Below, one piece after another: positions 1 to 64,000 of a DNA stretch of 64,000 nucleotides. The translations under genes and the position numbers were made by a program. This DNA comes from Zygnema cylindricum. Lineage: Eukaryota; Streptophyta; Zygnematophyceae; Zygnematales; Zygnemataceae. The notes below the pieces were generated by a model, which saw only the letters and a list, made by a program, of their open reading frames with translations, was not told the DNA's origin and made no database searches. The stretch covers positions 62,001 to 126,000 of the forward strand of contig JBBHKE010000847.1 of the NCBI GenBank assembly GCA_037447655.1, given 5' to 3'. How positions within the stretch are numbered: the first letter of the stretch is position 1; each line of letters begins with the position of its first letter.

Positions 1-1571
1 TTGTCCACAAAGGAACAGGTGGAAAAAAGCCATCAATGAGGAGATGGCCTCAATTATGGCAGCCAATACTTGGGAACTAGTGGACTGCCACCTAACTGAA
101 AACCAATTGGTTGTAAGTGGGTTTCAAAAAAAATAAAACTAAACCCGAATAACACCATTGAGCGTTACATAGCCCGATTAGTGGCAAAAGGATTTACACA
201 GAAAGAAGGAATCAACTACGAGAAAACCTTTGCCCCGGTCGTCAGATTTCCCTCCGTTCGCATACTTCTCAGACTAGCAACAGCGGAAGACATGGAGGTG
301 CACCAGATAGACATCAAAACAACCTTTTTGCATGGAGAATTGGAAGAGGAGATCTTCATGAGACAACCCGAAGGATTTGTGGAAGAAGGAGATGAGAGTA
401 AGTTATGCCGGCTGATTAAATCCCTTTACGGTTTGAAACTGGCGCCTCGATAGTGGAATAAGAAACTTAATGAGTTTCGTACCGGTCTAGGATATATCCG
501 GATCAGCTCAGATCACTCAATCTATGTTTTTGAAGATGAGGAAGGTGTTATATTTTTTGCAATATGTTGATGATTTACTTGTTTTAACTAAATCAATGGA
601 AAAAATGAATAAAATGAAAACCGATCTTAAGGGGAGATTTGAAATTAATGATATGGGGGAAAAAAAACATATTTTGGGAATTCAAGTAAAAAGAGATAAA
701 AAAAGAAAGATTATAAGATTGACTCAAAAAGAAGCAATAGGGAACATGCTTGAAAAATTTTAGATGGATAAAGCTAATAGTTTTACAACTCCAATGGAGT
801 TAAAGAAGGGAAATGAGGGGGGTGAGGAAGAAAGAGTCATAGTTTTAGAAAAGGAATTATCTCTTGAAGAACAGAAGTTCATGCAGACTATTCTTTACAG
901 GCAAGTATTGGGAAGTCTAATCTGTTTTATGAATTGTACCCGACCAGATTTAGCTGCGCTATAGGAGTGCTGAGTAAAAGTCTAAATGCTCCCACTAAAT
1001 GGGATTGGGAGGCAGCTAAGAGAGTCTTTAGATATTGTTAGGAACTAGCGATCTATAGTTGCATTTTGGTGGGGAAAATATTGACATCACTTCTTGGAGT
1101 GATGTCATTTATGGTGATGCTTCGATGAGGAGATGTACTTCAGAATACAAATTATAGGCGGGTGATACATAGGTGGGTGATGGGACTTGCTGTTGGAGTT
1201 GCAAACAACAAAAGGATATTGCTCAGTCTACCATAGAGGCTGAGTATATGGCCTCTTGCTCTGCTGTAAAAGAATTGATGTGGGTCAAGTCTTTGCTTGG
1301 TGAGCTTGCTCACCTTAAGAGTGGTGTGCATAATTTTTTTTGTGATAATCAGGCAGCAATCGCTATTTCTACCAATCCTAAACATCATTTTAAAGCCAAA
1401 CACATGGACATCAGACTCAGCTTTGTTAGAGAGAAAGTAGAAAACAAAATAATCAGTTTAGAGTACCGACCAGATAGTGAGATGGTAGCAGATATGATGA
1501 CCAAACCTGTGCCTTCCCCTAAGCTAATTTTTTGCAGGGAGAAGTGTGGTCTGAAATTAAAGATTGACTAG
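1..1571 (+). pseudogene. Copia A pol remnant: reverse transcriptase and RNase H
   Basis: C-terminal half of a Ty1/copia polyprotein entering from the left edge. The RT fingers/palm block is readable at 1-453, the YVDD catalytic motif at about 563-574, and the RNase H domain at 1173-1571 ends in a TAG stop at 1569-1571. The frame is broken by several indels and by in-frame stops, for example a TAG at about 451-453 where sister copies read Gln (APRQW). Gag, protease and integrase lie outside the window. A purine tract ending GGGGAG directly follows the stop and abuts the LTR, as expected for plus-strand priming. A dead copy; assignment to copia RT/RNase H is secure from close similarity to the other copies here. 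Confidence 0.93.
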
Positions 1572-1584
1572 AAAATAAGGGGAG

Positions 1585-2654
1585 TGTAGAAACTAATGGT
1601 TTTATTAGTATTTTCTAGGTCTGAAAAGAATATAGAAGTCGAGGCAGTCTATCTCTAACTTCTCTCTCCAACTCTCAAACTTGTCGCAGTCACTGAGAAA
1701 TTGGAGAGGAAGCTTGAGCCATGGCTACCTAGGCTATCCAGAGGTTTACGGGAAATATATATATATATATATATGTTTATTTACCGGTAGAGGTTTATTT
1801 ACTAAAAGGATATGTGTTGCACCCAGGATTTGTTCTCGGTACCTGTCGGACGGTAAGCAGCCGATAGACGGTAGCCTTATCCGTTATGTCTAGACCTAGT
1901 GTTACGTACTATACAGTACGATATTTATTTAAACATTAATACGTAGGTTAAATCATTTAACTGTTATTGTTTACGGGATACATAGATCCGGTAATGTATA
2001 AGTACGGAAAACGGTACATGCACGAAATCAATACCGCGCATTTATTTCGTAAGTGAAACGAATACTGCGCATGTATTTATTACGGCTACGATTAAATTAG
2101 ATTCTAATCGGACGGCCAGAATTAGCGCCGAGATCACGGAAGAAGATTTCGGCGGTTTGTGGCCATCGCCACATCGGATGACGCGTGGCGAAATTACATT
2201 GGATCGTGGAATCTCCAGAGATTATGGCACCGAATCCGGATATGACATGTGTCGACATTTGGGCCATGTCGTACAATGTTCGTACATAAAGTACACTGGT
2301 AGCTGTACTTTTGCGTACGGAACTATATTCTGATTGGTTCTGTACATCAGTAGAAAGAGTCTGTGAGAGAGATAGGACTTAGAAAAATTAGGAGATAGGA
2401 CTCTCTCTCCCAGAGAGCTTCTGTAAAAAAGGTCAACTTTAACCCTCCATAACTTACTGCTCAGGGGAGCAAATTCATAGATTCTTTTTGCTATCAACTC
2501 AGGGGAGTCTTCCCTTCGCAAAGGTGCAGGTGGTAAGAGTTTTTGTCTGCCAGGGTGGCAGTTGTTCTTGCTGGAACACAAAGGGGTTAGAGTTATCCTA
2601 GATGCTTCTTAGAAGCTGTTCACTCTGAGGACTTATGGAGGTCTCAGAGTTTCA
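1585..2654 (+). repeat. Copia A 3' LTR (1070 bp)
   Basis: Starts TGTAGAAACT immediately after the purine tract and ends in TTCA at 2654, giving TG...CA ends. It contains an AT microsatellite near 1753-1773, an antisense tRNA-like module around 1816-1880, the small hairpins common to all copia LTRs here, and the terminal hairpin ACTCTGAG (2622-2629)/CTCAGAGT (2643-2650) with an ATG in its loop at 2635-2637. Sequence beyond 2654 is the interrupted DNMT gene of element B. The matching 5' LTR and the partner target-site copy are outside the window. Confidence 0.9.
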
Positions 2655-3645
2655 GTTCCCGTTCTGTAATATTCGGCACTGTCCACGTGGCGGTTGTACT
2701 GTCAAAGATCATTCCTGGTGCACCCTTCCGGTAAGCGTGGCTGTTAGGAAAAGATACCAGAGTTGGTAGGGCCTTCCGTGGATATCCAGGCTTATTACAA
2801 CAGAAGAAGGGTGCTTTGTCGGCTGTGATCACCGGTGTGGCTATTCGCCCCGGTCCAAGGATCTGTTGGACCGTGATGTTGGGATCCGGAACCTGTGTTC
2901 TCAACAGCTGTTGGAGGATTGGAAGGGGAACCAAGTTGGTCCAATATGCCCGAACTCTGTGGGCTCTCGATCCGATCTGAGCTGCATCAAAAACTATGGG
3001 GGTCCCTAGAACCTTGGTCACTTGGTTCCAGCTGTTGACCACCTGTTTTCTCTTATCATCTGTGGGGTGAACGTTCTCCAAGACGTACCCCAATGGTGTG
3101 TCCTGGCGTTCCTGTAACCATGTTATTAGTCTGGTCATTTGAAAGAAAGTTCTGCTACGGACGTCCTGGTGTCCTTGGCCCTGTCCTGCTAACGAATACC
3201 CCTGGCATGGCCATCCAGCGACCACCAGGTCTACCCTTCCGAGCTTTTCCAAATGGGAATCCGTGATATTGTCCACATTCTGGGGAAGCGTGCGGTGAGA
3301 GTTGAACATGGCGGACACCGGGAGTTGCTGTGGGTAAAGTTGGTGCAGCTGTTGCAGGCGGTACTCACTGACTGCACGGGCGTCCGGGTCAATCTCTACT
3401 GCCGAGTAAGTTTCTATTTGGTATCCAGCTTTCAGGACGGCTTCCAGATCGGAACTAATGCCAGAAAATAGGGATAGAATCCTAAGTCCTGAAAGCGGGA
3501 TTTGTAGTGACACCACTTGTCGATTAAAGTCTTTCCCTTTGTTAGGAACCGTTGGAAGTTCCGACCGGGGGACTTTTGCTGCTCCGGGTGATATTGCAGC
3601 CAAGCTCCTGTCCACTTCCCGCCGAAGTGTGGCCATCTGTACCAA
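2644..3645 (-). CDS. Retrotransposon-borne C5-cytosine DNA methyltransferase (DNMT3-like), 3'-truncated, element B
   Basis: Reads as a C5-methyltransferase that would transfer methyl groups from S-adenosylmethionine to cytosine. Visible motifs in order: motif I SLFSGIS (residues 58-64), acidic SAVEIDP (81-87), motif IV GWPCQG with catalytic Cys147, motif VI ENV (190-192), and motif VIII-like AHRVRAYW (228-235), closest in style to the DNMT3/DRM type. The open frame extends upstream to 3690, directly after a TAG that separates it from the protease in the same frame, so the Met at 3645 need not be the true start. It ends artificially: after TERE (about 327-330) copia A's LTR cuts in and supplies the stop, removing motif X. 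No chromatin-reader domain is visible. The catalytic residues that remain are intact. Confidence 0.9.
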   Translation of the reverse strand: MVQMATLRREVDRSLAAISPGAAKVPRSELPTVPNKGKDFNRQVVSLQIPLSGLRILSLFSGISSDLEAVLKAGYQIETYSAVEIDPDARAVSEYRLQQLHQLYPQQLPVSAMFNSHRTLPQNVDNITDSHLEKLGRVDLVVAGWPCQGYSLAGQGQGHQDVRSRTFFQMTRLITWLQERQDTPLGYVLENVHPTDDKRKQVVNSWNQVTKVLGTPIVFDAAQIGSRAHRVRAYWTNLVPLPILQQLLRTQVPDPNITVQQILGPGRIATPVITADKAPFFCCNKPGYPRKALPTLVSFPNSHAYRKGAPGMIFDSTTATWTVPNITERELKL

Positions 3646-3690
3646 TCGGTTCTGATACTCCTTTTCCCACCGCTTGGAAATAGGGAATTG

Positions 3691-4497
3691 CTAGATAGAA
3701 TCAGCGATATCGTTAGAGTATTTGAACAGCTCCGAGGGGGTTGAGGCAGAGTAGACGGGATAGCATCCAGACACCGGAACAGTCGTTTTTCCCCGGTTCC
3801 ACAAATCCAAGGGGACCACCACTTTTGTGCTTTCCGGATTCTCAGGGTTTGAGACTGTAACTTGTTCCTTCCATACACTCAACTCTATGTTCAACCTTGT
3901 CCACGTAGCCATGCCCAGCAAAATTTCAAATTGCTTACCTTCCACCACTAGGAAGGGAAGCCGAATCTGCACGTGGTGGCCTGCATTGTCAGAAAATTCG
4001 ATTTCCATGGCTTTAATGATCCCATATACTGGTTGGCTGCCACTGCTGATTGTGCTTAAGCATATGTCACTTTGACTGATTTTTGGCCGGAGTTCCTCGG
4101 GCATTTGTTGTAATGCTGATGTAGTTATTAAGTTTGGAAGAGCTCCGGTATCCACCACTGCATCCTGGTACCCACCGTATTCATTAAGTTTAAAATTTCC
4201 CGTCCTGTTGAGAATAAGAGCCACCGAAAGTGTCTTATAATTTGTATCTACCATAGAGGTTTTTGGTTCTGCCGACATGAAGACTGTCTTGGGCGATTCT
4301 GCCAACGTGACCCTTTTCCTCCTAGTGTGAATTTCTTCCCCTAATGCCTGAATGAGGGTTTCTTCGGGCAGATTGTGGGAGGAAGCCAGCGTTTTGACAT
4401 GCGACAAGGCGTAGGGCATCAAGTGTCGTACTAAACATAACCGCCGGTTTGGAGGAAGGAGGGAGAGCTTTGGGAGATGAAATGGGTGAGGCCTCAA
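3691..4497 (-). CDS. Retropepsin-like aspartic protease region, element B
   Basis: 268-residue ORF containing a retroviral-type protease fold: catalytic DTGA at residues 116-119 and the second-loop signature ILLGM at 192-196. In LTR retrotransposons this enzyme cuts the Gag-Pol polyprotein. The N-terminal 100 residues resemble a gag-pol linker rather than protease. It ends at TAG (3691-3693); the same frame continues without further stops into the DNMT. The base context of that stop (TAG CAA TTC) is close to a known readthrough context. The gag-derived sequence before it is frameshifted, so the Met chosen here is only the first in the open stretch. Confidence 0.85.
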   Translation of the reverse strand: MRPHPFHLPKLSLLPPNRRLCLVRHLMPYALSHVKTLASSHNLPEETLIQALGEEIHTRRKRVTLAESPKTVFMSAEPKTSMVDTNYKTLSVALILNRTGNFKLNEYGGYQDAVVDTGALPNLITTSALQQMPEELRPKISQSDICLSTISSGSQPVYGIIKAMEIEFSDNAGHHVQIRLPFLVVEGKQFEILLGMATWTRLNIELSVWKEQVTVSNPENPESTKVVVPLDLWNRGKTTVPVSGCYPVYSASTPSELFKYSNDIADSI

Positions 4498-5186
4498 TTT
4501 CCGATTTCTCCTGTTCCCCCCCCCTGCTTCTTCACTTTTGCGTCAGAATTCCCCGTAGGAGGTGTAATTGGCGGATCTGTGGACGGTCTCTCAGCCATGT
4601 ATCTGTCGAACCACTCTTGATATGTTTCAGTGGTTGAAGTATTTTCTTTCGGCTGTGTCTTTTTGTAATCTTCAAAACCGGGAGGAAGTTTCTTCGGAGC
4701 CGGAGGAGGCGGGTCAGTAGGCTTGAGTCCTAGTCCAATGTTACTGTTCAGAAGGACTGCTCGCGGGGTAAAAGATAAGGGACCGGTGGCTTTGCGACTG
4801 TGGTCCTTTTGTTCCATCGGTTGTTTGTCTTTTCTTTTGGGAGGACGTTGTATGGCGCAGTTGCCTGCGACTGTCCCCTACACAAACGTTCCATGCTCTG
4901 GACAGAAATGTCCTAGCATGATGAGCCTTTGGAGGCTCCATATCCCAACTCATCAGGTCATCATCATCTCCACACAATGTGGTCTGCTGCTCCAGCTCCG
5001 CTAGCTTTTGTAGCAATTCTTGTTTTTGTTTCTGCAGTTTCTGAGCCGGCGTAAGAGGTTGAGGAGTGCGGGGAGGGGATCTCAGTCGAGAGCGGCCAAT
5101 TCTGTTGCCAAAGCGGCCAACTGAGTGCTCTGTTGCTGAATGATGTGTTCCGGTGTCAGTCTGCTGGGGCCCGGGTCATTTGGAGA
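4494..5186 (-). pseudogene. Element B gag-pol linker region, frameshifted
   Basis: Two overlapping frames (4741-5016 and 4494-4817) carry hydrophilic, proline- and charge-rich sequence between the second zinc knuckle and the protease. No catalytic motif is seen. The change of frame between them marks an indel. It most likely forms the spacer of the original Gag-Pol polyprotein, judged by its position and orientation. Confidence 0.5.
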
Positions 5187-6855
5187 TCATCCCCATGGAT
5201 ACAAAAATTGTAGTGGCAGAGGATTAACGGCAGTTTCCCCTTCACCTGTAAACAATGCATACTGCATCATCTCCTTCGGAACCCCATTTTTCCGAAAGCA
5301 TTGTCCTTCTTTGTGTCCCATGAACCCACAAGCTTCACATTTTGACCCTTTAGTAGTATACTTCCCCCTTAGCTCATTAGAGATTTGAGCGTCATCGAAT
5401 TTCGGAAGTCGGATTTGTCTCAACTGGGATTGAGACATTTTGGCGGTTTCAAAGCGTGGAGTAGGTTTTATAGGTTTCCTTAGTGACCGGAGTTCGGTCT
5501 CCTCCCCCGCCTCCTTGTTTGCGTTCTTGCTGTTTCCTTGTTCCGTTCCGCACTCTCTCTCTCAAACCTCCTTCTGTTTGATGGCGAGTTCTGGTTTCAG
5601 CTTTCGGGGGCACCTCTTCCATCCGTGACCGGTCTGGTTACAGTTCAGGCACTCGTAAAGAAAAACTTTTTCATCTCCTCCCATTGCAGGTTCTGGTCGG
5701 GAGTCCGCTTCCTGTTTCCCTTTAAGCTTCCGCAAAGCTTGCAGTTCTGTCTGTTCGTCGAGGCTGAGCGATGTTTCCCCCGGCGAAACCTGCAAAGTTG
5801 GCTTCTCGATTTCCCGGTAACAGCCTTTTCTCGTGCCCTCGCTATGAACAAAATGATCATAAAATTTCATAGGCAGCCAATGATATTTCTTGAGCTGTGG
5901 GATTCCGATCGTGTATAGCCTGGTTGGCACTCCAATTGTCCAGAGCTGCCTGTCTTGTTGGCCCGAAGGAATTTTGAACAGCGACATAATAGTTGGTGGC
6001 CATAGCCGGTGTATCGATGGTGGACAGTTTGGTCTTCTGGCAGAGGCTGGCGAGGCGGGTGAACAACGTCTGTGGAGTTTCATTCTTCAAACTGCGGAAG
6101 TCTGTGAACTCCTTGATGGCAATTTCGTTCCTTTCTGTGTAAAGGAGTCTCCAAGCGTCCAGAGAGTGGTACAGGGATTAGGATTGGCAACCATCCTGGT
6201 GGCTGCTTCGGCTGCCTGTACCGCCTGCAGGTGGTTAACATAGGCCCTGCCATGGGCGTGAAGTTTCATATCCATGGTGAAATTGGGGGTGAGAGGAGCT
6301 GCGGCTGCGGCAGCCTGGTCGACTGCTGCCTGAAGAGCCTCGGCGTCCTGATCCGGATCCAATATTTTGATACTGGGGGCCATCAACAAAGGTTGACGCT
6401 CCTTATAGTCGGCCAAAGCTCCTCCGGCTAGATAATTTACCATCATCGGAAACAGGGTGGTTTCAAAATCTGCTGGAATGGCCCCTCCCCTGTATTTGTT
6501 AATTTCGGGCTGCGTGAAGGATTTCCACAGCAGTTCAAAATCAGAGAAAGCAATTCTCGAGTTGTCTTCGGTGAAAATCCGGACGTCTCCCATTCTCCTT
6601 TCTTCTTCGGTAGGGTTGGTGAACCTTGGGGACGCCTTTCCGGTCGGGCTGACAAACTGAGTCGGTGAGATTGCCCCAGGATTTGCTACCTCGAGATCCG
6701 AACCGGTCCCTCCTCCAATAGGAAGGGCGGTTGTACCAGCAGTGCCCCCCCCCTGCGCTGAGGAAGGTTTTGATCTTGAAAAAGTTGGATAGTCGTCTGC
6801 TCCTCTATATCCAAGAGAAGCGCGTGCTTGACGGAGAACTTCCTCTTCCGATGGT
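5187..6855 (-). pseudogene. Element B gag: capsid-like region plus two CCHC zinc knuckles
   Basis: Structural protein of the retrotransposon particle. A region starting near 6593 has the helical, Trp/Phe-containing look of Ty3/gypsy capsid, preceded by a Gly/Pro/Ser-rich stretch readable from about 6855 in the same frame. Two CX2CX4HX4C zinc knuckles follow: CLNCNQTGHGWKRC at about 5610-5652 and CEACGFMGHKEGQC at about 5297-5339; such knuckles bind RNA and package the genome. The reading frame is lost near 6090 and regained near 5850, and a stop lies at 5562-5564 between the two knuckles, so this copy cannot make intact Gag. The presence of two well-separated knuckles is unusual for one Gag. 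Confidence 0.75.
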
Positions 6856-7486
6856 ATGTGAAGACGAGGTCTAGTTCCCCGAGAATGGATGACGGCGGAG
6901 AAGGTGAAGACTGGGAGCTTGGAGGAGAAGGTGACTGTTTCCTGAAAGGAGTCTGCTTCCTAGGTCGCCTCTGGGAATCTTCGGGAGGAGGAGTTCCGGA
7001 AATAGAGGATGGTGACCGTCTGTGAGGTGGCGAGTAGACGTCTGGTTTGGGGGATAGGCGAAGTGGACCTGGTGACCCACGGACTGCTCACGCGAAGAAG
7101 ATTGATTGCGAGGGAGAAGAGGCGTGAGGTGGTGATGGAGGAGGAGTGGTAAGCCCGAGGGAAATGTGTAGTCTCTGGTCGGGTTGTAGCTGCACCACGA
7201 CCTCCACGCTAGAAGATCCCTTGACCGAGACAAATGTAGGGAGATCTGTATCCGTGGCTACTGGATTACTCGGCAAATCTGCACCCAACCCCTTTTTGTT
7301 AGGCCCTGTTGTTTCCTCCCCTTCCCGCTGAAGAGGAGATTCTGGTCTCGGTTCTGGTGAAGTCCGGGGATCTCGCGTGACAGGAGGAGTTGCCTGATCC
7401 AGAGGTTGTACTTCCGTCGTGGGACCGGTTCTACGAGGAGGTGCTACCTATCCACTAAGGATTCCCCTAGATCTCCGTCTAGCCTC
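6856..7486 (-). pseudogene. Element B gag, Pro/Ser-rich part adjoining the copia C insertion
   Basis: Minus-strand frame rich in Pro, Ser and Arg, continuous with the gag region to its left and, across the copia C insertion, with the gag start region at 13681-14805. A stop interrupts it at about 7088-7090. Low complexity makes the exact frame uncertain. No domain recognised. Confidence 0.45.
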
Positions 7487-8374
7487 TGAAATTCTGTGGT
7501 CTCCATTGACCCACAGAATGAGCAGCCTATGTAAAGCCTCTAGGATAATATTTGCCCCTTCTACTTTCCCGCTGAATAAGCGCCGCCCAGGCACACAAAT
7601 ATCTGACCACTCTCACCCTTGTGAGGACAAGACTCCCCTGAGTCAAACGCAAAAAGAATCACTGAATTTGCTCACCCGAGCAGTAAGTTATGGCTGGTCA
7701 AAGATGACCTTTATAGTTACAAGCTCTCTTAGAGAGAGAGGTACCTAAATATTACTAAGTCTCGGTCTGCCTACTCACGACTACCTACTATTAAACCCTA
7801 GTCCAATAGGAACACTATAAAGTACAAGAAGGTACAATGGGCGATGTACTTATTGTACAACCATTGTACAACAAGGTCTACAAGGTGAGACCTGTCATAT
7901 CGGAAGCCATGGTTCCTCCTCCCATCTTCTCCGGTATCAAATAATGTGGCGCCACGTGGCACCGCGTGACGCTATATCCGTATGCCGCCAAAAAGCTCAC
8001 TTCGCGTGGCGGCTATAATGCCGGCCGTCCGATCAAAACATATTTTACACGGTTCAGATTCGCGTACATGCAGAAATTGCTCCTTTTGGTTAGTCTGCTG
8101 TTAATTAGCTGTTTCGTTAGTATTTATATATTTATGAAACCCATTGTGGATCATTTCATAACGCCTTAATGGTTAAGGCGTTAGGCTATTAAGAATCTAG
8201 AGGTCTCAAGTTCAGATCTAGACCTAGGCATCATTTTAGCCAAAATACCCTTAACTGCAAAAACTGCCACTTTCTAAATATGGCGGCAGCCATGGCGCGC
8301 CTTTGATCCTCACTCTCTTTCTTTAAAGTAAAACTAAAATAGAGAAGTGAACTATTAATTACCTCTTTTCAACA
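7487..8374 (-). repeat. Copia C 3' LTR (888 bp)
   Basis: On the minus strand it begins TGTTGAAAAGAGG next to a purine tract and ends AGAATTTCA. It contains G-box-like GCCACGTGGC at 7951-7960, an antisense tRNA-like module near 8165-8225 and a perfect terminal hairpin ATTCTGTGG (7491-7499)/CCACAGAAT (7511-7519) whose loop holds an ATG read on the minus strand (7504-7506). Confidence 0.93.
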
Positions 8375-8387
8375 CTCCCCTTAATTC

Positions 8388-9200
8388 CTAGTCACTTTTT
8401 AATTTTAATCCACAGTTTTCTCTGCAATAAATCAACTTAGGGGAAGGCACTGGTTTTGTCATCATGTTTGCTATCATTTCTCTATCAGTTTTATGAACCA
8501 GTTTAATAATTTTATTTTCAACCTTCTCTCTGACAAAGCTCAGTCTAATATCCATATACTTAGCTTTGAAGTGATGTTTCGGATTAGCTGCAATAGAGAT
8601 AGCAGCTTGATTATCACAAAAAACATTTTGAGTTCCAGACTTCATGAACCCAAGTTCTTCAAGAAGAGATTTAACCCACATTAATTCTTTGGTGGCAGCA
8701 CAGGAAGCCATGTATTCAGCCTCCATAGTGGACTGAGCAATTACTTTTTGTTGCTTGCTACTCCAACAACATGCACCGGATCTAATTTGCAACACATATC
8801 CAGTCGTACACCGCCTTAAAGGCACATCTCCATAACTGACATCACTCCAGTTGGTGATGTCAGTGTGCTCCCCTCCCAAATGCAACCATAATTCCCTTGT
8901 CCTCACCAGATACCTCATCACCCTTTTGGTAGCCTCCCAGTCTCTCTTTCTTGGTTCATTTAGACTTCTACTAAGGACACCTACAGCTGCAGCTATATCC
9001 GGACGGGTACAGTTCATTAAATAAATTAAACTGCCTACAATCTGCCGATAAAGGATATTTTCTATAAATTTTCTTTGTATCTCATCGATCTCATCATTAA
9101 TGATCAATATTCCTCTCTCTTCACTCCCCTCAAACACATTCTTCAAATCCATACGAGTAGTACATCCGTTTGCTTTTTCCATCTGAAAACTTTCTAGCAT
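8388..9200 (-). CDS. Copia C RNase H and RT C-terminal region
   Basis: 270-residue ORF beginning in the RT thumb/connection (QMEKANGCTT) and running through the copia RNase H, which degrades the RNA strand of the RNA-DNA hybrid. Recognisable blocks are NWSDVSYGD, the EAEYMASC block with its acidic residue, FCDNQAAI and ANPKHHFKAKYMDIR near the C-terminus. It ends in a TAG just upstream of the purine tract. It is separated from the RT frame by a short frameshifted gap (9201-9345). Apparently intact as a domain. Confidence 0.88.
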   Translation of the reverse strand: MLESFQMEKANGCTTRMDLKNVFEGSEERGILIINDEIDEIQRKFIENILYRQIVGSLIYLMNCTRPDIAAAVGVLSRSLNEPRKRDWEATKRVMRYLVRTRELWLHLGGEHTDITNWSDVSYGDVPLRRCTTGYVLQIRSGACCWSSKQQKVIAQSTMEAEYMASCAATKELMWVKSLLEELGFMKSGTQNVFCDNQAAISIAANPKHHFKAKYMDIRLSFVREKVENKIIKLVHKTDREMIANMMTKPVPSPKLIYCRENCGLKLKSD

Positions 9201-9345
9201 ATTACTGATTGCTCTTATTGAGTGAGTCTTATAATTCTATTCCCTCTATCTCTCTCCATTTGAATTCCCAAAATATACTTTGCTTCGCCGAGATCTTTCA
9301 TATCAAAACTGCTTCTAAGATCTCGTTTTAGTTTGTTAATTTTAT

Positions 9346-10077
9346 CTAAGACTTGCTTAAGACCAACAAATCATCTACATAAATAGCAATAAATATCACT
9401 CCATTCTCATCCTCAAATAAATATATAGAGTGATGTGAACTAATTCTGATATACCCAAAACCGGTCAGAAATTCGTCTAGCTTTATATTCCATTGTCGTG
9501 GGGCTTGCTTAAGCCCATAGAGTGATTTTATTAGTTTACAAACCTTGCTTTCTTCCCCGCTTTCCACGAATCCTTCCGGTTGCCTTATGTAAATTTCTTC
9601 TTCCAACTCTCCGTGCAAAAAGGCCGTTTTAATATCCATCTGGTGTATTTCCATATCCTCCGCTGCGGCTATACTTAAAAGGATTCTAACTGAAGGAAAT
9701 CTGACTACAGGTGCAAAGGTTTCTTCGTAGTCTATCCCCTCTTTCTGAGTATAACCTTTTGCAACTAACCTAGCTTTGTACCTCTCAATGGTATTATCGG
9801 GGTTTAATTTAAGTTTAAAAACCCACTTACATCCGATCGGTTTTCGGTCTGGTGGACAATCTACCAACTCCCATGTATTGGCTTCCATGATGGAGGCCAT
9901 TTCTTCATTTATAGCAGAGATCCACCGGCTACTTTCTGGGGTGTTTATTGCCTCTAAGTATGTCTGAGGTTCATCTGGGTGAGACATCTTTGTGAGTTGG
10001 TTATTTACTTGTCTTTTTTGAAGTCGTTTACTACTTCTTCTCCCCCCTTCAAAATCAGACGCCGATATGGAAGGCAT
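9346..10077 (-). CDS. Copia C reverse transcriptase
   Basis: 243-residue open frame covering the fingers and palm of a Ty1/copia RT, the enzyme that copies element RNA into DNA. It includes the typical WELVDCPPDRKPIGCKWVF entry, the palm block around FLHGELEEEIYIRQP, SLYGLKQAPRQW, and the catalytic YVDD at residues 233-236. The start Met lies in the integrase-RT linker, so the true product is part of a polyprotein. The frame is lost just after YVDDLLVLSKS. Confidence 0.92.
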   Translation of the reverse strand: MPSISASDFEGGRRSSKRLQKRQVNNQLTKMSHPDEPQTYLEAINTPESSRWISAINEEMASIMEANTWELVDCPPDRKPIGCKWVFKLKLNPDNTIERYKARLVAKGYTQKEGIDYEETFAPVVRFPSVRILLSIAAAEDMEIHQMDIKTAFLHGELEEEIYIRQPEGFVESGEESKVCKLIKSLYGLKQAPRQWNIKLDEFLTGFGYIRISSHHSIYLFEDENGVIFIAIYVDDLLVLSKS

Positions 10078-10086
10078 CCTTGGGTT

Positions 10087-10944
10087 TCAGTTAGGAAGAT
10101 TTGCAGCTTCCCTATCTTCCGATTCCGGTGTCTCATCAAGTTCCTCATCAGTTTCCACTTCGTATTGTGGCGTTGCCTCGGATGTTGTCCTTTCCTTCTT
10201 CTCCTTTGGTAGATCTGCAGATTTTTCTTTTTCTCCATCTTCCTTTTCTTCAAAGTCAAAGTCAAAAAACGGATCCGTTTCAAATCTGATTTTGACTTCC
10301 TTATTATATTTGAATGGATCAATGGACTTCTCTTCATTCATCACCACTATGTGTTTTACCAAAATAATATCTCTCTTTTTGAAGTCATACACCCGGTATC
10401 CTTTTGTGCTCTCATCATATCCTACAATATATCTTGGTTTCCATTCCTCTAACTTCCATTTAGTCTTATCGGAATCCAAATTGTAGACTTGACTTCCGAA
10501 CACTCTAAAACTAGACAAATCAGACTTTCTTCCTGTCCACCTCTCATACGGAGTTTCCTCCTTATTTGCTGAAGTAAGGACTATATTTTTGATGAAATTA
10601 GCATAGTTCATAGACTCAGCCCAAAATTGCAACCCTATCCTCTTATCAGTTAACATACTTCTGGACATATCTCCTAACATTCTATTCACTCTTTTTGCTA
10701 CTCCAATATGTTCCGGATTATAGGGAACAATTTTCTCATGATGAATTCTTTCTTCTTTAAGATATTCTTCAAATTCCCTTGAGGTATATTCTTTCCCATT
10801 ATCACTTCTTATCTCTTTTATTGAGGTTTCATGTAGTTTTTCACTCCATACTTTAAACTTTTTGAAACATCTTAATACCTCTGACTTATGTCTGAGAAAG
10901 TATACCTTCGTGTATCTAGACCAATCATCTGTGATGGTTAACAT
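10087..10944 (-). CDS. Copia C integrase core with a catalytic substitution
   Basis: 285-residue frame holding the retroviral-type DDE core. The first Asp sits in TITDDWSRY (residues 6-7) and the second in RSDNGKEY (Asp48). Thirty-five residues on, where the catalytic Glu should stand (GVAER in sister copies D and F), this copy reads GVAKR with AAA coding Lys84, so strand transfer should be abolished. The tail contains the copia GKR-like region and an acidic linker to RT. Integration of this copy must have used an earlier intact enzyme or one supplied in trans. Confidence 0.88.
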   Translation of the reverse strand: MLTITDDWSRYTKVYFLRHKSEVLRCFKKFKVWSEKLHETSIKEIRSDNGKEYTSREFEEYLKEERIHHEKIVPYNPEHIGVAKRVNRMLGDMSRSMLTDKRIGLQFWAESMNYANFIKNIVLTSANKEETPYERWTGRKSDLSSFRVFGSQVYNLDSDKTKWKLEEWKPRYIVGYDESTKGYRVYDFKKRDIILVKHIVVMNEEKSIDPFKYNKEVKIRFETDPFFDFDFEEKEDGEKEKSADLPKEKKERTTSEATPQYEVETDEELDETPESEDREAANLPN

Positions 10945-11006
10945 CCATCTCTTCCCCCCATGTGAAGCATACCTAGCTGGTCCCCAAACATCAGTGTGAA
11001 CTAGAT

Positions 11007-11690
11007 CTAATACTTTCTCTCTCTAAATGTGGTTGCCTTTGGAAATGGAAGTCTATGAATCTTCCCTTGGGCACATCCACTACAATCATCAAAGGTCTCA
11101 TCATCCTCAAAAGTAATACCCTCCACTATTCCCTTTTTCTTCATTTTTTTTAATCTATCTAGATGCACATGCCCCAACCTTTTATGCCAAAGCATCATCT
11201 CACTTGCTAACGAGTAGAGAACACTCTTTTCATTGCAAAGAACAATTATGAACATTCCTTGACTGCCCAACTCATCTATGAAATAAACCTCATTATCAAG
11301 CTTGCTGTGAAGATTCCTTTCCTAGTTCCTGTTTCAAACTCCTTTTCATCTAGGACAGCAGTTAAGACTAGGTTCTTGCTAAGCTGTGGAATGTAAAGAA
11401 CGTCTGAGAGTGATAGAATTGAGGCCTTTCCATCAACTAGAACCTTCAAGTCAAAAGTTTCAACAAGACTTGTGGTTTCTACTCTACCATCTCCGTACTC
11501 TATCTCAACTGTTGGGATCTTTCTCAGTTTAGTGAACCACCGCTTATCTTTGCACATATGCATTGAAGCCCCTGATTCTATGATCCACCCATCCTCGGGT
11601 GGATCCTTCTTACCTCCGAAAGCACACTTTTGTCTCAGTGGAATGTCGACATGCTTTTCAGTGTTTTTGGATTAAGAAAAAGCTCCTCAA
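11007..11690 (-). pseudogene. Copia C protease and integrase zinc-binding region
   Basis: Two frames (11276-11563 and 11007-11270) carry the copia protease and the HHCC integrase N-terminus (MLWHKRLGHVHLDRL, then CSGCAQGK). Just upstream, at about 11570-11590, the protease active site reads ESGAS instead of DSGAS seen in the other copies, a loss of the catalytic Asp. A frameshift near 11275 separates the halves. Confidence 0.8.
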
Positions 11691-12548
11691 GCTCCTATTC
11701 TGGTTCAGTTTTTCCTTCCACTTCCTCATTATGAACTTGAGTCAAGAAAGCCTTTTTCTTTCCTCCATCCCTTAAGGTTCCTTGACCATCTTTCAGTCGA
11801 AGATCTACAAGTTTGACACAATCTGCCATATAGTGTCCGATTTGTTGCAGAAGTGACATAATCCCCCTGGAGATGTTCCTCTCCCCTGTCTATCAAATCT
11901 CCCACCTCCTTGTCCTCTTCCACCAAAGTTTCGATAGGGATCTTTCCCTCTCTCCTCATCACGCTTCCGCCAATCAGCTCTTGCAAACAATGCTTGAACA
12001 CTTGGACTCCCTCACCTAAGCTCAATGGTGCTTTCTTTCACTAAAATCAATCCCACTGTGTCATCCCAATTCCAATTGCTATCTCCCATGTCCTGCAATA
12101 GGTTAGTGATATTCTCATACTCTTCAGGTAGTTTCATCATTAATGTGTTCACTCTTTGTCTCTTGGACCATGAGTTACCTGCACTCTCTAACTCTCCAAA
12201 TAATGCTCCTTAATCATTGCAATAATTATTCATACTTCCTCCTTTATAAGTATAAGCTGCAATCTTATTTTCGGCCAACAGTTGTTATTACAATGATCCA
12301 CTCTTATATTTGTTAACTAGTGATATCCAAATCTGAGTTGAAGATTTGACATGCATAAGGGGAATGGCAATGCCCTTTGCTACACTTATAAGAATTAAGA
12401 GCTTAGAAACCTTGTCTTTGTAGTTCCACTTTTCATACTCTGATCTTTCGGTCTGAACCCTTGTCGCCGTTTTTGGTGGTGCTGCTGCCGGTATCGCCTT
12501 CGGCAATGGTGTCATTTGAGTTGCAACTCCTCCCTTTTCTCCTTCCAT
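11691..12548 (-). pseudogene. Copia C gag remnant
   Basis: Starts MEGEKGGVATQM at 12548 and contains typical copia gag (UBN2-like) helices (IWISLVNKYKSG) before losing frame at about 12288. The nucleocapsid Arg/Gly region and the start of a zinc knuckle (CHFCNKSD) are at 11805-11990, where a frameshift destroys the His/Cys half. The 5' end of gag, which in sister copies starts inside the LTR, is closed here by a TAA in the LTR copy at 12792-13680. Confidence 0.75.
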
Positions 12549-12778
12549 GAAAATCTCCTCTCTTTCCTCATCTTCATCCTCGGTGATGGTGACAGCTGTT
12601 CTACATACTGTAAAGGCGGAGGTGCCAGAAAAACGTGTCCCTCCAAACCCAGGTAGAGGTGGGCATCAAATTTGTCCAGACACTATGCCCCCCATAGATG
12701 CTTCTCAAATAGTTCTCCCTCCATCATCATTTCCCAATAAAGAAAGTCTGATTCATCAAATATGGGCACCCCAGAGGG

Positions 12779-12791
12779 TGGGCCCATAACC
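12779..12791 (-). other. Copia C primer-binding site, initiator tRNA-Met anticodon-loop type
   Basis: Minus strand reads GGTTATGGGCCCA directly after the LTR end. It is complementary to the anticodon stem-loop of eukaryotic initiator tRNA-Met, not to the tRNA 3' end, matching the half-tRNA priming described for Drosophila copia. Equivalent sites adjoin LTRs D, F, I, J and K. Confidence 0.75.
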
Positions 12792-13680
12792 CGAAATTAT
12801 GTGGTCTCCATTTACCCACAGAATGAGCAGCCTATGTAAAGCCTCTAGGATAATATTTGCCCCTTCTACTTTCCCGCTGAATAAGCGCCGCCCAGGCACA
12901 CAAATATTCTCACCACCCTCAACGTTGTGAGGACAAGACTCCCTTGAGTTAAACGCAAAAAGAATCAATGAATTTACTCCCCTGAGCAGTAAGTTATGGT
13001 TGGTCAAAGATGACCTTTTAGTTACAAGCTCTCTTAGAGAGAGAGGTACCTAAATATTACTAAGTCTCGGTCTGCCTACTCACGACTACCTACTACTAAA
13101 CACTAGTCCAATAGAAACACTATATAGTACAAGAAGGTTCAATGGGCGATGTACTTATTGTACGACCATTGTACGACAAGGTCTACAAGGTGACACCTGT
13201 CAAATCGGAAGCCATGGTTCCTCCTCCCATTTTCTCCAGTATCAAATAATGTGGCGCCACGTGGCACTGCGTGGCGCTATCTCCGTATGCCGCCAAAATC
13301 TCACTTCGCGTGGCGGCTATAATGCCGGCCGTCCGATCAAAACATATTTTACACGGTTCAGATTTGCGTACATGCAGGAATTGCTCCTTTTGGTTAGTCT
13401 CCTGTTAATTAGCTATTGCCTTAATGTTTATATATTTATGAAACCCGTCACGTGTATCGTTTCGTAACGCCTTAATGGTTAAGGCGTTAGGCTGTAAAGA
13501 GTCTAGAGGTCACAGGTTCAAATCTAGACCTAGGCATCATTTTATCCAAAATACCCTTATCTGCAAAAACTGCCACTTTCTAAATATGGCGGCAGCCATG
13601 GCGCGCCTTTGATCCTCACTCTCTTTCTTTAAAACAAAACTAAAATAGGGAAGTGAACTATTAATTACCTCTTTTCAACA
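12792..13680 (-). repeat. Copia C 5' LTR (889 bp)
   Basis: Near-identical partner of 7487-8374. Terminal TG of the U5 end is mutated to CG (12792). G-box-like GCCACGTGGC lies at 13256-13265. The antisense tRNA-like module has an A-box-like AATGGTTAAGGCG at 13474-13486 and a B-box-like GGTTCAAATCT at 13515-13525. Confidence 0.93.
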
Positions 13681-14805
13681 GCCTCCCGTATCAGGATCAA
13701 CTCTTCTTCCAATGCTCTCTTCCTTTCCTCTTCAAGGGCATCCCAATCTATTGCGACCGGTCCGGCCCCCGCCGAAGCCTTATCCTGCGATCGCAGAATC
13801 TCAACCAATTTTTGGGTGCTGCTCACCACACCCGAGAGATCCGCAATCCCCAAACCGGGTACCTCGGGGTCCGTAGGCCTTGAACGCCATAGTCCTTCGG
13901 ATGGTCAGACAACTGGTGCGGAAGGAGACATGGAACTTGGGGGAATTGAGGCAAAAGGAAAGAATGGATCTTCTTTGACTAGGGGAGCAAATCGACCTTT
14001 GCTGTCCCGATGGTTGAACCGGAAATCTCTCTTAGGCTCAGGTAACTTCCGCTTGCAACTCCCTTCCCTGGTCCGGCCCCGAGAAGTGGCTCTGCCCCTA
14101 GAAGGTCTACTAGTAGCAGTTTCCTCAGATATGGAGGGCTGTTGTAATGAAGTAGACGGCATCTCCGGTTGCTCTCGGACTGAGATGGGAGGGCCACTTT
14201 CGGACAAGCTACTCAGGATCTCCACTACTCCTCCCACTGGGCGTATGATCTGAGCTCGGTCGCTTTCTGGCAACCCGTTGCACCAGCTCCTTCTTAACCT
14301 TCAATTCATGGATATTGTGAAGGGCTAGAATCTCCTTACGACCGGGTCGGTTAGGATCCGACAAAAGTTCAGGATCCATGTATGTCTCCACTATCGGAGC
14401 CTTGGATCTGGTATAACGTACCACCTCGGGAGGGTGGCCTGGGACCGTTTCCTTATGAGCCAAACCCTTCCTACGGGATTGGGGAGCAATAGTCTGTCTT
14501 TCTACCTTCTCCGTAGCCCGAGCCCTGGCAGCCTCGGACAACGTCGGAAAGTTTTCAGGGGAAAAGACCGGAGGAGGTAGAGGAGAGGGTCTCCCCTCTG
14601 GGGGCGTAGGAGGAGTGTCGACCGCAACCCCCCGGGGCATTTCTCCCTTAAGAAACCGCTCTATGTGTACAGGTGAGCCAAAGGGGGGTGCTCCCTCGGG
14701 CACCTGTGACTCTTCCTCGTGGGCCGCCGCTTCCTGCCTCTCTTGCTCGTCTGATCTGACACCCGCAAGATCCTTATCCTGGACTTCTCCTCCCCCCATA
14801 GCCAA
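13681..14805 (-). pseudogene. Element B gag N-terminal region
   Basis: Minus-strand frame from ATG at 14805 (MAMGGGEVQDKDLAG), rich in Glu, Pro and Arg, shifts frame near 14240 into 13905-14273 and again into 13665-13853, whose heptad-like EEERKRALEEELILIREA segment looks coiled-coil forming. It then meets the copia C insertion. Position and direction make it the 5' part of element B's gag, giving an unusually long N-terminal extension before the capsid. No enzyme domain seen. The start is chosen because no open frame continues further upstream. Confidence 0.55.
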
Positions 14806-16100
14806 CTGGAGAAGAAGATCTAAATCTCCTTATAAAAGTACTTCGATCTGAGCACCTATCCTCTTTATCCTAAAGAGACAGGGTGGCTTTTCAGTACTGT
14901 GCTACTCCGCTGGAAGCCCACTAAATGCCACACTCCCAACTACTCTCCAAAGAATAGGAAGGAAATGAGAGTCGTCCGATCCTATTCGCGAAAACTCCGG
15001 ACAAACCCAAAGATGACCACAAGAGTGTGCAAATAACTCCCACGCAGAAATATAGAAATTACAAATATCGGCTTTTCAGATTAAACAATATCACCTTACC
15101 CCAGAGAATGGAATTAAAGATAGAAATAAATAATAATGGTGAAGCGAATTCACATACCCCGGAGTGCAACGATGACCAAACTAAGCAGAAGAAAACCTCT
15201 CCCAATGGCCTCGAAGACCGGTATGAGTCTCCCTCACCCCTCGCGGTTCCACCATAAGGATCCGACAAGACTCTTCTTAGTTTCAAACAGCGAAAGTCCA
15301 AACCGCCCAAAGAGGAGATAGTGCCAACTACCCATCCGTGCTACGATCTCCACAAAAGACAATACAAAACAAAGATGGCAATAGAGTCAACGACACAATG
15401 CAACCGTTCTCTAACATAAAGATTGATTTAATTCTCTGGGGGTTCTCTCAGGAGACAGTACTGAAAAGCCACCTGTCTCCTTCGGCCACAAAGTGCCTTA
15501 TACAACCAGAGTTTGTCCTACTGCAAGTTCCAAAGTCAAAGCAATGTGACAAGCCAATCAGCGGCCAGCAATTGTTATCGTACGGACATCAGACAAAACA
15601 GACTGTACTACACTCAGGGCTAAAAGTTAGATGACTAGTCCCAGCTGGATTAGCGGCTGTGGGTCCTCCTATGATACACAAAATGGAAACAAAGTTCTGA
15701 CTCGACGTGAAACCGCCTAACTTTGACCCAAAGTCATTAATGCTTTGCCCGGCTGTTGGGCCTAAACTAACATCCTACTGACAGCTAACAGTAGGATCTA
15801 CAGGATAATCCCAAAGGTTACGTGTCGTTCTCTAATGTATCCCTCTACTAGAGCTACATAGAACACACAATATAATAGAGCAGACGCTTTGCACCGGACT
15901 AACTTCGCCGTTTGGCCTTCGTTTCAGGTGAACTAAATTGCGTAGGGCTCCAGAGTGAAAATATAAAGATCTGTTCCGGCTAGTTGTCCTCTTCCTTCTT
16001 CGTACGCTAGAGTCTGTACAAAGTAGAATGAGGCCCCAGAATTCCTGGGAGTGCAAATGTGCCGAAGACGCACACGAGCTTGACATACGCCGTACTTAAA
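14806..16100 (-). other. Probable leader and 5' LTR zone of element B, not delimited
   Basis: No convincing gene. Upstream of gag on the minus strand this stretch should hold the leader and 5' LTR of element B, but the 3' LTR is outside the window so the borders cannot be fixed. Seen here: inverted copies of a 24-25 bp sequence containing GTGGCTTTTCAGTACTGT (about 14875-14898 and 15453-15477) and a 9-bp-stem hairpin ATCCTACTG/CAGTAGGAT near 15771-15797. Confidence 0.4.
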
Positions 16101-16773
16101 ATGGGCAAAAACTCAAATACATTTTGCGTCATCTTTGAACTTGAAATGTACGGCGATTTGGCAGTATTATCATCGCGACCCACTTCCAGCTCAACCTCAC
16201 ACTTGTAATGAAATCAAATCGTGACCTGCTTTTAATCAAAATACTACCCTATTGACGAATAGAAATCTTGGGTTGCACGCGTCAAAAGTTTTCATTTGTC
16301 TTTCTGCAGTTGGGAGAATACACGAAAAAAAAATTGTTTGTCCGTTTACTTATGTTGTCCACTTGTGGGCGTCTACAAATGTCATTTTATAGACGTAGGT
16401 GATTGCTTATGTCGTTCGCGTGTGGGCGTCAACAAATGACTGTTGGCGTCGACAACTATCCCAGTATGTCAGGAGCTCTTTGCGGCGTACAAATGTCCGC
16501 AGTTTGTTCCGAGACGGTTGGCGTCTACAAATGTCAGCAGTTTGGGTTTCGCAAGTATTGGCGACGTGTACAGCTGCCACATATTCAAAATAATGAACGC
16601 GCAAGTAACGATTCACACAGGCACACTTTGAAAAGTACACCGTAAAATCAGCGCTAAATTCCAAAATAACGTTTCAAAATATCGGTTACATGGGGACACG
16701 CCCTAAGACCATCAAAGTACAACATGTAAATGAAATGGAAAATTGTTGACTTCCATGGATAGAGGTACCAAGC
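16101..16773. other. Non-coding stretch with degenerate short repeats
   Basis: No gene recognised. Between 16367 and about 16570 a motif like GGCGTCTACAAATGTC recurs imperfectly at 16367, 16425, 16444, 16482 and 16520; two copies continue into GCAGTTTG. AT-rich and untranslatable beyond short ORFs. Confidence 0.5.
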
Positions 16774-17420
16774 GTTTTGAACATAGTTCAAAAGTAGGCG
16801 TTTCTATTGTAGGTCTTTTGTCGGCGCCTTCATCGTAAGTTGTGTTATGCGATTTTCATGTGATCGTCTTAAGTCGATACTTTGATCAGCGACCGTTCCA
16901 TCGTCCAAATCTGACGGTTTAAATAAAAAGTCGCTCAAAACTCACAGAAAAAAAAGATTTTTTTGTCCTTTTTTTTTCAAATTTAGGCATGACATTTAAT
17001 TCTCTATCGATCCATGTGCAACTCAACCCTATTACTATTTTATTTCATTTTGCGGCCAATACAATATGGGTCTTAAGTGTATATTGTATTTTTTGGGTAG
17101 AATAGGCATATTGTAAGGGTGTACTTTCACCTACTTTTGAACTATAGTTTTAAACATAGTTCAAAAGTAGGCGAAAGAAGGCCCATACAATATGCCTATT
17201 GTATGCAAAACATACAATATGACTTTAAGATCCATATTGTATTCGGACCAATTAAAACATTCGGACAAATTTTTTTTATTTATACCGTCAGATTCGGACG
17301 ATCGGACGGTCGCTGATCAAAGTAGCGATCTAAGAAGATCACATGAAAAGCCTATAACACAACTTGCGCCTACCAAAGGCCTACCATAAAAACGCCTACT
17401 TTTGAACTATGGTTTTAAAC
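16774..17420. mobile_element. Foldback/MITE-like element with long inverted arms (about 647 bp)
   Basis: Left arm 16774-16917 and right arm 17284-17420 are imperfect inverted copies of about 140 bp; both begin with a TTTTRAAC-type end followed by ATAGTTCAAAAGTAGGCG-like sequence and both contain GATCAGCGACCG. In the centre a second, smaller palindrome (about 17129-17172) repeats the same terminal motif head to head. No ORF of note and no clear target-site duplication. Could be one foldback element or two neighbouring MITEs. Confidence 0.7.
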
Positions 17421-19297
17421 GCACGCATGAAACGTCGAAAAAATAATGATATATGCGTACGGAACACATGCATTTTTTAAAAAAATACGCTGACCGACTT
17501 TGACTTCTTAATAAAAAAGAAAATAAAAGATATTTAATCAAAAGTAGTATTACAACTTAGGGTATGTGCCCATGTATAAAAGTACCCGTTTTTTAGTATA
17601 TCTTCCGTCAAAGATTTTCCCGCGGCTTCCGCTGGCTTTGCATCCACGCTAGGGGAAGGCACATGGCCTCTGCCACGTATAGCCACGTAATCGCGCGCTC
17701 ATCCCGGATGTTTATTTACTTTTCTACGAGGCACAATGCTATTCGTTCAGGCTCCTAAAATTGAACTCTTTCAGATCACTTGTTGCAAACTGAAAGGTTT
17801 TACCGACAGCGTATCCGATTCTGCATCCGACGATCAAGGCTTACGTCCATAACCTTGGAGAATAAAATCAATCATCCAGTAACTTAGTTTTTCTGACAGA
17901 AAAAAAAAATTGGTACGGCATTGTCTGAAACAGAACGTTCAGCAGTAAATAACCACATTTTCAAATTTCAACCCTAATGTAACTTCACCCTAACTCAAAA
18001 AAAAAATTACGTTAATACTGGAATGTTTTAAACTAGCGTTAATTACTCTAATGCGAATGTTTTTAGGTAGTGTAATGTACAAAATGTGTCATTTTTTACT
18101 ATAATTTCTCATTATTTCGTACAGATGTTCAAAATAAGTGTCAGATAATCGTGTCGACCACGGAGATTGAGTGCGTCGCGCAGAAAAGTGTACTCAGATT
18201 AGATTTCAAGTCATAAAGATGAAGGAAAACCGCAATGACCTGTTCTCACATGTTTAGGCGTGGAATATGTGAACACAAAGTATTGCGGCTACCCTAAAAA
18301 CATGGGAACGTGTATCGATTCCTTAACTTTAACAGTGAATCACAATGTACTTTTACCTTTTTTTTGATAATTCCGTACATTTTGTGCGTATATTTAATCC
18401 GTACACGAAAGCTACGAATTTTACGAAAATTTCAAAATATTAATATTTAACGCATTTTCGTAAAAAAATGAAAATCCGTACGTTTCGTACCTCTAAGTTT
18501 CCTTTAAAGGCTACAGATGGAAAACCAAAAGGACTAACAAACAATACGAAAGCTAAGCATTAGAAACATCGAGAAATTGAAACCTAAAAAAAAAAGTAGA
18601 AATACAAAAGGTAAAGTCTAAGGGTGAAACTCCATTAGGACATTTTGTTGTTGTACGGCTAACAATAAAGAATGCTACAATTTGAACGAAGTTCCATTGC
18701 ACAAAGTCTGCAATCCACCTGTTAGCGAAAGAGTGGTACCACGTAACTACATATATGATATTGAAAATTGACAATGATTATCACACTGACCAAAGTCTCC
18801 ATTTGCTTACCACGTAAGTGCGTACTAGGTCACAGTGCAACAAAACTTTTGCACTCTTTGCAGATGCCTTGTCAAGTACCACCTCATTTTTTTACAGTTC
18901 ATATTTTTACGCGTGACGATTGAGCGCTGCCAGGAATAGTGTGACGAATGGGCGCTAACAAATATAGCATGTCAAAAATGCATAACGAGATTTCGTTTGT
19001 ATTTTCTGCTGGATTTTTTAATGCGTATATCGTGTGCAAATTTGTTTAATTTATGTTGGTTGCCATTTTGACATGTATGCTAATTATCCAACAGGTTGAG
19101 GCTCAAATCTTTCAGTAATTGGTGATGTACCTTGCGAGGTACATCACCAATTACATAAAACTTTCGAAGCTAGTGCTTCACGAAAAAGAAATCCAACGGT
19201 CATTGCTAACTCCAAGACTTTAAGAGAATATTGGCAAGATTATTCGTAATATTGTTTTCTGGATAAAAACAAAATAGGAGGTACAACGTAGTATAGA
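17421..19297. other. AT-rich non-coding stretch
   Basis: No supported gene. Contains an inverted repeat TTTTACGAAAAT (18419-18430)/ATTTTCGTAAAA (18454-18465) and a perfect 18-bp hairpin at 19115-19154. The longest ORFs (under 80 codons) show no recognisable similarity. Confidence 0.5.
19115..19154. repeat. Perfect 18-bp inverted repeat with 4-nt loop
   Basis: GTAATTGGTGATGTACCT (19115-19132), loop TGCG, then its exact reverse complement (19137-19154). No T-run follows, so it does not look like a bacterial-type terminator. Function unknown. Confidence 0.9.
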
Positions 19298-20302
19298 TGT
19301 TGAAATTATTAGATTTATAAAGGTATTTTCTAGGTCTAAATATATCAATATAAAAAAGGAAAGAAAAGGGCGGAAAACGTGCCTCTACCTCCAATCTTTA
19401 ACCACCATACTTGTTGTAGTCACTAAAGGATAGAGAGGGTGGTTGAGCCATGGCTGCCTTAGTTTAGCAGGCAAGACTAAAGAGTGACTTATATCACTCT
19501 CAACAAAAGGTTGATACCGGCAGGACTCGAACCTCCAACCGGTACAGTACGGCGTAGGCGTTAGCTCTATCCAGTCTGTTGCAGAAGTCTGTTAAATTAC
19601 ATGGGGTGTGATATATATTTAAACATGTAAATGGCCCTGAACCGATTAACTGAAATGTGAACAAGGGAATATAAAACTAGTCAAAGTTTCAGTGCGGACG
19701 TCATTTGCACGAAACGAATGAATTGGACATTTGTTTCGCAACCGACATTTAATGTCGGATTTAATCCGATGGCGTCTATCACTTCCGAGATCGCAGAATG
19801 GTCACTTTTGGCGATAATGGACGTGGCATGATCTGACGCCACGTGGAGGGATAACATTTGGTCGTAGGAATTCTGGGGAAAACAGGCCAAGTGGAATGGT
19901 GACACGCATCCACTTAGTGGCCTTGTCGTACACAGGCCGTACAGAAAGTACAACGATCGTAGTACCTTTTTGTACTTTACAATCATGTGACTGGTTCATA
20001 CTTCATTAGATAGGGGTTGTGAGAGGGGTTTAGGACTTAGTAAATTTGGTGGGTAGACACCTCTCTCTTAGAGAGCTTTGTATTAAATTGGCATTTTTGC
20101 CGGCTTATAACTTATCGCGTGGTTGGCTGTTTTTAGTGATTCTCTTTGCTCCAAACTCAAGGGAGTCCAGGCTGCACAAGGGTGCAATCACACTATCAGT
20201 CTGCCTTCTTGGGCAGCAGTGGTTGTGGATTGAAGTGGGTTAGCTAAAAACTATCTAGAGGCTTCCTGAATTTTGTAGTCCAATGGAGGACACATAATTG
20301 CA
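19298..20302 (+). repeat. Copia D 5' LTR (1005 bp)
   Basis: TGTTGAAATTATT start and TTGCA end, followed at once by GGTTATGGGCCCA. On the minus strand it holds the clearest tRNA-like module in the window: A-box-like TGGATAGAGC at 19564-19573 and a perfect B-box consensus GGTTCGAGTCC at 19523-19533. G-box-like GCCACGTGG at 19838-19846. Small hairpins of the R-U5 zone are at about 20060-20220. Confidence 0.9.
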
Positions 20303-20315
20303 GGTTATGGGCCCA
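20303..20315 (+). other. Copia D primer-binding site, initiator tRNA-Met anticodon-loop type
   Basis: GGTTATGGGCCCA follows the LTR end CA at 20302 without a spacer; complementary to the anticodon arm of initiator tRNA-Met including its CAU anticodon. Confidence 0.78.
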
Positions 20316-20337
20316 CCCTTTAGGGTGCCCATCTTCA

Positions 20338-20916
20338 ATGGAATCTGGGTTCATCTATTGGGAAGCCATGATGACGGGGGCATTGTGCGAAAAACGATAC
20401 TGGGATATCGTCAGTGGACAAGTGAAACGTCCACCTTTAGGAACTCCACCAAGATTTCCTCCTACAGCGACTGCTTTAGCGGAGGAGGCAGATGATGGGG
20501 ACAACAATGCGTCCGAAAAGGGGAAAGGGAAGGAGACACCGCTCACTCCTATAACCACGGCACCGGGATCGGGGACCGTGAAGACCGTGGAGAACGATAC
20601 TCAAATGTGGGAAGACGTAAACATGGCTGCAAAGAACTTCATTTTCAAGCACCTCACTCAAGCTTTGGCCACCCCTCACCTTCACATTTACAAGGCCAAC
20701 GAGTTCTGGGTGAGTTTGGTGGAGACCTATATAGTTGGTACTATTCGAGAGCTCCAGTTAGCTAAGCAAAAGCTAGTGAGTTACACTTACAAAGGAAAGA
20801 TGTTAGATTATTGTAATGATCTTTCTTGTTTGTATATAGAGATGGAAAGTGCCTGGTGGAGAAGTACAATGAAGATGAAAGTTAACACTCTTATCATGAA
20901 GTTACCAGACGAGTAA
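20338..20916 (+). CDS. Copia D Gag, N-terminal two thirds
   Basis: 192-residue ORF with copia gag features: MESGFIYWEAMM near the start, conserved WGIVSGQ-like block (YWDIVSGQ), a Gly/Glu/Lys linker, then the helical UBN2-type part (FIFKHLTQALATPHLHIYKANEFWVSLVETY). Forms the particle shell. The in-frame sequence runs upstream through the primer-binding site toward an ATG in the LTR (20284) but a TAA in this copy blocks it, so 20338 is simply the first Met. A stop at about 20914 separates it from the nucleocapsid. Confidence 0.8.
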   Translation: MESGFIYWEAMMTGALCEKRYWDIVSGQVKRPPLGTPPRFPPTATALAEEADDGDNNASEKGKGKETPLTPITTAPGSGTVKTVENDTQMWEDVNMAAKNFIFKHLTQALATPHLHIYKANEFWVSLVETYIVGTIRELQLAKQKLVSYTYKGKMLDYCNDLSCLYIEMESAWWRSTMKMKVNTLIMKLPDE

Positions 20917-21006
20917 GAGAACATAGTGTACCGCGTACAGGAAAGGACTGATAGTTCATGGAAGTGGAATACACTGGTATGAATGATACTTGTGTAGGAA
21001 AACACC

Positions 21007-21582
21007 ATGGAGATTAGGAGAGGAGGAAAGAGCATTGAAGCTCAAGCTGAACGAGGGGACCGATGGGGGAAAAATCCAAAGAAACCGTACAAAGGGGAAA
21101 GAGATCAGTCTGGAGGACCGAGGCCCCCAAAAGGCCTTTGTCATTTTTGCAAAAAGCTACGACACTTTATCGCGGATTGTGTCAAGTTATTGGAGCTGAG
21201 GCTCCAAGAGAACCGTGGAGGACGTCCTTCCGGAGGGAAGAAAAAGGCAATTGTGGTCACAATAGTGACAAGAGAAACCGAGGACGAGTCCTTTGAGAAG
21301 GATGGGGAGCTTCTTCTTGACGAGAGTTTGGAGGAGAAGGAGATCCCTCGGAGACAGAAGTGTGCCCTTAGATCAATTCGGGAAGCTCCACAAGAAGGAT
21401 GGATCATCGACTCAGGTGCATCCATGCATATGTGTCGTGATAAGCAACTCTTCACAAAACTAAGAAAGATCCCTATTGTATTGATAGAGTATGGGGATGG
21501 GAGAGTGGGTACTACAAATCTAGTGGGGTCAGTAGATCTGAAAGTCTTAGTGGAGGGTAAGACTTCTATACTCACATTGTAA
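21007..21582 (+). CDS. Copia D nucleocapsid and protease
   Basis: 191 residues containing an intact CCHC knuckle (CHFCKKLRHFIADC), an acidic linker (ETEDESFEKDGELLLDESLE) and a retropepsin active site DSGASMHMC within GWIIDSGASMHM. The protease would process the polyprotein. The frame is stopped by TAA near 21580, where sister copies read Ser (LTFSD), so the protease C-terminal part is in the following fragmented frame. Confidence 0.82.
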   Translation: MEIRRGGKSIEAQAERGDRWGKNPKKPYKGERDQSGGPRPPKGLCHFCKKLRHFIADCVKLLELRLQENRGGRPSGGKKKAIVVTIVTRETEDESFEKDGELLLDESLEEKEIPRRQKCALRSIREAPQEGWIIDSGASMHMCRDKQLFTKLRKIPIVLIEYGDGRVGTTNLVGSVDLKVLVEGKTSILTL

Positions 21583-22660
21583 GATGTACTCTATATTCCT
21601 TAGCTAAGTAAAAATCTTGTCTTTACGTCTGTGTTAGATGAGAAGGAGTTTGATGCCTTCACTAGAAAGGGAGTCTTTACAGCTAAGTATGGGGATGAAG
21701 TTTAATTCACGGCAGATATGGATAAGCAAGGAATGTTTACGCTTAACCTGAGTTATGAAAAGAAGAACGCTTACTATGTTGGTGTTCCTAAGTTGATGAT
21801 TTGGCATAAACGATTGGGGCATGTGCATTTTGAAAGGTTGCAGGACATGAAAAAGCTTGGGGTAGTAGAAGGCATTCAGGTTTGGGGATAATGAAATGAT
21901 GGATGATTTTAATGGCTGTGCTCAGGGTAAGGCTCACAGATTTCCCTTTCCCAAATCCGCCACATATAGAGGTGAGAATGTACTAGATTTTGTCCACATA
22001 GATATCTGGGGACCTGCAAAAGTATCTTCGGTTAGAGAAAAGAGGTTTATGTTGACAATATCTGATGACTGGTCTAAATACTTTTGAGTGTACTTCCTAA
22101 AAACAAAGTTTGAAACATCAACTTACTTCAAAGAATATAAAGCTTGGAGTGAGAAGTTGCATGGAACCCCCATTAAGAGAATAAAGAGTGATAATGTGGG
22201 GGAATATACCTTTAACCAGTTTGAGGAATAGTTGAGAGATGAGGGAGTTCAGCACCAGAAAACCGTTCCATATAACTTGGAACAAAATGGGGTAGCTGAG
22301 AGGTTGAACCAAACACTAGGAGTTAGTGCATGCAATATGTTAGCTAACAAGAAAAATAGTGCATGCACTATGTTAGCTGACAAAAAAATAGGAAAGAGAT
22401 TTTGGGCAGAGGCCATGAACTGTGCCAACTACATTAAGAATAGAGTCCTTACCTTAGCTTTAAAGGGAATGACACCTTATGAGAGATGGGTGGAAAGGAA
22501 ACTAGATATCTCTCACCTTAAAGTATTCGGTAACCAAGTTTACAGTTTTAACACGGATAGGAAAAACTGGAAACTAGATGCTAAGGGAAAACCTGGTTAC
22601 TTTTTAGGATATGATGAGGATGTCAAGGGATATAGAGTCTATGACTTAGAAAAGTGAGAT
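21583..22660 (+). pseudogene. Copia D integrase
   Basis: HHCC zinc region (IWHKRLGHVHFERL, then CAQGKAHRFPFPK) and DDE core (TISDDWSKY, IKSDNVGEY, NGVAERLNQ with catalytic Glu present), followed by the C-terminal block (VFGNQVYSF, GYFLGYDEDVKGYRVYDLEK). Interrupted by several stops and by a short internal duplication near 22330-22385 that repeats the SACxMLAxKK segment. Not functional as read. Confidence 0.85.
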
Positions 22661-24097
22661 ATCATTTTGGTCGAACACCTAATTGTCATGGATGAAGGGA
22701 AGTCATTTGACCCTTTTAAATATACCAAGAAGATAAGAATCTGATTTCAGTCTAAAGGTGAGGAGGACTCCGTCTTTCACGAAAGGGACATGAGTGAAAC
22801 AAGGATTGCAGATTCATGGGAGATTGAAGACACTGGAGATCCACCGGAAACCTCACATATTCTTATAGACTCCGAGGAGACAGAAGAGGAGGAACCGGAA
22901 CCGACAACTATGGATAGGGGAGGCGATGAGACAGTAAGGAGAAATCTAAGACTTCCCTCCATCCTAACTTCGGAGTTTGAGGGGGGGAGAAGGAGCAGCA
23001 AACGGATTCAAGAAAAACAGGTCCCTCACAAGGTGACTAAGCTATTTCACCTAGATGAGCCTCACTCATACTCGGAGGCAGTAAACAGTCCGTTGAAAGA
23101 CAAAAGGATTAGAGCCATAAATGTTGAGATGGCCTCTATTGTAGAAGTAAATACTTGGGAACTAGCGGAATGTCCTCAGGACTGAAAAAAACCAATTAGC
23201 TATAAATCGGTGTTTAAACTAAAACTGAACCCAGATAATACCATTGAGAGATATAAGGTTCAATTGGTAGCAAAGGGGTTTACCGAAAACAAGGGGATTG
23301 ACTATGAGGAGACTTTTGCTCTTGTTGTTCTGTTCCCATCAGTAAGGATTCTCCTCAGTCAATCAACAGCGGAAGACATGGAAATACTCTAGATGGACAT
23401 TAAGACTGCTTCTGTTAATGGTGAGTTAGTCGAAGAAATTTTCATGAGACAACCCGAGGGGTTCATGGAAAAATGAGAAGAGAGCAAAGTCTGCAGGCTA
23501 ATAAAGTCTTTATATGAACTGAAGCAGGCTCCCCGACAATAGAATAAGAAACTAGATGAGTTTCTTACCGGTCTGGGGTATATCCGGATCAGTTCTGACC
23601 ATTCTATCTATATGTTTGGGGATGAGAATGGTGTCATTTTTATTGCAATCTATGTGGATGATCTGCTTGTGCTCAGTATGTCTTTGGAAAAGATTAATAG
23701 GCTAAAAAAAAATCTTAGAAGCAGATTTGATATGAAGGATTTAGGTGAGGCAAGGTATATTTCAGGGATCCAAATGGAGAGAGATAAGGGTAAAAGCATT
23801 ATCAGACTTACTCAGAAAGAAGCAATAGGTAATATGATTGAGAAATTATAAATGGAAAAAGCTAACAGTTGTACCACTCCCATGGACTTAAAAAAAGTAA
23901 GTGATGGGAGTGTAGAAGGAGGAGTGATGATCTTAGATGATCTGATGAGTCCAGACAAGAGAGAGTTTATGAAGTCTATCCTTTATAGACAGGTCGTAGG
24001 AAGTTTGATCTATTTTATGAATTGTACCAGGTCGGACATAGCGGCAGCAGTTGGAGTACCCAGTAAGAGTCTTAATGATCCTAGGAAGAGAGACTAA
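22661..24097 (+). pseudogene. Copia D reverse transcriptase
   Basis: Acidic integrase-RT linker (22790-23185), then RT with YVDD in the 23612-23851 frame (IYVDDLLVLSMS), and the thumb/connection to 24097. Stops occur where sisters have Trp, Gln or Gly. One dead copy of the same enzyme as in copia C. Confidence 0.87.
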
Positions 24098-24646
24098 GAG
24101 GCAACCAAGAGAGTAATAAGATATGTGGTGGGAACCAAAGAGTTATGGTTGCATTTGGGAGGGGAGCACACTGACATCACTACTTGGAGTGATGGCGGTT
24201 ATAGGGATGCACCTATGAGAAGATGCACTTCTGGGTATTTGTTGTATGTGTGGGAAGGTGCTTGCTGTTGAAGCAGTAAGCAACAAAAGGTGGTTCCTCA
24301 GTCTACTATGGAGGCTGAGTACATGGCCGGCTGAGTACATGGCCTCTTTATCTGCTGTGAAAGAGTTGATGTGGGTTAAGTCCTTGTTGCAAGAACTAGG
24401 GTATATGAAGGAGGGAGTGCATGAAGTGTTTTGTGATATTCAAGCTGCCATTACAATTGCAACTAATCCAAAACATCATTTTAAGGCTAAGCTTATGGAC
24501 ATAAGATTGAGTTTTGTAAGAGAAAAAGTTGAGAATAATATTGTGAATCTTGTATATAGATCTGATGAGGAAATGGTGGCTGATATGATGACAAAACCGA
24601 TGCCTTCTCCCAAGTTAAAATATTGCAGAGAAAAGTGTGGACTAAA
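24098..24646 (+). pseudogene. Copia D RNase H
   Basis: RNase H block with TTWSDGGYRD-like start, EAEYMA (a short direct duplication of the GCTGAGTACATGGCC segment at about 24316-24341), VFCDIQAAI (Asn of FCDNQ changed), and the terminal CREKCGLKL. The reading frame runs past 24646 into unrelated DNA up to 24854, giving a chance chimeric C-terminus. Confidence 0.85.
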
Positions 24647-26028
24647 ATTGTGTTGTTCTGAGACAAAAGCCGGAACCGAAGACGATGAGGATGCCGGTGT
24701 AGTCATCTCGGAACCAAACCAAGCAAGAAACTTTCACAAAAACCGGTCTGAAAAACAACAACTTCAACAGTTGAGAAAACTCAAACCAGAGACACAATCT
24801 GTGATGACGCACGTTATATTTCATTATTTTGTAACTGCTTGTGACGTCGCATGACTTTTCGTGACATTGTACACGTACCGCCCATCTAGCCAGTTTCGTT
24901 TCATGGTTGAAGAAGATGCACTTTGCCTTTGCGTCTCTTGTCCCCTCGACGTGAAATTGCATCGGATCTTGAGACCCTTGGCGAAATAAAATCCGTACCA
25001 AGCGCATACGACAAAACCAAACAAATTGTGTACTTTGCTTTGTCGTACCTAAACGCATACGGACGAAACATAGCGGATCGTGCACTTTTCGTCGTCGCTT
25101 GAATTTCTTTGAAATTTCTTGAAAATTTGTTACACGTGCGACTACGTGTTTCTATTTGTTTTTCGAAAATTCTTTGTTTTAAAACACATCTTCCTTGTGT
25201 TTTAAAGAAAAGTTTAAAGATGACGTTTTATGGCGTGGTCGTGGGTCGAAGAACACAAAACGACAACATGTAGTACATCTTAAATTCGGTGATGACGCAA
25301 AATGTACTTCTCATTTTCTCTATTTTTTGTACGGTTGAAACTTACGCGGTACGGCTCTAAGTTTTACAGGAAACGACAGAAAAAAACCCTTACTTAGGCA
25401 CATGGAGACGCACCCTAACTTTCAGGTATAGTATTGATTTATTTCGATGGACGTAGGACCGTCACGTCACCGTCCTGACGGCATCAACATACACCTTGAC
25501 CGTGAGGTATGACGAGACCTGTACTGTACAGTACCTAACCGGTACTGGTCAACTGAATTTCAACCGCTTTTATATAACCTGTTNNNNNNNNNNTATATGA
25601 AGGTGGAGTAGGGGTTAGATTTTCAAGAGCCTCGGGAACCCAACTGAATCAAAAAGAAGTAACATTAGCCTCCTGCGAACCGTTACACCAGGAGTGTCTA
25701 GGCTGTCCCCTTTTGTAAAGACACTAACACACAGGAGGTAACCTGATGTCTTATGTTCTTCGGAGATCTATCATATATTGATTGGGTGATAACTTTTTCT
25801 CCATAAACATCAGAGAGAACACTGGAATACGGCGGTCATCCAGAGGTCCTTGGATCAATTCCCACAACTGGCAGACTATGTTTTGCAAAGACAATTTTAG
25901 TGATCTGCCTGTCTCTTTAGCTGCTAGAGGTAGCCATGGCTGCCTACACGTCCTCAGTTACTACGACAAGTATGAGGGCTGAAGTAAGGTCACAAGAGAG
26001 ACTACAAATACCTCTTTTTCAATAGTGG
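24647..26028. other. Unresolved repeat sequence spanning an assembly gap
   Basis: Starts TGTTGTTCTGAG where copia D breaks off, includes ten Ns (25584-25593), and near 25920-25975 carries, in reverse orientation, the block GCCATGGCTGCC...CTACGACAAGTATGAGGGCT typical of the copia LTRs here. Possibly a reverse-oriented LTR of another subfamily. No gene seen. Confidence 0.4.
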
Positions 26029-26094
26029 GTTAGTTATATACTATCTAGAGGCTTCTTGTATTCTGTAGTCCAATGGAGGACACACAATCACAGA
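26029..26094 (+). repeat. Terminal stub of a copia LTR
   Basis: GTTAGTTATATACTATCTAG and the CCAATGGAGGACACA end block match the last 70 bp of the D/E/H type LTRs. The rest of that LTR is missing, so this is a recombination or deletion scar. Confidence 0.65.
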
Positions 26095-26689
26095 AATGTT
26101 TTCCCCTGTCGGATCTGTGAGGACCACATTGCCAAGCGTCCTCCGATTACAATGAAGAAAAACTAAGTCAACCCAAGGGCTCCGAGAACTTTTAGATTGG
26201 GGATGAGGTGGAAGTATATTAGTAACCTCACGTTTGACGATGTAGCCCGCCTCGGCACCAATGGCTGCAATGACATCTCGCACCAAATCATGGGCAACAG
26301 TTTGTTCTCCCCAATAGGAGCAAAGAAGCAAATGGATTTCCCTCTTTATGAATGGGTTGGTTACAAACGCACCGAGCCCCCCCCAATAGCGTATAATTAG
26401 GCAAACCCAACCGGAAGCGTAGTGCAGAAGTAAATTGGTCGGACGATAAACGGAGCGTCGAAAAAATTGGTGCTGCTTGAAGCCACGCTCTTGCCCTCAG
26501 CCCAAAACACGAACGTAAACGAGCAAGCGCTTAAGTAGAACGTAGCGCATTGAAAAGGTTCGCAAAATCAGAGGCGTCCACTTGCTCAGATATGCGTTGT
26601 TGAAGTTGGAAGTTAGTGTCGGCCATAAGAGATTGAAAAGGTGGAACTTGGTTTTGAGCGTCCTGGGGAAGTAGCGCACGAGCGGAAAG
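26095..26689 (-). pseudogene. Fragment of a non-LTR-retrotransposon-associated ORF
   Basis: Read on the minus strand in more than one frame: FTSALRYRLGLPNYTL, a CVCNQP metal-ligand-like cluster, EQTVAHDLVRDVIAAIGAEA, then a PWVDLVFLHC...LGNVVLTDPT segment. This resembles the C-terminal region found after the RT in a widespread family of plant and algal non-LTR elements. The 26041-26331 ORF covers its end and runs into the LTR stub. Frameshifted and partial; identification from memory of the family pattern only. Confidence 0.5.
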
Positions 26690-27412
26690 TGTTGATATTT
26701 GTGTATTTTCTAGGTCTAAAATAGGATAGAAAAAGGCAGAGGCAGTCTGCCTTTAACTCCCCTCTCCAAGCCCCCACATTTGTTGTAGTCACTGAAGGTT
26801 GGATAGGGAGGTAAAGCCATGGCTACCTAAGCTCTCTAGAGAAGACATGGGATAAATTAGGTAGACTTACCAAAAGGTACTTCACGGACCCAGGAATTGG
26901 TCCTGGTACCTACCGTCCGTCAAGTTGCCCTCATCCGATAGCTTAATCCGTTTAGTCTAGAGCTAGTATTAAGATATATGGGGTTTGATAATTATTTAAT
27001 TAGTTACACGTAGACTAGTTCATTTAACATGAAATAATTACGAAGTGAATTGATAAAGTTTTAGAGAGTACAGTTTACGGTTTCAATGTTTTTAATGAAA
27101 CAGATATCGCGCACTTGTTTCGAGCGCGAAACAAATACCGCGCATCGAATTTCAGCGGCTAGGATTATAGTCGGGTTTGATCGGGCGGCCGCGATAGGCG
27201 CCCTGATCACGGAAGAAGTACTTTTGGCTATTTATGGTCATTACCACGTCAAATGACACGTGGCGTGATAACATTGGATTACGAGAACTCCGGATATTAC
27301 GGGAACAAATCCTGATTTGACACGTGTTGACATTTTGTCTATGTTTTACAATGGGCGTACAGAAAGTACATCGGCACCTGTACTTTTTTGTATAACACAA
27401 TAATTTGATTGG
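26690..27412 (+). repeat. Copia E 5' LTR, 3'-truncated
   Basis: Begins TGTTGATATTTGTG and follows the D-type LTR to about 27412, where it passes directly into gag sequence (TTTGTTTGTATATGGAGATGG). The last quarter of the LTR, the primer-binding site and the gag N-terminus are deleted. Carries an antisense tRNA-like module near 26880-26960 and a TTGTTTCG/CGAAACAA inverted repeat near 27117-27136. Confidence 0.85.
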
Positions 27413-28088
27413 TGCCGTTTGTTTGTATATGGAGATGGAAAGTGCCAGGTGGACTGGTACAATGAAAATGAAAGTTAACACCCCATGGAAATGGAACACA
27501 GTGGTCAAGATGATACTTGTGCATGAAAACATAATGGAGATTAGGAGAGGAGGAAAGTGCATTCTAGCACTAGCAACAGGAGAGGACCGATGAGGGAAGG
27601 ACCAGAAGAAACCTTACAAAGGGGAAAGAGATCTTTTTAAGGGACCGAGGTCCCCAAAGGGTCTTTGTCATTTTTGCAAAAAGCCGGGACACTTTATCGG
27701 AAATTGTGTCAAGCTGTCAGAGCTGAGGCTCCAAGAGAACCGTGGAGGGGGTTCTTCAAGAGGGAAGAAAAAGACACTTGTGGTTAAAAAAGTTACAAGA
27801 GAAACCGAAGATGAGTCCTCTAAGGAGGATGGGGAGCTTCTTTTGGAAGAGAGTCTAGAGGAGAAGGAGATCCCTCGGAGACAGAAGTTTGCCCTTGGAG
27901 CAATTCGGGATGCTACACAAGAAGGATGGATAATCGACTTAAGTGCATCCATGCATATGTGTCGTGATAAAGAACTCTTCACTAAGCTAAGAAAGATCCC
28001 TACTGTAGAGATAGAGTATGGGGATGGTAGAGTGGTTTCTACAGATCTAGTAGGATCAGTAGATTCTGAAAGTTTTAGTGGAGGGTAA
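27413..28088 (+). pseudogene. Copia E gag C-terminus and protease
   Basis: Zinc knuckle CHFCKKPGHFIGNC at about 27664-27705, acidic linker, then the protease site where DSGAS is changed to DLSAS (27780-28088 frame, WIIDLSASMHMC), which should inactivate it. Frameshifts near 27590 and at about 28070 (VDSESFSGG) break continuity. Confidence 0.82.
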
Positions 28089-29474
28089 GACTTCTATACT
28101 TACATTCTCAGATGTACTCTACATTCCTCATCTGAGTAAAAATCTTGTCTTTACGTTTGTGCTAGATGACAAGGAGTTTCATACCTTCACTAGAAAGGGA
28201 GTCTTTACAGCTAAGTATGGAGATGAAGTTTACTTCACGGCAGATAAGGGTAGCCAAGGAATGTTTAGGCTTAACGTGAATAATGAAAAGAAAAATGCTA
28301 ATTATGTTCGTGTTCCTAAGTTGATGATTGGCATAAGTGGTTGGGGCATGTGCATTTTGATAGGTTGAGGGAAATGAAAAAGCTTGGGGTAGTGAAGGCA
28401 TTCAGGTTGGTGATAATGAAATGATGGATGATTGTAGTGGTTGTGCTCAAGGTAAGGCTCACAAAATTCCCTTTCCCAAAGCCACCACATATAGAGGTGA
28501 GAAAGTGTTAGACTTGGTCCACACAGATATTTGGGGACCAGCAAAAGTACCTTCGGTAGGAGGAAAGAGGTTTATGATGACAATAACCGATGACTGTTCT
28601 AGATACTCTAGAGTCTACTTTCTGAAAATTAAGTCTGAAGCATCAACTTACTTAAAAGAATATAAAGTCTAGAGTGAGAAGTTGCATGAAACCCCCTTTA
28701 AGAGGATAAGGAGTGATAATAAGGGGGAATATACCTCTAACTAGCTTGAGGAATATTTGAGAGATGAGGGAGTGAACACCAGAAAACTGTACCATAAAAC
28801 CCGGAACAAAATGGGGTAGCTGAGAGGTTGAATCAAACACTAAGAGATAGTGCATGGAGTATGTTGGCCGAAAAGAAAATAGGAAGAGATTTCGGGCAGA
28901 AGCAATGAACTGTGCCAACTACATTAAGAATAGAGTCCTTACCTCAGCTCTAAAGGGAGTGACACCTTATGAGAGATGGGTTGGAAGGAAACGAGATATC
29001 TCACATCTTAAAGTATTCGTTAGCCAAGTTTATAGTCTTGACAAGAATAAAAGGAACAGGAAACTAGATGCTAAGGGAAAACATGGATACTTTGTGGGAT
29101 ATGAAGAGGATGTTAAGGGATATAGAGTCTATGACTTAGCAAAGAAAGATATCATTCTGGTGAAACACTTAGTTGTCATGGATGAAGGGAAGTCATTTGA
29201 CCCCTTCAAATATACAAAGAAGATAAGAATCAGATTTGAGTCCGAAAGTGAGGAGAACTCGGTCGTTCCAGAAAAAGACATGAGTGAAACCGTGATTGCA
29301 GATTCACGGGAAATCCGAGATACACGAGACTCACCGGAAACCTCACATACTCCTATGGACTTCGATGAGATAGAAGAAGCAGGACAAGAACTGGCTTCCA
29401 TGGAAATGGGAGCCGATGAGACAATGAGAAGAAATCCAAGACTTCCATCCATTCCTGCTTCAATATTTGAGTGA
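28078..29474 (+). pseudogene. Copia E integrase
   Basis: Protease tail and HHCC region (28078-28672, CSGCAQGKAHKIPFPK, TITDDCSRY) and integrase C-terminal half (28854-29474, NYIKNRVLTSALKG, VTPYERWVGRKRDISH, GYEEDVKGYRVYDL) followed by an acidic linker. Frameshifts and stops lie between 28640 and 28860. Non-functional. Confidence 0.85.
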
Positions 29475-29890
29475 GGAAGGAGGAGCAGCAAAAGGATACA
29501 AGAAAAACAAACGGCTCAAAAGGTAACCAAGCTATCTCACCCTGATGAGCCTCAGTCTTACTTGGAGGCAGTGAATAGTCCAAAGAAAAAAAGATGGATT
29601 AGAGCCATAAATGATGAGATGGCTTCTATCATGGAAGCAAATACTTGGGAACTAGCATATTGTCCTCTTGATAGAATACATACTAGGTGTAAATGGGTAT
29701 TTAAACTAAAAATGAACCCAGATAATACAATTGAGAGATATAAGACTCGATTGGTAGCAAAGGGATTCACCCAAAAAGAGTGGATTGACTATGAGGAGAC
29801 CTTTGCTCTAGTTGTTCGGTTCCCATCAATGAGGATTCTCCTTAGTGTAGCAGTAGCGGATGACATGGAAATACACCAGATGGACATTAA
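29475..29890 (+). pseudogene. Copia E reverse transcriptase, N-terminal part
   Basis: RT fingers and start of palm (INDEMASIMEANTWELAYCP, RYKTRLVAKGFTQKE, DMEIHQMDI) up to the codon pair GACATTAA where copia F inserted. Continues at 36353. Confidence 0.9.
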
Positions 29891-30938
29891 TGTAACTCTG
29901 AGACCTCCATAAGTCCTCAGAGTGGACAGCTTCCAAGAAGCCTCTAGGATAATCCTGACCCCTTTGTGTTTAAGCAAAAATAACTGCCACCCTGGCAGAC
30001 AAAAACGCTGACCAACTTCAACCCCTGTGAAGACAAGACTCCCCTGAGTCGATAGCAAAAAGAATCTCTGAATTTGCTCCCTTGAGCAGTAAGTTATGGA
30101 GGGTCAAAGTTGACCTTTTGTACAGAAGCTCTCTGGGAGAGAGGGTCCTATCTTCTAATTTTTCTAAGTCCTATCCCTCTCACAGACTCTATCTACTGAT
30201 GTACGGAACCAATCAGATTTCAGTTCCGTACGTAAAAGTACAACTGCCGGTGTACTTTATGTACGGATATTGTACGATATGGCCTAAATGTCCACACGTG
30301 GAGTATCCGGATTCGCTCCTTAAATCCTCGGAGATGCCGGGCTCCAATGTTACATCGCCACGTGTCATCCGATGTGGCGCTGCCCACAAACCGCCGAATT
30401 CTCCTTCCGCGATCTCGGCGCAATTTCCGGCCGTCCGATTAAACTCGTTTTTGATCGTAGCCGTAATAAATACATGCGCGGTATTTGTTTCGCTTCCGAA
30501 ATCAATGCGCGGTATTGATTTCATATCCGTACCGCAATTCGTACTTTTACAATTCCATATCTATGTGTCCCGTAAATAGTTATAGTTAAATGAATTATTC
30601 TACGTGTACCTTATAAATAATTATCGTACTATATACTATGCATCAGTACCACTAGACTTAACGGTTAAGGCTACCGGCTATCTCCTAGCTGTCGGCCGGT
30701 AGGTACCCAGGATCAAATCCTGCCGCCCGGCATATACCTTTTAGTAATAAATCCGTAGACTAATATAAATTTCCCGTAAACCTGAGGTAGCTTAGGTAGC
30801 CATGGCTCTAGCTTCCTCTCCAATTTCTCAGTGACTGCGACAAGTTTGAGAGTTGGAGAGAGAAGTTAGAGGTAGACTGCCTCGGCTTCTTTGTTTCTAT
30901 TTAGACCTAGAAAATACTTAAAACCATTAATTCCTACA
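29891..30938 (-). repeat. Copia F 3' LTR (1048 bp)
   Basis: On the minus strand starts TGTAGGAATTAATGG after the purine tract; the opposite end reads TGTAACTCTGAG on the + strand (one change from TGAAACT). Terminal hairpin arms 29895-29902 and 29916-29923. tRNA-like module on the + strand near 30658-30725. Confidence 0.94.
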
Positions 30939-31061
30939 CTCCCCTTATTTTCTAGTCAATCTTTAATTTCAGACCACACTTCTCCCTGCAGAAAATTAGC
31001 TTAGGGGAAGGCACAGGTTTGGTCATCATATCTGCTACCATCTCACTATCTGGCCTGTACT

Positions 31062-31763
31062 CTAAACCTGATTATTTTGTTTTCTACTTTTCTCTAACAA
31101 AGCTGAGTCTGATGTCCATGTGTTGGCTTTAAAATGATGTTTAGGATTGGCAGAAATAGCGATTGCTGCCTGATTATCACAAAATATTTTTGAAACACCA
31201 CTCTTAAGATGACCAAGGTCACCAGTAAAGACTTGACCCACATCAATTCTTTTACAACAGAGCAAGAGGGCATATACTCAGCCTCCATGGTGGACTGAGC
31301 AATAACCTTTTGCTGTTTGCTACTCCAACAGCAAGCCCCTATCACCCACATATAATACATATCCAGAAGTGCATCTCCTCATCGGAGCATCACCATAACT
31401 GGCATCACTCCAAGTGGTGATGTCAGTATTCTCCCCACCCAAATACAACCATAGATCCCTAGTTCCTATCAAGTATCTAAGGACTCTCTTAGCTGCCCTC
31501 CCAATCCTTCTTAGTGGAGCATTTAAACTTCTACTCAGCACTCCTACAGCTGCAGCTAAATCCGGCCGGGTACAATTCATAAAATAGATTAGACTTCCCA
31601 CTACTTGCCTGTAAGGAATAGTCTGCATGAACTTCTGTTCATCAGGAGATAATACCTCGTCTAAGACTATGACTCCTTCTTCCTCACTCCCCTCACTTCC
31701 CTTCTTTAACTCCATTGGAGTTGTACAACTATTAGCTTTATCCATTTGAATTTTTTCAAGCAT
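31062..31763 (-). pseudogene. Copia F RNase H and RT C-terminus
   Basis: Three overlapping frames (31320-31763, 31094-31360, 31062-31265) together give the RT connection (LEKIQMDKANSCTTPMELKK), RNase H start (TTWSDASYGDAPM), EAEYM and FCDNQAAIAIS. Single-base frameshifts near 31340 and 31240 separate them; otherwise residues are well conserved. Confidence 0.88.
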
Positions 31764-31862
31764 GTTTCCCTATTGCTTCCTTTTGAGTCAATCTTATAAT
31801 TTTCCTTTTCCTGTCTCTCTCTACTTGAATTCCCAAAATATATCTTGCTTCTCCCATATCCT

Positions 31863-32746
31863 TCATTTCAAATCTCCCTTTAAGATCGGTTTCAGTTTGT
31901 TAATTTTTTCCATTGATTTACTTAAAACAAGCAAATCATCAACATAAATTGCAATAAATATAAGACCTTCCCTCATCTTCGAAAACATAGATTGAGTGAT
32001 CTGAGCTGATCCGAATATATCCCAGACCGGTAAGAAACTCATCAAGCTTCTTATTCCATTGTCGAGGTGCCTGTTTCAAACCATAAAGAGATTTAATCAG
32101 CCGGCATACCTTACTCTCCTCTCCTTCCTCCACAAAACCTTCGGGTTATCGCATGAAGATCTCCTCTTCCAATTCTCCATGCAAAAAGGCTGTCTTGATG
32201 TCCATCTGATGCACTTCCATGTCTTCCGCCGCTGCTAAACTGAGAAGTATGCGGACGGAGGGAAATCTGACCACCGGGGCAAAGGTTTCCTCGTAGTCAA
32301 TTCCTTCCTTTGTGTAAATCCTTTGCCACTAATCTAGCCTTGTAGCGCTCGATTGTGTTATCTGGGTTCAGTTTTAGTTTGAAAACCCACTTACAACCGA
32401 TTGGTTTTCGGTTAGGTGGACAGTCCACAAGCTCCCAAGTATCGGCTGCCATGATTGAAGCCATCTCCTCATTGATGGCTGTCTTCCATCGGTTTCTTTC
32501 TGGACAAGTCATCGCCTCTCCATAAGTTTGAGGTTCATCTTGATGAGATAGTTTAGTTACCTTGTTAATAACCTGTTTTTCTTGCAGTCTTTTGCTACTT
32601 CTCCTCCCCCCCTCAAAATCTGAGGCCGGAATAGATGGTTCTCGTGGATTCTTTCGAACAAACTTGGCTTCTCCCCTATCCCTTGATTCCGAATCAATTT
32701 CCACCACGTCTTCCGCTTCGAGTAGAGTTGTCACTGGATTTTCCAC
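31863..32746 (-). pseudogene. Copia F reverse transcriptase
   Basis: RT N-terminal part 32297-32746 (SIMAADTWELVDCPPNRKPI), a gap with a frameshift, SLYGLKQAPRQW in 31939-32133 and YVDDLLVLSKSMEK in 31863-32045. The acidic linker at the start carries ESRDRGEAKFVRKNPREPS. Catalytic YVDD intact; the chain is broken by indels only. Confidence 0.88.
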
Positions 32747-32842
32747 AGCCGAGTCCTTTTCGGTCTGATTGTTCCTGCAAGAATGTCATCTTCTCTAAAT
32801 CCTGGATAGTTAGGAAGCTCAAAGTCATCGGAATTTTCTGAC

Positions 32843-33514
32843 TCAAATCTGATTTTTTACTGACTTTGTATATTTGAAGGGATCCACAGACTTTCCTTCA
32901 TCCATAACTACTAGATGCTTTACTAAGATTATATCTTCCCTTTTTAAATCATAAACTCTATATCCTTTAACATCTTCATCATATCCTAATAAGTATCCCG
33001 GTTTTCCTTTAGGATCTAGCTTCCAATTGGATCGATTAGTATCTAGACTGAATACTTGACTGCCGAAAACCTTTAAGTGAGATATGTCTGGTTTCCGGCC
33101 TGTCCATCCTCTCATAAGGTGTTTGATCTTTTATAGCTGAAGTAAGAACTCTATTCTTGAGGTAATTAGCACAGTTCATTGCTCTTCTGCCCAAAACCTT
33201 TTTCCTATCTTTTTATCTGACAACATACTTCTAGCACTATCACTTAGTGTTCTATTTAACCTTTCAGCTACCCCATTCTGTTCCGGATTTTCTGGAACTG
33301 TCTTTTGGTGTTGAACCCCATCTTCCCGCAGAAAATCCTCAAACTGGTTAGAAGTATACTCTCCACCATTGTCACTCCTTACTCTCTTGATTGGAGTTTC
33401 ATGGAGTTTTTCGCTCCATGCTTTATATTGTCTGAAGCAATCCTCAGCTTCGGACTTGTTTTTCAAAAAATATACCCGGGAATACCGAGACCAATCATAA
33501 GTTATAGTCATCAT
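32843..33514 (-). pseudogene. Copia F integrase core and C-terminus
   Basis: 33176-33514 begins MMTITYDWSRY, where sisters read TITDDWSRY, and continues with VRSDNGGEY and NGVAERLNRTL (catalytic Glu present). 32843-33115 gives the C-terminal block (FGSQVFSLDTNRSNW, GYLLGYDEDVKGYRVY). A frameshift near 33110-33180 separates them; the Asp-to-Tyr change touches the first acidic pair. Confidence 0.87.
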
Positions 33515-33577
33515 AAATCTCTTCCCCCCCCGGTGAGGGCACTTTAGCCGGTCCCCAAATATCTGTGTGTACTAGAT

Positions 33578-34240
33578 CTAGAATTTTTTCTCCTTATAGG
33601 TGGCTGATTTTGGAAAGGGTAATCTGTGTGCTTTACCTTGAGCACATCCACTACAATCACTTATATCATCACTCTCACTGAACTGATATCCCTTCCACCA
33701 CTCCCATCTCTTTTTCATCTCTCTTAACTTATCTAGATTCACATGCCCAAGCCTCTTATGCCACATCATAATATCATGAACACCAGCGTAATAAAGTTTT
33801 TTCTTTTCATTACTTAAGATCAGCCTAAACATCCCATGGCTACCTTTCTCAGCAATGAAATAGACATCATCCTCAAAACTAGCAGTAAAGACTCCTTCCC
33901 TAGTGCTAGTAAAAAAACCCTTATCATCCAATACTGATGTGGAGATAAGATTTTTGTTCAGCTCCGGAATAAACAATACATCGGAGAATGTTAATATGGA
34001 TGCCTTTCCTTCTACTAACACTTTCAGATCTACCGATCCTACAAGAGTAGTGGTGACTATCCTCCCATCCCCGTACTCTATCTCTACGGTGGGAATCTTT
34101 CTTATCTTAGTGAACAGGTGCCTATCCTTACACATGTGCATGGAGGCACCTGAATCTATGATCCAGCCTGCTTCACCTTTCAATCCACCGTAAGCACATT
34201 TCTGCCTTCGTGGAATTTCGACCTCATTTTTCGCCTCCAA
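33578..34240 (-). CDS. Copia F protease and integrase zinc-binding domain
   Basis: 220-residue intact frame: protease active site in GWIIDSGASMHMCKD (about residues 31-45), hydrophobic protease second half (FSDVLFIPELNKNLISTS), then the HHCC integrase module MMWHKRLGHVNLDKL ... CSGCAQGKAHRLPFPK. It ends at a frameshift before the DDE core. Confidence 0.88.
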   Translation of the reverse strand: MEAKNEVEIPRRQKCAYGGLKGEAGWIIDSGASMHMCKDRHLFTKIRKIPTVEIEYGDGRIVTTTLVGSVDLKVLVEGKASILTFSDVLFIPELNKNLISTSVLDDKGFFTSTREGVFTASFEDDVYFIAEKGSHGMFRLILSNEKKKLYYAGVHDIMMWHKRLGHVNLDKLREMKKRWEWWKGYQFSESDDISDCSGCAQGKAHRLPFPKSATYKEKKF

Positions 34241-34285
34241 CTCCTCATCAAAAGGAGCTCATCGTCCTCGTTCTCGGATTCCGCC

Positions 34286-35099
34286 TCAAGTACCTGTGTG
34301 ACAAGGGCCTTTTTCTTTCCTCTCGGGGTACCACCGGTCTGCCCCCTCCTTTAACCGAAGCTCGTTTAGCTTAGTGCACTCTGCCATATAGTGCCCCGGT
34401 TTCTTACAAAAAATGACATAAACCTTTGGGAGCCCTTGGTTCGAATTCGTCGCCTGTTTTTTCTGCTCCCTACCCCCATAGTTTCCGACCGGTTTTCGGG
34501 AATCCCTGTTCCTCCAATCAGTGGCTGTTGCCAAGGCTTGGCCACTCTTTCCTCCCTTTCGGATCTCGATTGTATTCTCTTGAACTAGAATCATCCCTAC
34601 CACTGAGTTCCATATCCACCTTGAGTCAGGCAAGTCCTGCACACGGTAAACTATGTTCACGAACTCATCAGGTAACTTCATCAGTAAACAGTTAACCTTT
34701 TCTTTTTCACTAAAATCTTTTCCCGCACTGTGTAGCTCCATGAAGAGTGTAGCAAGCTCATTGCAAAAATCCAACATATTTCCCCCTTTATATACATACT
34801 CCTTAACTTTCTGATCAGCCAACTGTTGTTGCTGAATCGTACCACTTCGGTACATCTCTATGAGAGCCATTCCAAAGATCGGATGCCCTTTCTACCTGCA
34901 AATGAGGACATGCAAGTCCTTGAGTGAGATGGCGTAGGATGAAGTGCTTTGCCGCCATATTGTTGAAGTCCCAGGTTTCAGTATCATTCTCCTCGTTCCT
35001 CGGAATAGGTGACATGAACGTCGAACCAGTTGCTATTGGTGTGGTCGTCTCCTTCTCCTTTCCTTTGTCCACCACCTCTCCTTCTTTTGTTTCCTCCAT
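34286..35099 (-). pseudogene. Copia F Gag
   Basis: 34815-35099 holds the N-terminal helical part (MAAKHFILRHLTQGLACPHL), 34286-34870 the rest (ALIEMYRSGTIQQQQLADQK, EFVNIVYRVQD) and a knuckle where CHFC has become VIFC by an indel. The N-terminal MEVSEFQVIGPPSRVP frame starts in the LTR at 35316 and loses frame after about 45 codons. Confidence 0.85.
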
Positions 35100-35296
35100 T
35101 GAAGGTGGATCCTCTTTCCTGGTGAATCTGGTTCCTCAAACCCTGGAGGAATTCCAAGACTTGATGGACGCCCCAATCGTCCACTCACTCATCCCCCCAA
35201 AACCTTTTTTCGCATAGAGCTCCTATCATCATACTTTCCCAGTATATGAAGCCAGTTCCATTAAAGATTGGTACCCTAGAGGGTGGGCCTATAACT

Positions 35297-36347
35297 TGAA
35301 ACTCTGAGACCTCCATAAGTTCCTCAGAGTGGACAGCTTCCAAGAAGCCTCTAGGATAATCCTGACCCCTTTGTGTTTAAGCAAAAATAACTGCCACCCT
35401 GGCAGACAAAAACGCTGACCAACTTCACCCTTGTGAAGACAAGACTCCCCTGAGTCGATAGCAAAAAGAATCTCTGAATTTGCTCCCCTGAGCAGTAAGT
35501 TATGGAGGGTCAAAGTTGACCTTTTGTACAGAAGCTCTCTGGGAGAGAGGGTCCTATCTTCTAATTTTTCTAAGTCCTATCCCTCTCACAGACTCTATCT
35601 ACTGATGTACGGAACCAATCAGATTTCAGTTCCGTACGTAAAAGTACAACTGCCGGTGTACTTTATGTACGGATATTGTACGATATGGCCTAAATGTCCA
35701 CACGTGGAGTATCCGGATTCGCTCCTTAAATCCTCGGAGATGCCGGGCTCCAATGTTACAACATCGCCACGTGTCATCCGATGTGGCGCTGCCCACAAAC
35801 CGCCGAATTCTCCTTCCGCGATCTCGGCGCAATTTCCGGCCGTCCGATTAACTCGTTTTTGATTGTAGCCGTAATAAATACATGCGCGGTATTTGTTTCG
35901 CTTCCGAAATCAATGCGCGGTATTGATTTCATATCCGTACCGCAATTCGTACTTTTACAATTCCATATCTATGTGTCCCGTAAATAGTTATAGTTAAATG
36001 AATTATTCTACGTGTACCTGTATAAATAATTATCGTACTATATACTATGCATCAGTACCACTAGACTTAACGGTTAAGGCTACCGGCTATCTCCTAGCTG
36101 TCGGCCGGCAGGTACCCAGGATCAAATCCTGCCGCCGGCATATACCTTTTAGTAATTAATCCGTAGACTAATATAAATTTCCCGTAAACCTGAGGATAGC
36201 TTAGGTAGCCATGGCTCTAGCTTCCTCTCCAATTTCTCAGTGACTGCGACAAGTTGAGAGTTGGAGAGAGAAGTTAGAGGTAGACTGCCCTCGGCTTCTT
36301 TGTTTCTATTTAGACCTAGAAAATACTTAAAACCATTAATTCCTACA
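35297..36347 (-). repeat. Copia F 5' LTR (1051 bp)
   Basis: TG...CA ends. Small hairpins, + strand positions: CTGCCACCCTGGCAG 35391-35405, CTTCACCCTTGTGAAG 35423-35438, GACTCCCCTGAGTC 35443-35456, GCTCCCCTGAGC 35482-35493, CTCTCTGGGAGAGAG 35535-35549. Terminal hairpin 35301-35330 with ATG (minus) at 35314-35316. Antisense tRNA-like module: AACGGTTAAGGC 36069-36080 and AGGATCAAATCCT 36118-36130. The adjoining primer-binding site (35284-35296) has two mismatches to GGTTATGGGCCCA. Confidence 0.94.
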
Positions 36348-36352
36348 ATTAA

Positions 36353-37602
36353 GACTGCTTTTCTTAATGGTGAGTTGTAGGAAGATATTTTCATGAGGCA
36401 ACCCGAAGGGTTCGTGGTAGAAGGAGAAGAGAGCAAAGTCTGCATGCTCATAAAGTCCTTATATTGACTGAAGCAGGTTCCCCCGACAGTGGAATAAGAA
36501 ACTTTGAGTAGTTTCTTACCGATCTGGGATATATCCGGATCAGAGCTGACCATTCTATCTATATGTTTGAGGATGAGAATGGTGTCATTTTTATTGCAAT
36601 TTATGTGGATGATCTACTTGTGTTGAGTAAGTCTTTGGGGAAGATCAATAAGCTAAAGTAAGATCTTAGGGGCAGATTTAATATGAAGGATTTAGGGGAG
36701 GCAAAATATATCTTGGGATCCAAATAGAGAGATATAGGGGGAAGACGATTATCAGACTTACTCAGAAAGAAGCAATAGGTAATATGCTTGAGAAATTTCA
36801 GGGTGAAAATGCTAACAGTTGTACCACTCCCCTGATCTTGAAAGAATAAAAGTGATGGGAGTGTAGAAGGAGGAGTGGTGATCTTAGACGATCAGATGAG
36901 TCCAGAGGAGAGAGAGTTCATGAAGTCTATCCTTTAAAGACAGGTCGTAGGAAGTTTTATCTATTCTAAGAACTGTACCAGGCCGGACATAGCGGCAACT
37001 GTTGGAGTACTCAGTAGGAGTCTTAATGATCCTAGGAAGAGAGAATGTTTGTCAGCCAAGAGAGTCATGAGATATCTGGTTGGAACCAGAGAATTATGGT
37101 TGCATTTGGAAGGGGAGCACACTGATATCACTACTTGGAGTGATGCAAGTTATGGGGATGCACCTATGAGAAGATGCACTTCTGGATATGTTTTGTATGT
37201 GGGGGAAGGTGCTTGTTGCTGGAGCAGTAAGCAATAGAAGGTTGTTTCTCAGTCTACTATGGAGGCTGAGTATATGGCATCTTGTTTTGCTGTAAAAGAA
37301 CTAATGTCGGTGAAGTCATTGTTGCAAGAACTGGGATATATGAAGGAGGAGTGCATGAAATATTTTGCGATAATCAAGCTGCAATCGCAATTGCAGCCAA
37401 TCCAAAACATCATTTCAAAGCAAAACATATGGACATAAGATTAAACTTCGTAAGAGAAAAACTTGAAAACAAAATTTTAAATCTTGTGTATAGACCTTAT
37501 GAAGAAATGTTGGCTGACATGATGACAAAACCTGTGCCCTCTCCTAAATTAAAATGTTGTCGGGAAAAATGCGGGTTGAAAGAAAAATTAAAATTAGACT
37601 AG
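36353..37602 (+). pseudogene. Copia E RT C-terminal part and RNase H (continuation)
   Basis: Resumes exactly where 29890 stopped. YVDD is readable near 36600-36615, RNase H at 37049-37237 (TTWSDASYGDAPMRR) and 37282-37602 (FCDNQAAIAIAANPKHHFKAKH, CREKCGLKEKLKLD, TAG). Several stops and frameshifts. Confidence 0.88.
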
Positions 37603-37614
37603 AAAATAAAAGGA

Positions 37615-38653
37615 GTTTTGAAATAAATAGATTTCTATAGTATTATCTAGGTTTAAATGTTAGTATAAAAAGAAATGGAAAAAGGACGGACAGCCTGCCT
37701 CCACCTCCTCTCTCTAGCCCCTATACTTGTTGTAGTCACTGAAGGATAGAGAGGGTAGTTGATCCATGGCTGCCTTAGTTCAACAGGCAATTATTTTTAG
37801 TAGTTTACTAAAAATATACCTGACGGACCGAGATTTGATCTCGGTACCTTCGGTTTGTCAAGTTGGCCGATAGCGGTCAGCTTTATCTTATTAGACTAGG
37901 ACCAATGCTAAATGCTATAGTATGTGATAGATATATATATATATTACAGGAGGAACAAATCCATTTAACTAAAACTGTATACGGCTTACATAGATACAGT
38001 TTTATTAAAGTACGAAGTACGACACTATTCCAAAACGAATACCACGCATTTTGTTCGACAGCGAAACAAATGTAGCGCAAGTATTTATAACAGCTAAGAT
38101 TGCGTTTCGGTGCAAATCCAACGGCGCACATCATCGCCGAAATCCCGGAGTGGTCACTTTGGCGTATTATGACGTGGCATGACCTGGAGCCACGTGGAGA
38201 GATGACATTCAGTCATGGGAATTCCGAGGAATGTACGGACGAGTAAAAAGCAGACACACGTTTGCTTAATATCATTGTCGTACATAGGCCGGACAAATGG
38301 TACACCGGTAGTAGTACTTTTTGGTACGGTACATTAATCTGATTGGTCCTTACTTCAATAGATAGAAGTTATTAGAGGGAATCAGGACTTAGAAAATTTT
38401 GGTAGGTAGTCACCTCTCCCTTTGGGAGTATGTACAAATTGGCATTTTTAGTGCCTCATAATTTATCGGCTGGTTGGCTGTTTTCAATGATTCTTTTTGC
38501 TACGGACTCAGAGGGGTCCATGCTATACAAGGGTGCAGTGAAACTGTCATTTTGCCTTCCTGGACAGTAGTGGTTATGGCTTGAAGTGGGTTAGTTAAAT
38601 ATTATCTAGAGGCTTCTTGTATTCTGTGGTCTAATGGAGGACACGGAATTGCA
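37615..38653 (+). repeat. Copia E 3' LTR (1039 bp)
   Basis: Follows a purine-rich tract; start reads TTTTGAAAT, a change from TGTTGAAAT, and the end is TTGCA. Terminal hairpin ATTCTGTG/CACGGAAT is kept with one G-T wobble pair. AT repeat near 37929-37944. Confidence 0.88.
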
Positions 38654-38850
38654 CAATCTGCAAATTATCAAAAGCCATGGGCATCTCATGAGCGAAAAGC
38701 AAAGCACGGCGAGTTAGTTCTTCCAAGAACATGGTATCAGACATTAGAGGCAAAGGTAAACTTGCTGCTTTTTGAATATTCCGACCGAGCAAGGGTGCTC
38801 GACCGAAGAGAATATAGTACGGACTGAAAGTAGCCAAACTAGACTGTACG
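38654..38850 (-). pseudogene. Ty3/gypsy integrase C-terminal fragment
   Basis: Short minus-strand piece with the signature SLATFSPYYILFGRAPLLG, which matches the ATGxSPYxLxFGRxP block after the catalytic core of Ty3/gypsy integrases, followed by a hydrophobic/acidic stretch. Squeezed between copia E and copia G LTRs, whose sequences supply the ORF ends. It could derive from the DNMT-bearing elements, whose integrases are otherwise absent from the window, but this cannot be shown here. Confidence 0.65.
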
Positions 38851-39888
38851 TGAAACTCTGTGTCCTCCATTGGACTACAGAGTACAGGAAGCCTCTAGAT
38901 AGTTATTAACTAACCCACTTTCAATGGCAACCTCTGCTACCCAAGTAGACAAGCAAACAATGTGACTCCACCTTTGTGCAGCATGAACTCCCTTGAGTCC
39001 GTACAAAAAAGAATCAATGAAAACGCCCAGCCACGTGATGAGTTACAAACCGGCTAAAATGCCAATATATACAGCCTCTCAAAGAGAGAGAAGACCATCT
39101 ACCAGATTTTTCTAAGTCTTAGCTCCCTCTCACAACCTCTATCTACTAACTGTACGAACCAATCAAAGTACTGTACCGTATATAAAAGTACTATTGCCGA
39201 TGAACATTTTGTATGACCTTTGTATGACTAGGATATTAAGCGGACTCGTGTCCATTTTCCACTCGTCCGTACGTTCCTCGGAATTCCCACGAACGAATGT
39301 CATCTCTCCACGTGGCGCCAGGTCATGCCACGTCACTAAAAGCCAAAGTGACCATTCCGGGATTTCGGCGATGATGTGCGCCGTTGGATTTGACTCAAGA
39401 TGCAATCTCAGCCGTTATAAATACTTGTGCGATATTTGTTTCGACGTCGAAAATAAAATGCGCGGTATTCGTTTCAAAGTAGTACCGTACTTCTTACTTG
39501 ATAAAACTGTGTCTATGTATGCCATATAAAATTTTAGTTAAATGAATTTGTTCTCTCCTAAATAAATATATATCTATCACATACCATAGTATTCAACATT
39601 GGTCCTAGTCTAATAGGAAAAATTTGACCGCTATCGGCCAACTTGACGAACGGCAGGTGCCGGGATCAAATCCTGGGTCTGTTAGGTATATTTTTAGTTA
39701 CCTACTAAAAATAATAGCCCATTGAACTAAGGCAGCCATGGATCAATCACCTTCTTTATCCCTCAGTGACTACAACAAGTATGGGGGCTAGAGAGAAGAG
39801 GTGGAAGCAGGCTGTCCGTCCTTTTTTTTTCCTTTATACTAACATATTTAAACCTAGAAAATACTCTAAAAATCAATTAATTTCAACA
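38851..39888 (-). repeat. Copia G 3' LTR (1038 bp)
   Basis: TGTTGAAATTAATTG start on the minus strand after a purine tract, TTTCA end. Terminal hairpin: ACTCTGT (38855-38861) with GTCC pairs against GGAC and ACAGAGT (38877-38883), one bulged base. CCACGTGGC at about 39308. tRNA-like module on the + strand near 39605-39690. Confidence 0.9.
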
Positions 39889-39901
39889 CTCCCCTTATTT
39901 T

Positions 39902-40261
39902 CTAGTCTAATTTTACCTTCAGTTGTAGTCCACATTTTTCTCTACAATATTTCAATTTAGGAGAGGGCACTGGTTTTGTCATCATATAAGCCACCATTTC
40001 CTCAACAGATCTATATGCATGATTAACAATCTTATTCTCAACTTTTTCCCTCACAAAACTCAATCTTATGTCCATATACTTAGCTTTAAAATGATGTTTT
40101 GGATTAGCTGCAATTGCAATGGCAGCTTGATTATCACAAAACACTTCATGCACTCCCTCTTTCATATACCCCAGTTCTTGCAGCAAGGATTTGACCCACA
40201 TCAACTCTTTCACACAAAAACAAGAGGCCATGTAGTCAGCCTCTATAGTAGACTGAGCAAC
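39902..40261 (-). pseudogene. Copia G RNase H, C-terminal half
   Basis: Reads STIEADYMASC, KELMWVKSLLQELGYMKEG, VFCDNQAAIAIAANPKHH and terminal CREKCGLQLKVKLD. Cut on its N-terminal side by solo LTR H between codons of VAQST. Confidence 0.9.
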
Positions 40262-41300
40262 TGTTGACATTTATAGATTTCTAAAAGTATTTTCTAGGTT
40301 TAAAGATGTTTTTATAAAAGGAAAAAAAAAAGGACGGACAACTTGCCTCCACCTCCGCTCTCTAGCCCCCATATTTGTTGTAGTCACTGATGGTTAGAGA
40401 GGGAGGTTGATCCATGGCTGCCTTAGTTCAACAGACAACTATTTTTAGTAGGTTACTAAAAAAATACTTGACGGACCAGAGATTTGATCTCGGTACCTAC
40501 GGTTCGTCAAGTAGGCAGGTAGCGGTCAGCTTTATCCTAATAGACTAGGACCAATGTTAAGTGCTATGGTATGTGATAGATAAATATGTAGTTCGAGTGG
40601 ATAATATTCATTTAACTAGAACTGTATATGGCATACATAGATTCAATTTTAGAAAGTACGCCGTACGATGCTAATTCAAAACAGATACCACGAATTTTGT
40701 TTCGACAGCGCATCAAATACTGTGCAAGTATTTATTACGGCTAAGATTGCATTTCGCATATAATCCAACGGCGCACATCATTGCCAAAATCCCGGAGTGG
40801 TCACTTTGGCGTTTTGTGACGTGGCATGACCTGGAGCCAGGTGGAGAGATGACATTCGGTCATAGAAATTCCGAGGAACGTACGGACGAGTGAAAACCGG
40901 ACACGCGTCCGCTTAATAGCCTTCTCGTACATAGGCCGTACAAAAAGTACATCGGCAGTAGTACTTTTGTGTACGGTACAGTAATCTGATTGGTCCGTAC
41001 TTCAATAGATAGAAGTTATTAGAGAGAATCAGGACTTAGAAAATTTTGGTAGGTAGTCACCTCTCCCTTTGAGAGTTTGTACAAATTGGCATTTTTACTG
41101 CCTCATAACTTATCGGCTGGTTGGCCGTTTTCAATGATTCTTTTTGCTACGGACTCAGGGGAGTCCAGGCTACACAAGGGTGCTGTCAAATTGTCAGTTT
41201 TCCTTCTTGGGCAGCAGTGGTTGTGGCTTAAAGTGGGTTAGTTAAATACTATCTAGAGGCTTCATGTATTCTGTGGTCCAATGGAGGACAAAAAATTGGC
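40262..41300 (+). repeat. Solo LTR H (1039 bp, TSD GCAAC)
   Basis: A lone D/E-type LTR in + orientation with GCAAC at 40257-40261 and 41301-41305. Excision in silico restores the RNase H reading SKQQKVVAQST. It must have arisen by LTR-LTR recombination of a full element. Its 3' terminal dinucleotide reads GC instead of CA. Antisense tRNA-like module near 40480-40545. Confidence 0.92.
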
Positions 41301-41305
41301 GCAAC

Positions 41306-42292
41306 CACCTTTTGTTGCTTACTGCTCTAACACCATGCACCTTCCCCAACATACAACACATACCCAGAAGTGCATCTTTTCATAGGTGCGTCCCGATAAC
41401 TAGCATCACTCTAAGTATTGATGTCAGTGTGCTCCCCTCCTAAATGCAACCATAACTCTCCTGTTCCCGCCAGATATCTCATGACTCTCTTGGCTGCCTC
41501 TTAATCTCTCTTCCTAGGATCATTTAGACTCCTAGTGCGTACTCCAAATGCTGCGGCTATGTCTGGCCTGGTACAATTCATAAAATAGATTAAGCTTCCT
41601 AAGACCTGTCTATAAGGGATAGACTTCATAAACTCTCTCTCCTCTAGACTCATTTGATCATCTAAGATCATCACTCGTCCTTCCACACTCCCATCACTTA
41701 CTTTTATCAAGTCCATGGGAGTGGTACAACTGTTAGCCTTTTCCATCTGGAATTTCTCAAGCAGATTACCTATTGTTTCCTTCTGAGTAAGTCTGTTAAT
41801 CTTCTTCCCCCTATCTCTCTCCATTTGAATCCCCTAAAACATATCTTGACTCCCCTAAATCGTTCATATCAAATCTACTTCTAAGATCCTTCTTTAACTT
41901 ATTGATCTTTTCCAAAGATTTACTCAACAGAAGTAGATCATCCACATAAATTGCAATAAAAATGACATCATTCTCATCTTCAAACATATTCATAGAATGG
42001 TCAGAGCTGATACGGATATATCCCAGACCGGTAAGAAACTCATCTAGTTTCTTATTCCATTATCGAGGAGCCAGCTTCAGTCCATATAAGGACTTTATGA
42101 GCCTGCAGACTTTGCTCTCTTCTCCTTCCTCCACGAACCCCTCGGGTTGTCTAATGAAAATTTCTTCCTCTAACTCACCATTAAGAAAAGCAATCTTAAT
42201 GTCCATCTGGTGAATTTCCATGTCTTCTGTTGCTGCTAGACTGAGGAGAATCCTTACTGATGGGAACCGAACAACTGGAGCAAAGGTCTCCT
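41306..42292 (-). pseudogene. Copia G RNase H N-terminus and RT C-terminal half
   Basis: 41501-41824 gives the RT connection and RNase H start (QMEKANSCTTPMDL, MNCTRPDIAAAFGV), 41811-41993 the YVDD palm (IYVDDLLLLSKSLEK). The preceding palm sequence to 42292 is readable with stops. Ends at the insertion point of copia I. Confidence 0.87.
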
Positions 42293-43555
42293 TGAAATTC
42301 TATGGGCTCCATTGCCCACAGATTTTGCAGACCCAAAAGAAGCTAATCTAGATAGTGCCGACTCGAAGTTGATATAAACCCAAATGAATGATCCCTTGAC
42401 AATCCAAACCATAATGTAACTACTTCCCTGTGAAGATAAGACCTTCTGTTTGCTCAGTTCCACCATAGAATGCAAAGCTTGACTATGTGTTTTGGACAAT
42501 ATTCTCCACTTTACCTTTCCCACTGAATAAGTGCCACCCTGGAACGCAAAAACCTTTGACTAACTACACTTTTGTGTAGCCTAGACTCCCCTGAGTCCGC
42601 AGCAAAAAGAATCACTGAATTTGCTCACCCGAGCATTAAGTTATGGTTGGTCAAAGATGACCTTTATAGTTACAAGCTCTCTTAAGGAGAGGTACCTAAA
42701 TATCACTAAGTCTTGGTCTGCCTACTCACGACTACCTACTACTAAACACTAGTCCAATAAGAACACTATGTAGTACAAGAAGGTACAATGGGAGATGTAC
42801 TTATTATACGGCGATTGTACAACATGGTCTACAAGGTGACACCTGTCAAATCAGGAGCCATGGTTCCTCCTCCCATCTTCTCTGGTACTAAATAGTGTGA
42901 CGCCACGTGGCACCGCATGAGGCTATCTTCAAATGCCGCCAAAAGCTCACATCGCGTGGCGGCTAGAATGCCGACCGTTTGATCAAAACTTATTTAACAA
43001 GGTTCAAATTCGCGTAGATGCATGAAAGGTTCTTTTTCGTTAGCTTGGCGTTAATTAGCTGTCACGTTAATGTTTATTTATTTTTATAACCCGTCACGTG
43101 TATCGTTTCGATAACGCTTTAGTGGATAAGGCGTATCACTACCAAAAATCTCCATACCCTTAGGTTCAAATTTGGCCTAAAGCAGCTTTTAGTTATTTGT
43201 CAGTTTTTCTGGCAATTCTCTTCCTGAACACTTTTAAATACCTATTGAATCCACTGCGTCTCAACATTGATTTGGTATAATGACTAAAGCTAACTGCTAC
43301 TAAGTATGTAAATGGCATGTAGGTACCAGGATCAAACCCTTGTTCCGGTGGCCCTTTTTTGGTACAAACTAAGTATTAGCCTATTCCTTGTCTCCTTGGA
43401 CATTAAAGACAGCCATGGCTCTAGCTCTCTCTCTGATCTTTTGTGACTGCAACAAGTATGGGGACTGGAGAATTTGAGCGAGAAGCAGGCTACCTTTGCT
43501 ACCTTACTCTATTTATATTTCCAATACAGACCTAGAAAATACATCACTTTTAACA
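42293..43555 (-). repeat. Copia I 3' LTR (1263 bp)
   Basis: Longest intact LTR of the group. Two antisense tRNA-like modules in tandem: AGTGGATAAGGCG (43121-43133) with AGGTTCAAATTT (43162-43173), and AATGACTAAAGCTA (43279-43292) with AGGATCAAACCC (43328-43339). The first resembles copia C's module, the second that of the A/F type LTRs. Confidence 0.9.
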
Positions 43556-43584
43556 CTCCCCTTATTTTCTAGTATACCTTCTTT

Positions 43585-44310
43585 TCAACTCCCACTTAAA
43601 CCCTTTTTTTTTCTTCTTTTTCCTCTTTTTTTCCTCTTCGTAAACTTTAAGTGAATACCCTCGTATTTAAAGAAGTGTATTAGATGAACCGAAATAATAA
43701 TTACATCACACATTTTACTTTGCATGTTATTTTTCATAAATCCGAGAAAAGATTTTATCCACCTCATCTCTTTTCCATCCACACTAAATCCAATTTCCTT
43801 CTTGCAATTCAAACAGCCAGCCCCATCTCCAATCTGCAACACACATCCAGATGCTAACCCTTTTACAAGCACACCTTCATAAATGCCATCCCTCCCATTA
43901 GTGATGTCAAATCCATTACCCCCCAAATTTTCCCAAAAAACAAGTGTCCCCACTAAGTTCCTCATAAGATCTACGTCTTCCGTACTCATGTTTTTATCCA
44001 TGATACACACCCTATTTTTTGAACTTTCCTCACCCTCTCCAATGGAATTCTTTCCGCTGTCACTTTCTATTTTTATCCCCAAAAAATATTTCTACTCCCC
44101 TAAACCTTTCATTAAATATTCCTCTACTCCCCTATCTTTTAAAACCCCTTCTAGATTTACTTCTCCCCATTCCTCAGAATCTGTTGAAGTCTCCCTTTCC
44201 GACCAGTTTTTTGTTTCCAAAATATCTATAAAATTATCCTCATTATATTTATCTTTCCCTTTTTCAATTAAAGATTCTAGATCTGACTTTCTATACTCGT
44301 TGACATCCAC
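43585..44310 (-). pseudogene. Copia I condensed pol remnant (integrase tail, RT thumb, shrunken RNase H)
   Basis: Two ORFs (44092-44310 and 43585-44082) lie in the same frame as gag, separated only by stops at about 44092 and 44326. The first piece parallels the integrase C-terminal tail (DVDVNEYRKSDLE against DEDVKGYRVYDLE of sisters) and the RT end (MKGLGE). The second parallels LGIQVERD (as MGIKIESD), the RNase H start (FDITNGRDGIYEG), and KELMWVKSLL (as GKEMRWIKSFL). Whole motifs between these anchors are missing in frame, so about 400 residues of sisters shrink to 165. It is too diverged to be an enzyme. A lysine/arginine-rich tail ends it. Confidence 0.65.
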
Positions 44311-44325
44311 ATCATGTGTAACTCC

Positions 44326-45270
44326 TTAAAGTAACTCCCTTCCCTTTACTTCCCGTATACCTCCAAAAGCACACTGTTGCTTTCGTAGAATTTTTGTGTT
44401 CTTTTCTCTCTTCTCCATTCTACCGATGTGGAGAAGCTCTAAGATTTCTTTATCCTCTTTCTGCTCTTCCTTTTCTTCCTCTTCATCCACATTCCAACTT
44501 CTAAGTTTTTCCAAACAAGGGCATCCCTCCATATAATGACCCGGTTCCCTACAAAAGAAGCAAACCCCCTTTTTCAAAGCTCCCCTTTCTTTTCCTCTCC
44601 GTCTCTTTCCACCAAAGTTTCGATAAGGTTTACCTTTGTCTTTCTTCCTCCCATCACGCTTCCGCTTGTCACCGCCATACCTCTCATCACGCTTCCGCCA
44701 ATCTCCACCAGCTGTTAATGCATTCACCCTGTCACCTCCCCTACGAAGCTCCAAAGTGCTTTCCCTCACAAGAATTATCCCCATGGTAAAGCTCCAAGTC
44801 CATGATGAGCCATCAATTGCCTGCATACGACAAATGATGTTTTCGAACTTCTCTTGGAGTTTCATGAGTAGTGTTTTTTTCTTTCTCTCCTCAGATTCTA
44901 CATATCCCGCACTAGCAAGCTCGACATATAACGCAACAATATCATTGCAAAACTCTATCATGTTACCGCCTTTATAAACATAGGCCTCTATTTCTTGTTT
45001 TACTAAATGCTTCCTCCAAATAGTCTCACTCTTATAGATCTGAATTAGTGCTTCCCATATCTCTGAAGACTTGGCTAGACTTAAAAGAGTGATAGCTATG
45101 GACTTAGACACATATCTAAGTATGAGATGTTTTGCTATAGTGTTTTTGTATTCCCATATTTTTTTGTCATTTTCTTCACTCTTAATCCCTACAAGTGGTA
45201 CGATAGCTGAGATCTTAGCTCCCCTCACCATAGGTGTCCCTTTTTCCTTCTCCTCTATTTCCCCATCCAC
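44326..45270 (-). CDS. Copia I Gag (314 aa)
   Basis: The most complete Gag in the window. Features in order: acidic/Lys start, helical UBN2-type core (NTIAKHLILRYVSKSIA, IWEALIQIYKSETIW, YVYKGGNMIEFCNDI), LLMKLQEKFENIICRMQ, an Arg/Lys/Gly-rich basic stretch, and an intact CCHC knuckle CFFCREPGHYMEGC at about residues 238-251. It ends in a short remnant of the protease-proximal linker (KQQCAFGGIREVKG). An upstream frame beginning in the LTR at 45522 (MEPIEFQVMGPPSRVP) is interrupted before joining, so 45270 is the first Met of the long open part. Coding capacity kept only for Gag suggests trans-mobilisation. Confidence 0.85.
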   Translation of the reverse strand: MDGEIEEKEKGTPMVRGAKISAIVPLVGIKSEENDKKIWEYKNTIAKHLILRYVSKSIAITLLSLAKSSEIWEALIQIYKSETIWRKHLVKQEIEAYVYKGGNMIEFCNDIVALYVELASAGYVESEERKKKTLLMKLQEKFENIICRMQAIDGSSWTWSFTMGIILVRESTLELRRGGDRVNALTAGGDWRKRDERYGGDKRKRDGRKKDKGKPYRNFGGKRRRGKERGALKKGVCFFCREPGHYMEGCPCLEKLRSWNVDEEEEKEEQKEDKEILELLHIGRMEKREKNTKILRKQQCAFGGIREVKGRELL

Positions 45271-45502
45271 GGAAAGGTTTTTCCCTTCACCTTCCGTTGC
45301 ATCTGAACTCAGATTGATATTCTGGGCACCCTCAGATGATTCTCAATAGTAAGCTCCTCCAAAGCCAGGTGGTGGACATCACACTTGTCCCGAAACAATT
45401 CCCCATAAGCGCTTCTCGAAAAGCAATCCCTCGATAATAAACTCCCAATAAGTGAAGTCTGTTCTATCGAACATAGGCACCCTAGATGGTGGGCCCATAA
45501 CT

Positions 45503-46550
45503 TGAAATTCTATGGGCTCCATTGCCCATAGAATCCGCAAATCCAAAAAAAGCTAATCTAGATAGTGCCGACTCCAAGTTAATATAAACCCAAATGATTG
45601 ATCCATTCACAATCTGAACCCCAGTATAACTTCACCCTTGTGAAGATAAGACCTTGTGTGTGCTTAGTTCCACCACAGAATGCAAAGCTTGAATATGTGT
45701 TTTGGAAAATATTCCCCAATTAGACTTATCCACTGAATACGTGCCACCTTGGAAGGCAAAACCCTTTGACCGACTACACCCCTGTGTAGCCTAGACTCCT
45801 TTGAGTCCGCAGCAAAAAGATTCACTGAATTTGCTCACCCAAGCATTAAGTTATAGCTGGTCAAAGATGACCTTTATAGATACAAGCTCTCTTAGAGAGG
45901 GGTACCTAAATATAACTTTTTTAGAGAATGTCGCCAAAAGCTCACTTCGCGTGGCGGCTACAATGCCGGCCCTTCGATCAAAACATATTTTACACGTTTC
46001 AGATTCGCGTAGATGCATGAATTGTTCCTCTTCTTTAGCCTGACCTTAATTAGTTGTCACGTTAATTTTTATTTATCTTTGTTACCCGTCACGTGTATCG
46101 TTTCAATAACGCCTTAGTGGATAAGGCGTATCACTACCAAAAATCTCCATAGACTTAGGTTCAAATATTGTCTAGAGCAACTTTTAGTTATTTGTCAGTT
46201 TTTCTAGCAATTCTCTTCCTAAACACTTTTAAATACCTATTGAATCCACTGCGTCTCAACGTTAATTTGGTATTATGGCTAAAGCTAACGGCTACTAATT
46301 ATGTAAATGGCTTTTAGGTACCAGGATCAAATCCTTGTTCCGGCGGCCTCTATTTGGTACAAACTAAGTATTAGCCTATTCTCTGTCTCCTTGGACAATA
46401 TAGACAGCCATGGCTCAAGCTCTCTCTCTGATCTTCAGGATCACAACAAGTATTATGAAGACCCTAGAGTTTGAGCTGAGCGAGCTGCCTTTGCTACTTC
46501 ACTCTATTTATTTTTCCAATACATACCTAGAAAATACATCAATTTCAACA
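45503..46550 (-). repeat. Copia I 5' LTR (1048 bp, internally deleted)
   Basis: Matches 42293-43555 except for a deletion of about 215 bp near 45915. Terminal hairpin is perfect over 11 bp: ATTCTATGGGC (45507-45517) against GCCCATAGAAT (45524-45534), with ATG (minus) in the loop at 45520-45522. Both tRNA-like modules are retained. Primer-binding site at 45490-45502. Confidence 0.9.
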
Positions 46551-46555
46551 CTCCT

Positions 46556-47163
46556 CATAGTCAATCCCCTCTTTTTGGGTGAACCCCTTCGCTACCAATC
46601 GAGCCTTATATCTCTTAATGGTATTATCTGGGTTCAGTTTTAGTTTAAATACCGATTTACACCCATTATGTTTTCTATTTGGAGGACAATCCCCTAGTTC
46701 CCAAGTATTTGGTTCCATGTAACAAGCCATCTCATACTTTATGGCTCGAATACATCTTTCTTTCTCTAGATTATTCGCTGGATCCGAGTAAGACTGAGAC
46801 TCATCTGGGTGAGATAGCTTAGTTATCTTATGAGCGGCTTGTTTTTCTTCTATCATTTTGCTGCTCCTCCTTCCTCCCTCAAACTCCGAAGCTCAAACGG
46901 ATGGAAGTCTTGGATTTCTTCTCACTGTCTCATCAGCTCCCTTGTGTATGGAAGCCGATTCTTGTCCTGCTTCTTCTCTCTCCTCGAAGTCCATAGGAAT
47001 ATGTGAGGTTTGCGGTGAGTCTCCTGTATCTTGGATCTCCCTTGAATCTGCAATCACGGTTTCACTCATGTCCCTTTCAACAACGACCGAGTTCTCCTCA
47101 CTTTCGGACTCAAATCTGATTCTTATCTTTTTTGTATATTTAAAGGGGTCAAATGACTTCTAA
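46556..47163 (-). pseudogene. Copia G RT N-terminus and integrase-RT linker
   Basis: RT entry (AIKYEMACYMEPNTWELGDCP, LVAKGFTQKEGIDYEE) in 46545-46856 and acidic linker upstream to 47163. From 47163 to 47219 only scraps of the integrase tail can be matched, with many small deletions. Confidence 0.85.
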
Positions 47164-47219
47164 CAACTAAGTGTCCCTAACATACCTTTTGCTGTTAATC
47201 CTATCCCTTAATAGTCTCC

Positions 47220-48210
47220 TGAGACTCCAAAGTCCCTGAGGGCTAGGCTTCTAGCAGAAGCCCCTGACCCCCTAACTTTCGCATGAAAACAATACCTTTT
47301 GGTGACAAAACTCTGTCCACCTATACCCCTGGAAGGGAAGACCCTGAGTCTATAGGAAAAAAAATCTCTATTTGCTCCCCTAGCAGCATGGAGGGTCAAA
47401 GTTGACCTTTTGTTATTCTCAGAGGGTCCTATCTCCATTTTTCTAAGTCCTATTCCCTCACGACTCTATCTACGATGTACTAAACCAATCAGGTTTCCGT
47501 ACGCTAGTATGGGGACTTTATGTACGGACATTGTACGACATAGTCTAAATGTTGACACATGTCATATCCGGATTTGGTGCTATAATCTCTGGAATTTCCA
47601 CGATCCAATGTAATTTCGCCACGTGTCATCCGATGTGGCGATGGCCACAAACCGCCGAAATATTCTTCCGCGATCTCGGCGCTAATTCTTGCCGTCCGAT
47701 TAAATTCGGATTTAATCGTAGCCGTAATAAAAACAAGCGCGGTATTCGTTTCACTTAAGAAATAAATGCGCGGTATTGATTTCTTGTCCGAACTGTATTC
47801 CGTACTTTATACATTACCGGATCTATGTATCCCGTAATCAATTAGAGTTTAATGATTTATCCTACGTATACATGTTTAAATAAATATCAAACTATATATT
47901 ACGTAACAATAGTTCTAAACTTAACGGCTAAGGCTACCGGCTATTCACTGTTTGCTGACCGGAAGGTACAAGGATCAAATCCTGTGGCTGGCACATACCT
48001 TTTAGATAAAATAAATCCCTAACTAATATAAATTTCCCGTAAACCTCTAGATAGCCTAGGTAGCCATGGCTCTTGCTCCCTCTCCAATTTCTCAGTGATT
48101 GCGACAAGTTTGAGAAATGGAGAGAGAAGTTAGAGGTAGATTGCCTCGGCTTCTTTCTATATTTCTATTTAGACCTAGAAAATGCTAAAAATGGACCATT
48201 AATTTCTACG
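47220..48210 (-). repeat. Copia J 3' LTR, first 250 bp riddled with small deletions
   Basis: A/F-type LTR. From 47470 to 48210 it aligns normally with its partner. From 47220 to about 47470 it lacks many 1-8 bp pieces, often one arm of the small hairpins, compared with the other LTRs. U3 end reads CTACG instead of CTACA. tRNA-like module near 47920-47990. Confidence 0.8.
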
Positions 48211-48223
48211 CTCCCCTTATTTT

Positions 48224-49210
48224 CTAGTCAATCTTTAATTTCAGACCGCACTTCTTCTCCCTGCAGAAAATTAGTTTAGGGGAAGGCACAGGTTTGGTCA
48301 TCATATCAGCTACCATCTCACTATGTGGTCTGTACTCTAAACTGATTATTTTGTTTTCTACTTTCTCTCTAACAAAGCTGAGTCTAATGTCCATGTGTTT
48401 GGCTTTAAAATGATGTTTAGGATTGGCATAAATAGCGAATGCTGCCTGATTATCACAAAATATTTTCTGCACACCACTCTTATGGTGACCAAGCTCACCA
48501 AGCAAAGACTTCACCCACATCAAATCTTTTACTGCAGAGCAAGAGGCCATATACTCAGCCTCCATGGTGGACTAAGCAATAATTTTTTGTTGTTTGCTAC
48601 TCCAACAGCAAGCCCCATCACCCACATATAATACATATCCAGAAGTGCATCTCCTTATCAGAGCATCACCATAACTCGCATCACTCCAAGTATTGATGTC
48701 GGTATTCTCCCCACCCAAATGCAACCATAGATCCCTTGTTCCTATCAAATATCTAAGGACTCTCTTAGCTGCCTCCCAATCCCTGTTAGTGAGAGCATTT
48801 AGACTTCTACTCATCACTCCTACAGCTGCAGCTAAATCTGGCCGGGTACAATTCATAAAATAGATTAGACTTCCCACTACTTGCCTGTAAAGAATAGTCT
48901 GCATGAACTTCTTTTCTTCAGGAGATAATTCCTCGTCTAAGACTATGACTCCTTTTTCCTCACTCCCCTCACTTCCCTTCTTCAACTCCATTAGAGTTGT
49001 ACAACTATTAGCTTTATCCATCTGAAATTTTTCAAGCATGTTCCCTATTGCTTCCTTTTGAGTCAATCCTATAATCTTTCTCTTTCGGTCTCTCTCTACT
49101 TGAATTTTAAAAATATATTTTGCTTCCCCCATATCCTTCATTTCAAATCTCCCCTTAAGATCAGTTTTCAGTTTATTATTTTTTTTCATTGATTTTCTTA
49201 AAACAAGCAA
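48224..49210 (-). pseudogene. Copia J RNase H and RT C-terminus
   Basis: 48572-49210 (212 aa) covers RT connection and the RNase H start (NTWSDASYGDALIRR), 48224-48565 the rest (EAEYMASCSAVKDL, FCDNQAAFAI, CREKKCGLKLKID). A single stop (TAA replacing Gln, near 48571) separates them in an otherwise continuous domain. Confidence 0.9.
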
Positions 49211-50181
49211 ATTATCAACATAAATAGCAATAAATATAACACCTTCATCATCTTCGAAAACATAGATTGAGTGATCTGAGCTGATCCAAATATATCCCAG
49301 ACCAGTAAGAAACTCATCAAGCTTCTAATTCCACAATCGAGGCGCCTATTTCAAACCATAAAGAGATTTAATCAGCCGGCATACCTTACTCTCCTCTCCT
49401 TCCTCTACAAACCCTTCGGGTTGTCGCATGAAGATCTCCTCTTCCAATTCTCCATGCAAAAAGGTTGTCTTGATGTCCATCTGGTGCACTTCCATGTCTT
49501 CCGCTGCTGCCAGGCTAAGAAGTATGCGGACGGAGGGAAATCTGACGACCGAGCAAAGGTTTCCTCGTAGTCAATTCTTTCCTTTTGTGTAAATCCCTTA
49601 GCCACTAATCGAGCCTTGTAGCGCTCGATTGTGTTATTTAGGTTCAGTTTTAATTTGAAAACCCACTTACAACAGATTTGTTTTCGGTTAGGTGGACAAT
49701 CCACCAGCTCCCAAGTATCGGCTGCCATAATTGAGGCCATCTCCTCATTGATGGCTGTCTTCCACTGGTTTCTTTTTAGACAAGTCATCGCCTCTCCATA
49801 AGTTTGAGGTTCATCTCGATGAGATAGGTTAGTTACCTTGTTATTAACCTGTTTTTCTTGCAATCTTTTGCTACTTCTCCTTCCCCATTCAAAATCTGAG
49901 GCTGGAATAGATGGTTCTCGTGGATTCTTTCGAACAATCTCGGCTTCTCCCCTATCCCTTGATTCCGAATCAATTTCCACCACGTCTTCCGCTTCGAGTA
50001 GAATTGTCACTAAAGTTTCCACAGCCGAATCCTTTTCGGTCTGATTTGTACCTGCAAGAATGTCATCTTCTCTAAAACCTGGATAGTTAGGAGGCTCAAA
50101 GTCATCGGAATTTTTTGACTCAAATCTGATTTTTACTGACTTTGTATACTTGAAGGGATCCATAAACTTTCCTTCATCCAT
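49211..50181 (-). pseudogene. Copia J reverse transcriptase
   Basis: 49405-50181 gives linker and RT fingers (SIMAADTWELVDCPPNRKQI) with a one-base deletion after FARSSDF; the palm with SLYGLK and YVDN-like sequence lies in 49211-49400 with stops. The second catalytic Asp codon near 49212 reads AAT (Asn) on inspection of the YVDD site. Confidence 0.8.
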
Positions 50182-51453
50182 AACTACTAGATGCTTTACT
50201 AAGATTATATCTTCCCTTTTTAGATCATAAACTCTATATCCTTTAACATCCTCATCATATCCTAATAAGTATCCCGGTTTTCCTTTATGATCTAGCTTCC
50301 AATTGTATCGATGAGTATCTAGACTGAATACTTCACTACGGAAAAACCTTTAAGTGAGACATGTCTGGTTTTCGGCCTGTCCATCTCTCATAAGGTGTTT
50401 GATCTTTTATAGCTGAAGTAAGAACTCTATTTTTGAGGTAATTAGCACAGTTCATTGCTTTGTCCAAAACCTTTTTCCTATCTTTTTATATGGCAACATA
50501 CTTCTAGCACTATCACTTAGTGTTCTATTTAACCTTTCAGCTACCCCATTCTGTTCCGGGATTTTTGGAACTATCTTTTGGTGTTAAACTCCATCTTCCC
50601 TCAGAAAATCCTCAAACTGGTTAGAAGTATACTCGCCACCATTATCACTCTTTACTCTCTTAATTGGATTTTCATGGAGTTTTTCACTCCATGCTTTATA
50701 TTGTCTAAAACAATCCTGAGCTTCTGACTTGTTTTTCAAAAAATACACCCGAGAATACCGAGACCAATCATCAGTGATAGTCATCATAAATCTCTTCCCC
50801 CTTGGTGAGGGCAATTTAGCCGGTCCATAAATATCTCTGTGTACTAAATCTATAATTTTTTCTCCCTTATAGGTGGCTGTTTTGGGAAAGGGTAATCTGT
50901 GTGCTTTACCTTGAGCACATTCACAACAATCACTTATATTATCACTCTCACTAAACTTAATCCCTTCCACCACTCCCATCTTTTTCATCTCTCTTACCTT
51001 ATCTATATTCACATGCCCAAGCCTCTTATGCCACATCATAATATTATGAACACCAGCAAAATAAAGTTTCTTTGTTTCATTACTTAAAACTAGCCTAAAC
51101 ATCCCATGGCTACCTTTCTCAGCAATGAAATAGACATCCTCCTCAAAACTAGCAGTAAAGACTCCTTCCCTAGTGCAACTAAAAAAACCCTTATCATCTA
51201 ATATAGATGTAGAGATGAGGTTTTTGTTCAGCTTCGGAATAAACAATACATCGGAGAATGTTACTATGGATGTCTTTCCTTCTACTAACACTTTCAAATC
51301 TACCGATCCTATAAGAGTAGTGGTGACTATCCTCCCATCCCTATACTCTATCTCTATGGTGGGAATCTTTCTTATCTTAGTGAACATGTGCCTATCCTTA
51401 CACATGTGCATGGAGGCACCTGAATCTACAATCCAGCCTGCTTCACCTTTCAA
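50182..51453 (-). pseudogene. Copia J protease and integrase
   Basis: 50584-51453 (289 aa) is a long open frame: protease DSGASMHMC at residues 10-18, protease second half, HHCC (IMMWHKRLGHVNIDKV, CECAQGKAHRLPFPK), and the first two integrase acidic residues (TITDDWSRY, VKSDNGGEY). A TAA at about 50584-50586 replaces Gln of the QHQKTVP segment; NGVAERLNRTL and the C-terminal block follow to 50182 with frameshifts. Confidence 0.88.
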
Positions 51454-52518
51454 TCCACCGTAAGCACATTTTTGCCTTTTTGGAATTTCGACCTCATTTT
51501 CGACTCCAACTCCTCATCTAAAAGGAGCTCATCGTCCTCGTCCTCGGATTCCGCCTCATGTACCGCTGTCACAAGGACCTTTTTTTTTCCTCTCGGGGTA
51601 CCACCGGTCTGCCCCTCCTTTAACCGAAGCTCGGTTGCCATATAGTGCCCTGGTTTCTTACAAAAATGACATAAACCTTTGGGAGCCCTTGGTCCGAACT
51701 CGTCGGTCTGATTTTTCTGCTCCGTCCCCCCATAGTTTCTAACCGGTTTCAGGGAATCCTTGTTGCTCCAATCGGTCGCAGTAACCAAGGCTTGGCCACT
51801 CTTTCCTCCCCTTCGAATCTCAATTGTATTCTCCCGACGAGTATCATCCCTACCACTGAGTTCCATATCCACCTTGAGTCTGGCAAGTCCAACACTAAAC
51901 CTTTTCTTTTTCACTTAAATCTTTTCCCGCACTCTGTAGCTCTATGAAGAGTGTAGCAAGCTCATTGCAAAAATCCAACATCTTCCCCCCTTTGTATACA
52001 TACTCCTTAACTTTCTGATCAGCCAACTGTTGTTGCTGAATCGTACCACTTTGGTACATCTCTATAAGAGCCATCCAAAGATCGGATGCCCTTTCTACCT
52101 GCAAATGAGGACATGCAAGTCCTTGAGTGAGATGGCGTAGGATGAAGTGCTTTGTCGCCATATTGTTGAAGTCCCAGGTTTCAGTATCATTCTCCTCGTT
52201 CCTCGGAATAGGTGACATGAATGCCAAACCAGTTGCTATTGGTGTGGTCGTCTCCCTCTCCTTTCCTTTGTCCACCACCTCTCCTTCGTTTATTTCCTCC
52301 GTTGAAGGTGGATCCTCTTTAATGGTGCATCTGCTTCCTACAAACCCTGGAGGGATTCCAAGACTTGATGGATGCCCCAACAGTCCACTCACTATCCCCC
52401 AAAACGTTTTTTCGCATAGAGCTCCTATCATCATACTTTCCCAGTATATGAAGCCAATTCCATGAAACATTGGTACCCTAGAGGGTGGGCCCATGACCTG
52501 AAACTCTGAGACCTCCAT
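51450..52518 (-). pseudogene. Copia J Gag, start codon inside the LTR
   Basis: 51895-52518 (207 aa) starts MEVSEFQVMGPPSRVP at 52518, 20 bp inside the 5' LTR, reads through the primer-binding site and gives the clearest example of this arrangement; GFIYWESMM and WGIVSGLLG follow. The helical core ends in a deletion near 51900 that shifts into 51450-51914, which carries CHFCKKPGHYMA but has lost the last Cys of the knuckle through a short deletion. Acidic tail (EDEDDELLLDEELE) leads toward the protease. Confidence 0.85.
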
Positions 52519-53554
52519 AAGTCCTCAGAGTGGACAGCTTCCAAGAAGCCTCTACGATAACCTTGGCCCCTTTGTGTTTCAGCAAGAACAATTGCCACCA
52601 TGGCAGACAATAACACTGACCACCTTCACCCCTATAAAGGCAAGACTCGGGTGAGTCGATAGCAAAAAGAATCTCTGAATTTGCTCCCGTGAACAGTAAG
52701 TTATGGAGTGTCAAAGTTAACTTTTTGTACAGAAGCTCTCTGGGAGAGAGGATCCTATCTCCTAATTTTTATAAGTCGTATCTCTCTCACAGACTCTATC
52801 TACTGCTGTAAGAAACCAATTAGATTACACTTCCGTACATAAAAGTACAGCTGTCGGTGTACTCTCTGTACAGACACTGTACGACATGGCCTAAATGTCG
52901 ATACGTGGTATATGCGGATTCGCTCCTTTAATCCTCGGATATGCCGCGATCCAATGTCATTCCGCCACGTGTCATTTGATGTGGCGATTACCAAAAACTG
53001 CCGAAATCCTCTTTCGCGATCTCGGCATAAATTCCGGCCGTCCGATTAAATTCACATTTAATCGTAACCGTAATGAATACATGTGCGGTATTCATTTCGC
53101 TAAAGAAATAACTGCGCGATATTGGTTTCTTATCCGTATCGTAATTCGTACTTTTACATTAATGGATCTATGTATCCCGTAAACAATTACAGTTAAATGA
53201 ATTATCCTACATATTAATGTTTAATTAAACATCAAACCATATAGTACTTAACACTACTTGAAGACTTAACGGCTAAGTTTACCGTCTACCAGCTGCTTGC
53301 CGTCCGGCAGGTATTAGGTTCAAATCATGTGGCCGGCACATATCTTTTTAGTAAATAAACCCCTAACTTATATATATTTCCCGTAAACCTTTGGATAGCC
53401 TAGGTAGCCATGGCTCTAGCTTCCTCTCCACTTTCTCAGTGACTGCGACAAGTTTGAGAGTTGGAGAGAGAAGTTAGAGGTAGACTGCCTCGACTTCTTT
53501 CTATATTTCTATTTAGACCTAGAATATACTTTAAACGGACCATTATTTTCTACA
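52499..53554 (-). repeat. Copia J 5' LTR (1056 bp)
   Basis: TG...CA ends. Terminal hairpin ACTCTGAG (52503-52510)/CTCAGAGT (52524-52531), ATG (minus) at 52516-52518. Primer-binding site at 52486-52498 reads GGTCATGGGCCCA, one mismatch. tRNA-like module on + strand near 53265-53340. Confidence 0.92.
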
Positions 53555-54767
53555 GCCCGGTTATTGCTTCTACTCGCGTAAGCAACTATTTATTCCTCTT
53601 TGCTTAACTTTCTTTGTGTCAAGATGGTAGTGATTCCACGTTTTCCAAAATCTGTCTGGAAACAGAAAGGGAGTTTGTGATTGGGAGGACGGAGAATTGG
53701 AGCGCTCGACAAGGCGGTTTTTAATTTCTGAAATGCGAGAATCTGATCAGGACCCCATATAAACGCCACTTATTTTTTGAAAAGGTCGTTTAACGGAGAT
53801 GCGATGGGGTTAAAACTAGATACAAACTTGCGATAATAAATAGCAAGTCGGACAAAGGCTCGCAGACTTGTGAGGTCTGTGGGAGCAGTCAATTTACTGA
53901 TTGCCTCTACCTTTGCTTCGAGAGCAGTGATCCCCTCAGCCGAGATAAAATGGCCAAGGTAAGGCACTCCCTCGGCTCTAAAGGTGCATTTCGCAGGATG
54001 ACATTTTAATCCGACCTTTTTTAATTAAATCAATACCCATTTGATGTGAGCTGCATGCTCTTCGATAGTAGCCGAGGCAATAATGAGGTCATCAATGTAA
54101 CATCTAGCAAACTTAGAACCTCTTAGAACGGAGTATATGACTTTTTGAAATACTGCCGGAACGTTTTTCAGTCCGAATGGCATTACGACCCATTCCCATC
54201 GGCCATCACTACCCCAAAAGGCAGTTTTATGCCGGTCTTTTTCCTCTATCTCAATTTGATTGAATCCCTGACGGAGGTCAAGGATACTAAAATACTTTGC
54301 TCCACCTACTTGATCAAATATTTCTTCAACAAGAAGCATGGGATGACGATCTTGAACCGTTCTAGCATTTAGTTCACAATAATCACCACACATTCGATGT
54401 TTAGTAAAATTACCCTCAGAATCCTTTTCCGAGGCATGACAGTGGGAGCTGCAAATGTGGAGTCTGACTAATAGATCAGGCCAGCTTCCTTTAGTTCAGC
54501 ACATCGCTTGTCTACCATTTCCCATTCAGTTTTTGACAAACGATGTTTCGGTTTAAATATTGGGGGGTCATCTTCGAGATCTATCGACATCTTATAAGCG
54601 GTGTGAATTCCCAAATCGTTCATAGAAAAGGCAAAGGCATTGATATTTCGTAAAACTACGTCATTCAGTAACTCTTGTTCGGCCTTTGTTAGATTGGTGC
54701 CGAATTTCCATTTAAAAGCATCGGGATTTTTGGTTGTCATAGCTTCTATGGCTTGTGCAAAGGCCAA
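53555..54767 (-). pseudogene. Element 2 reverse transcriptase and start of RNase H
   Basis: 54468-54767 is the conserved pre-RT/fingers part (KFGTNLTKAEQELLNDVVL, MSIDLEDDPPIFKPKHRLS), 54025-54393 the palm (MCGDYCELN, YFSILDLRQGFNQIEI, MPFGLKNVPAVFQ, catalytic YIDD), and 53770-53967 the thumb (PYLGHFISAEGIT, YYRKF, SPLNDLFKK). Beyond a stop at 53770 the RNase H begins with QTDFGKRG, where TDAS is usual. Ty3/gypsy type, clearly distinct from the copia RTs. Frameshifts at about 54400-54465 and 54000. Confidence 0.9.
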
Positions 54768-54867
54768 TTGCTTATCTACAATAAGCGTTTGACCTAACTC
54801 GTAAGCTACAGGTGTCTGTTTAAGGCAATTAGCCGAATGATTCTAACTGCGTGTTGGAAAAGCAACA

Positions 54868-56427
54868 CTCTAATGAGGAGTGGGTGGAATATGCATGGGA
54901 CTTGTAGATTGGACCGCCGTGTATGCGGGAATAGACCAGGACATATGGCTAGGGTTAAGGAAATCGTAGATAGAGATCTTCGGGACTGGTGGAATTGGAG
55001 AAGGAAAGAGGAAAAATTGAAATGTGGTCCCTTGGAGAGTGAGACGAAAAGATTTTCTTAGTGATGCATTCCCCCCCCCCACAGCTACTTGAGACGGATG
55101 TACCTAAGAGTGGCGACCTGCTGCAATCTAAAACAAAAGAAAAAGACCGAGGGTCCATGACACGACCTAATAATGTGCATCTTTGACGTTCTGTAAGACT
55201 AGGAGCGGCTATAAAGCCAGGAATGAAATGCATGAGGTGTTCTCATTCCGTAGAGGTAGGCTCTTCGAGCTCACCGGTATTAATGTTTCGGAGCATGCCA
55301 GGACCGTCATTAGATTATGCATGTGAATGTGGGTAAGAAACTAAGGTAGGAAGCACCTTGAGAGGTTTACCCAGGACACTGAAATTAGGGGGATAGTCAT
55401 TTTGAATGCAAGGCTGCACTTTATGGAAAGGAAGGAGGGTAGCGTGAATGTCTGTAGGAGGAGGACAAACTAACAAGTTGGCCTCACGGAGTCTACCCAT
55501 ATCGATAAGGTTCGTCCATTTGGAGAGAACCTGGTGTGCTAGTGAACCATGGCAAGTTGCTTCAATAATAAGAGGCAGACGAATTAATTGTTCGATCCGT
55601 TGATAATCAGCCAAAACTGTAGGGCTTGGATCATTATAGGCTGCGACATTTTCCAAGATATACCCCATAAGATGATCTAAAGTTTGTAGAATATGCAGGA
55701 TGCGAACCAATTCAAAAAAAAAATTGGTGCGGGGATCGGCTAATCCGAGACCTTTCCCAACCCGGGACATTCCCTGGCACTCCAATCCGCCAAGAACTAG
55801 ATTGATTCGACTAATCTCTAGTAAGTGATGGTTGCCCACAACCCGAATGTCTTGTGGGAGGGCAGTATGCATATGCTCATATGCAAATTATGGTAACAAA
55901 TGCGGGTATTTGGAATGTAACTGATTACAATGATGTAATTGTGCTTTCCGTGCTAACGGATCAATCTCAACCGAATAATACAATCGGATTAATAATCCAT
56001 TCTGCAAACAAACAAGGAGGGAAGTGCCCATTCTAACGAAGAGGTCCAAAATCACCATTCCATTTGTATGAGGTTTCAATTGGACCGGATTCCAATTAAT
56101 GGGAAGAAACCCAGAAGAGTCTGTAGGGACTGGGATTGTAGGAGAGACCGGAGAAAGTGGAATTGACAAGGTTTAGTTATAGAGTCGATCAAATTTCCTC
56201 GTATCTATAAGAAAACCAGGGTCACTTAAAATTTCTGGTAAGTAACAACTATTGGGGAGAATTTCTTCAGCTGACAATGAATGAAACATTTTGGCCCCCA
56301 CCAAATTCCCTGAAAATGCATGTATGGATGTGGCCGAATTCGCCATAACACGCATGGGCTTCCTAGCGGAAATTAGCGGAATACAGATTTTGCGTTCCGG
56401 GAAGTTAGTGGGCCTAAAAGAAAATGT
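54868..56427 (-). pseudogene. Element 2 DNA methyltransferase, inactivated
   Basis: All pieces (56173-56355, 55888-56169, 55315-55872, 54955-55233) are in one frame with the protease, interrupted only by nonsense codons. Motif I reads DLFVRMG (element 3: DLFVGIG), losing a SAM-contacting Gly. Motif IV is LECQG, with Glu in place of the near-invariant Pro; motif VI GYILENV is kept; motif VIII reads AHQVLSKW; motif X QRCTLLGRVMD is present near 55165-55200. A run of ten G (minus strand, 55071-55080) follows, after which the RT-side frame is different. Dead as an enzyme; C5-methyltransferase identity is secure from motif order. Confidence 0.88.
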
Positions 56428-56955
56428 CTAATCATGCATGTCAACTCTACCCCCTACACAAAATATAACGTCATGTCCCACTAGGCATTCATAGTTACTA
56501 CACTTAGTGACCAAAGCGTGAACCGAGATCTCATCAAATTCTGTGGCCGTTCCGTTTTGGAACCTGAAAACGAGCGGTTCCTTAGTGATTTTTAGGACTG
56601 GCTCGGTTGTACCCGCTGATGTTAACAAGCGGGTAGAAGTGGTCTGAAGCTTGTCCGGAGTTAGACCAAGCTTGAGTGCAAAGCTAGAGCCCAATATCAC
56701 CGGCTTTGCACCCGTATCCATAAGAGGCAGGGAAGGGGCTATACCACTTATCAACAATGCACCCTTGTCGTTATCCAAAAAACTGATGTGAGGATTGAGG
56801 GAATTTCGCTCCCCTATGGAAATAGGCTGAATAGTAGCAAGATTTATGTGCAGCTGAAGTGCTTGTAACGCGACAGTTGCACCTGAGCTATCAGAGGTAA
56901 AGGAGATAGGGGAGATTTTTGGTGAGTCGGAAATCATAGTGGATAGAATGCACAA
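56428..56955 (-). CDS. Element 2 aspartic protease
   Basis: 175-residue ORF with retropepsin active site LMDTGAKPVILG (Asp80) and a C-terminal LVGHDVIF that corresponds to the second-loop hydrophobic-Gly signature. Ends at TAG where element 3 has CAG, after which the same frame continues into the DNMT linker. Intact active site in a dead element. Confidence 0.85.
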   Translation of the reverse strand: MCILSTMISDSPKISPISFTSDSSGATVALQALQLHINLATIQPISIGERNSLNPHISFLDNDKGALLISGIAPSLPLMDTGAKPVILGSSFALKLGLTPDKLQTTSTRLLTSAGTTEPVLKITKEPLVFRFQNGTATEFDEISVHALVTKCSNYECLVGHDVIFCVGGRVDMHD

Positions 56956-57440
56956 ACATTCTTTTACGCGGTGTGCCTCGTGTATAGTTCGGTTTCGGGC
57001 AAGGGAGAAGGTTCTTTAGTGAATGACAAATGGAAGCGTTTGTTAGGAGTTTTACCGTCACGGCTGTGATCGGTGGAACCTTTGTCGAATGTAGCCTCTC
57101 GTTGTTGGATGGTGGAATCGCGTAAGATTCGACCTGCCAACGTGGGCATGTGTACAACAGTGCGAGCCATGCCTGTAAACTGTGGTTTCATTTGAGTGAT
57201 GAAGGCTGCCAATTGTTCCTTCAGCATAGCCGCCCTTTGCTCTTACATTTCTAAACTCTCTCTGCCTCTTAGAGATACCCTAGGTGGTGTGGTGTCCTTT
57301 TCCGGTTCTTTAACCGGTTAAACCAGTTTTGCGGATCGAGCGGGAATGCCACCATTCTTAATTTAGATCTATGTAAATTCGGGATCTTTATATGACAAAG
57401 TTGGACGCAATTATGCGGTTTGCTTGCAATGTGTATAGTA
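56956..57440 (-). pseudogene. Element 2 gag C-terminus with degraded zinc knuckle
   Basis: 56964-57227 matches element 3's segment QFTGMARTVVHMPTLAG, and 57269-57440 retains a damaged knuckle (SKPHNCVQLCHIK against CKQTGHYVQRCHIK in element 3). The rest of gag is missing; sequence beyond about 57440 belongs to a + strand fragment. Confidence 0.7.
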
Positions 57441-58664
57441 TTTTGTCTGGGCATATTAATAATGTCAAACCCCGCCTTGCCACGTTTACTCACACCAGAA
57501 CAGCAAACCCGGTTACGACATTATGAGATCCCTCGATTAAGATTTCAAAATGGTGCAAAATCTGATTTCGCGAAATCGCTCTACGCATTGGTCACCAAAT
57601 GTAGTGATACTGAGTGTTTAGTGAAGCCCGATGTGATTTTAGAGTGGGGCGTTGACATATCGATAATTTCCTGTATTTATCCAATTATCCGGAGAAGAAA
57701 TTTGTCTCCGTAATTCAACCACGACAACCAATACATATTACTCCATATTAATTGTCCATGCTATTCATAAATTTGGGTTTGATTTTCATTCTCACAGCGG
57801 AGAAGTGCGCTCCGTGGGTCCGTTTTGCTAAGTACTACGTTAATCCGGGTTTGTGTGATTCTCGCGAGTTTGATTGCATTTACAAACACTTGATTCTTTA
57901 TAGAGTTCCCTCGCCGTTTCGTTTGATGGATCATGACTTTTTTATTAGTCATTTTAATATTTACAAAATATATTACCTCTCTACTTCGCAAGCCCGATTA
58001 CTTATCAACCTCTTTGCTTATGGACATTATTCTTCTTCAGCAGAGCATCAGTGCAATCTTTACCTGGGACAATATGATATCATTTCCCAATCGGCTGTTC
58101 ACGTAAACAACCTTACCTGGGATATTGGGACGATGGGCGATCAGCGCTTTTCGATGTGGAACTAATGGGTCTTCTCTTTAGGTTGGGGTGTCGCGAGAAA
58201 TGCGAGCAATCAAGGTCTGGATTTGTCAATGAACTAAAATTATTCTTTGAATTACTTGTTATCATGCATTTTGCAATCATTAGATGGGTGTTGGGATATA
58301 TTTAAGCATTGCGACCTATGATCCTCACCAATGTTATAATTCTGGCGGACAAAACATTGGTGGTCCTCCGCGTTCGTGATGGCACGAGTCGGCCCGTAGG
58401 ACGTGGGAGGGATAAAGAAAGAGCTAAAATTATGTTAAGTTGGTTGGATGTGGTTTGGTGTGGCGGGCGGTAGTCAGACTGCGTTATAGGCCGGTATAGG
58501 TTAAGCAGATTCACAGAACTTTGGTCCTATGGATCAGCGCTTTAAGCACTTTGACATGTTATTGGTGATGGGATACAATCGATGATCGGTTTACTGAAGA
58601 TGCAATATCTTGATAAACCCTCGTGCCTCTTTTAGCGACACCGGACTGCCCCTCGAAACCATTA
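57441..58664 (+). pseudogene. DNMT element 4: diverged protease-DNMT fragment on the + strand
   Basis: ORF 57420-57713 contains RLRFQNGAKSDFAKSLYALV and TKCSDTECLV, matching the protease C-terminus of elements 2 and 3 (VFRFQNGTAT, TKCSNYECLVGHDVI). ORF 57752-58165 matches the linker (LCDSREFDCIYK against IDTREFDRIYN) and a worn motif I (RLLINLF). In another frame at about 58239-58310, KLFFELLVIMHF and LGYI parallel KLFFELVRILHF and MGYI of the DNMT. Motif IV is unrecognisable beyond a Cys. Much older or faster-evolving than its neighbours, and in opposite orientation. Confidence 0.65.
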
Positions 58665-59923
58665 TGTAGAAATCGATGGTTGTTTTATTATTTTCTAGGT
58701 CTAAATTGGAATATAGAAAAGAAGTCGAGGCAGTGTGCCTCTAACTTCTCTCTCCAAACTCCCGCACTTGTTGCAGTCACAGAGAAGTTGGAGAGGAAGC
58801 TAAATCCATGGCTACCTAGGCTATCCAGAGGTTTACAGAATGATATTTTATGTTCTATCTTTTTTGGGTCCTGCAGTTCTCATACTTGTCGTAGTCACTG
58901 AGAATTCACAGGCAGCCATGTCTGCCTTAGACAGATGAGGAGATAGGCAGAAGATTAGGCTCCTGCAAAAACAATGTTGCCACAGACAGTATTTGATCCT
59001 GCAACCTCCGGACACCAGCCGTACGAACTAGGCGCCCGCCTTATCCGTCAGGTCTTAATGAATCGTTGCATGAGCCGTACTCGATGGCATATTCCATTTA
59101 ACATCCTACGAAACGAAACGCAACAGGGAATGTGTGGTACTGCACGAAATGCAGTAGCGCACGAAATTAATGAAACAAACATTTAATTTCGACAGACGAA
59201 GTTAAATGTCGCGATCGACGGTTCGCAAAGCGAGAACGAATTTCAAACGATCAACACGGAATGTTGACCGTCGAAATTCAACGGTCAACACGGAACTTTG
59301 ACCGGTGAAATTCAACGGTCAACATTTATTCGGCGCGCCGTCAGATTTAACGGCTGAAATCGATCGCCGTAAAAAGAACGGACGGCACGCATGAGTGCCG
59401 GTATGCCGGAACTACTATCTAGGAGCAATTTGGCAAAAAAGGAGGAAATGACACGTGGCATCATCCTATTGGATGCCGAAAGAGGAAAGGGACAGAATGA
59501 CGTTGACCTATTTGACACGTGGCAGACCGGGAGTGGTGCCGAATATATCCGTACATAAAGTACGACGGCTTCTGTACTTTATATGTACGATAGTTAGGGT
59601 ACTCTATTTTGATTGGTTTAGAATAGCTATTAGGAGTAATTCAAGACTTAGAAAAATATTGAAAAGTCCTCTCTCTCTCACAGGCCATCTGTACAAATAT
59701 GCTGTCTTTGAACAGCCATAACTCAATGCTCAGGTGAGCAAATTCAGTGATTCTTTTTGCAGCGGACTCAGGGGAGTCCACGCTACACAGGGGTGTAGTC
59801 AGTCAGAGTTTTTGCGTCTTAGGGTGGGACTTATTCATTGTCAAAGTCAAAAGTACATATACTATCCTAGAGGCTTCACATAAGCTGGACATTCTGTGTA
59901 CCAATGGAGGTCACAGAATTACA
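58665..59923 (+). repeat. Copia K 5' LTR (1259 bp)
   Basis: TGTAGAAATCGATGG start, ATTACA end. Contains 34-35 bp tandem repeats (59239-59325), an antisense tRNA-like module (B-like 58985-58999, A-like 59037-59049), small hairpins TGCTCAGGTGAGCA (59727-59740), GGACTCAGGGGAGTCC (59764-59779) and CTACACAGGGGTGTAG (59783-59798), and a perfect terminal hairpin ATTCTGTG (59891-59898)/CACAGAAT (59912-59919) with ATG at 59904-59906. Confidence 0.9.
59239..59325. repeat. 34-35 bp tandem repeat in the copia K LTR
   Basis: About two and a half units starting at 59239, 59274 and 59308, each with an AATTCAACGGTCAACA-like core and TTGACCG counterpart, so each unit is also partly self-complementary. Accounts for part of the extra length of this LTR. 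Confidence 0.75.
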
Positions 59924-60170
59924 GGTTATGGGCCCACCCTCTAGGGTGCCCATTTTTAATGGAACAGGGTTCATTTATTGGGAAACCATGATGAGGGGTG
60001 CAATGTTTGAAAAACGGCTATGGGGCATTGTGAGTGGTCGTGTGGGTCGGCCATCCGCTAAATTGGGAGTTCCACGAGGGTTTGGAGGATCTCGGTTCAC
60101 TGGGGGATCTGCAGGGGCAGAGGGGGTGGAGGATGTTGCAGAAAGCACCATGTCAGACAAAGGGAAGGAG
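59904..60170 (+). CDS. Copia K Gag N-terminus, cut by an assembly gap
   Basis: Starts at the ATG in the LTR hairpin loop: MEVTELQVMGPPSRVP, then FNGTGFIYWETMMRGAMFE and LWGIVSGRVG, a Gly/Ser-rich stretch and an acidic SDKGKE end at the Ns (60171-60180). The LTR boundary (59923) and primer-binding site (59924-59936, GGTTATGGGCCCA) are inside the reading frame. The sequence beyond the gap is not the continuation. Confidence 0.8.
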
Positions 60171-60180
60171 NNNNNNNNNN

Positions 60181-60411
60181 GGCCGTATTTTAACGGAAAA
60201 CCCCATCGCTGCCGGCTACCCTTACCCGGCATAACGGTAAGCCTGACTTTTTACGAAGCCGTCATAAAGTTACCTGAAACAAAAACCTCCAACATTCAAA
60301 CGATCTACAATGTAGCTACTGGAGTAGTAACGGAGAAGATGATAGCTTCTCGTACGACGAGTGTAGCTTACGCATAACTGACTTAATTTTTTCCAGCCTA
60401 ATTTTACAGTA
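60181..60411. other. Unidentified sequence between gap and element 3
   Basis: No gene recognised. It adjoins the Ns on one side and replaces the expected RT thumb of element 3 on the other (similarity stops after EAISRPT). ORFs crossing it are chimeric. Confidence 0.4.
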
Positions 60412-61315
60412 GGTCTACTGATTGCCTCTACCTTTGCTTCGAGAGGAGTGATCCCCTCAGCCGAGATAAAATGGCCGAGGTAAGGCACTCCCTCGGCTCC
60501 AAAGGTGCATTTCGCTGGATGACATTTTAATCCGACCTTTTTTAATTCAGTCAATACGCATTCGATGTGAGCAGCATGCTCTTCGATAGTAGAAGAGGCA
60601 ATGATGAGGTCATCGATGTAACATCTAGCAAACTTACAACCTCCAAAAACAAAGTCCATTGAAATACTGCCGAAGCATTTTTCAGTCCGAATGGCAATAC
60701 GGCCCATTCCCATCGGCCGTCGCTACCCCAAAAGGCAATTTTATGCCGGTATTTTTCCTCTATCTCAATTTGATTGAATCCCTGACGGAGGTCAAGGATA
60801 CTTAAATAATTTGCTCCGCCTACGTGATCAAATATTTCTTCGCGAAGAGGCATGGGATGACAATCTTAAACCGTTCTACCATTTAGTTCACGATAGTCAC
60901 CACACATTCGACGTTCAGTAAAATTACCCTCGGAATCCTTTTTCCGAGGCATGACAGTGGGAGCTGCAAATATGGAGTCTGGCCAATAGATTAGGCCGGC
61001 TTCCTCTAGTTCACTACATCGTTTGTCTACCATTTCCCATTCAGTTTCAAACAAACGATGTTTCATTTTAAATATTGGGCGATCATCTTCGAGATCTATC
61101 GACATCTTATAAGCGGTGTGACGACCCAAATCGTTCATAGAAAAGGCAAAGGCATCGACATTTCGTAAAACTACATAATTCAGTAACTCTTATTCTGCCT
61201 TTGTTAGATTGGTGCCAAATTTCCATTTAGCAGCATCGGGATTTTCGGTTGTCATAGCTTCTATGGCTTGTGCAAAGGCCAACTGCTCATCTGCGATAAG
61301 CGTTTGACCTAACTC
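60412..61315 (-). pseudogene. Element 3 reverse transcriptase
   Basis: Pre-RT (FGTNLTKAE, stop at about 61190), fingers 60866-61138 (MSIDLEDDRPIFKMKHRLF, FTERRMCGDYRELN), palm 60551-60853 (NYLSILDLRQGFNQIEI, LPFGLKNASAVFQ) and, after a deletion, YIDDLIIASSTIEEHAAH in 60270-60713 with PYLGHFISAEGITPLEAKVE. Frameshift at FQ-WTLF and a stop after NGRTV. Confidence 0.88.
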
Positions 61316-61571
61316 GTAAGCTACAGGTGTTTGTTTAAGGGTATTAACCGAATGATTCCAACTGCGTGTTGGAAAGTAGCACTCCAATGAGGAGTGGGTG
61401 GAATATGCATGGGACTTGTAGACTGGACAGCCGTGTATGCGGGAATAGACAAAGACATATCGCCAGGATTGAGGAAATCGTAGATAGAGATTTTCGGAAC
61501 TGGTTGAATTGGAGAATGAAAGAGGAAAAAATGAAATGTGGTCCTTTGGAGAGTGGGACGGAAAGATTTTT

Positions 61572-63060
61572 TTAGTGATGCATCCCCCCCCCCCCAGCTG
61601 GTTGAGACGGATGTGCCTGAGAGTGGCGACCAATTGCAAACCCAAGACCTAGAACAAAAGACAAAGACAGAGGGTCCATGACACGACCTAATAAAGTGCA
61701 CCTTTGACGTTTTGTAAGACCAAGAGCGGATGTAGTGCTAGGAATGAAAGGCATGAGGTGTTCGTTCCGTAGAGGTAGGCTCTTCGAGCTCACCGGTATG
61801 AATGTTTTGGAGCATGCTAGGACCGTCATGAGAGAATGCATGTGAATGTGGGTAAGAAACTAAGGTAGGAAGCGCTTTGAGAGGTTGACCTAGGACATTG
61901 ACAGTGAAATTAGGGGGACAGTCCTTTTGAATGCAAGGTTGCACTTTATGGAAAGGAAGAAGGGCATCCTGAATGTCTGTAGGAGGAGGAGGAACTAACA
62001 AGTTGGCCTCACGGATTCTACCAATATCGATCAGGTTCGTCCATTTGGAGCGAACCCCGTGTGCAAGTGAACCATGGCGAGCCGCGTCAATAAAAAGAGG
62101 CGGACCAATTAATTGTTCAATCCGGTGATAATCAGCCAAGACTGTAGGTCTTGGATCATTATAGGCTGCGACATTTTCCAAGATATACCCCATAGGATGA
62201 TCTAAAGTTTGTGGAAAATGCAGGATGCGAACCAATTCAAAAAATAATTTGGTGCGGGGGTTGGTTAATCCGAGACCTTTCTCGGCCCGAAACATTCCTT
62301 GGCACTCCCATCCGCCAAAAACTAGATCGATTTGACCAATCTCTAGTAAGTGATGGTTGCCAACAATCCGAATGTCTTCTGGGAGAGCAGTATGCATATG
62401 CTCGTATGCAGATTTTGGTAACAAATGCATGTATTGGGAATGCAACAGATTACAATGATGTAATTGTGCTTTCCGTGCTAACGGATCAATCTCAACCGAA
62501 TAATAAAATCTGATTAATAATCCATTCTGCAAACATGCCAGGAGGGAAGTGCCTATTCCAACGAAGAGGTCCAAAATCACCAATCGATTTGGATGAGGTT
62601 TCAATAGGACCGGATTCCAATTAATTGGAAGAAACCCAGAAGAGTTTGTAGGGACTGGGATTGGAGGAGAGACCGGAGAAAGTGGAATTGACAAGGTTTG
62701 GTTATAGATTCGGTCAAATTCCCTCGTATCTATAAAAAAACCTAGGTCACTGAGAATTTCTGGTAAGTAAAAACTATCGGGCAGAATTTCTTCTGCTGAC
62801 AATGAATGAAATATTTCAGATCCCACTGAATTCCTTGAAAATGCAGGTATGGATGTGGCCGAATTTGCCATAACAGGCATGGGCTTCCTAACGGAAATTA
62901 GCGGAATGCAGATTTTGCGTTCTGAGAAGTTAGAGGGCCTATAAGAAAATGTCTGATCATGCATATCAACTCCACCCCCTACACAAAATATAACGTCATG
63001 TCCCACTAGGCATTCATAGTCACTACATTTAGTGACAAGCCTGAACCGAGATCTCAGCAA
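61572..63060 (-). CDS. Element 3 protease tail, linker and DNA methyltransferase
   Basis: The 440-residue ORF (61738-63060) begins in the protease end (LVGHDVIF), runs through a 130-residue linker, then a C5-methyltransferase: motif I DLFVGIG (164-170), SVEIDP (188-193), motif IV GWECQG with catalytic Cys253 preceded by Glu instead of Pro, motif VI ENV (295-297), motif VIII-like AHGVRSKW (333-340). A one-base deletion after TSTER shifts motif X (KRQRCTLLGRVMD) into 61572-61841. Ends near a run of twelve G (minus strand, 61584-61595). Apart from that indel the domain is open and is the best-preserved DNMT of this subfamily. Proves a protease-DNMT fusion without a stop. Confidence 0.9.
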
Positions 63061-63442
63061 AGTATGTGGCTGTTCCGTTCTGGAACCTGAAAACGAGAGG
63101 TTTCTTAGTGATTCCTAAGACTGGCTCGGATGTACCCGCTGATGTTAACAAGCGAGTAGAAGTGGTTTGAAGTTTGTCTGGAGTTAGACCAAGCTTGAGT
63201 GCAAAGCTAGAGCCCAATATCACCGGCTTTGCACACGTATCCATGAGAGGCAAGGAAGGGGCTATACCATTGATCAACAATGCACCCTTCCCGTTATCCA
63301 AAAAATTGATGTGAGGATCGAGGGAATTTCGCTCCTCTATGGAAATAGGCTGAATAGCAGCAAGATTTCTGTGCAGCTGAAGTGCTTGTAACGCGGCAGC
63401 TGCAGCTGAGCTTTCGGAGATAGAGGGGATTTTTGGTGTCAA
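63029..63442 (-). pseudogene. Element 3 aspartic protease with mutated active site
   Basis: 137-residue ORF aligned to element 2's protease; active site reads MDTCAKPVILG, the Gly of DTGA replaced by Cys (position 70), which should disable it. A small deletion near 63045 shifts the last part into the DNMT frame. Confidence 0.85.
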
Positions 63443-64000
63443 AAATCATAGTGGAAGAATGCACAAGCATTATTTGACGCGGTGTGCTTCGTATATAGTT
63501 CGATCCACTATGTTGAGAGCTTTAGCCGCGATGGCTGAAGCGGTTTTGGTCAAAGGAAGAGAAGGCTCTTTAGTGAATGACAAAGGAATGCGTGTGTTAT
63601 GAGTTTTACCGTCACGGCTGTGATCGGTCGAACCTTTGTCGAACGTAGCCTCTCACTGTTGGATGGTTGAATCTCGTAAGATTTGACCTGCCAACGTGGG
63701 CATCTGTACAACAATGCGAGCCATGCCTGTAAATTGTGGCTTCATTTGAGTCATGAAGGCTGTGAATTGTTCCTTCATCATAGCCGCGATTTGCTCTTGC
63801 ATTTCTAAACGCTCTCTCTCTCTTTGAGATACCTTAGGTGGAGTGTTGTCTTTCTCCGATTCTTTAACCGGTTTAACCGGTTTTGCGAATCGAGCGGGAA
63901 TGCCACCATTTTTAATTTGGTTCTGATAGGAAAATTCTGGGTTTTTTATATGACAACGTTGAACATAGTGTCCGGTTTGCTTGCAATGTGTACTGGTAAC
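63443..64000 (-). pseudogene. Element 3 gag C-terminus with zinc knuckle
   Basis: Minus strand from the right edge reads STHCKQTGHYVQRCHIK, a CCHC knuckle whose first Cys is changed to Ser, then basic/proline-rich sequence and a predicted helical segment (ERERLEMQEQIAAMMKEQF) and the block QFTGMARIVVQMPTLAG. A frame break lies near 63660. The capsid is beyond the window. Confidence 0.7.

Follow-up and report, generated by a model that had tools for sequence, protein, structure and literature searches.

A likely recently mobile retrotransposon lineage of the KnitGypsy-Dnmt3 kind in Zygnema cylindricum, with a DNMT3-type methyltransferase in Pol

The window analysed here, a stretch of 64,000 nucleotides from Zygnema cylindricum, carries three decayed elements (B, 2 and 3) that are members of two subfamilies of one retrotransposon family. 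They likely represent a recently mobile, Ty3/gypsy-type KnitGypsy-Dnmt3 lineage whose DNMT3-type enzyme, joined to reverse transcriptase (RT), RNase H (RH), DDE integrase (INT) and a PHD finger, would serve for self-methylation and, in the B subfamily, be dosed by readthrough. The domain order, the number of listed DNMT places, a recent insertion, purifying selection, split repeats and a UAG-CAA stop context can be read from the sequences themselves. Elements of this kind are already known from KnitGypsy-Dnmt3 of Klebsormidium nitens, described in the available text of de Mendoza et al. 2018 (PMC5890265) as carrying a DNMT3 in Gypsy Pol, and by their domain content the window elements and the host family belong with it. 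New here are relatives, falling into two layouts, from Closterium, Marchantia, a chlorophyte and metagenomes; also new are the UAG-CAA of the B subfamily, the switching between Glu and Pro before the catalytic Cys, and an inner repeat junction that appears as termini fused end to end.

A six-frame scan of all 64 kb revealed three DNMT remnants, rather than the four counted in a first-pass annotation, and all three match the DNMT HMM far above chance. For elements 2 and 3, Pfam and family HMMs agree with that annotation on the order protease (PR), C5-methyltransferase, RT on the minus strand. The features are as follows.

14898..16085, minus strand: element B 5' 'A' repeat, starting TGTCAAGC at 16085, where homology to copies on C1374, C544 and C1920 stops; the inner end is 14898 per copy C2344, 14560 per C507 and 15281 per C1042
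13688..14897, minus strand: element B 5' leader and first gag portion, with an open frame at 14212-14829; conserved in other copies
7488..13687, minus strand: copia nested in element B, with terminal repeats 7488-8379 and 12793-13687 (93.4% alike)
5190..7487, minus strand: element B remaining gag region, with two CCHC zinc knuckles by eye at ~5.65 and ~5.3 kb
3889..4239, minus strand: element B aspartic protease (DTGA), HMM E 1.1e-22
3691..3693, minus strand: element B in-frame TAG followed by CAATTC between PR and DNMT, a probable readthrough stop
2647..3690 (HMM match 2647-3489), minus strand: element B DNMT3-type methyltransferase (GWPCQ, ENV, GSRAHRVR), HMM E 1e-110
1566-2658: copia LTR cutting the element B DNMT at ~2655
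56467..56787, minus strand: element 2 protease (Pfam and family HMMs)
55135..56061, minus strand: element 2 DNMT through motif X, stop-broken (GLECQ, LENV), HMM E 1.2e-85
53941..54438, minus strand: element 2 reverse transcriptase (YIDD) with one stop (Pfam and family HMMs)
53542..53757, minus strand: element 2 RNase H, first half, cut off by copia 47307-53575
63068..63313, minus strand: element 3 protease (Pfam and family HMMs)
61653..62583, minus strand: element 3 DNMT (GWECQ, LENV), open to 61741, with motif X in a different frame; HMM E 2.7e-84
60462..60970, minus strand: element 3 reverse transcriptase in two frames (family HMMs)

The gag, PR, DNMT order proposed earlier for element B stands with regard to PR and DNMT, with two amendments: motif X is missing because the copia LTR cuts the DNMT, and another copia lies nested inside the element. 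No target duplication was found around this nested copia, and C1974 holds a copy of B in which the parts flanking its site lie ~120 bp apart. A zinc knuckle had also been reported; by eye it is plain in element B, and in element 3 it is degenerate (Pfam E 0.17). The best PDB match of the element B DNMT is DNMT3A (3.8e-14), while the DRM2 score of 0.007 is weak as an argument because phmmer deals poorly with rearranged DRM proteins. Elements 2 and 3 are dead copies with a mutual identity of 88%. The element 2 DNMT contains three in-frame stops, that of element 3 shifts frame ahead of motif X, and the homology of element 3 to element 2 stops at 60416, near a sequence gap (N, 60171-60180). Their CpG observed/expected values (0.84 for element 2 and 0.81 for element 3, versus 0.55-0.69 for three copia stretches) indicate a depletion no stronger than that of copia, and thus give no sign of extra deamination. 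Searches for tRNAs and Rfam families yielded no match within the 64-kb window. An alternative genetic code was rejected as the source of the in-frame stops, since each of the three stop codons is represented in the 12 looked at; of these stops, conservation was found for the TAG ahead of the DNMT.

More than 200 DNMT places are present in the host genome (352.8 Mb) among the matches listed. Element B as query yields at least 116 places (the best 116 of 1,851 candidates listed and scored) and element 3 yields 93 rows, or at least 92 copies (listed of 2,253 candidates), with zero places in common among the matches listed. An RT query yields 113 rows, or at least 112 copies (listed of 4,302 candidates). 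These copy numbers are lower bounds because only the best candidates are scored in the genome search. When 30 DNMT loci were fetched with 1.5-kb flanks, RT was found downstream in 27, PR upstream in 23 and both in 21, in line with the earlier proposal that the DNMT belongs to the pol gene as a regular component; genome-wide copies and this linkage also argue against a secondary insertion between PR and RT in single copies. The PR-DNMT linker, originally put at ~130 residues, spans 385-406 bp at all but one of the 23 loci having PR, and 485 bp at that one. Among the matches listed, 29/113 RT rows have a DNMT upstream and 28/93 DNMT rows have an RT, and four of four RT copies picked for having no listed DNMT nearby nonetheless have one. 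On the evidence of these four, frames of ~1,000 amino acids comprising RT-RH-INT-PHD were rejected as DNMT-less sister elements: the DNMT lies upstream in each, with a frameshift in C2495 and C1063, an interruption of ~1.4 kb in C561 and a largely open frame in C2602. Gypsy-type RT, RNase H and DDE integrase were found by HMM or Pfam in loci L031, L033, L034 and relatives. DUF3444 (PF11926), a mark of host plant DNMT3 genes, has one genome match (2 candidates), in a protein that is DnaJ-like by eye, and the 3.5-kb locus around it gave no DNMT HMM match. A scan of IMG/VR with one peptide pattern found no relative.

The intact copy C1344 consists of a single 2,395-codon frame encoding gag-PR-DNMT-RT-RH-INT-PHD with two zinc knuckles. 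Its A repeats (931 bp) are 100% alike, its B repeats (243 bp) are 99.6% alike, and it is flanked on both sides by TTGG as a 4-bp target duplication. By these marks C1344 is a recent insertion, and it is the only copy with identical repeats examined; the flanks of a further copy, C449, agree at 3/4 bases. A genome-wide search for intact copies with LTRs had been suggested. An intact copy does exist, but its repeats are arranged as A-coding-B-A-B and not as ordinary LTRs: in both C1344 and C449 the 5' end bears A alone and the 3' end bears B-GC-A-B, and one complete LTR per end was not encountered. The same 3' B-A-B was found in three B-type copies (C2344, C507 and C1042), where the stretch following the B repeat corresponds to the 5' A of element B in the window. 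The layout is unclean in C1407 (5' A not found, 3' A partial) and C1662 (no match). The inner repeat junction has the form of the element termini fused end to end (ACA-GC-TGT), which suggests that replication may pass via a form with both ends joined. A tRNA-Met primer site was considered, but its pattern matches are no commoner than chance.

Purifying selection on the DNMT domain is indicated by median Ka/Ks values of 0.245 for B (7 chosen copies, 20/21 pairs defined) and 0.29 for the element-2/3 type (8 chosen copies, 16/28 pairs defined), with corresponding RT medians of 0.178 (15 pairs) and 0.30 (15/28 pairs). These values derive from 7/11 B-type places and 8/22 element-2/3 type loci, mostly stop-free copies, a choice that can lower Ka/Ks; the stop-free loci L009 and L029 were omitted and L022 (window element 2, with three stops) was included.

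Among 68 readable proteins (3/71 rows were unreadable), the residue before the catalytic Cys of motif IV is Glu in 37 and Pro in 31; parsimony counts 9 changes, of which starred branches force at least 4. Host B-type loci have Pro-Cys in 12/12 cases, and host element-2/3 type loci have Glu-Cys in 19/22 (Val-Cys in 2, Glu-Phe in 1). Because Glu replaces the motif IV Pro in more than half of the readable family, catalysis is not to be assumed. The DNMT might instead be kept for a non-catalytic or non-DNA role, binding or methylating element RNA or an RNA:DNA hybrid or acting as a scaffold, with Glu-Cys marking the changed use. Fusion to RT would place the domain beside RNA and hybrid, and the repeated switches, along with the sharing of Glu-Cys between C1344 and copies whose Ks to C1344 is saturated, fit such a use. 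However, the catalytic Cys is kept in 67/68 readable rows and the motif VI Glu in 71/71, and the motif IV Pro has a backbone role that could persist after a change to Glu. We therefore consider a non-catalytic or non-DNA role unlikely, though it retains a real share of our expectation, and favour a DNMT that acts on DNA.

Relatives of the family place the DNMT either before RT or between RNase H and integrase (layout II). Layouts were assigned for all but 6/68 database DNMT rows, those of P0014, P0015, P0019, P0024 and P0026 (layout II) being based on distance to the integrase. Two layouts could reflect independent gains of the DNMT instead of one relocation. The trees leave some room for this: the DNMT tree is rooted on one long outgroup row and its deep branches are weak, and the RT tree has long branches that meet and no branch that sets the outgroup apart on one side. 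Nevertheless, the layout II rows, with the layout-unassigned P0004 and P0005, form one side of a branch in the DNMT tree (quick 99, careful 98/97), and in the RT tree a single 100% RT-RH clade of 108 rows holds 55/55 DNMT-bearing rows. More than one acquisition is thus rather improbable, and we prefer a single acquisition. A history shared by DNMT and RT, as raised earlier, is borne out in part: by informal judgement, several groups are common to both trees (layout II; elements 2/3 with P0038), but not all deep branches agree. The DNMTs are not placed among ordinary host genes, the sole host-type DNMT in the tree being human DNMT3A. No DNMT is visible in 76/131 rows of the RT tree, many of which are pieces starting shortly before RT, so real absence is not implied; a clade of P0126, P0139, P0079, P0096, P0108 and P0110 may lack the DNMT or have lost it. 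Window element B has no RT row in this tree.

In the B subfamily an in-frame UAG lies at the same place between PR and DNMT in 31/31 copies examined, drawn from the 116 listed places as the best ten, a single copy with a long frame and 20 divergent ones matching from residue 1. The next codon is CAA in 31/31 and the one after it UUC in 30/31. Type I readthrough contexts, like that of tobacco mosaic virus (TMV), consist of UAG followed by CAR-YYA, which UAG-CAA-UUC fits at five of six bases, the last departing. The peptide QFPISKRWE is conserved immediately after the UAG in sequence and frame, and at residues kept in at least 22/24 copies single-codon use occurs, besides Trp, only at +3 (CAA), +6 (TTC), +18 and +21. 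Conservation extends ~30 nt past the UAG at protein and nucleotide level alike, and part of it may therefore be coding. For a stem lying 3' to the UAG, 95.2% of cells show pairing, versus 30-64% for slid versions; a stable RNA structure as a proven stimulator was rejected, as stem covariation is no higher than in shuffles. The UAG could alternatively be a true gag-PR terminator, with DNMT-Pol arising by re-initiation or from another RNA, and in close copies the 19th codon after it is indeed Met. That Met, however, recurs in just 1/20 divergent copies, and the fixed CAA-UUC codons and conserved peptide also oppose this reading, which we regard as improbable. The UAG-CAA is probably a programmed readthrough site, with DNMT made only as part of Pol. 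Finally, the idea that single copies captured the DNMT by chance, or that a retrotransposon invaded a host gene, can practically be dismissed, as no supporting point was found and it is contradicted by the copy number among the matches listed, the narrow distances of PR and RT from the DNMT across host copies, the matching layout of many proteins of other organisms and the groups shared by the trees.

Under programmed readthrough, most ribosomes in the B subfamily would halt at the UAG and yield gag-PR, and a minority would read through to gag-PR-DNMT-RT-RH-INT-PHD, so that DNMT would enter the virus-like particle in an amount as small as that of RT. Inside the particle, or in an integration complex that the PHD finger tethers to chromatin, it could methylate the element's own cDNA, and a new copy would consequently arrive already marked. 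A fuller version, in which interchangeable Pro-Cys and Glu-Cys forms serve different substrates or tasks and the readthrough-dosed enzyme marks the DNA before the DDE integrase inserts an end-joined (circular or tandem) intermediate, is speculative and unlikely to hold as a whole. An element kind published from one charophyte alga becomes a green-lineage family whose enzyme is under selection and which has at least one complete copy of recent date, and so the question of why a transposon carries a silencing enzyme becomes testable. The conserved UAG, if leaky, would set when and how much enzyme is made (with RT, not gag), and the Pro/Glu switch beside the catalytic Cys is a naturally occurring test of C5-methyltransferase chemistry. 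The C-terminal PHD fingers of Pol may account for part of what looks like an expansion of PHD 'transcription regulators' in the presumed host genome.

To our knowledge, REM1 of Chlamydomonas, likewise an unusual green-algal Ty3/gypsy element, has no DNMT. Its integrase is truncated and in the reverse frame, according to the available text of PMC2774666. The UAG-CAA-UU of the B subfamily resembles the TMV type I leaky UAG, differing in a sixth base that is C, not A; the TMV site gave 32% readthrough in a plant assay (available part of PMC2754532). In the accessible portion of PMC5890265, KnitGypsy-Dnmt3 shares with the Zygnema family the Gypsy domain set, an unrearranged DNMT3 domain in Pol (after the UAG and in the Pol frame in the B subfamily), DIRS-like A-coding-B-A-B repeats and purifying selection on the DNMT; that portion makes no mention of a PHD finger, a PR-DNMT UAG, a Glu-Cys motif IV or the junction sequence. 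It also proposes, as a hypothesis, cDNA self-methylation by the element DNMT. The same text describes SymbioDIRS-Dnmt3 of Symbiodinium as a split-repeat retroelement with DNMT3 inside Pol and a tyrosine recombinase, in contrast to the DDE integrase (rve) and 4-bp target duplication found here. De novo CG methylation, which the first-pass annotation ascribed to DNMT-bearing elements, is there demonstrated for the dinoflagellate SymbioDIRS DNMTs, whereas KnitGypsy-Dnmt3 gave no methylation in yeast, a test its authors call inconclusive. The K. nitens protein P0127, presumably the KnitGypsy-Dnmt3 element, has the order PR-DNMT-RT-RH-INT, and over 222 residues its DNMT is 40% identical to that of element B and 36% identical to that of element 3.

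A scan of all six frames located three cytosine-5 DNA methyltransferase (DNMT) domains in the window:

2647-3489, minus strand, C5-methyltransferase domain of element B
55135-56061, minus strand, C5-methyltransferase domain of element 2
61653-62583, minus strand, C5-methyltransferase domain of element 3

No fourth DNMT remnant was found in any frame of the window, and the four remnants in 64 kb reported by the first-pass annotation are thus reduced to three. The gene orders it described were recovered: protease (PR), DNMT and reverse transcriptase (RT) follow one another in elements 2 and 3, which are 88% identical across 3.6 kb, and in element B the 5' repeat is followed by a zinc-knuckle gag region, PR and DNMT. 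A copia element is nested within element B, which is truncated ahead of motif X by a second copia LTR. Two further copia elements with terminal repeats, 88% alike (30002-36347 and 47307-53554), are a piece of the same nested, copia-rich landscape, and a 34-bp tandem repeat (59237-59324) lies between elements 2 and 3.

Elements of this kind are already known from Klebsormidium nitens (KnitGypsy-Dnmt3; PMC5890265). In the host genome containing the window (352.8 Mb, 2,689 contigs), B-type DNMTs occupy at least 116 places (116 listed of 1,851 candidates) and element-3 type DNMTs occur in at least 92 copies (93 rows listed of 2,253 candidates), with no place common to both among the matches listed. 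RT-RNase H (RH) sequences are present in at least 112 copies (113 rows listed of 4,302 candidates). RT lies downstream in 27 of 30 fetched DNMT loci and PR upstream in 23, with both present in 21, and all four RT copies examined that lacked a listed DNMT do carry one (frameshifted, interrupted or largely open). The DNMT is therefore a regular part of pol, as had been proposed from the window, and domain order and copy number are established at the level of genome sequence.

The intact form is seen in copy C1344, in which a single frame of 2,395 codons encodes two zinc knuckles, PR, DNMT, RT, RH, integrase (INT) and a PHD finger. This copy has termini TGTC...GACA, is flanked on either side by TTGG (target duplication), and carries split repeats arranged A-coding-B-A-B. 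Because its A (931 bp) and B (243 bp) repeats are 100% and 99.6% identical, respectively, its insertion is recent. The layout recurs in copy C449 (A 80%, B 95.7% identity), where the flanking bases match at only three of four positions. In copies C2344, C507 and C1042 of the element B subfamily, the 3' end reads B-A-B, with the 3' A matching the window from 16085 down to 14898, 14560 and 15281, respectively. No match was found for C1662 in this 3'-end comparison, and in C1407 (B subfamily) no 5' A could be recognised. The copies thus described demonstrate A-coding-B-A-B repeats, the layout described for KnitGypsy-Dnmt3 (PMC5890265, Fig. 4 legend), which here occur together with an integrase of the DDE type and duplication of the target. 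The inner B/A junction is ACA-GC-TGTC in all five readable copies (C2344, C507, C1042, C1344 and C449), which in sequence terms is both element termini joined through a GC spacer. Locus L070 (C561:261400-265400) has a 1.4-kb insert within its DNMT domain and is elsewhere 96% identical to C1344.

PR and DNMT of the B subfamily share one frame with a TAG between them. The stop is conserved, with an identical position in all 11 close places (L007 and L033 being one and the same) and in all 20 divergent copies, in which the protein stretch after it is 47-61% identical. The next codon is CAA in 31/31 and the one after it TTC in 30/31. Where the residue is conserved in 22 or more of the 24 copies, single-codon usage occurs, besides Trp, only at +3, +6, +18 and +21, all shortly 3' of the UAG. 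Since the peptide QFPISKRWE is conserved immediately past the stop and a Met at codon 19 occurs in just one of the 20 divergent copies, readthrough is favoured over re-initiation, and the UAG is probably a leaky stop. The type I readthrough consensus is UAG followed by CAR-YYA. The B-subfamily context resembles the type I site of tobacco mosaic virus, as described in PMC2754532, except at the last base of the consensus. A candidate stem 3' of the UAG is conserved, and no covariation was found in it. In C1344, which belongs to the other subfamily, no stop interrupts the frame at that place.

Median Ka/Ks values for the DNMT are 0.245 (B, seven chosen copies) and 0.29 (element-2/3 type, eight chosen copies, unsaturated-Ks pairs), and those for RT are 0.178 and 0.30, respectively; selection on the DNMT is evident from these copies. 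A PDB search assigned the DNMT domain to DNMT3A (3.8e-14), with M.HhaI at 5e-5 and DRM2 at 0.007. Across 71 DNMT rows (68 database proteins plus the three window copies), the catalytic Cys is preceded by Glu in 37 and by Pro in 31, with 3 rows unreadable. The tree requires nine changes at this position (7-10 in bootstrap trees), with at least four forced by starred branches. Host loci are Pro-Cys in 12/12 of the B type, and Glu-Cys in 19/22, Val-Cys in 2/22 and Glu-Phe in 1/22 of the element-2/3 type, many of these loci being broken. The K. nitens protein P0127 has Pro-Cys, and key residues are described as conserved in the K. nitens DNMT (PMC5890265).

Two database queries returned 7 and 23 DNMT relatives, and an RT query 2,652 matches, of which the best 120 were examined. 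Named relatives with a DNMT among the matches listed include Closterium, Marchantia polymorpha, Klebsormidium nitens and Chlamydomonas eustigma. Two layouts occur among 149 proteins, PR-DNMT-RT-RH-INT and RT-RH-DNMT-INT, often with a terminal PHD finger. In the DNMT and RT trees, whose comparison the first-pass annotation had suggested, the roots are weak. RT-RH-DNMT-INT rows group together in the DNMT tree. All 55 DNMT-bearing rows fall in a single RT-RH clade (108 rows), separate from the gypsy sequences of animals and flowering plants in the set; the DNMT tree is rooted by a single long outgroup row, and the RT outgroup is not one side of any branch. With such roots, the trees fit one DNMT gain and one relocation inside pol. 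A divergent RT-RH-INT-PHD clade (P0079, P0096, P0108, P0110, P0126 and P0139) retains a short DNMT remnant in one member only, and the DNMT was possibly lost there.

The DNMT would be made together with RT, via readthrough or within a single frame, and might act on cDNA inside the particle or integration complex, with the PHD finger guiding it to chromatin and an end-joined intermediate being used. Self-methylation of cDNA has been proposed for DIRS elements (PMC5890265). No description of a stop before the DNMT, the RT-RH-DNMT-INT layout, the switching between Pro and Glu, or ACA-GC-TGT at the inner junction was found in the titles, abstracts and selected main-text passages covered, mostly from journals that need no subscription.

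The host genome search turned up no plant-type DNMT3 gene bearing DUF3444; the one DUF3444 match is apparently a DnaJ-type protein with no DNMT match beside it. Zygnema cf. cylindricum SAG 698-1a (359.8 Mb, 3,587 scaffolds, copia 29.8%, gypsy 5.9%) is reported to have a PHD family at least nine-fold larger, and the main text reporting it contains no word starting with DNMT (PMC9915684). In the host genome, 53 of 150 scored PHD places (the best 150 of 984 candidates) sit behind a listed RT or DNMT, and the RT-PHD spacing is 2,575-2,577 bp in 22 of 38 pairs among the matches listed. At least part of such a PHD expansion would therefore be carried by the elements described here, and C-terminal pol PHD fingers may account for part of that in SAG 698-1a if this strain is the host.
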